Part shown: positions 1 through 26,494 of the stretch, piece by piece
Layout of the letters: every line of letters begins with the position of its first letter
How positions within the stretch are numbered: position 1 is the stretch's first letter
Source of the DNA: a virus
IMG/VR virus record: IMGVR_UViG_3300027259_000042
Coordinates: 1-26,494 of that record
Direction: 5' to 3' (one strand)
DNA length: 26,494 bases
Notes under the pieces: model-generated
What the model saw: the letters and a program-made list of their open reading frames with translations, nothing else
Told to the model about the DNA's origin: nothing
Databases searched by the model: none
Made by a program: the position numbers and the translations under genes

Positions 1-532
1 TTTAAACTTTTACACAGGTAGTGTAACTGTTCTTGCTGGACAAACCTCTGTATCTGCAACTATTCCTTACACAGTTCCTAATACATTTAGTGGGGTGTGT
101 CAGTTTGTTCTTACTGTAGATCCTAATAACTTTGTTCAGGAAACTAATGAGAATGATAATGTAGCAATGACTTCTATCAATGTTACACTCCCTCCTGCTC
201 CAACTGAGGGTGTAGATCTTGGTGTAAAAATCAATAGCTACGAGTTTCTTGATGCTACAAGAGTAAGAATTAGATACACGTTTACAAATGCAGGAAGCGT
301 TGATGTTCTTAATCTAAAAGCTACTGCTGGATTTGATGGCAGACCAGCAACTACATGGACTAGAACCGAAACCTACAAACCAGGTACTAGCAAATCAATG
401 GCTTCTGTGTTTCCATCAAATATGTGGGGAACACTTCCAAATACCTTCCGTATTAAAATTACACAGGTAAATGGAATATCTGATACCAATGTATCTAATA
501 ATGAATCATCAATACTTGTAAAAGTTCTATAA
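1..532 (+). CDS. CARDB-domain surface/tail protein, 3' part (partial)
   Basis: The reading frame is open from the left edge (codons begin at base 2) to the TAA at 530-532, so only the last 176 residues are seen and the true start lies outside. The segment VDPNNFVQETNENDN around bases 116-160 is the signature end of a CARDB (bacterial cell-adhesion-related) beta-sandwich domain. A second Ig-like stretch follows and ends with a similar NGISDTNVSNNESS motif, which suggests tandem CARDB-like modules. The composition is Thr/Asn/Val-rich with no membrane segment. Such modules occur in adhesins and phage tail or fibre proteins, so a receptor-contact role is inferred. The stop overlaps the ATG of the next gene (ATAATG). 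Confidence 0.7.
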   Translation, partial: LNFYTGSVTVLAGQTSVSATIPYTVPNTFSGVCQFVLTVDPNNFVQETNENDNVAMTSINVTLPPAPTEGVDLGVKINSYEFLDATRVRIRYTFTNAGSVDVLNLKATAGFDGRPATTWTRTETYKPGTSKSMASVFPSNMWGTLPNTFRIKITQVNGISDTNVSNNESSILVKVL

Positions 533-942
533 TGAAAAGCGTAATTAAAAAACTTATTTACCGCCTCCAGCTCTATGATGGAGTATGGAGTGTTCCTGTA
601 GCTTTTCTAGCTTTTTTTCTAGCTGGTAGATACGGGTATGAATACTTTGGAGATGCACTGATATCTACAGAGTATATCCAGATAGTATTTATGGCTGCAC
701 TAATTCTGATCTTTGCAAACTTTGTTGTGTTCCTTGGGATCAACTTCAACTTTAGAAGTCTGCAGAGATACTTCTATTCTGATGAAATTAAAGAACAAAT
801 TAAAAAAGAACTAACGGTATGGCAAAGAATAAAGTTATATCTATTTGTTTACTTTTTATTCTTAGTATTATTCCTCTTTATAGTGTGGTTGCTAATGACG
901 GTTACTGTGTCAGAGTTACCGCCAACTATTATGTCGGAGTAA
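532..942 (+). CDS. Multi-pass membrane protein, holin candidate
   Basis: This 136-aa protein has three strongly hydrophobic segments at about residues 21-38, 48-72 and 101-125, with basic stretches between them. It starts on the A of the previous stop codon and overlaps the secreted endolysin gene by 124 nt. A small multi-TM protein directly before an endolysin is the classic holin position: it would sit in the inner membrane and set lysis timing. No family-specific holin motif is visible, so the role rests on context and topology. It could instead be an envelope protein of another function. The overlap means that its third TM segment and the signal peptide of the next gene are encoded by the same DNA in two frames. 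Confidence 0.6.
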   Translation: MKSVIKKLIYRLQLYDGVWSVPVAFLAFFLAGRYGYEYFGDALISTEYIQIVFMAALILIFANFVVFLGINFNFRSLQRYFYSDEIKEQIKKELTVWQRIKLYLFVYFLFLVLFLFIVWLLMTVTVSELPPTIMSE

Positions 943-1391
943 GAGAAAAAGGTGGTAATAATAAAGGATTTACAGATAGAGATTTAAGGAATAAACTAGC
1001 TGCAGTAGGGTGGAAACCAGGGTATGCCTGGTGCTCTTTCTTTGTTATGGCTATGCTTGATGAGTGTAATGTACCACACACTATTACAGGGTGGTCACCA
1101 ACTGCATACAATAAAAAGGATGTAATCTTTACTAATGGTTCATTTTATAAAACCTTTAGTTCAGGAGATGTTCTTGTAATGACCTTAAGTTATAATGATG
1201 GAAGAGGTAGATATAAAAATATAGGTCACACAGGGATAGTAGATGCTGTTGGTAAGTACTCAGTCAGGACAATAGAAGGAAACACTAATGAGAGGGGAAC
1301 CAGGGACTCTAGATCTGGTGATGGGGTATATGTAAAGATTAGACCACTAAACAAAAACCTACATATAACAAGATGGAAAAAAAGAAGTTAA
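819..1391 (+). CDS. Secreted CHAP-type peptidoglycan hydrolase (endolysin)
   Basis: The 190-aa product begins with a Lys-containing N-terminus, a hydrophobic core at residues 6-22 and a likely cleavage after VVA (residue 25), a good Sec signal peptide. The rest fits a CHAP (NlpC/P60-like cysteine amidase/peptidase) fold: Cys72 in YAWCSFFV, His137 in NIGHTGIV, and a polar residue in IEGNTN (Glu153/Asn155) are the expected catalytic positions in the expected order. It would cut peptide or amide bonds of peptidoglycan in the periplasm. A signal peptide suggests Sec export rather than release through the holin. Its start lies inside the upstream membrane-protein gene, and its end overlaps the next gene by 19 nt. 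Confidence 0.8.
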   Translation: MAKNKVISICLLFILSIIPLYSVVANDGYCVRVTANYYVGVREKGGNNKGFTDRDLRNKLAAVGWKPGYAWCSFFVMAMLDECNVPHTITGWSPTAYNKKDVIFTNGSFYKTFSSGDVLVMTLSYNDGRGRYKNIGHTGIVDAVGKYSVRTIEGNTNERGTRDSRSGDGVYVKIRPLNKNLHITRWKKRS

Positions 1392-1795
1392 TAAAACTAG
1401 GCTCATACATTTTGGTAATAACTGTCATAGGTATTATCATGATCCTATCCTTCAAAGGATGTAAGAGTAAGCCTGCTCAAAACCCTGCAGTTACAAGACT
1501 AGAGACTCTTAATGATAGTCTGCTTAAAGTTATAGACAAGAATACAAAAGCAGCTAATGAGTTGTATCTTAAGATAGACTCTTTAAACTTCCGTTCAGAC
1601 ACAATCATACAAAAACAGTACACAGTAAATAAATACTATAAAGATGAGATATACAATATTCTTAATGCTGATGACCCTACTTCAAATAAGCAGTTTAGGT
1701 CAACGCTCCAAAAGTCAGACTCCCTCCTTAAATCCGGATTTTACTCCAAGACTTACGACCTACGACCTACAGTTAATGAACCTAAACTTCGCTAG
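1373..1795 (+). CDS. Spanin-like envelope protein, N-terminal part
   Basis: This 140-aa frame encodes a basic N-terminus, one TM helix (about residues 9-27), then Cys30 and a charged, probably helical periplasmic region. This is the topology of an inner-membrane spanin, or of a lipoprotein if Cys30 is lipidated; the preceding FKG is a poor lipobox. It directly follows the endolysin and overlaps it by 19 nt. The frame ends only ten codons after a perfect 7-bp tandem duplication at 1754-1767. Removing one copy would join it to the next frame and give a single 234-aa protein with TM helices at both ends. It may therefore be the first half of a disrupted gene rather than a complete protein. Confidence 0.6.
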   Translation: MEKKKLIKLGSYILVITVIGIIMILSFKGCKSKPAQNPAVTRLETLNDSLLKVIDKNTKAANELYLKIDSLNFRSDTIIQKQYTVNKYYKDEIYNILNADDPTSNKQFRSTLQKSDSLLKSGFYSKTYDLRPTVNEPKLR

Positions 1796-2084
1796 CATGA
1801 TGTACTGGTACAATACATCTATGGAAATAGATAGTTTGTATCAGCTGGAGAAGCTTAAAGTTCATTACTATTCTAAGATTACAGGTATCCAGGCTAACAG
1901 CTATGAACTTCTGCAGCAAATCTATGAGAATAAGCAGGCTATTGAGAAAGCTATAGCACAGGAAAAGGAGATGCAAATCAAAGATCTTAAGAAGAGAAAC
2001 AGGAAACTTATAGCACAAAATCTAGGTCTGACCATAGGTATAGCAGGGCTAACATTTAGTACAGTTTATTTTGCTTTGTTGTAA
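1644..2084 (+). CDS. Spanin-like envelope protein, C-terminal part or nested gene
   Basis: From the ATG at 1644 the frame gives 146 aa. It has a hydrophobic start resembling a signal peptide (residues 1-19), a long charged helical region rich in Lys, Glu and Gln (about 75-122), and a C-terminal TM helix (about 126-145). If translated from 1644 it is nested out of frame in the preceding gene, like Rz/Rz1. An ATG at 1776 would give a shorter form without the signal. The alternative is that only residues after the 7-bp duplication are genuine and continue the upstream gene. Both readings give an envelope-spanning protein next to the endolysin. No lipobox cysteine is present. Confidence 0.5.
   Translation: MRYTIFLMLMTLLQISSLGQRSKSQTPSLNPDFTPRLTTYDLQLMNLNFASMMYWYNTSMEIDSLYQLEKLKVHYYSKITGIQANSYELLQQIYENKQAIEKAIAQEKEMQIKDLKKRNRKLIAQNLGLTIGIAGLTFSTVYFALL
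1754..1767 (+). repeat. Perfect 7-bp tandem duplication (TACGACC x2)
   Basis: TACGACC occurs at 1754-1760 and again at 1761-1767, followed by a further TAC. Seven is not a multiple of three, so the duplication shifts the frame. Both overlapping frames read Thr-Tyr-Asp-Leu through this site. Deleting one unit joins the frame opened at 1373 to the frame ending at 2084 without any stop. Confidence 0.9.
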
Positions 2085-2107
2085 GTTTTTTTAGTATATT
2101 AAATATA

Positions 2108-2115
2108 TATATTTG
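2108..2115 (+). promoter_or_regulatory. Candidate -7 promoter element (TATATTTG)
   Basis: TATATTTG matches the Bacteroidota -7 consensus TAnnTTTG and lies 11 nt before the ATG at 2127. The following TTTGTAATCTT closely matches the sequence after the element at 18933-18940. No good -33 TTTG is present at the usual distance, so this is a partial match. Confidence 0.35.
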
Positions 2116-2126
2116 TTTGTAATCTT

Positions 2127-2492
2127 ATGGAACCAGGAGCAGTATTCTTCGAGACAAGGGATGTAATTACTATAGTAGTTGGAGTGGCATCACTGTCTGG
2201 TCTTTATTACACACTTAAGAGATCTGTTGATAGATTAAGCACTAATTTTAGTAATATGCAAGAGAATCACTCCCGGGACATGGTTAACCTAAACCAATCT
2301 CTTAAAGAAACTAAAGAAGACTTTAGTAAAAAAGAACAGAATATCCATACCAGGATAGGTGAACTAAGGGAGGAACAGAAGTCTGCAAGTGAAAGACTAG
2401 ATATTAAAATTGATGCTATATCCTCTTCTGTCAATTCAATGAATGCAGCGCTAGCTGAACTTACAGGATATTTAAAAGGAAAGAAAGATTGA
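2127..2492 (+). CDS. One-TM coiled-coil protein of the lysis region
   Basis: The 121-aa product has a single hydrophobic segment near its N-terminus (about residues 13-30). A long, highly charged helical region follows (about 31-112) with many Glu, Lys, Gln and Ser and heptad-like spacing, typical of a coiled coil. It is the last gene before the strong terminator at 2557-2588 and follows the spanin-like genes. A small membrane-anchored coiled-coil protein here could be a holin, an antiholin or a further envelope-disrupting protein; the sequence does not decide. A TATATTTG element lies just upstream, so it may have its own promoter. Confidence 0.6.
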   Translation: MEPGAVFFETRDVITIVVGVASLSGLYYTLKRSVDRLSTNFSNMQENHSRDMVNLNQSLKETKEDFSKKEQNIHTRIGELREEQKSASERLDIKIDAISSSVNSMNAALAELTGYLKGKKD

Positions 2493-2556
2493 GTGCTGTC
2501 TGCACTTATGTGTGGTTCTGTGTTTTGTTATAATTGTTTACTTTTAAGTTGTTGAG

Positions 2557-2588
2557 AAAACCCTTAGAAACGTCTAAGGGTTTTTATT
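2557..2588 (+). terminator. Rho-independent terminator after the lysis cassette
   Basis: A 12-bp perfect stem (2557-2568 with 2573-2584, core ACCCTTAGA/TCTAAGGGT) closes on a 4-nt AACG loop and runs into a T-rich tract. It separates the lysis cassette from the packaging module. Confidence 0.9.
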
Positions 2589-2592
2589 TAAC

Positions 2593-2625
2593 TTTTGGAA
2601 GTTTAAACTTCTTTGTATATATTTG
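2593..2625 (+). promoter_or_regulatory. Bacteroidota-type promoter for the packaging module
   Basis: TTTTG at 2593-2597 and TATATTTG at 2618-2625 are 20 nt apart, matching the primary-sigma consensus of Bacteroidota (-33 TTTG, -7 TAnnTTTG, 19-21 nt spacing). It lies right after the terminator at 2557-2588 and about 20 nt before the ATG at 2647, so it would start the packaging transcript. It is the only candidate here with both elements. Confidence 0.65.
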
Positions 2626-2646
2626 CGTGAACATAAACTTAAAATA

Positions 2647-2946
2647 ATGGATCAAACATTTATGACAGATGAGGATGTAGCTCAAGGTATTGAGCTTACC
2701 CCCGAGCTTATTGCAGCTAGAAAACAAGAGATGTTGGACTTTTATAAAGAACAGATTGACTTTATGCAAGTGCAGCTAGAGTTTGAAAAACTAGGTGCTG
2801 ATATTGAGGAGCACCGTCTGAGAAGACTTGTAGCAATGGTGCGCCAAGCTCAAATCCAATCTCCACAGGAACCTCAAGAACCTGGAGAAGAACCAGAAAC
2901 TTCAGGACCTTCTGGAGAAAAAAAGAGATCACTGAAGAAGTCTTAA
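2647..2946 (+). CDS. Small acidic helical protein, function unknown
   Basis: The start was set at the ATG at 2647 (MDQTFMTDEDV) rather than an upstream in-frame ATT-like codon at 2623, because the -7 promoter element at 2618-2625 overlaps that position. The 99-aa protein has a long charged helical centre (about residues 20-70), a Pro/Glu-rich flexible part (about 73-90) and a basic tail ending RSLKKS. It has no membrane segment, cysteine or recognisable domain. It is the first gene of the packaging transcript. A regulatory or small-terminase role is possible from position alone, but no motif supports it. Confidence 0.6.
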   Translation: MDQTFMTDEDVAQGIELTPELIAARKQEMLDFYKEQIDFMQVQLEFEKLGADIEEHRLRRLVAMVRQAQIQSPQEPQEPGEEPETSGPSGEKKRSLKKS

Positions 2947-2964
2947 TTGCTAGCTTAAACCAAC

Positions 2965-3327
2965 ATGGCAATCGTTAATCAAGTACAGAAAAGAATACGC
3001 ATGGAGATCTGGGACATTACTAAGTTCCAGATTGCTGTGCATTGTCAGTTAAAAGACATACCTGTTTCTACTCTTGATCTAAATTGCCTAACCCTGCTAG
3101 CTTTATCAGGTGAACGTGAACTTACAGATTTTTGTCAGGCTGCTGCTGAGAAGGAGATTTTTGGCAGCAGCCAATCTGTAAGGAATGCACTTACAAAGGC
3201 TGAAAAAAGAAACCTTATTATAAAACAGGGTAAGGGTAAGAAGAAGATTAAGATAAGTCCAGACCTAAAGATCCAGACTGAAGGAAACATACTGCTTGAC
3301 TATAAAATTGTACGCATTGAATCCTAA
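2965..3327 (+). CDS. Winged-helix-like DNA-binding protein candidate
   Basis: This 120-aa basic protein has a helical N-terminal half. Its second half resembles a winged helix: SSQSVRNALTKAEKRNLI (about residues 68-85) reads like helix-turn-recognition helix, and the basic strand-like wing IIKQGKGKKKIKI follows. DNA binding is inferred from this pattern and from its position before an IHF-like gene. It could be a small-terminase or transcriptional-regulator equivalent. Translation runs into the next gene, whose probable TTG start lies inside this frame. The leader TTAAACCAAC directly before the ATG recurs at several other starts in the window. Confidence 0.55.
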   Translation: MAIVNQVQKRIRMEIWDITKFQIAVHCQLKDIPVSTLDLNCLTLLALSGERELTDFCQAAAEKEIFGSSQSVRNALTKAEKRNLIIKQGKGKKKIKISPDLKIQTEGNILLDYKIVRIES

Positions 3328-3718
3328 GAAGTTTAGAAATATACTAGATGAAATTGCTAAAGATCTTGATTGTGATAAACAGTTGATGTCAGATGTAATG
3401 GACTTTTACTGGTCTAACGTTAGAAAAAGCATGCTTACTATAGCTTATCCTAGAATAAATATAGAAAGTTTAGGTATGTTTAAACTAAAACCTAAAGTTC
3501 TAGATAAGACAATATTTAAGTACAAGGTATCAATGGCTGGATTTAAAAATCCGGATTTCTCTAAGTATCTCAGATATCAGAATCTTAAGGATAGACTAGA
3601 GATATTAGAACGTGCCGCTGAACAGCTTAAGGCTGAAAGAGATAGACATAAAAAAATAAAAACCGACAGATATGGCAACATTACTAGAAGTATGGAAGAA
3701 GAAGGGAAAGATTCTTGA
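3296..3718 (+). CDS. IHF/HU-like DNA-architectural protein
   Basis: The 140-aa product has an N-terminal helical pair (about residues 10-50) followed by YPRINIESLGMFKLKP (51-66). The latter matches the start of the beta-arm region of HU/IHF proteins, where a glycine and an aromatic residue lie in a GxF-type turn. A basic coiled-coil tail follows (about 95-125). HU/IHF proteins bend DNA, and phage copies often sit near packaging genes. No ATG lies near the frame's beginning, so a TTG at 3296, 3308 or 3317 must serve as start; all overlap the previous gene. The end overlaps the following zinc-ribbon gene by 47 nt. Confidence 0.7.
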   Translation: MTIKLYALNPKKFRNILDEIAKDLDCDKQLMSDVMDFYWSNVRKSMLTIAYPRINIESLGMFKLKPKVLDKTIFKYKVSMAGFKNPDFSKYLRYQNLKDRLEILERAAEQLKAERDRHKKIKTDRYGNITRSMEEEGKDS

Positions 3719-3989
3719 AGGGATCAAGAACTCTATATTTAAAGATGAACATGTTGAAGAAGTTGCGCAAGCAAGGGATAAAATATGTCAAGAATGCCCT
3801 AATATTGACAGAAGCGGTGACAAGTGTTTTGCTCCCGGAACTCAGCCCTGTTGTGGGGTATGTGGTTGTTCACTCAAGTTTTTACAGAGGTCTCTTTCAT
3901 CTAAATGCGAAGCGGACAAGTGGCAAGCTGTCCTATCAAGTGAAGAGGAAGAGGATTTACTTAAGAAAATTGAAAAGGATGTCAGTTAA
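3672..3989 (+). CDS. Small zinc-ribbon-like protein
   Basis: This 105-aa protein carries eight cysteines in the middle: CxxC (Cys39, Cys42), Cys52, then PCCGVCGCSL (Cys60, 61, 64, 66) and Cys79 followed by DKW. The spacing implies one or two zinc-binding knuckles. The N-terminal part is helical and basic and the C-terminal tail acidic (SSEEEED). Similar small Cys-rich proteins are common in large Bacteroidota phages, but their role is not established. DNA or protein binding in packaging or transcription is plausible. It overlaps the genes on both sides, which suggests translational coupling. Confidence 0.7.
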   Translation: MATLLEVWKKKGKILEGIKNSIFKDEHVEEVAQARDKICQECPNIDRSGDKCFAPGTQPCCGVCGCSLKFLQRSLSSKCEADKWQAVLSSEEEEDLLKKIEKDVS

Positions 3990-4704
3990 ATTTCTACCAC
4001 AGGAACACAAATATGTAAGCATTGATCCATCTGAAAACATTCAATGGACAAGCGTTACAAGTGTAATTTCTAATTTCAAAGAGCATTTTGATGCTGATGC
4101 TATAGCTGAGAAGTCCTCTAAGAATAAGAAGAGTAAGTGGTATGGTATGACTCCAGAAGAAATAAAAGAAGCTTGGAAGAATGAGTCAGATAGAGCTATT
4201 ACACTAGGTACCTGGTACCATAACCAAAGGGAATCAGATATACTTGATTGCGATACTATCAACAGAGATGGCTTTGATTTAAAGATTGTCAAGTCTGTAG
4301 AAGTTGATGGATTAAAGACAGCCCCTAAGCAAAAGCTCCAGGATGGTATTTATCCAGAGCATTTTGTGTATTTAAAATCAGCCGGTGTTTGTGGACAATC
4401 TGATAGGGTAGAGGTGGTTAATGGCAGAGTTGATATCTATGACTACAAAACAAATAAAGAGATCAAGAAGGAATCGTACAAAAACTGGGAAGGCATATCT
4501 AAAAAGATGCTTCATCCAGTATCTCATCTTGATGATTGTAACTATAATCACTATGCTCTTCAGCTTAGTCTATACCTCTATATAATTTTAAAGCACAACC
4601 CAAAGCTAAAACCAGGAAAGCTTTGCCTAGATCATGTGATATTTGAAGATGATGGTCTTGATGCTAAGGGTAACAAAATACATAGACTAGACACCCTATT
4701 ATAA
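3979..4704 (+). CDS. PD-(D/E)XK nuclease, RecB/Cas4-like, probably frameshifted near the end
   Basis: The start was set at the ATG at 3979 (MSVKFLPQEHKY); further upstream the frame only shadows the zinc-ribbon gene. The core motifs of the RecB-type PD-(D/E)XK superfamily are present in order: GTWYHNQRE (His81, Glu85), GQSD (Asp142), DYKT (Asp155, Lys157) and the QLSLY motif (Gln195-Tyr199). It should cleave DNA with a divalent metal. The frame stops at 4704 after 241 aa. The -1 frame then reads PIIKNVERYELPYLKTEV and on to a stop at 4785-4787, which looks like the natural C-terminus. One missing C in the CCC run at 4694-4696 would explain this. Confidence 0.75.
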   Translation: MSVKFLPQEHKYVSIDPSENIQWTSVTSVISNFKEHFDADAIAEKSSKNKKSKWYGMTPEEIKEAWKNESDRAITLGTWYHNQRESDILDCDTINRDGFDLKIVKSVEVDGLKTAPKQKLQDGIYPEHFVYLKSAGVCGQSDRVEVVNGRVDIYDYKTNKEIKKESYKNWEGISKKMLHPVSHLDDCNYNHYALQLSLYLYIILKHNPKLKPGKLCLDHVIFEDDGLDAKGNKIHRLDTLL

Positions 4705-4791
4705 AAAATGTTGAGAGATATGAGCTACCTTATTTAAAAACAGAGGTCATATCTATAATCAATTATCTAAATGATCCTTCAGCTTAATCCA

Positions 4792-4965
4792 ATGATCCCT
4801 ATTAAAAGGGTATCAGATAATATGGAAGGCTACGCTTTCTTAGTTATAGACTACAGCCAAGAGCATGATTTATTATTTACCTGTGCTATGGATGATGGAG
4901 AGATATGGACACTAAATAATAAAGAACTAAGATTTTGTAAGAATATAAGCTTAGACAGAAAATGA
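4792..4965 (+). CDS. Conserved small phage protein, function unknown
   Basis: The ATG at 4792 (MIPIKRVSDNMEGY) is preferred over the in-frame ATG at 4771, because the restored end of the nuclease gene is at 4787. The 57-aa protein has alternating hydrophobic residues and a motif CAMDDGEIWTLNNKELRF that suggests a small beta-barrel with a tight acidic turn. It has no membrane segment or known catalytic motif. Its stop overlaps the next ATG by 4 nt. It belongs to the packaging operon, but its function cannot be read from the sequence. Confidence 0.6.
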   Translation: MIPIKRVSDNMEGYAFLVIDYSQEHDLLFTCAMDDGEIWTLNNKELRFCKNISLDRK

Positions 4966-5480
4966 TTGTAAAACTATTTGATATACAAAATGGGATTGTG
5001 ATACCAACAGAACACTGTTACACACTCACAACCCTTAAGAAAATAATGGATAACCATCCGGATGACTACCTTAAGATATACCAGTATATATTTTATATGA
5101 CCTGTCCAAATCCTGATACAAATCCCTTTTTTAACATTTCTGAACTTGATAAAGAAGAAGTAATTTTAGCTGAGATTGATGCTGACTTTTCTACTGATGA
5201 TCCAGATATAATTGGAGCCCTTAAGTTTTGCTCTGATATGTATGAGACACCTACATCAAGAGCATACAGAGGTATTAAACAAATGCTAGATAAACTAGCA
5301 ACTTACATGGAAAAAACTGAAATAACACATGGTAGAGATGGAAACATTAACTCACTTGTCAGTGCAGCAGCAAAATTTCAACAGATCCGCGAGAGCTACA
5401 AAGGTGCCTTCAAAGACCTCCAGGACGAGCAGAAAAGTCAAGTCAGAGGAGGACAAGGACTTGCATACGACCAGCTATAA
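4962..5480 (+). CDS. Conserved protein upstream of the terminase, function unknown
   Basis: The product is 172 aa, mainly helical, with a distinctive centre (YQYIFYMTCPNPDTNPFFN, about residues 42-60) and an acidic segment DADFSTDDPDI. The C-terminal part (EITHGRDGNINSL, then a long helix ending VRGGQGLAYDQL) looks well conserved in type. From memory it resembles a protein usually found just upstream of phoH and terL in Bacteroidota phages. A packaging or head-assembly role is inferred from position only. It overlaps the preceding gene by 4 nt, and the next gene probably starts inside it. Confidence 0.6.
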   Translation: MIVKLFDIQNGIVIPTEHCYTLTTLKKIMDNHPDDYLKIYQYIFYMTCPNPDTNPFFNISELDKEEVILAEIDADFSTDDPDIIGALKFCSDMYETPTSRAYRGIKQMLDKLATYMEKTEITHGRDGNINSLVSAAAKFQQIRESYKGAFKDLQDEQKSQVRGGQGLAYDQL

Positions 5481-5877
5481 TGGGAAGTTCTTTGTAATTG
5501 ATTTAGAGATATACAATGCTAATGTATTAGTTAGCATTGAACAGGATCAGGAAGATGTAGTCCTAGCTTTAGTAGAACATGGGGTTATACCATCACTAGA
5601 AAGTCCTGCTCTTAAAATGTACATGGAGCCTTTTATGGATATGAAGTCTACTAATTTGGCCAGGACTGCCATGTATGAGAATGGTGTGATAGCTATCAGG
5701 CTTACGCACTTTGATGAAAATGATATTGATGATATGGCTACACTTGTACATGAGCTATCACATGTATGCATGTATACATTTGAAAGAATAGGTATGCCAC
5801 ACAATGGAGACACAGATGAAGCATATGGTTACCTTATAGGTTTTTTGACAAAGAAGTTCTTTGAGAATGTGAGATAA
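5461..5877 (+). CDS. HExxH metallopeptidase-like protein
   Basis: From the TTG at 5461 the product is 138 aa. An ATG at 5329 would add a Ser/Thr/Arg-rich stretch that shadows the previous gene, so TTG is preferred. The motif VHELSH (His97, Glu98, His101) is the zinc-binding and catalytic HExxH signature, and Asp119-Glu120 in DTDEAYGYL, 19 residues on, can supply the third ligand as in gluzincins. It is small for a protease and has no signal peptide, so it would act in the cytoplasm. A prohead or morphogenesis protease is one possibility; a non-catalytic zinc-bound structural role is another. It lies directly before phoH. Confidence 0.65.
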   Translation: MHTTSYNGKFFVIDLEIYNANVLVSIEQDQEDVVLALVEHGVIPSLESPALKMYMEPFMDMKSTNLARTAMYENGVIAIRLTHFDENDIDDMATLVHELSHVCMYTFERIGMPHNGDTDEAYGYLIGFLTKKFFENVR

Positions 5878-5893
5878 CTCCTATCTTTATAGT

Positions 5894-6556
5894 ATGGCAA
5901 AGACAAATATTGAAAAGACCCCACCTAAGGGAGAGATAAAGTTTTCAATAACTTTATCAGAAGAGCAGAAGAGAGCTAAAGAACTGATTATCAGTACGCC
6001 ATATAACTTCTTGATAGGGTATGCTGGTAGCGGTAAAACTTTAGTGGCAGTGCAAATTGCCCTAGATCTTTACTTCAAAAGGCAAGTAAATAAGATTATT
6101 ATAACCAGACCTACAGTATCTACTGAAGATAATGGGTTTCTTCCTGGTTCTGAGAAGGAAAAAATGGAACCCTGGTTGGTGCCTATTAAGTCTAATATGA
6201 GAAAGGTCTATGATAAACCAGACATCTTAAATAAGATGGAAGAGGAAGGTCACATAGAACTAGTATCTCTTAGTCACTTTAGAGGAAGAACATTTGAGAA
6301 TGCTGTTTGTATAGTGGATGAGTTTCAGAACTTAACTAAAGCACAGCTACAAATGTGTGTAGGTAGATTAGGTAAGGGTTCTATTATGATTTTCACTGGG
6401 GATATGCAGCAGATAGACCTTAAGATAAAGAGTGAATCTGCTATCCATGATATTCCCAAAATAGAAAAATCACACTTTGTAAATAAAATTATTCTTACAG
6501 AGAACCATAGACACGAGGCTCTAAATGAGATACTTAAGCTATTAAATGAGTACTGA
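5894..6556 (+). CDS. phoH: PhoH-like ATPase
   Basis: The 220-aa protein has Walker A GYAGSGKT (residues 42-49), the conserved ITRP motif with Arg72, the segment LPGSEKEKMEPW (83-94), Walker B IVDEFQN (140-146) and a sensor-like FTGDMQQID. This is the full PhoH order in a minimal one-domain form. PhoH proteins are P-loop ATPases related to superfamily 1 helicases, with suspected roles in RNA metabolism, and are frequent in large phages. Lying between the HExxH gene and terL, it may be co-expressed with packaging. Its last 11 nt overlap the terminase start. Confidence 0.9.
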   Translation: MAKTNIEKTPPKGEIKFSITLSEEQKRAKELIISTPYNFLIGYAGSGKTLVAVQIALDLYFKRQVNKIIITRPTVSTEDNGFLPGSEKEKMEPWLVPIKSNMRKVYDKPDILNKMEEEGHIELVSLSHFRGRTFENAVCIVDEFQNLTKAQLQMCVGRLGKGSIMIFTGDMQQIDLKIKSESAIHDIPKIEKSHFVNKIILTENHRHEALNEILKLLNEY

Positions 6557-8762
6557 AATCTACGAACATATACCCACTTTTGATAATGGAGAATGGACCT
6601 ACACAGACTTTGAAAGTAGAAAACACTTCTATGAATTCTGCCTGTCAATCTTTAAAGAACCTGGGGAATATGAATTTGATGAAGTATCTAAACTGTTTAA
6701 TGAACAAGCACGACTGTTTAATAAAAACGGCATTTATTGCACAGCACCAGCTGGAACTAAAGACTTTATAAAGTACTGGGAAACAGAAAAAGAGAAATGT
6801 AGAAAGGGTGTAATCTATAAGTCAGGTACCAAAAATTGGTACATCAGCCGTGACTACTACATGTGGTTAAACTTCCTTCCTATCTTTAACAAAGAGACTC
6901 AGAAGTACGGTTTTGCTGATGTTAGAGATGCTCAGTACCACATGGCTTTGTATGAAATACTTGCTGAGCTAGACTATAAACACTGTGCTATTTTAAAGAA
7001 ACGTCAGATTGCTAGTTCTTACTTCCACTGCGGTAAACTCATAAATCAGATATGGTTTGAGGAAGGGGTTACCCTAAAGATGGGAGCTAGTCTTAAGGAC
7101 TATATAAATGAGAAGGGTAGCTGGAAGTTTCTTAATGAATACGAGTCATTCCTAAATAAACACACTGCTTGGTATAGACCGATGAACCCCAACAAAACAA
7201 TGTTCTGGCAGCAGAAGATTGAGATATCTAACTTTGTAGGGGGTCAAAAGAGAAAGACTGAGATAGGTCTTAAGGGTGTAATCCAAGCAATGTCTTTTGA
7301 AAAGAGTCCAACTACTGGTGTCGGTGGTCCTACTAAATACTTCTTTCACGAGGAAGCTGGGATTGCCCCTAAGATGAATCAGACCTATGAATATCTAAGA
7401 CCTGCTCTTAGATCCGGTATGATTACTACCGGTACTTTTATAGCAGCAGGTTCTGTCGGTGACTTGAGTCAGTGTGATCCTCTTAAAAAACTGATTCTTC
7501 ATCCTGAAGCAAATGATATATACGCTGTACCATCTAACTTAATTGATGATAAAGGGACTATTGGTACCACTGGGCTATTTATACCAGAACAATGGTCAAT
7601 GCCGCCATATGTAGATAAGTTTGGTAATTCTCAGGTAAAAGAATCATTAGAAGCTTTAGATGAATTATTTGCCAAATGGAAAAAGGAACTTGATCCTCAA
7701 GAATACCAGCTACGTATTTCTCAGCATCCTAGAAATATAAAAGAAGCATTTGATTTTAGAACATTGTCATTGTTTCCTGCACACCTAGTTACTGGGCAGA
7801 TACATAGGATAGATGAGAAACTGTATCCTTATGAGTTCTTAGACATTCATAGAAATATAAAGGGTGAGATTGAAGTAGAGACTACAAGTAAATTACCTAT
7901 TATGGAATTCCCGGTTACTAAAAACACCGAGGATAAAACAGGTACTTTAGTAGTATGGGAGAGACCAGTTAAGAATCCAGAGTTTGGAATGTACTATGCG
8001 TCTATTGACCCTGTGTCTGAAGGTAAGACAACTACCTCAGAATCACTGTGTTCTATATATGTTTACAAGACTCCGGTTGAGGTTACCAAGAATAACGGTT
8101 CTGAGATACAGACATTTATAGAAAGAGATAAAATTGTAGCTGCTTGGTGTGGTCGTTTTGATGATATTAAAAAGACACATGAGAGACTTGAAATGATTAT
8201 AGAGTGGTATAATGCGTGGACAATAGTTGAAAATAACATCCCGCAGTTTATTACCTATATGATTGACAGGAAAAAACAGAAATATCTAGTACCTAGATCT
8301 CAGATATTATTCCTAAAAGATATAGGAGCTAATGCTAATGTTTACCAGGAATACGGGTGGAGAAACACCGGTACTCTATTTAAGAGTCACATGATTAGCT
8401 ACGCTATTGATTTCTTGACAGAAGAGTTAGACCAGGAAGTTACATCAGAAGGTAAGATTGTAAGAACTACCTATGGTATAGAAAGGATACCAGACCCTAT
8501 GCTTTTAAAAGAAATGATGGAGTATAGAGATGGAGTAAACGTGGATAGACTGGTATCATTTGCAGCATTAATTGCTTTTGCTAGAGTACAGCAAGCAAAC
8601 AGAGGATATAAAAAGAGATATGAGGAAACCGACAATGTAAAAAAGTTGGATAACTCCAATAAATTCAGTAAATTAATTAGGAGCCCGTTTCGCCATATTG
8701 GTGGATCTGGTAATACTTTTGGCATGAAGGTTCCAAAACAATCGTTTAGAAATTTAAGATAA
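6546..8762 (+). CDS. terL: Terminase large subunit
   Basis: At 738 aa this is a long large-terminase: the motor that pumps DNA into the prohead and cuts concatemers. The N-terminal ATPase part has a deviant Walker A (LKKRQIASSY, about residues 149-158) without GKT, Walker B with the catalytic acid in KYFFHEEAG (about 264-272) and a coupling motif TGTFIAAGSVGD (about 295-306). The C-terminal RNase H-like nuclease begins with YYASIDPVSEGKTT (about 483-496), whose Asp is the first metal ligand. Later acidic positions lie within the GRFDD and NTGTLFKSHMISY regions. The start overlaps phoH by 11 nt, and the portal begins one base after the stop. Confidence 0.92.
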   Translation: MSTEIYEHIPTFDNGEWTYTDFESRKHFYEFCLSIFKEPGEYEFDEVSKLFNEQARLFNKNGIYCTAPAGTKDFIKYWETEKEKCRKGVIYKSGTKNWYISRDYYMWLNFLPIFNKETQKYGFADVRDAQYHMALYEILAELDYKHCAILKKRQIASSYFHCGKLINQIWFEEGVTLKMGASLKDYINEKGSWKFLNEYESFLNKHTAWYRPMNPNKTMFWQQKIEISNFVGGQKRKTEIGLKGVIQAMSFEKSPTTGVGGPTKYFFHEEAGIAPKMNQTYEYLRPALRSGMITTGTFIAAGSVGDLSQCDPLKKLILHPEANDIYAVPSNLIDDKGTIGTTGLFIPEQWSMPPYVDKFGNSQVKESLEALDELFAKWKKELDPQEYQLRISQHPRNIKEAFDFRTLSLFPAHLVTGQIHRIDEKLYPYEFLDIHRNIKGEIEVETTSKLPIMEFPVTKNTEDKTGTLVVWERPVKNPEFGMYYASIDPVSEGKTTTSESLCSIYVYKTPVEVTKNNGSEIQTFIERDKIVAAWCGRFDDIKKTHERLEMIIEWYNAWTIVENNIPQFITYMIDRKKQKYLVPRSQILFLKDIGANANVYQEYGWRNTGTLFKSHMISYAIDFLTEELDQEVTSEGKIVRTTYGIERIPDPMLLKEMMEYRDGVNVDRLVSFAALIAFARVQQANRGYKKRYEETDNVKKLDNSNKFSKLIRSPFRHIGGSGNTFGMKVPKQSFRNLR

Positions 8763-8763
8763 T

Positions 8764-11526
8764 ATGCAAGTATATAACGCCCTACAAGTTAAGGCAGGTG
8801 CCAAGACAGAGTACAATAAAATGGGTACTCTTAATCAACCTATTCAATTTTTACCTAGATCTAAAAAAGATGAAGATTGGGCAGCTTGGTGCTTAGACTG
8901 GCTGGAGTGGCAAGGATTGAAGATGGTGCGCAGAAATGCTAGGCGCCTTATGAAGAACTACAAACTTGCTAAGGGTATTATTGATAGGACAGACTATGTA
9001 ATTGAGGAGGATAATGAGTATGCTGATTTAATTGATACTCTTACAAAGGAAGATGCATCTGCATTGGAACTTAAGTTCTATCCTATTATCCCTAATGTAG
9101 TTAATACTCTTACTTCTGAGTTTTCTAAAAGAGTTACTAGAGTAACTTATGGTGCTGTAGATGAATACTCCTACAATGAAATGTTGGAGCAAAAGAAAGC
9201 TGAAGTAGAAGAATTACTTGTTGGTGATGCTAAAAGAAAGATTACTGAGAGATTGATAATGATGGGTGCAGACCCAGAAAGCCCTGAGTTTCAGGAACAA
9301 ACATCTCCAGAATCTTTAAGAAGCCTACCTGAAATTGAGGCTTTTTATCAGAAAGATTACCGCTCAATGGTTGAGCAATGGGCAGAACATCAGCACAGAG
9401 TTGATACTGAACGTTTTCATATAGATGAATTAGAGGAGCGTGGTTTCCGTGATCTCCTTATTGCTGATAGAGAATTCTGGCATTTTAAAATGATGGAGGA
9501 TGACTATGATGTAGAATTGTGGAATCCTGTTTTAACATTCTATCAAAAAGCTCCAGAGACTAGATACATTTCTGATGGTAACTGGGTTGGTAAGTATGAT
9601 ATGATGACTGTTGCTGATGTTATTGACAAGTATGGTTGGTTGATGACAGATAAGCAAATGGAATCAATTGAACTTATCTATCCTGTAAGATCTGCCGGTT
9701 ACCCTATCCAGGGTTATCAGAATGATGGTACATACTATGATGGTACTAAGTCACATGCATGGAATACAAACATGCCTTCACTTGGTTACAGACAGTTTAC
9801 TTCTATGTGGGATAGTGCTCAATATGGAGGTGATATTGTAAACTGGATCATGATGGAGAATGAAGACTACCTGGATATGGGTATGTCTAACCTTCTTAGA
9901 GTTACCACAGTATATTGGAAGTCACAAAGACGTGTAGGTCATCTCACAAAAATCACATTATCTGGTGATATTGTCACTGAAATAGTGGATGAGGACTACA
10001 CAATTACTGATAAACCACAGTATAATACCAGTTTGATAAAGAATAAAACTAAGAATACTCTTGTTTTTGGTGAGCATATTGACTGGATTTGGATTAACCA
10101 AGTATGGGGTGGTGTAAAGATTGGTCCAAACAGACCTACATTCTGGGGTACAAATAACCCCGGTGGTATTACTCCTATCTACTTAGGTGTAAATCAAAAT
10201 CATATTGGTCCGCTTAAGTTCCAATTTAAAGGTGATAATTCTCTGTATGGATGTAAACTTCCTGTAGAGGGTTCCGTATTCTCTGATAGAAATACTTACT
10301 CAAGGTCTCTTGTTGACTTGATGAAACCTTTCCAGATTGCTTATAACCTTGTAAATAACCAGATTCAGGATATCCTGGTAGATGAGTTAGGAACTGTTAT
10401 TATGCTTGATCAGAACTCTTTGCCAAGACACTCACTGGGTGAGGACTGGGGAAAGGGTAACTTTGCTAAAGCATATGTGGCAATGAAGAACTTCCAGATG
10501 TTACCTCTGGATACTTCTATTACTAATACTGAGAATGCTCTAAACTTTAACCATTTCCAGAAACTGGATATGTCACAGACAGAGCGTTTGATGTCTAGGA
10601 TTCAGTTAGCTCAGTACTTTAAGCAACAAGCATTTGAGGTAATTGGTATTACCCCACAGCGCTTAGGTCAGGAGATTACCAGACAAACAGCTACAGGTGT
10701 AGAGCAATCTATCAACGCTAGTTATGCTCAGACTGAAACATACTTTATTCAGCACTGTGATTATCTAATGCCTAGAGTGCATCAAATGAGAACTGACTTG
10801 GCTCAGCATTACCACTCTACAAAACCATCGGCAAGACTTAATTACATAACCTCTCTTGATGAAAGAAAAAACTTTGAGATAAATGGTACTGATTTCTTGC
10901 TCCGTGATATTAATGTGTTTGCTACTACTAAAGCAAACCAGAGAGCTATTCTTGAACAGCTTAAGCAGCTTGCTCTTAGCAATAATACTTCTGGTGCTAG
11001 TATCTATGATTTGGGTAATATTATTAAGTCTGATTCTATTTCAGAAGTTACGCACATACTCAAAGCAGCAGAGAAGAAATCGGATGCAGTTAGACAGCAA
11101 GAAATGCAGCAACAGCAGCAAATGCAAGAGCAGATGATTCAATCTAAGCAGCAAGAAGAACAGTTGAAGCTAGAATTCCAGGCATCTGAAAAAGATAAGG
11201 ACAGACAAGCAGATATTCTCATTGCTCAAATTAGATCTGCAGGATATGGTGCCATGCAAGATATTAACCAGAACATGCAGTCTGATTACATGGATGCTTT
11301 GGATCAAATTCAGAAGTCTGAAAACTACCAGAGCACTATGGATCTCACTAGAGAAAAAGAAGCTAATAAGATTATGACATCTAGAGAGAAGCTGAATGTT
11401 GAAAGAGAGAAGATAAATGCTCAAAGAGAAATAGCAAATACACAGCTTCGTGTTGCACAGGAGAATAAAAACAGGTTTGATGCACCTAATAAAACAGAAC
11501 AAAAGGATAAAAAGAAGAAGAAGTAG
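8764..11526 (+). CDS. Portal protein
   Basis: The 920-aa protein directly follows terL and precedes the scaffold-like and capsid genes, the portal position. It would form the dodecameric ring through which DNA enters. The N-terminal and central parts mix helices and strands with many Trp and Tyr, including PNVVNTLTSEFSKRVTRVTYG and the stem-like region KPFQIAYNLVNNQIQDIL (about residues 520-540), typical of portals. From about residue 770 the protein becomes extremely rich in Gln, Glu and Lys (EMQQQQQMQEQ), a long coiled coil ending in poly-Lys. This tail could contact packaged DNA or internal proteins. At 920 aa it is large compared with common portals. Confidence 0.85.
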   Translation: MQVYNALQVKAGAKTEYNKMGTLNQPIQFLPRSKKDEDWAAWCLDWLEWQGLKMVRRNARRLMKNYKLAKGIIDRTDYVIEEDNEYADLIDTLTKEDASALELKFYPIIPNVVNTLTSEFSKRVTRVTYGAVDEYSYNEMLEQKKAEVEELLVGDAKRKITERLIMMGADPESPEFQEQTSPESLRSLPEIEAFYQKDYRSMVEQWAEHQHRVDTERFHIDELEERGFRDLLIADREFWHFKMMEDDYDVELWNPVLTFYQKAPETRYISDGNWVGKYDMMTVADVIDKYGWLMTDKQMESIELIYPVRSAGYPIQGYQNDGTYYDGTKSHAWNTNMPSLGYRQFTSMWDSAQYGGDIVNWIMMENEDYLDMGMSNLLRVTTVYWKSQRRVGHLTKITLSGDIVTEIVDEDYTITDKPQYNTSLIKNKTKNTLVFGEHIDWIWINQVWGGVKIGPNRPTFWGTNNPGGITPIYLGVNQNHIGPLKFQFKGDNSLYGCKLPVEGSVFSDRNTYSRSLVDLMKPFQIAYNLVNNQIQDILVDELGTVIMLDQNSLPRHSLGEDWGKGNFAKAYVAMKNFQMLPLDTSITNTENALNFNHFQKLDMSQTERLMSRIQLAQYFKQQAFEVIGITPQRLGQEITRQTATGVEQSINASYAQTETYFIQHCDYLMPRVHQMRTDLAQHYHSTKPSARLNYITSLDERKNFEINGTDFLLRDINVFATTKANQRAILEQLKQLALSNNTSGASIYDLGNIIKSDSISEVTHILKAAEKKSDAVRQQEMQQQQQMQEQMIQSKQQEEQLKLEFQASEKDKDRQADILIAQIRSAGYGAMQDINQNMQSDYMDALDQIQKSENYQSTMDLTREKEANKIMTSREKLNVEREKINAQREIANTQLRVAQENKNRFDAPNKTEQKDKKKKK

Positions 11527-11545
11527 CTATATTCTCCGCTTTATT

Positions 11546-11578
11546 TACCTAAAGCAAAAAATTTTTAAAGTTTAGGTA
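11546..11578 (+). promoter_or_regulatory. 8-bp inverted repeat abutting a promoter element
   Basis: TACCTAAA (11546-11553) and TTTAGGTA (11571-11578) form a perfect dyad around a 17-nt AT-rich centre. The right arm runs into the TATATATATTTG of the promoter at 11581-11588. It could be an operator or a weak terminator of the portal transcript. Confidence 0.4.
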
Positions 11579-11580
11579 TA

Positions 11581-11588
11581 TATATTTG
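11581..11588 (+). promoter_or_regulatory. Candidate -7 promoter element for the capsid unit
   Basis: TATATTTG followed by CG is identical to the -7 element at 2618-2627 including the two following bases. It lies 42 nt before the scaffold-like gene. No -33 TTTG is seen, only A/T tracts. The transcript would run through the major capsid gene to the terminator at 14526-14554. Confidence 0.45.
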
Positions 11589-11630
11589 CGTATATTACTA
11601 GTGTAGATTTTAATTAAACCAACAAAAAAT

Positions 11631-12854
11631 ATGAGTAACACACAAGATAATACCGTTGTTGAGCAGGTTGATTTAGACCTGGACAACATACTTGGTATGC
11701 CTGGAGCTGAGAGCGTAATGCTCCCAGAGGAAAAGAAACCAAATGTCTTTTCTGCAGGCAAACCAGATTTATCTTTTATGGAAAACCCAGCATCTGCGGA
11801 TGACTCTGGTGAAAATAAAGATAAGGATTCAGCAGACTTTGCTGATGTACTTAAAGACCTAGACCCAGAAGATGCATCATTAGGTGTACAACCTAGTGAT
11901 GATGAACCTAAGAAAACTCCTGGTCGTGCTAAAGTTGCAAAAGATGGTACAGTAGAACTAGTTAAAAAACTAATTGATGCTGGTAAGATTGTACCATTTG
12001 ATGATGATAAGCCTATTGAAGATTATACTCTTAATGACTTTGAAGAACTTTTAGAAGCAAACTTTGAAGAAAGAGAGAATACAATAAGACAATCTACTCC
12101 TGCTGAATTCTTTGAATCTCTCCCTGAGGAGCTTCAAGTAGCTGCTAAATATGTAGCTGATGGTGGTCAGGATCTTAAAGGACTATTTAAAGTTTTGTCA
12201 CATGTTGAGGAAACTTTTGAGTTGGATCCTACTGAGCCAAATCACCAAGAAAGAATTGTAAGAGAATATCTCTCAGCTACAAACTTTGGTACTCCTGATG
12301 AAATTCAGGAAGAAATTGATAGCTGGAAAGACAGAGATGAACTTCAAGCTAAGGCTGGTAAGTTCAAACCAAAGTTGGATGCAATGCAGGCTAAAGTTGT
12401 GCAGCAGAAACTTGCACAACAAGAGCAGATGAAAAAACAACAAGCTGCACAAGCACAGGCTTATATGCAGAATGTATATAACACTATTGCTCCTGGTGAA
12501 CTCAATGGCTTGAAACTAGACCGTAAAACACAGGAATTACTGTATGGCGGTTTGGTGCAACCATCATATCCTAGCATTAGTGGTAGACCCACTAACTTAC
12601 TAGGTCACTTGTTGGAAAAATACCAATATGTAGAACCTAACCACGGTTTGATTGCAGAAGCTCTTTGGTTACTGGCAGATCCGGATTCTTACAGAAGTAG
12701 AATTATGGATCAAGCTCAGAAAGTGCAGGTTGAAAAAACTGCCCGTATGCTGAAGACAGAGGAAGCAAGAAGAAGTACAGGTTCTCCAATTGTAGAGAAA
12801 GAGGAAGTGAAGCAAAGAACAATCAAACGTACTAATAACTTTTTTAAACGCTAA
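11631..12854 (+). CDS. Scaffold-like capsid assembly protein
   Basis: This 407-aa protein lies between portal and major capsid genes, the usual place for a scaffold. The first 100 residues are acidic and disordered-looking (Asp/Glu/Ser/Pro-rich). The middle is helical with a Gln/Ala/Lys coiled coil (about residues 255-285), and the C-terminus is basic (KQRTIKRTNNFFKR), as expected for a scaffold tail that binds the capsid shell. No protease motif is visible, so a head protease is less likely. It begins after a promoter element and the leader TTAAACCAACAAAAAAT, and would be co-transcribed with the capsid gene. Confidence 0.7.
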   Translation: MSNTQDNTVVEQVDLDLDNILGMPGAESVMLPEEKKPNVFSAGKPDLSFMENPASADDSGENKDKDSADFADVLKDLDPEDASLGVQPSDDEPKKTPGRAKVAKDGTVELVKKLIDAGKIVPFDDDKPIEDYTLNDFEELLEANFEERENTIRQSTPAEFFESLPEELQVAAKYVADGGQDLKGLFKVLSHVEETFELDPTEPNHQERIVREYLSATNFGTPDEIQEEIDSWKDRDELQAKAGKFKPKLDAMQAKVVQQKLAQQEQMKKQQAAQAQAYMQNVYNTIAPGELNGLKLDRKTQELLYGGLVQPSYPSISGRPTNLLGHLLEKYQYVEPNHGLIAEALWLLADPDSYRSRIMDQAQKVQVEKTARMLKTEEARRSTGSPIVEKEEVKQRTIKRTNNFFKR

Positions 12855-12883
12855 TTAATTAACCTTTTATAATTTAAGTTAAA

Positions 12884-14512
12884 ATGGCAACTCCAGTTTT
12901 AAATAATGGTATATTTCTACGAGATACCAACTACGCAGCTAGTTCACACGTAGATTCATACCACCTGGTAAACATGCTGAAGAATGCAGAACCAATGGAC
13001 ATGGGTCCAGTTGATCTGTGGGCAATGGCTCAAAAAGTCGAAATGCCACTCTATCAGATGTCTTCCTTCGGTGGTAAGAATGTGATCATGGTTGATAATG
13101 CAAGAGGTGAGTACAAGTGGCAGACCCCAGTTGTACAAGATCTTCCTTATGTTATCGAAGACATTGAATCAACCAATGTTACTAAAGGTATTGATGGTAC
13201 CACCTTCAAAATCAAAATCTCTCGCAGAGAATTTGGTCATGGTGACATCATCACTTACGATAAGTACAATGGTGTGGAAATGTACATTGTTCCTGATCAG
13301 GATATTATCCCACTCGGTGATGGTTTTGTTTACACTGTACAACTTGTAAACAATGACAGCACTAAGTTCTTGGATAACAAGTATCTTGCTTCTGGTACTA
13401 AAGTATTCCGTAAGGGTTCTGCCCGCGGAGAGTATGGTGAAAGATTCTCTGACATTCAGATCCAGTCAGGCTTCCGTGAATTCTACAATTTTGTAGGTGG
13501 TGCTGAAGCTCACGTACACTATTCTATTTCTAGCCGTGCTGATCTTATGATCAAGGGTGGTATGAATGCAGATGGTACTGTACCTGTAACTGAAATCTGG
13601 AGAAACTTTGACCAGAACATGGATCCATCTATCACTAACCTTGAGAACATGGTTAGCCGTATGGGTAAGGATTATGTAAAGCGTGCAATGTCAAATGGTA
13701 ACCTTTCACGTACCTTCTTGACCACAATGGAAGCAGCTCACTTGACCAAAGTTGCAAGTGACATCGAAACTTACTTGATGTGGGGACAAGGTGGTAGAGT
13801 TCGTCAGGATGGTCCAGATGATGTAAGATTGTCTGTGGGTCTTTGGAAGCAGCTTGATAACTCTTTCAAGAGAGTTTACAACAAGTCTGGTTTCAATCTT
13901 GACCTGTTCCGTTCTGAAATCTACAACTTCTATGCTGGTAAGGTTGAGTTCAAGGGTCCAGATCCTAAGCGTCAACTGATTGTACAAACTGGTATGGGTG
14001 GTATGAGAATGGTTAACGAAGCTATCAAGAAAGAGGCAGTTAACTCAGGTCTTGTAATCCAAGCTGCTGACAATGCTGGTATCGGTGCTATCACTGGTAA
14101 GGGCATGGATCTCGGATTTGGTTTTGCATACACTTCTTACGTTATCCCATTCTTGGCAAACGTGAAGTTTGTGTTGAACCCTGCTTTTGACAACGTACAC
14201 ACAAATGACATTGAAAACCCAATCATTGATGGTTTCCCATTGTCATCTTACAACTTCATTATCTTTGATATCACAGATAATACTAACGACAACATCTTCT
14301 TGTTGAAGTTGAGCTGGGATAACCAATTGAAGTGGTGGTACCAAAACGGTACAATGGACTACATGGGTCGTACCCAAGGATTCCAGTCTTCTGGACAGTT
14401 CAATGGATACCGTGTATATATGACACAAACAATGCCTGCGATTTGGGTAAAAGACCCAACCAAAGTGTTGAAGATCGTTATGAGAAACCCTGTAACTGGT
14501 GGATCATTCTAA
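12884..14512 (+). CDS. Major capsid protein
   Basis: The 542-aa protein follows the scaffold-like gene and is closed by a strong terminator. It is Gly/Asn-rich with evenly mixed strands and helices, no Cys-rich or membrane regions, and codons biased towards CGT, AAC, TTC and GGT compared with the AGA- and AAT-rich neighbours, typical of a very abundant protein. Stretches such as QSGFREFYNFVGGAEAH and the C-terminal KVLKIVMRNPVTGGSF fit an HK97-like shell protein, but no invariant motif can be verified by eye. Position, size and codon use together support the call. Its leader, TTAACCTTTTATAATTTAAGTTAAA, resembles those of other abundant-protein genes here. Confidence 0.85.
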   Translation: MATPVLNNGIFLRDTNYAASSHVDSYHLVNMLKNAEPMDMGPVDLWAMAQKVEMPLYQMSSFGGKNVIMVDNARGEYKWQTPVVQDLPYVIEDIESTNVTKGIDGTTFKIKISRREFGHGDIITYDKYNGVEMYIVPDQDIIPLGDGFVYTVQLVNNDSTKFLDNKYLASGTKVFRKGSARGEYGERFSDIQIQSGFREFYNFVGGAEAHVHYSISSRADLMIKGGMNADGTVPVTEIWRNFDQNMDPSITNLENMVSRMGKDYVKRAMSNGNLSRTFLTTMEAAHLTKVASDIETYLMWGQGGRVRQDGPDDVRLSVGLWKQLDNSFKRVYNKSGFNLDLFRSEIYNFYAGKVEFKGPDPKRQLIVQTGMGGMRMVNEAIKKEAVNSGLVIQAADNAGIGAITGKGMDLGFGFAYTSYVIPFLANVKFVLNPAFDNVHTNDIENPIIDGFPLSSYNFIIFDITDNTNDNIFLLKLSWDNQLKWWYQNGTMDYMGRTQGFQSSGQFNGYRVYMTQTMPAIWVKDPTKVLKIVMRNPVTGGSF

Positions 14513-14525
14513 TGATTTTATCTAT

Positions 14526-14554
14526 AAAAGGGGGAGGGAAACCTCCCCTCTTTT
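14526..14554 (+). terminator. Terminator after the major capsid gene
   Basis: The stem AAAAGGGGGAGG (14526-14537) and CCTCCCCTCTTTT (14542-14554) closes on a GAAA tetraloop, with one bulge or mismatch, and ends in a T-run. The T-run merges with the TATATTTG at 14554-14561. Confidence 0.85.
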
Positions 14555-14561
14555 ATATTTG
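14554..14561 (+). promoter_or_regulatory. Candidate -7 element fused to the capsid terminator
   Basis: TATATTTG begins on the last T of the terminator tract and lies 23 nt before the ATG at 14585. The sequence after it (TAAAACCTTTAATCTTTAAAACAATG) resembles the leader at 18940-18969. No -33 TTTG is present; that position lies inside the hairpin stem. Confidence 0.35.
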
Positions 14562-14584
14562 TAAAACCTTTAATCTTTAAAACA

Positions 14585-14812
14585 ATGAACGAATATAAAA
14601 TGCCAATTAAGAAAATGTGGCAGCAAGCTAACCAGTCCATTGTAGATGGCAGAGCTGTACAACTTCCACATGAAACAGGAACAGCAACTCCTGGATATAC
14701 CCCAGCTGCTGTAGGACTGCTTTATATTGTTAATCCAAATACTGCTTCACCAGCTATCTATATATCAACTGGTACTTCAGATGCAAATGATTGGAGACTT
14801 ATCTGGGATTAA
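14585..14812 (+). CDS. Small single-gene-unit protein, capsid decoration candidate
   Basis: This 75-aa protein has a helical, Lys/Gln-containing N-terminus and then a compact region, GLLYIVNPNTASPAIYISTGTSDANDWRLIWD, that reads as a few beta strands ending in a Trp-rich tail. It lies alone between two hairpin terminators directly after the major capsid gene. That arrangement suggests separate, strong expression, as for a capsid decoration, head-fibre or other high-copy virion protein. The function is inferred from context only. A second in-frame ATG (MPIKK) at 14600 is an alternative start. Confidence 0.6.
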   Translation: MNEYKMPIKKMWQQANQSIVDGRAVQLPHETGTATPGYTPAAVGLLYIVNPNTASPAIYISTGTSDANDWRLIWD

Positions 14813-14822
14813 AAAATAATTT

Positions 14823-14852
14823 AAAAAGGGAGGGTACTTGCCTTCCCTTTTT
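14823..14852 (+). terminator. Terminator after the small post-capsid gene
   Basis: AAAAAGGGAGGG (14823-14834) pairs with CCTTCCCTTTTT (14841-14852) around a 6-nt loop, with one bulge, followed by a T-rich sequence. Confidence 0.85.
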
Positions 14853-14888
14853 ATACTTTTAGAATAAATTAATAAACCAACAAAAATT

Positions 14889-15908
14889 ATGAGTGATACT
14901 TTTACAATGGTGCAAACGCCTGGTACTAAATCCGGGCCTATTGCAATCCGCCCATTCTTCAATCAAAGCGTCTCTAACATGGGACTTGAGAAGTATGGAT
15001 TATCTTTATTCGAGGGAGTTTTTCATGAGGAACAACTGGCATGTATTGAGCAGAATGGTGTAAAGAGATACATTACAGGTCTGAATGAATTTGCTCCTGA
15101 GATTAAAATGATTAGAGATGAGGATCAGAAACAAGCTAGAATCCATGAGATTCGCTCTGCTGTATCTGAACTAGAAAAAGAAATGGCAGCAAATCCAATT
15201 GAGATTTCTGACCCACATTTCTGGAGCAAAGTAAAATTATTACGCCCTGAGAATGATGATTTCTGGACCAAGATTACATTGAGATGTGGAAACACACCTA
15301 TGTTTCTTGATCCGGTAAAAGATCCTTTTGATAGAATTAGACTGTATGCTATTGAAGCAGGTGGGTTTAGCATTATAGCAAAGAGCTATGAGGATGCTAA
15401 AACAAGACCTACTCCAGTTAAATTTTATTTGGATAAATATGAAGAAACTGCTGGAAGCAAAACTGAAATCAAGAAACTTCGTAACAAAGCTCTTGCTGAG
15501 CTTCAGAAGTTGTTTGATAAGAATCCAGTTAAGATGATGTACGTAGCTAAGATTGTAGATATCAATAGTGTTCAGTACAAGAAGTCTACACCTAATGATG
15601 TTATCTATGATAACATGGATATCTATATCAATGGTGAAGGTTCTGAGAGAAGTCAGACAAGGGCTGCCCAAACTTTCTTGGATACTGTAAATCTTGATAT
15701 GGAGACATTGAAACTTAAGGCAGTTATCAGAGATGCTAGCTACCTGAGATTTATTTCTACAAAACCTGATGGATTTATCTACCATACATCATCATCTACT
15801 ATGTTAGGTAGAAACCCTGCAGATGTTTTAGAATATCTGAAGAATCCTTTGAATGAGGAGATACTTAAAGACCTTTTGAAATCAACCGAAAAATACTGGA
15901 ATCAATAA
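14889..15908 (+). CDS. Conserved 339-aa virion-cluster protein, function unknown
   Basis: The protein is soluble-looking, with a short N-terminal extended part (about residues 1-45), a charged helix (about 75-100) containing DEDQKQARIHEIRSAVSELEKE, and a mixed alpha/beta remainder. DPHFWSKVKLLRPENDDFW and PVKDPFDRIRLYAIEAGG look like conserved cores. No enzyme motif, signal peptide or TM segment is visible. It opens the gene run after the terminator at 14823-14852, and its leader TAAACCAACAAAAA plus ATGAGT is almost the same as that of the scaffold-like gene. This suggests matched translation and a structural or assembly role, but that is inference. Confidence 0.65.
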   Translation: MSDTFTMVQTPGTKSGPIAIRPFFNQSVSNMGLEKYGLSLFEGVFHEEQLACIEQNGVKRYITGLNEFAPEIKMIRDEDQKQARIHEIRSAVSELEKEMAANPIEISDPHFWSKVKLLRPENDDFWTKITLRCGNTPMFLDPVKDPFDRIRLYAIEAGGFSIIAKSYEDAKTRPTPVKFYLDKYEETAGSKTEIKKLRNKALAELQKLFDKNPVKMMYVAKIVDINSVQYKKSTPNDVIYDNMDIYINGEGSERSQTRAAQTFLDTVNLDMETLKLKAVIRDASYLRFISTKPDGFIYHTSSSTMLGRNPADVLEYLKNPLNEEILKDLLKSTEKYWNQ

Positions 15909-16072
15909 TGGGAAACATGCTATACCAAGCTTCTGACAATATGAATACTGTCAAAGGCGATAAGACTGCTAAGTACAGCAATTCTGCTACAACAGTTTCT
16001 TTAAGAAATTCTCCGGACTTAACTAAAAATTTACTAAATTATAGAAACGGAGGTGGTTGTGGCTGCAAGTAA
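15908..16072 (+). CDS. 54-aa small protein with GGGCGCK tail
   Basis: The ATG overlaps the previous stop (TAATG at 15906-15910). The product is polar (Asn/Ser/Thr-rich) and ends in GGGCGCK, with a CGC dicysteine in a glycine context. The same CGC signature recurs in the proteins at 20343, 20919 and 26173, so these may share a metal-binding or disulphide feature. There is no other recognisable motif. Confidence 0.55.
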   Translation: MGNMLYQASDNMNTVKGDKTAKYSNSATTVSLRNSPDLTKNLLNYRNGGGCGCK

Positions 16073-16220
16073 AAAACAAATGATTAAGCGCAAAGATGGA
16101 TCCTACAGTCAAAGAGGGCTGTGGGATAACATCCGCGCTAACAAAGGTTCTGGTAAAAAACCTACCAAGGAAATGCTAGATCAAGAAAAGAAGATTAAAG
16201 CTAAATCCAAAAAGAAATAA
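16059..16220 (+). CDS. Small lysine-rich phage protein
   Basis: The GTG at 16059 gives MAASKKQMIKRKDGSYSQRG; the ATG at 16080 would remove seven residues. The GTG form is favoured because the next genes begin MAAKK or MAKK. The 53-aa product has a GLWDNIRANKGSGKKPTKEML core and a poly-Lys tail. It resembles, from memory, small proteins found in many unrelated tailed phages. Its role is unknown; nucleic-acid binding is suggested only by charge. Confidence 0.55.
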   Translation: MAASKKQMIKRKDGSYSQRGLWDNIRANKGSGKKPTKEMLDQEKKIKAKSKKK

Positions 16221-16221
16221 T

Positions 16222-16434
16222 ATGGCAGCTAAAAAATCAACTACTAAGAAATCATCTCCTACTGTTTCCTCATCTTCTAAAGCAGAAATGAGAAAGTGGG
16301 AAGTAGAATCTGCTATGAACACTCTCCGCAGAGCAGATGAAATCCGTAAGGATACTAAGATGATGGGTGATGTAAAGAAGTTTGCACAGGAGCAGATTAA
16401 AATGCTAGGTGGAATTGCTAACCCTAAGAAGTAA
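16222..16434 (+). CDS. Small basic helical protein
   Basis: This 70-aa protein has a Lys/Ser/Thr-rich disordered N-terminus (residues 1-20) and a charged helical body (about 22-62) ending MLGGIANPKK. It has no cysteine and no membrane segment. It is the second member of the lysine-rich small-gene run and overlaps the next gene by one base (TAATG). The function is unknown. Confidence 0.6.
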   Translation: MAAKKSTTKKSSPTVSSSSKAEMRKWEVESAMNTLRRADEIRKDTKMMGDVKKFAQEQIKMLGGIANPKK

Positions 16435-16679
16435 TGGCAAAGAAAGTTAGAGTATCAGCTGGTGGTGAAAAGCATGTAGTCTATAAGAAGACTACTAAAC
16501 GTGGCAAAGGAGAGCCTGGTGATATTATGGTGAACCATCCTACCAAAGATAAGGGTAAGTGGGATACTATAAATCTAACTAAGATAGGTAGAGCAAAGAC
16601 AGTAGCAGAAGGTGTAGCATCCACTAAAAAGTGGCACAAGGATAACCCTGATTACAAATACAAAAAGAAGAAGAAGTAA
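16434..16679 (+). CDS. Small lysine-rich protein
   Basis: About a quarter of the 81 residues are Lys, and the C-terminus is KYKKKKK. The body (KVRVSAGGEKHVVYKKTTKRGKGEPGD, described in part) has alternating hydrophobic and basic residues compatible with short strands. The charge fits nucleic-acid binding or internal-head packing, but no fold is recognised. It belongs to the tightly packed small-gene island, with the next ATG two bases after its stop. Confidence 0.6.
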   Translation: MAKKVRVSAGGEKHVVYKKTTKRGKGEPGDIMVNHPTKDKGKWDTINLTKIGRAKTVAEGVASTKKWHKDNPDYKYKKKKK

Positions 16680-16680
16680 T

Positions 16681-16929
16681 ATGGCAAAGACACCTGCATG
16701 GCAAAGAAAAGAAGGTAAGTCACCAAGTGGTGGACTTAATGCAAAAGGTCGTGCTTCTTATAATAAGCAGACAGGTGGTGATTTAAAGGCACCACAACCT
16801 GAGGGTGGGTCTAGAAAGAAGTCTTTTTGTGCAAGGATGTCAGGGATGAAGAAGAAGCTTACCTCTAGCAAAACAGCTAATGATCCGGATTCAAGGATCA
16901 ATAAAGCTTTGCGTAAATGGAAATGTTAA
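16681..16929 (+). CDS. Widespread small phage protein (SFCARMSGMKKKLT motif)
   Basis: The 82-aa product reads MAKTPAWQRKEGKSPSGGLN, then GRASYNKQTGG, QPEGGSRKKSFCARMSGMKKK and ends INKALRKWKC. I recognise this arrangement from memory as a very common uncharacterised family in tailed phages and cyanophages (a DUF6321-type protein; the number is to be checked). Two cysteines (in SFCARM and at the last residue) and the invariant Trp/Lys tail are notable. Its function is not established. High conservation amid variable small genes points to a real role in the virion or DNA handling. Confidence 0.75.
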   Translation: MAKTPAWQRKEGKSPSGGLNAKGRASYNKQTGGDLKAPQPEGGSRKKSFCARMSGMKKKLTSSKTANDPDSRINKALRKWKC

Positions 16930-16946
16930 CGTAAATTAGTAATACT

Positions 16947-17099
16947 ATGAAAAGCAAATGCATGCAGTGTGGTGGTGCCAAAAAAATGAAAGCAGGTGGA
17001 TTTCCTGATCTTACCGGTGACGGTAAAGTAACCAAAGCTGATGTCCTTAAAGGACGTGGTGTATTTAAAAAAGGTGGAGCTGTTAAAAAGAAAAAGTAA
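16947..17099 (+). CDS. 50-aa basic protein with calcium-loop-like motif
   Basis: The ATG at 16947 starts a frame with CMQC (a CxxC knuckle at residues 5-8) and then PDLTGDGKVTKADVLKGRG (about 20-38). The latter matches the dockerin/EF-hand calcium loop DxxGDGxVxxxD. A Lys-rich tail (AVKKKK) follows. Such a loop in a 50-aa phage protein is unusual. Its stop overlaps the next ATG (TAATG at 17097-17101). Calcium binding is inferred from the motif only. Confidence 0.6.
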   Translation: MKSKCMQCGGAKKMKAGGFPDLTGDGKVTKADVLKGRGVFKKGGAVKKKK

Positions 17100-17245
17100 T
17101 GGCTGCCAAGAAAGACAAGAAATGGATACAGAAGGCTATCAATCCTGCACATAAAGGATACTGTACTCCCATGACTAAATCTACTTGTACTCCTAAGAGA
17201 AAGGCACTTGCTATTACTCTTAAGAAAATGGCTAAAAAGAGATAA
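17099..17245 (+). CDS. 48-aa basic small phage protein
   Basis: The product MAAKKDKKWIQKAINPAHKG continues with two cysteines (GYCTPMT and TCTPKR) and a helical basic tail ALAITLKKMAKKR. From memory it resembles small proteins present in the same kind of lysine-rich gene run in other phages. The start overlaps the previous stop by one base. The function is unknown. Confidence 0.6.
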   Translation: MAAKKDKKWIQKAINPAHKGYCTPMTKSTCTPKRKALAITLKKMAKKR

Positions 17246-17263
17246 CTATTAAACTTATATAAA

Positions 17264-17458
17264 ATGAAAAAATCAGGTGGTGTTTATGTAAAGCTGAATG
17301 GTAATCAAGCTGTTCAGAAAGTAGCAGGTTCTAAAGGTGTTGGCACTACTAAAAGTGTTAAGATCAATGAAGCTCAAAAGAAAGCAGGTGGCCGTGTAGG
17401 TGGTGGCAATAAGTCTGCTTCTGTAGAACCTAAGAGCAAGAAGAAAAACGTTAAGTAA
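17264..17458 (+). CDS. Small Lys/Gly-rich protein
   Basis: This 64-aa protein is Gly-, Lys- and Val-rich with a disordered basic C-terminus (EPKSKKKNVK). The N-terminal KKSGGVYVKLNGNQAVQKVAG may form a few strands. No motif is recognised. The stop overlaps the next ATG (TAATG), so translation is probably coupled to the following gene. Confidence 0.55.
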   Translation: MKKSGGVYVKLNGNQAVQKVAGSKGVGTTKSVKINEAQKKAGGRVGGGNKSASVEPKSKKKNVK

Positions 17459-17745
17459 TGAAAAAGAAAATGCCTAAGATGGATATGGGAGGTCTCTATT
17501 CAGGGGCTTCTATGTCTCGTGATGTAGAAAATCAGCCAGTATCTGGATATGGTACAAGTCAGTCTAGTGCTGATGGACCTTGGCGCCCAAAGACAGGTTT
17601 TGGTAGATTTGTACAAAGAGTGACTGGTATTGGTGACAACAAAGGTTTTGATTATAGGGGTCACGGTAAATCAAATAAACATGCTGGTAAAAATGCCGGC
17701 AGACCCTGTCGTAGAGGTAGTAATGGTCAAATGATTTGTAGCTAA
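17458..17745 (+). CDS. Small basic Gly-rich protein
   Basis: The 95-aa product starts MKKKMPKMDMGGLYSG, is rich in Gly, Ser and Arg, and has two late cysteines (RPCRRGSNGQMICS). The pattern looks largely disordered and positively charged. It is the last member of the small-gene island, two bases before the connector-like gene. The function is unknown; an internal virion protein is possible. Confidence 0.55.
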   Translation: MKKKMPKMDMGGLYSGASMSRDVENQPVSGYGTSQSSADGPWRPKTGFGRFVQRVTGIGDNKGFDYRGHGKSNKHAGKNAGRPCRRGSNGQMICS

Positions 17746-17747
17746 TT

Positions 17748-18452
17748 ATGTTAAACAGTACCCTTAGATTAAAGATTCAACAGCGGTTAAACAAACTCGC
17801 TAGTCAGGACTATGATAATATAGAATGCTGGCAGATTGTTGAAGCTTTTAATAAAGCTCAAATTGAGTGGGTACGTAGACAAATTATGGGACGCAACCTT
17901 GCACAAGCAGGTGCGGAACAGACTGTAAGAAAGATTGATGATTTACAAAATCTACTTACACCCCTACCGTTAACTTCTATAAGTGCTGGTGATTACTATT
18001 TAACTCAGCCTCTACCAGATAACTATCTAGAGTATCATAAGATTGATATTACAGCTACAAAAGACTGTTGTACTGATCCCAAGAAACTTATAGTCTATTT
18101 AGTTGAGGAAGTTAACAGTAGCATACTCCTAAGAGATGAGCTCCGCAAACCTAACTTTGAGTGGGCTGAGACTTTCTGTACAGTTGTAAACAATGCAATC
18201 AGGGTCTATACAAACAGAGAATTTGATATTAGAGATATCACTTTGATGTACTATAGACAACCCATAAGAATTGCTATTGCAAACTGTGGTGACCCATATA
18301 CCGGGGTAATAACAAGCAGAGATGTAGAGTGTGAATTCAGAGATGATATAGCAGAGGTAATTGTAGATGCAGCAGCATCTATCTTAGCAGCTGACATAGA
18401 ATCATTTAGTCAGTATACTCGTACTTCTCAACAATCAGAAAATAACACATAA
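17748..18452 (+). CDS. Head-tail connector/adaptor-like structural protein
   Basis: The 234-aa protein begins with helices (MLNSTLRLKIQQRLNKLASQDYDNIECWQIVEAFNKAQ), has a central beta part (about residues 75-190) and ends with a helix containing DDIAEVIVDAAASILAADIES. A helical start, a beta centre and an amphipathic C-terminal helix of this size fit the adaptor (gp4/gp6-like) ring proteins that bind under the portal. The fit is by pattern only. It is followed directly, with a TAATG overlap, by the Dps-like gene, and both precede the major tail-type protein, consistent with a neck position. Confidence 0.55.
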   Translation: MLNSTLRLKIQQRLNKLASQDYDNIECWQIVEAFNKAQIEWVRRQIMGRNLAQAGAEQTVRKIDDLQNLLTPLPLTSISAGDYYLTQPLPDNYLEYHKIDITATKDCCTDPKKLIVYLVEEVNSSILLRDELRKPNFEWAETFCTVVNNAIRVYTNREFDIRDITLMYYRQPIRIAIANCGDPYTGVITSRDVECEFRDDIAEVIVDAAASILAADIESFSQYTRTSQQSENNT

Positions 18453-18895
18453 TGATGAATAACATGTTAAAAAGACCGCTTAAGATGCAGTCAGAACAAA
18501 AACAATCTACTTCTAGCAAAGGTGCTGATATGGGTCCTCTTGTATCAGATTTCTTAGAAGCTGTAACATCTGTACACAAAGCTCACCTTAAAATCACAGG
18601 ACCTGGTTCATATGCTGCTCATACAGCAATGGGTGCATTCTATGATGAGATTGGTGGTTTAGCAGATACTATTGCTGAATCATATCAGGGTGTTACTGAA
18701 ACACTTTTGGATATTCCTGCAGCTCAGCAAGCATCCTTTACTAGTGCTGGGGATTGTGTAAACTTCTTGAATGGTTTGTACCAAAAGGTAGATGCTGCTC
18801 AAAAAGCATGTGCATATTCTGAGATTATCAATGACCTAGACAACGTCAAGTCATTGATTAATAGCACTAAGTATAAACTAATTTTCTTGAAATAA
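18452..18895 (+). CDS. Dps/ferritin-like protein with ferroxidase ligands
   Basis: The 147-aa product has a 25-residue polar N-terminal extension and a helical body. VHKAHLKITGPGSYAAH followed by FYDEIGGLADTIAESYQG matches the Dps pattern HxxHWxVxGPxFxxxH...FDExxxxxDxxAER. The four ferroxidase ligands of Dps are all present with exactly the Dps spacing: His45, His57 (+12), Asp72 (+15) and Glu76 (+4). Dps proteins form 12-mer shells that oxidise and store iron and protect DNA. Here the gene is in the virion cluster between a connector-like and a major tail-type protein. It may be an oxidative-protection protein or a ferritin-fold virion part (a DUF5856-type assignment is to be checked). Confidence 0.7.
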   Translation: MMNNMLKRPLKMQSEQKQSTSSKGADMGPLVSDFLEAVTSVHKAHLKITGPGSYAAHTAMGAFYDEIGGLADTIAESYQGVTETLLDIPAAQQASFTSAGDCVNFLNGLYQKVDAAQKACAYSEIINDLDNVKSLINSTKYKLIFLK

Positions 18896-18898
18896 TTT

Positions 18899-18919
18899 GG
18901 AAGTGATCTAATCATTTCC
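18899..18919 (+). terminator. Hairpin, weak terminator candidate
   Basis: GGAAGTGAT (18899-18907) pairs with ATCATTTCC (18911-18919) with one G-T pair and a 3-nt loop. The T-run is not immediate, so termination is uncertain. It stands directly before the promoter element at 18933-18940. Confidence 0.4.
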
Positions 18920-18932
18920 TATATTAAGTATA

Positions 18933-18940
18933 TATTTTTG
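18933..18940 (+). promoter_or_regulatory. Candidate -7 element for the major tail-type gene
   Basis: TATTTTTG fits TAnnTTTG, 26 nt before the ATG at 18967. It is followed by TTTGTAACCTTTTAATTTTTTAAACA, which resembles the leaders at 2112-2126 and 14561-14584. A -33 TTTG at normal spacing is missing. Confidence 0.4.
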
Positions 18941-18966
18941 TTTGTAACCTTTTAATTTTTTAAACA

Positions 18967-20277
18967 ATGGCATATTTTAATCACGCCTTTAATAAGGTAT
19001 TTGTTGGTACCAGTGGTTTTCAGGCTACTGCTACTACAGCTTCCTCTGCTTTTACAGCAGGGCAGTTTGGATTCGTAGATCCTAATACTTGGACAGTTCC
19101 TGCTGATGTTGACGCAGCATCTGCTCTTCGTTGCCCACTTGTACTTGTTGCTGGTTCAATCTATCAAAATGATAAGATTGGTCCATTCCACGGTGGATAC
19201 AAAGAGTCTAGCAAGTCTAAGATCATCAATCCTAAGTATGTTACTAAGTTCTACAGAGTAGATGATTGTCCACTTCAGCAAGCTACTATATCTGTAGGTG
19301 TAACTCCTGATACTGAAGCTCTTGCTGATGACTCAGCAAAGTGGGCAATTCCTGGTCAGACTGTGTGTAATCCTAATTTCAACTGCGGTGAAACTTATTA
19401 CCTGCGTCTTGATCTTAAGGGCTCACCTGCACTTCGTTTCTTGTCTCGTAACTCTTACTTTACAGCAAGTGCTTATACAGGTTGTTGCGCTGATCCAAAT
19501 GCTGCTCCAGCAACTGTTGACCCAACAATTGTTTACATTGCATGGGCTAAGCAACTTTTGAACTCTCCTTTGATTAATCCATTTATTCAAATTGAAGTTT
19601 TTGATATTGGTGCTGGCTCATTAGGTGTAATGACTAAGGACAACGTAAATGTTGCTAGTGAAGACTGGAACACATATGTTGCTGATGCTTCTCCTGCAGC
19701 TGGTGCTGGTGCTGGTATGTACATTACTGGTGCTTACATAGATACTCAGTTTGGTGACTGTACTTTCTACCCAACAGATGCTTTGCAAGCTTACTTGGAG
19801 CCAGTTAAAATCTACGCTTCTGAAGTAGATTACAATGGTGATCCTTGTGCATTTACAGGTCTTTGTGTAGCTAATACATGTTTGCCTGTTCAAGGTTCTG
19901 GATACGGTGAGAATGTAATTCGTGAGTTGATCCTTTCAGAAGGTTATGCACAGTCTCCTTTCTATACTGGTATGGATCTTCGTATCCGTGAAATTACTCA
20001 GGGATACAATGTAACTGATACTATTGATAGATTTACTCAATACACTCGTTACTTTATCCAGCACAGTGTTCCACGTTTTAACAATCCATCTGGCACATTT
20101 GATAATGATCAGTATTTGTTGGAAATTGTTACTTCTGCACCAATTGCAGTATTTGAACAATTTGTATATGATTGGCTTACCAATGCAGGTAATGGCTGTG
20201 ATCTAGATCCAACAGGAAATACTGACACAGGCGGTCCAATTGTTTATGGTTGTCCAGCAGTTTGCACACTTCCATAA
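18967..20277 (+). CDS. Major virion protein, probable major tail protein
   Basis: This 436-aa protein stands in its own unit between a promoter element and a strong terminator. It uses CGT, CTT and GGT codons heavily, as the capsid gene does, which points to high expression. It is beta-rich with Ala/Gly/Thr loops and scattered cysteines (for example TGCCAD, YGCPAVC), and has no membrane or enzyme motif. The later part (IRELILSEGYAQSPFYTGMD, RIREITQG) is helical and looks conserved. The position after connector-type genes suggests a tail tube or sheath protein. Another abundant shell or sheath component is not excluded. Confidence 0.6.
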   Translation: MAYFNHAFNKVFVGTSGFQATATTASSAFTAGQFGFVDPNTWTVPADVDAASALRCPLVLVAGSIYQNDKIGPFHGGYKESSKSKIINPKYVTKFYRVDDCPLQQATISVGVTPDTEALADDSAKWAIPGQTVCNPNFNCGETYYLRLDLKGSPALRFLSRNSYFTASAYTGCCADPNAAPATVDPTIVYIAWAKQLLNSPLINPFIQIEVFDIGAGSLGVMTKDNVNVASEDWNTYVADASPAAGAGAGMYITGAYIDTQFGDCTFYPTDALQAYLEPVKIYASEVDYNGDPCAFTGLCVANTCLPVQGSGYGENVIRELILSEGYAQSPFYTGMDLRIREITQGYNVTDTIDRFTQYTRYFIQHSVPRFNNPSGTFDNDQYLLEIVTSAPIAVFEQFVYDWLTNAGNGCDLDPTGNTDTGGPIVYGCPAVCTLP

Positions 20278-20292
20278 AAATAAACTAATACT

Positions 20293-20329
20293 AAAAAGGG
20301 AGAGGGAGTTATACTCTCCTCTCCTTTTT
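20293..20329 (+). terminator. Terminator after the major tail-type gene
   Basis: AAAAAGGGAGAGGGAGT pairs with ACTCTCCTCTCCTTTTT, with one bulge or wobble, around a short loop and ends in five Ts. Confidence 0.88.
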
Positions 20330-20342
20330 AATTTATATACAC

Positions 20343-20903
20343 ATGGAGAAACATCAGTTAGCTTTAGATATCCCTGATACCTTATCAGGTTGCATATTCC
20401 GGGTAGTTGACGCTAGTATTTATAGCTCAGCTGGGGTAGTAGATTGTACCAGATTGGATATAACTCCTCCTGGTTTTACATCTCCTTTTTATGCATCTAA
20501 CCTAGAAACAGGGTTTATTGCAAATCTTACCGCTTGCAATGTAGGACTCCAAACAGCTAACTGTGGGAATACCTATAACGACTTTGTGGATGGTGTCTAT
20601 AATGTGAAGTATAGCATCAACAATAGCACTGAGGTTTATGTTGAGTATAATCATTTGAGAATTACTTCTGCATTAAACCAGATAAATGATCTACTTTGTT
20701 GTTTAAATTTGCAAGCATGTGACCCACAAGGTCCCGTAAAAGATAAACTAAGAGAAGTTCAATTGCTTGATACTTTTTTGAAAGCAGCTAAAGCAAAAGT
20801 AGAATACTGCAACAGTATAGACCAGGGTATGGATATGTACAGATATGTAGTAAAGAAATTAAACAAACTTGCTTGTGGCTGCGGTTGTTCATCGTGTAAC
20901 TAA
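20343..20903 (+). CDS. Cys-containing tail-associated protein, function unknown
   Basis: The 186-aa protein has a beta-rich first half (about residues 1-105), including YNDFVDGVYNVKYS, and a helical second half (INDLLCCLNLQAC, then KLREVQLLDTFLKAAKAKVEYC). It ends in a Cys cluster ACGCGCSSCN. The YNDF(V/I)(D/N)G motif recurs in the protein at 23283 (YNDFINGKWSFKFT), so the two share a domain. Such proteins near tail genes could be neck, tail-completion or fibre-attachment parts. The terminal CGCGC cluster suggests metal binding. No established family is recognised. Confidence 0.55.
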   Translation: MEKHQLALDIPDTLSGCIFRVVDASIYSSAGVVDCTRLDITPPGFTSPFYASNLETGFIANLTACNVGLQTANCGNTYNDFVDGVYNVKYSINNSTEVYVEYNHLRITSALNQINDLLCCLNLQACDPQGPVKDKLREVQLLDTFLKAAKAKVEYCNSIDQGMDMYRYVVKKLNKLACGCGCSSCN

Positions 20904-20918
20904 TTAAACCAATATATT

Positions 20919-21068
20919 ATGTCACAGTGTCCAAATTGCGGAGCAGCCATGAGCTGCGGATGTCAAAAGAAAGTACTTTCTAATGGTAAAATAGGATGTA
21001 CTAAATGTGTTAGCGCAGCACCTGCTGCACAAGAAGCTACAAATAAAAAACCTGATAATACTAATTAG
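20919..21068 (+). CDS. 49-aa zinc-ribbon-like protein
   Basis: The frame MSQCPNCGAAMSCGCQKK has six cysteines in pairs: C4xxC7, C13xC15 and C27xxC30, typical of a small zinc ribbon. A disordered tail (AAPAAQEATNKKPDNTN) follows. It lies between two Cys-rich tail genes and is preceded by the leader TTAAACCAA. The stop is two bases before the next ATG. Zinc binding is inferred from spacing; the role is unknown. Confidence 0.65.
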   Translation: MSQCPNCGAAMSCGCQKKVLSNGKIGCTKCVSAAPAAQEATNKKPDNTN

Positions 21069-21070
21069 TA

Positions 21071-23272
21071 ATGGCATTATGCTTTGAGTTAGAATCTTGC
21101 TATCCGGATATAAATCCTAGCATATACACTAGTACTGATATATCTCAGTTTCTTAACCAGTATGTGTCTATATGTGGTGCATGCTATTTGGTAAAAAATA
21201 GTACATCTGCAAACTGTACTACACAAGTAGCTTTACCTGCAAACTCATTTTCTACATGCGAAGAATGCTATGGTATAAATGGCAGTGGTGTCTGCGGCAC
21301 TTGTCCAGAATTTTATGAACCAGTTATATTAGAAGACGGTACAGAAGTATGTCAAGCAACTTCTGGTTATCCTGCTGAGTGGAGCGGAGAAACAGCAACA
21401 GTTGATATTGGAGATAGATCAAGTGGCTATGGTATTTTAGGATTAAATCTTTTAGAAAATGCTACAAATAAAATATGGCCAATAATTGGTTATCAAACTG
21501 AAAATTTTCCTATTACACCTTGTCCTCTTCCACCCAATCCTGCTTGTGATGGTCCGGGTTTTTGGACTAACTGGGGATTTAAAGATGATTGGGGTAATGG
21601 TAGTTATGTTTTTGGTCAATTAGGTTATTCTGCCTTTGATAATTTTACTCCTACACCAACTCAAGGTAAAACAAGTGCTATTGATGTAAATCTTTTATTT
21701 AGATCAAATAATACAAAGGGCAGATTAAATACAGGAGGTATTTGGGCTTATGGTGCTGGTGGAGCTGAATTAGCTTGTCCTGGTATAACTAGTCAAATGC
21801 CTGCTCCTGGGTCAACAGTACAGCAGTTTATACAAGGAAATACACTACAATGCAACAATTCTGATGTAAATACCAGTTATATAAAATACGATTTTTGTTT
21901 TTCTGTAGGTGTTGAAAAAGAGTATTTAATAGGGTTTGCTGCAGATAATGCTGCAAGAATAATTTTAGATTCTCAACCTTTTATAGCAATAGTTGCAGAT
22001 AGTCCAGGTAGATGTGGTTTTGGCTATCGATCTTGTTTTCAGCAGTGGCACGTAGTACCAATAACTTTACAACCAGGTACTCATACCATTACTCTTATTG
22101 GTTATAATGAGTCTATTGGCACTGATGGTAACTACGCTGCTGAGATTTATAATCTAACATCACAAGAGCTTAAAGATCAATTTTTAAATCTTCCGTTGCC
22201 ATCATATGATGCTGCTGTAGCAGCTCTTGAACCTTATATTTTATTTAGTACTAAAAATTATATAGGTACTAACAGTACTATACCTATAGGTGAAGGTGAA
22301 TGGACTTGTTTAGATGGTTCTACTCCGGATCCATGCAGCCAAAGTGGTCAACCGGAATGTCCTTGTGTATCAAATATACCAGCAATAGCTTGTTGTTATG
22401 AGCTTACAGAGTGTAATGAAGAGACAGTTATATACACTAGCACTGATTTATCACAATATCTGGGTCAAGTCTTAACATTTAATGAGCTCTCTGGTTGTTA
22501 TACAGTTAGGCAAAGTGATAACCCATGTCCACAAGGATCTCAATCTGTTACAGTATCTGATACTTATTCAAATTGCGAAATCTGTTCACTCTCATTTAAA
22601 CTATATAACTGCAAAGATCAAAATGTTACATTACAAACAGCTAATATAGCTTTTGAAGCATACCTTGGAAAAACTGTAAATCTTGTTGAGTATCCTGGTG
22701 ATTGTTGGCAAGTAGGTCCTAATGATCAAAAAACTTTACCACTAGAACCTCTAACAGTAGATGGTCAACCATTTGATACATGTGAGGAGTGTGATCCAAA
22801 AGAGTTTGGTCTAACAAATTGTGTTAATGGAGTAACTGTTATATCTACAGTAGATCTTTCAGCATATGTAGGTAAAGTTGTTAAGGCAGATAACTTCCCA
22901 GGTCTTTGTTTTACAGTAGAAGAGAACCCTTGTAATTGTTTAAAGATAACTATCAATGGTCAAGTTTATAATATTGACAGGGAAGAAAACTTCTTTAACG
23001 GAAGACCATATTTTCAGTTCAACACTGTAAATAATCTACCTATTGTTATAGCATATGATAGCAATGAGCTAAGATGGGAAGTGTATAATCCAAGTACTCA
23101 GGGTATCTATTTTTATTCTAACTTAAACATAGATTGCCCTACAACAAGTGTTTGGACAAAGTTAGATCCTACTTTTCCAGGAGATATTAAAGTTGAAGCC
23201 TGTACTTTACGTATATTGAATATATCTCCAACAGAAGAATTTAATGACTGTGAGTGTTGTGTAAATTGTTAA
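21071..23272 (+). CDS. Large Cys-module tail protein with lectin-like insert
   Basis: The 733-aa protein has about 42 cysteines and is built from a repeated module of about 65 residues. In the module, a start like L(x)2C is followed by YTSTDLSxYLGxVV, a GxCYxV turn and a closing CEEC or CEIC. Copies lie at about residues 4-66, 442-505, 509-574 and 578-623. The first copy is separated from the other three by a 370-residue insert. Residues about 270-363 of the insert (FCFSVGVEKEYLIGFAADNAARIILD, then HTITLIGYN and GNYAAEIYN) resemble a PA14/GLEYA-type sugar-binding beta-sandwich. A role in host recognition is inferred. The CEEC pairs may bind metal or form disulphides. Confidence 0.6.
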   Translation: MALCFELESCYPDINPSIYTSTDISQFLNQYVSICGACYLVKNSTSANCTTQVALPANSFSTCEECYGINGSGVCGTCPEFYEPVILEDGTEVCQATSGYPAEWSGETATVDIGDRSSGYGILGLNLLENATNKIWPIIGYQTENFPITPCPLPPNPACDGPGFWTNWGFKDDWGNGSYVFGQLGYSAFDNFTPTPTQGKTSAIDVNLLFRSNNTKGRLNTGGIWAYGAGGAELACPGITSQMPAPGSTVQQFIQGNTLQCNNSDVNTSYIKYDFCFSVGVEKEYLIGFAADNAARIILDSQPFIAIVADSPGRCGFGYRSCFQQWHVVPITLQPGTHTITLIGYNESIGTDGNYAAEIYNLTSQELKDQFLNLPLPSYDAAVAALEPYILFSTKNYIGTNSTIPIGEGEWTCLDGSTPDPCSQSGQPECPCVSNIPAIACCYELTECNEETVIYTSTDLSQYLGQVLTFNELSGCYTVRQSDNPCPQGSQSVTVSDTYSNCEICSLSFKLYNCKDQNVTLQTANIAFEAYLGKTVNLVEYPGDCWQVGPNDQKTLPLEPLTVDGQPFDTCEECDPKEFGLTNCVNGVTVISTVDLSAYVGKVVKADNFPGLCFTVEENPCNCLKITINGQVYNIDREENFFNGRPYFQFNTVNNLPIVIAYDSNELRWEVYNPSTQGIYFYSNLNIDCPTTSVWTKLDPTFPGDIKVEACTLRILNISPTEEFNDCECCVNC
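22394..22939 (+). repeat. Three tandem Cys modules inside the tail gene
   Basis: Copies at 22394-22585, 22595-22792 and 22802-22939 share the pattern described for the gene at 21071. A further copy lies alone at 21080-21268. They are diverged at the DNA level except for short runs such as ATATACACTAG followed by ACTGAT. Confidence 0.6.
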
Positions 23273-23282
23273 AATAAAAGAA

Positions 23283-24485
23283 ATGACTACTTCCTGCATA
23301 TGCGTAACTCTAAATAGTTGTTTAACAGGATTACCTGTTTACTATTATACGTGTAAGCAGTCAACTGCGCAAACTACTTTTCTTAATGGATTGACTCAAG
23401 GTCAGTTGATTGAGATTAATGATGCAGCCAACTTTCCTGAGACATACTATACTTTCCAAAGTTTTTGCACAATTCCTGGTGTGGTATCTGCAGCATGTAC
23501 AACATGTACTAATGCACCTAATAGAATAACAGATGACCCAGGACGCTCTATAGATTTTTGGATTAAGTCCAATGAAGTAACGTGTCCTACTGATAATGCT
23601 TATAACGATGTCTATGTACTTACTAACTGCTTGGCTAACGTAGTAGTTAATAACAACAACATTGATAGTATTCAAGATACACCGTTATTGGCTTTAGTTA
23701 CATCTAGTGATCTGTATCTATATACAGACATGATTGTTAAGATTGAAGGTTACCCGGACAATTGCTACAAAGTTTCAGGTCCATTTACTCCCGGTGAGGG
23801 TGCTTCTTTAAGACCTGCCTATACTATAGCAAATGCCTATAGTACTTGTGAGTGTTGTTTACCTGCAGCACCAGAACCTAGTTGTTGTGAGATACCTAAG
23901 TATACCCAGAAACCTGCAAAAGATTTCTTTAGAATAACAGTATCAGACTCTGAGATTAAGGCAAATACAAACTTTGCAAACAACTATTACAAGTTGTTCA
24001 TGGGAATCAGACATGGCATACATAGTTGTTGCACTGGAATAGACTATGATAAGTTGTGGATAGACAAAGAGATAAGTGATTTAGAAAGTATTAACTACAG
24101 TACGTGTCAAGTAATTCTTCCCACTCTATGTCTGTTTGTTACTGGAAATGATATCTGTGGTTCTCAGGTTGCTACATACAATGACTTTATCAATGGTAAG
24201 TGGTCATTTAAGTTTACCCGTAGTACAGGTGTAAATGGTATAATCTACTGGGATATTCAGAACAGTTACTGGGTAATTGTTAATGAAGACACTGGTGTCA
24301 TAGCAGCTAAGTTGCCAATAAACAGTGATTATCCGATTGGTACAAATGACCAGTGGCTTGTTGTAAATAAGTCAGCGTGCCTGTCACCTGACTGTGGGTT
24401 ATCTACATGGACAGTAGACTGCTCTTACTATGATGCAGATCCATGTGATAATTGCAACGAACCTGAAAATGTAGTAGCAGAATAA
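23283..24485 (+). CDS. Second Cys-module tail protein
   Basis: The 400-aa protein starts with two diverged copies of the same module (CVTLNSC up to CTTC, about residues 5-80; VYVLTNC to STCECCLP, about 107-198). Its C-terminal half (about 215-380) carries a YNDFING motif shared with the gene at 20343. It ends with YYDADPCDNCNEPENVVAE. No enzyme motif is visible. Adjacent genes with the same module and similar size suggest duplication and joint assembly, probably at the tail tip or fibre base. This is inference from shared modules and position. Confidence 0.55.
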   Translation: MTTSCICVTLNSCLTGLPVYYYTCKQSTAQTTFLNGLTQGQLIEINDAANFPETYYTFQSFCTIPGVVSAACTTCTNAPNRITDDPGRSIDFWIKSNEVTCPTDNAYNDVYVLTNCLANVVVNNNNIDSIQDTPLLALVTSSDLYLYTDMIVKIEGYPDNCYKVSGPFTPGEGASLRPAYTIANAYSTCECCLPAAPEPSCCEIPKYTQKPAKDFFRITVSDSEIKANTNFANNYYKLFMGIRHGIHSCCTGIDYDKLWIDKEISDLESINYSTCQVILPTLCLFVTGNDICGSQVATYNDFINGKWSFKFTRSTGVNGIIYWDIQNSYWVIVNEDTGVIAAKLPINSDYPIGTNDQWLVVNKSACLSPDCGLSTWTVDCSYYDADPCDNCNEPENVVAE

Positions 24486-24509
24486 AAAAATAATTAGTAT
24501 ATTAAAGAT

Positions 24510-26141
24510 ATGGCGCTTCCTATTAAATCAAACAACACGCAGCAGGGTTGTAACCCTATTTCATCTAACTGCGTTGTATGGCAAGGACCGGACATTCCAT
24601 GTATCAACTTATGCACTGGGGATTCGGTTAGTGATGTTGTTGCTAAAATGGCAACAGAGTTATGCGAGATATCAGATCAACTAGATATTAGTCTTTTAGA
24701 TCTATCTTGCTTTAACCCATTATGCCCAACTCCACAGAACTTTAGGGATGTAATGCAACTTATTATTGATAAGATTTGTGCATTAGAAAATCCAAATGCT
24801 GCAGATGGTGGCATTACTACTTCAGGTTGTCCATCTGATTGTGAGATAGCTGTAGCAACATGTCTTCAGTATACTGATAATTTAGGAAACACTGTTACTA
24901 GTCTTCCAATTAAGGATTATGTAATTCTTATTGGTAACAGAATTTGTACAATACTTACTAGCATTTCTAATCTACAGACACAGATTAACGCTTTAGATAC
25001 AAGAGTAACAAATCTTGAAAATGGTGGTGGTGGCGGTGGAGGTAGCACTAGTTTTAATGTAACTAGTGATTGCCTTGCTACAAGTCCGGTTACTCTTGCA
25101 GAGTATATAAACTTATTAGATGATGCTTTTTGTATACTACAATCTAATACAGGAACAGTAGGTCAGTTTACAAGTGCTTCTTCGGCTGCTGCATGCGTCA
25201 CTGGTAGTAGTCCTCAGATAGCTAATCCATCAGCATCAATGAGTGTTGATAGGAACTGGATTCCTTCAGCTACTAGTTCATTTCAACAAATCCAAAATCT
25301 TTGGGTTACAGTTTGTGATCTTAGAGCTGGAATAACTGCTCTTCAAGCGCAGCTAAATGAGTGTTGTGCTCCAGAGGTACCTTGTCCTAACAATCTACCA
25401 AGACCTACATTTGAACTAAATAAAGACGGAGTTGCTAATGAACTTTGGTTTAAAGTTTCAGGTAGCCCTCTTTCTCCGGCAGGAAATGTTTTAATTGGTG
25501 GTCAAGAATGGAAACTTGTTAGATTTGAAGGTTTAGTTATTCCATCATCTAGCGGTATACCAGAATCTATAAGTGTTCCAATACCTAATCCTTCATATGC
25601 AAGCGTAATAAATTATACCGGTGGAACTAATACTAATAAGCTAGTAGAAGTTTCTGGAATAAGTAGTTCTCTTCAGGTTATAGTAAGCGGATTGTTCTAT
25701 TGGCAAAATGTTACAACTGAACAAGAATGCTCCGTTGCTCCTGTTAATAATGGACAAGCAATTAGAAATCTACTTCTAGCAGCATGTCCAACAGTACCAC
25801 CTACTGCAAATTCTAATATTTTAGTTAATCCATCAGCAGTTTCTTTAACATGCAGCCCTTCAAATGGTGCCGCCATTACGCTTTCTTTAAATAGTAACTA
25901 TGCTCCAGCAGGGTTACTAGCTCCTAGTGGTTCTGTTTCAATGACTGTTGCATATACAAATGCAAGTAACCAGAATCAAAGTTTTTCTCCAACACTTAGT
26001 GTAAATAGCCCTTCAGTAAATATAACTAATATAGATTGTAGCTCAGCTGTTCAGGTTACGGTGACAGGAGTTAGTCAAGCGGGTATAAATGTGCCTTGTA
26101 ACGTTCAATTTACTGTTAATATTCCAGGTCCTACAAACTAG
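24510..26141 (+). CDS. Coiled-coil tail-fibre-like protein
   Basis: The 543-aa protein starts with a Cys-rich region (about residues 14-110). A helix with heptad-like spacing follows (ILTSISNLQTQINALDTRV, about 147-168), then a seven-glycine hinge (about 172-178). A second helical stretch (about 255-285) and a Thr/Ser/Asn-rich beta region to the end complete it. The C-terminal part from about 420 (SLTCSPSNGAAITLSLNSNY, then VSMTVAYTNASN) reads as an Ig-like fold. Coiled coil plus hinge plus Ig-like tip is usual in trimeric phage fibres. Receptor binding is inferred, and no family is recognised. Confidence 0.6.
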   Translation: MALPIKSNNTQQGCNPISSNCVVWQGPDIPCINLCTGDSVSDVVAKMATELCEISDQLDISLLDLSCFNPLCPTPQNFRDVMQLIIDKICALENPNAADGGITTSGCPSDCEIAVATCLQYTDNLGNTVTSLPIKDYVILIGNRICTILTSISNLQTQINALDTRVTNLENGGGGGGGSTSFNVTSDCLATSPVTLAEYINLLDDAFCILQSNTGTVGQFTSASSAAACVTGSSPQIANPSASMSVDRNWIPSATSSFQQIQNLWVTVCDLRAGITALQAQLNECCAPEVPCPNNLPRPTFELNKDGVANELWFKVSGSPLSPAGNVLIGGQEWKLVRFEGLVIPSSSGIPESISVPIPNPSYASVINYTGGTNTNKLVEVSGISSSLQVIVSGLFYWQNVTTEQECSVAPVNNGQAIRNLLLAACPTVPPTANSNILVNPSAVSLTCSPSNGAAITLSLNSNYAPAGLLAPSGSVSMTVAYTNASNQNQSFSPTLSVNSPSVNITNIDCSSAVQVTVTGVSQAGINVPCNVQFTVNIPGPTN

Positions 26142-26172
26142 TGTATTACAACCACAATAAAAAATAATAAAG

Positions 26173-26494
26173 ATGGCATGCTCAAATAATACAAGTACAA
26201 GTTCAACTAACGGATGTGGTTGTGGATGCACTCCCGTTAGTCAAGTAGCACCTGCATGTGCACCACCATGTGCATCTTCTGTTGCAGGAAACTGCATGGA
26301 GTATGTAAATGCAGCATGCTCTGTAATGAATGATAGCATAAAGGAATACAGCATTCAAAAGGGTGATACAGTAGAGTCTGTTTTTCAAAGACTTATTCTA
26401 GCAATTACTAACCCTGGTTGTGTTACTGCAGCAGGTGTTTCTTATTCACCTATTCCATTGCAGAGTACAAGTGTTACAAACTCTACTATAAACT
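26173..26494 (+). CDS. Cys-rich tail/fibre protein (partial, right edge)
   Basis: The frame opens at the ATG at 26173 and is still open at the right edge, giving 107 residues. It begins with a Thr/Ser-rich leader and NGCGCGCTP, then PACAPPCASS and GNCMEYVNAAC, and later QKGDTVESVFQRLILAITNPGC. The last helix resembles the segment NFRDVMQLIIDKICALENP of the preceding fibre gene, so both may share an N-terminal attachment domain. It is probably another tail or fibre protein; the rest lies outside the window. Confidence 0.55.
   Translation, partial: MACSNNTSTSSTNGCGCGCTPVSQVAPACAPPCASSVAGNCMEYVNAACSVMNDSIKEYSIQKGDTVESVFQRLILAITNPGCVTAAGVSYSPIPLQSTSVTNSTIN

Follow-up and report, generated by a model that had tools for sequence, protein, structure and literature searches.

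Why should a phage keep a gene for a Dps-like, predicted iron-oxidising protein among its virion genes? The question is raised by a stretch of 26,494 nucleotides, here called the window, which comprises positions 1–26,494 of the IMG/VR virus record IMGVR_UViG_3300027259_000042. At 18452–18895 on the plus strand it contains an open reading frame of 147 aa, for which an earlier note had proposed a ferroxidase of the Dps type that serves either in the virion or in the cytoplasm of the infected cell. The reading frame is real and has the position and length given there. Its start ATG overlaps the stop codon of the upstream gene in the arrangement TAATG, and a second ATG follows in frame at 18455.

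The likeness to Dps goes beyond loose similarity, as had been claimed. The protein matches the Pfam family DUF5856 (PF19174) with E=3.7e-16 and 60.4 bits against a curated cut-off of 34.6, and all 50 aligned relatives match this family as well. It is further matched by phrog_858, a phage Dps-like family annotated as starvation-inducible regulator (E=7.7e-20). The single window sequence matches Dps chains weakly (E about 0.04), and a profile built from the 50 relatives retrieves HP-NAP together with many Dps chains from the PDB, the best with E=3e-6. Whether the monomer folds as a four-helix bundle had been named as a point to check: AlphaFold2, run on the alignment of 50 relatives, predicts such a bundle of the Dps type with a pLDDT of 89.3 (above 90 for most of the core) and helices at residues 28–47, 53–82, 99–119 and 123–145. 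The best PDB folds for this model are Dps throughout, with probability 1.00, TM-scores up to 0.72 and modest Foldseek E-values of about 2e-3. The short BC helix of the Dps family is absent from the model, in which residues 83–98 are coil. The curated Dps equivalog model does not recognise the window protein (14.7 bits against a cut-off of 114), and Pfam Ferritin (PF00210) gives no match to it and weak matches in 11 of the 50 relatives. In BFVD, three predicted viral proteins named ‘prohead protease’ (A0A6J7WIS1, A0A6J7WPK9 and A0A6J7XDU5) match the Dps-like model over about 120–150 residues, suggesting that other phages have Dps-like domains joined to a protein of head assembly.

The predicted ferroxidase ligands are His45 (18584–18586), His57 (18620–18622), Asp72 (18665–18667) and Glu76 (18677–18679), all encoded on the plus strand. 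The spacings of 12, 15 and 4 residues and the TGPxxxxxH context described by the earlier note can be read directly from the sequence, the latter as TGPGSYAAH. Homologues lacking the ligands were sought as well, and each of the four residues turned out to be invariant in 94 of 94 aligned sequences. The mean column identity of this alignment is only about 52%, yet the ligands are constant; His42 is likewise invariant (94/94). This conservation rules out a chance similarity to Dps. The position four residues after the second histidine is Asn in 73, Gly in 18 and Ala in 3 of the 94 sequences. In E. coli Dps this position is the acidic residue Asp67. As the acid is missing from all 94 sequences, the predicted site is a four-ligand version. 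For Listeria Dps the metal-binding residues have been named as His31, Asp58 and Glu62 (PMC8389677). The nearest cellular relatives are mostly proteins of Bacteroidota with 22–33% identity, too distant to settle a cellular origin. As judged by homology and modelling, the product of 18452–18895 is a DUF5856/Dps-like mini-ferritin with a predicted ferroxidase site.

The gene is embedded in a Crassvirales-like module, in which a crAss-type large terminase subunit, portal, major capsid protein (MCP) and ring protein follow each other in order; homology and gene order assign the window to a crAss-like phage. All genes of the module lie on the plus strand. The terminase large subunit (6546–8762) matches phrog_6681 (E=2e-58) and crAss-like terminases, the portal protein (8764–11526) matches phrog_6547 (E=2.6e-95), and the MCP (12884–14512) matches phrog_11589 (E=1.7e-31) as well as Leptolyngbya and crAss MCPs. 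Between portal and MCP a gene of conserved position (11631–12854), scaffold-like by its location, resembles a structural protein of csAssE-Sib (profile E=5.7e-7). A conserved protein after the MCP (14889–15908) matches the post-MCP gene of the gut crAss-like phage cr106_1 (profile E=8e-6).

The two genes that border the Dps-like gene, and thus what we call the slot, were given provisional identities in the earlier note. The upstream neighbour (17748–18452), described there as connector-like, is indeed a homologue of the crAss-like tail ring (adaptor) protein: tblastn finds the ‘ring protein’ of csAssE-Sib (9e-6) and structural proteins of the Cellulophaga phages phi17:2 and phi4:1 (2e-7). Both gp62, the phi4:1 homologue, and gp61, encoded next to it, are listed as virion proteins on MS/MS evidence. 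The downstream neighbour (18967–20277) had been taken for a major tail-type gene; its predicted structure (pLDDT 75) instead matches chain Be of 7qoi, which belongs to the capsid vertex of phicrAss001 (E=1.2e-8, probability 1.00). This border gene was identified by fold search alone, and by size and gene order its likeliest identity is the auxiliary capsid protein gp36. PDB profile searches with both flanking proteins and with 14889–15908 gave no credible match. A further conserved virion gene follows the slot (20343–20903) in most relatives, with a profile match to phi17:2 gp058, which is annotated by similarity to phi4:1 gp56; gp56 was found in virions by MS/MS.

Several other features of the region were noticed. 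Small, very Lys-rich ORFs, possibly encoding internal DNA-binding proteins, lie at 16222–17745 between the 14889-type and ring-protein genes and are variable among relatives. Past the slot, at 21071–26141, there are three large Cys-containing ORFs that differ greatly in length and identity from one relative to another (the first, for example, comprises 646–1166 aa) and probably encode host-contact proteins. A small Cys-rich ORF at 3672–3989 (CQECPN...CCGVCGC), possibly coding for a metal-binding protein, overlaps the 5’ end of an ORF that is read in another frame. A PhoH-like gene is located 5’ of the terminase gene in the window and between the portal and scaffold genes in three relatives (L017, L069, L075). 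The Leptolyngbya phage Lbo-JY46 (L021) shares the gene order of the window from terminase, portal, MCP and 14889-type gene to the ring-protein gene and the two genes that follow it, but its slot is empty. Lbo-JY46 is a cyanobacterial phage, which places a crAss-like head module beyond the phages of Bacteroidota.

A profile scan of IMG/VR with the Dps-like family yielded at least 539 confirmed relatives. The Dps-like gene is directly preceded by the ring-protein gene in 81 of 93 loci and followed by the same downstream gene in 78 of 93. In a second lineage (10/93 loci) it lies directly 3’ of the portal gene, mostly overlapping it, and the P22-like podovirus MW202483 also carries it immediately 3’ of the portal gene. 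The placement within a virion gene cluster, to which the earlier note had drawn attention, is therefore real and strongly conserved; a Dps-like gene in a phage is by itself not odd, as such genes occur in hundreds of GenBank phages. Two loci deserve separate mention. One Dps-like gene (L095:7953-8429) is located outside the slot, lacks the strict form of the N-terminal tag described below and has no recognised head genes in its stretch of the contig. Another locus, with ring protein, Dps-like gene and next gene, comes from a contig labelled as a Sphingomonadaceae MAG (L262, RFPL01000035.1), which is probably of phage origin and was misbinned.

In three loci an extra gene of 208 aa is found between the ring-protein and the Dps-like gene. 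Its product is a canonical ferritin (Pfam Ferritin 1.5e-20; PDB ferritins 8e-23). A scan based on this ferritin returned 66 loci, in most of which the ferritin fills this slot and no Dps-like gene is present; the portal-side lineage has the two genes together. All 46 unique ferritins have the full ferroxidase site (E17, E50, H53, E94, Q127 and E130). To avoid the bias of searching with the cage proteins themselves, we used the ring protein as bait and counted the 74 loci in which both borders of the slot were present. Of these, 51 contain a Dps-like gene, 14 a ferritin gene and 9 nothing in the slot. The ring-bait records carry either a Dps-like or a ferritin gene, with both found in one record. 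Five records with an empty slot, three of which are short fragments, have neither gene. Likewise, in phi17:2, csAssE-Sib and Lbo-JY46 the next structural gene follows the ring-protein gene without a Dps-like gene separating them, which marks the slot as a site of insertion within a pair of virion genes. The empty slots, together with the five records that have neither cage gene, indicate that the cage function is dispensable and unneeded for assembly.

To follow the history of the slot, the MCP, 14889-type and ring proteins of 117 phages were concatenated and a tree was built from them. Dps-like and ferritin genes switch 18 times on this tree, and at least 13 times after collapsing branches with less than 99% support, numbers that recombination among the head genes could inflate. 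By gene content, a large clade of mostly aquatic crAss-like phages keeps the slot for a predicted iron-oxidising cage, either Dps-like or ferritin. Because the Dps-like protein was repeatedly swapped with a true ferritin, there is a strong case that selection at the slot acts on iron oxidation rather than on one fold.

The two kinds of slot protein have a second feature in common. Residues 1–27 of the window protein (18452–18532, plus strand) form a predicted disordered N-terminal tag and flexible linker, with pLDDT values of 51–79 by block and the first helix starting at residue 28. Slot proteins start with a [LI][KSQ]R motif, typically in the form M-E-K-P-R-M-L-K-R, followed by a variable linker and the folded domain; in the window protein the core of the tag is LKR at residues 6–8 (18467–18475, plus strand). 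Counting unique sequences, the motif is present within the first 20 aa of 82 of 98 slot Dps proteins and 23 of 27 slot ferritins. Some Dps-like and ferritin proteins have 11 identical leading residues (MEAKPRMLKRP, MAEQPRNLLKR). The portal-side lineage has MALDINK common to the Dps and the ferritin of one genome. The first seven residues of any Dps are matched by none of 1557 unique other proteins.

The motif is absent from the first 20 aa of 16 ferritins from other contexts, most of which start directly at the ferritin domain, although these tagless ferritins belong to other phage lineages, so that phylogeny confounds this control. It is also absent from the first 20 aa of the 15 portal-side cage proteins, and some slot members lack the LKR form as well. 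In the first locus set none of 504 proteins from nine other identified gene families has the N-terminal motif; the small gene family at 16681–16929 has it in 1 of 34 cases, and unassigned ORFs in about 2%. DpsA of the gut crAss-like phage cr106_1 has no tag-like start. The ferritins of three loci (L106, L129, L134) have N-terminal extensions without the LKR tag; their genes precede the terminase gene by about 2.4 kb and represent another related lineage. A use of the tag as a general cargo signal was considered and rejected: two near-complete genomes each encode one convincing tagged protein, and no other known or likely cargo protein in these two genomes is tagged.

We give about an even chance to the explanation that the tagged mini-ferritin docks onto the assembling virion as particle cargo or as a particle-bound iron cage. 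In this mechanism the cage protein would be made alongside the late virion proteins, and its Dps-type subunits would oxidise Fe(II) at the predicted His/His//Asp/Glu site and store the product in the cage. The disordered N-terminus, [LI][KSQ]R plus linker, may act as a docking signal that anchors the cage to some part of the virion during assembly, and the cage would end up as cargo of the particle or bound to it. There, one may conjecture, it keeps iron and peroxide off packaged or newly made phage DNA. Two folds that have an iron-oxidising cage in common and are often swapped under one tag fit such an iron-cage docking tag. An intact Dps or ferritin cage is about 9–12 nm. In phicrAss001, a precedent for particles with much protein cargo, virions hold about 5.5 MDa of cargo proteins, and the constrictions of their tail barrel are under 50 Å (PMC10172136). 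A cage wider than these sub-5-nm constrictions is unlikely to be delivered into the host, making a role in protecting packaged DNA or assembly more likely than delivery.

The explanation that competes best is a soluble enzyme of late infection, to which we allow a sizeable minority share of the probability. The cage would lower free iron and peroxide in the host cytoplasm, its position among virion genes would reflect late co-expression only, and the tag would serve otherwise, in regulation, in stability or in binding a host or phage factor. Such a role is consistent with the Dps-like genes outside virion modules in T4-like phages (rI.-1) and in cr106_1, with the existence of phages with an empty slot, and with the cytoplasmic protection proposed for DPS in gut phages (PMC8008677). 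However, late expression alone leaves unexplained why one tag is placed on two cages when ferritins and DpsA elsewhere are tagless, nor does it account for the recurrence of the gene in head modules, which three groups of phages show (the ring-side and portal-side lineages and the P22-like podovirus). The earlier note offered a virion and a cytoplasmic role and left the choice between them to others; the exchange of ferritin and Dps and their shared tag, neither of which it could see, favour the docked one.

It is rather improbable that the N-terminus binds DNA in the manner of the E. coli Dps tail and that the cage thereby coats or condenses phage DNA before or during packaging. The tail does have conserved Lys and Arg residues, and the N-terminal extensions of slot proteins carry a median net charge of +1.5 for Dps and +3 for ferritin. 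This charge is small, however, ranging from -3 to +7, and what is conserved is a short motif and not general basicity. Moreover, classical ferritins are not known as DNA binders.

Still less credit is due to the idea that the peptide is functionless by itself and a relic of recombination, ferritin and Dps genes having been swapped downstream of a conserved stretch. Identical N-termini do occur in phages with otherwise similar modules, and the Leu codons of the tag are more uniform than those of the gene core (TTA 82% vs 46%), so that part of the resemblance may reflect a recent exchange of 5’ ends. On the other hand, the Lys codons vary about as much as in the core (AAG 19% vs 25%) and the Arg codons are only somewhat narrower (AGA 91% vs 77%); the motif persists across divergent Dps proteins while the linker changes freely, and the portal-side lineage has its own, different shared N-terminus. 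A four-helix protein that has given up iron chemistry and serves in structure or scaffolding, as the missing acid after the second His and the surrounding structural genes might suggest, can practically be dismissed, since the four ligands are invariant in the Dps-like proteins and the ferritins that replace them retain the full ferroxidase site (46/46).

Dps-like genes in phages are already known, from T4-like phages (rI.-1), gut phages (PMC8008677) and crAss-like phages (DpsA), and have so far been read as cytoplasmic stress protectors. In the open-licence literature we found no report of a conserved virion slot, of Dps/ferritin interchange or of a shared tag. Neither a paper on Dps in the virions of crAss-like phages nor a published function for DUF5856 was found there, and on phage ferritins the same literature gave nothing of use. 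Interchangeable cages under one tag point to an iron function tied to particle assembly, and the carriers are abundant, mostly uncultured aquatic phages. If the docking explanation is true, their particles would carry an iron-sequestering cage that guards the DNA outside the host. Two questions become testable. One, posed for marine phages by the ‘Ferrojan horse’ idea, is whether phage particles contain iron that was loaded biologically; the other is whether a phage capsid with iron cargo is a working counterpart of encapsulins, the shells of which share the phage HK97 fold. In addition, the tag could be used to load proteins into virions.

Compared with known systems, the closest relatives by family are DUF5856/phrog_858 proteins such as rI.-1 of the T4-like phage RB49, which have the same His/His/Asp/Glu positions where aligned. 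The gene of RB49 differs from that of the window in adjoining the lysis-inhibition gene rI, away from the head genes, and in lacking the LKR tag. With bacterial Dps and HP-NAP the window protein has the predicted fold and the four ferroxidase-site positions in common; unlike bacterial Dps it lacks the short BC helix and the acid four residues after the second His and has an extra N-terminal tag. Gut phages have been described with DPS enzymes, and these (DPS of the ‘Gratiaviridae’, PMC8008677, and DpsA of cr106_1) are likewise phage-encoded Dps folds, some from the same viral order. The gene for DpsA of cr106_1 has tRNA genes around it and lies well away from the capsid block; the N-terminus of its product is unrelated to that of the slot Dps proteins. 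The related phage phicrAss001 carries large protein cargo in capsid and tail, namely C1/C2 and a virion RNA polymerase; no iron protein was reported from its virions, in contrast to the cage proposed here (PMC10172136).

A further parallel is offered by the iron systems of encapsulins (encapsulated ferritin-like proteins, IMEF), where ferritin-like cargo is likewise encoded beside capsid-type shell genes. Ferritin-like proteins inside encapsulin operons carry a targeting peptide, in one case with a linker of 37 residues, and those outside have none (PMC6668986). The tags of encapsulin cargo are C-terminal and that of the slot proteins is N-terminal; furthermore, the neighbouring shell is here a DNA-filled virion, and encapsulation of the cage is here a proposal. 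The slot nevertheless has the same trait of a short terminal tag with a flexible linker inside the cluster and its absence outside. It is a tentative reading, to which we lend somewhat less than even weight, that the slot is an encapsulin-like system within the virion and supplies a tagged Dps-like or ferritin cage that docks into or onto the particle and protects its DNA outside the host.
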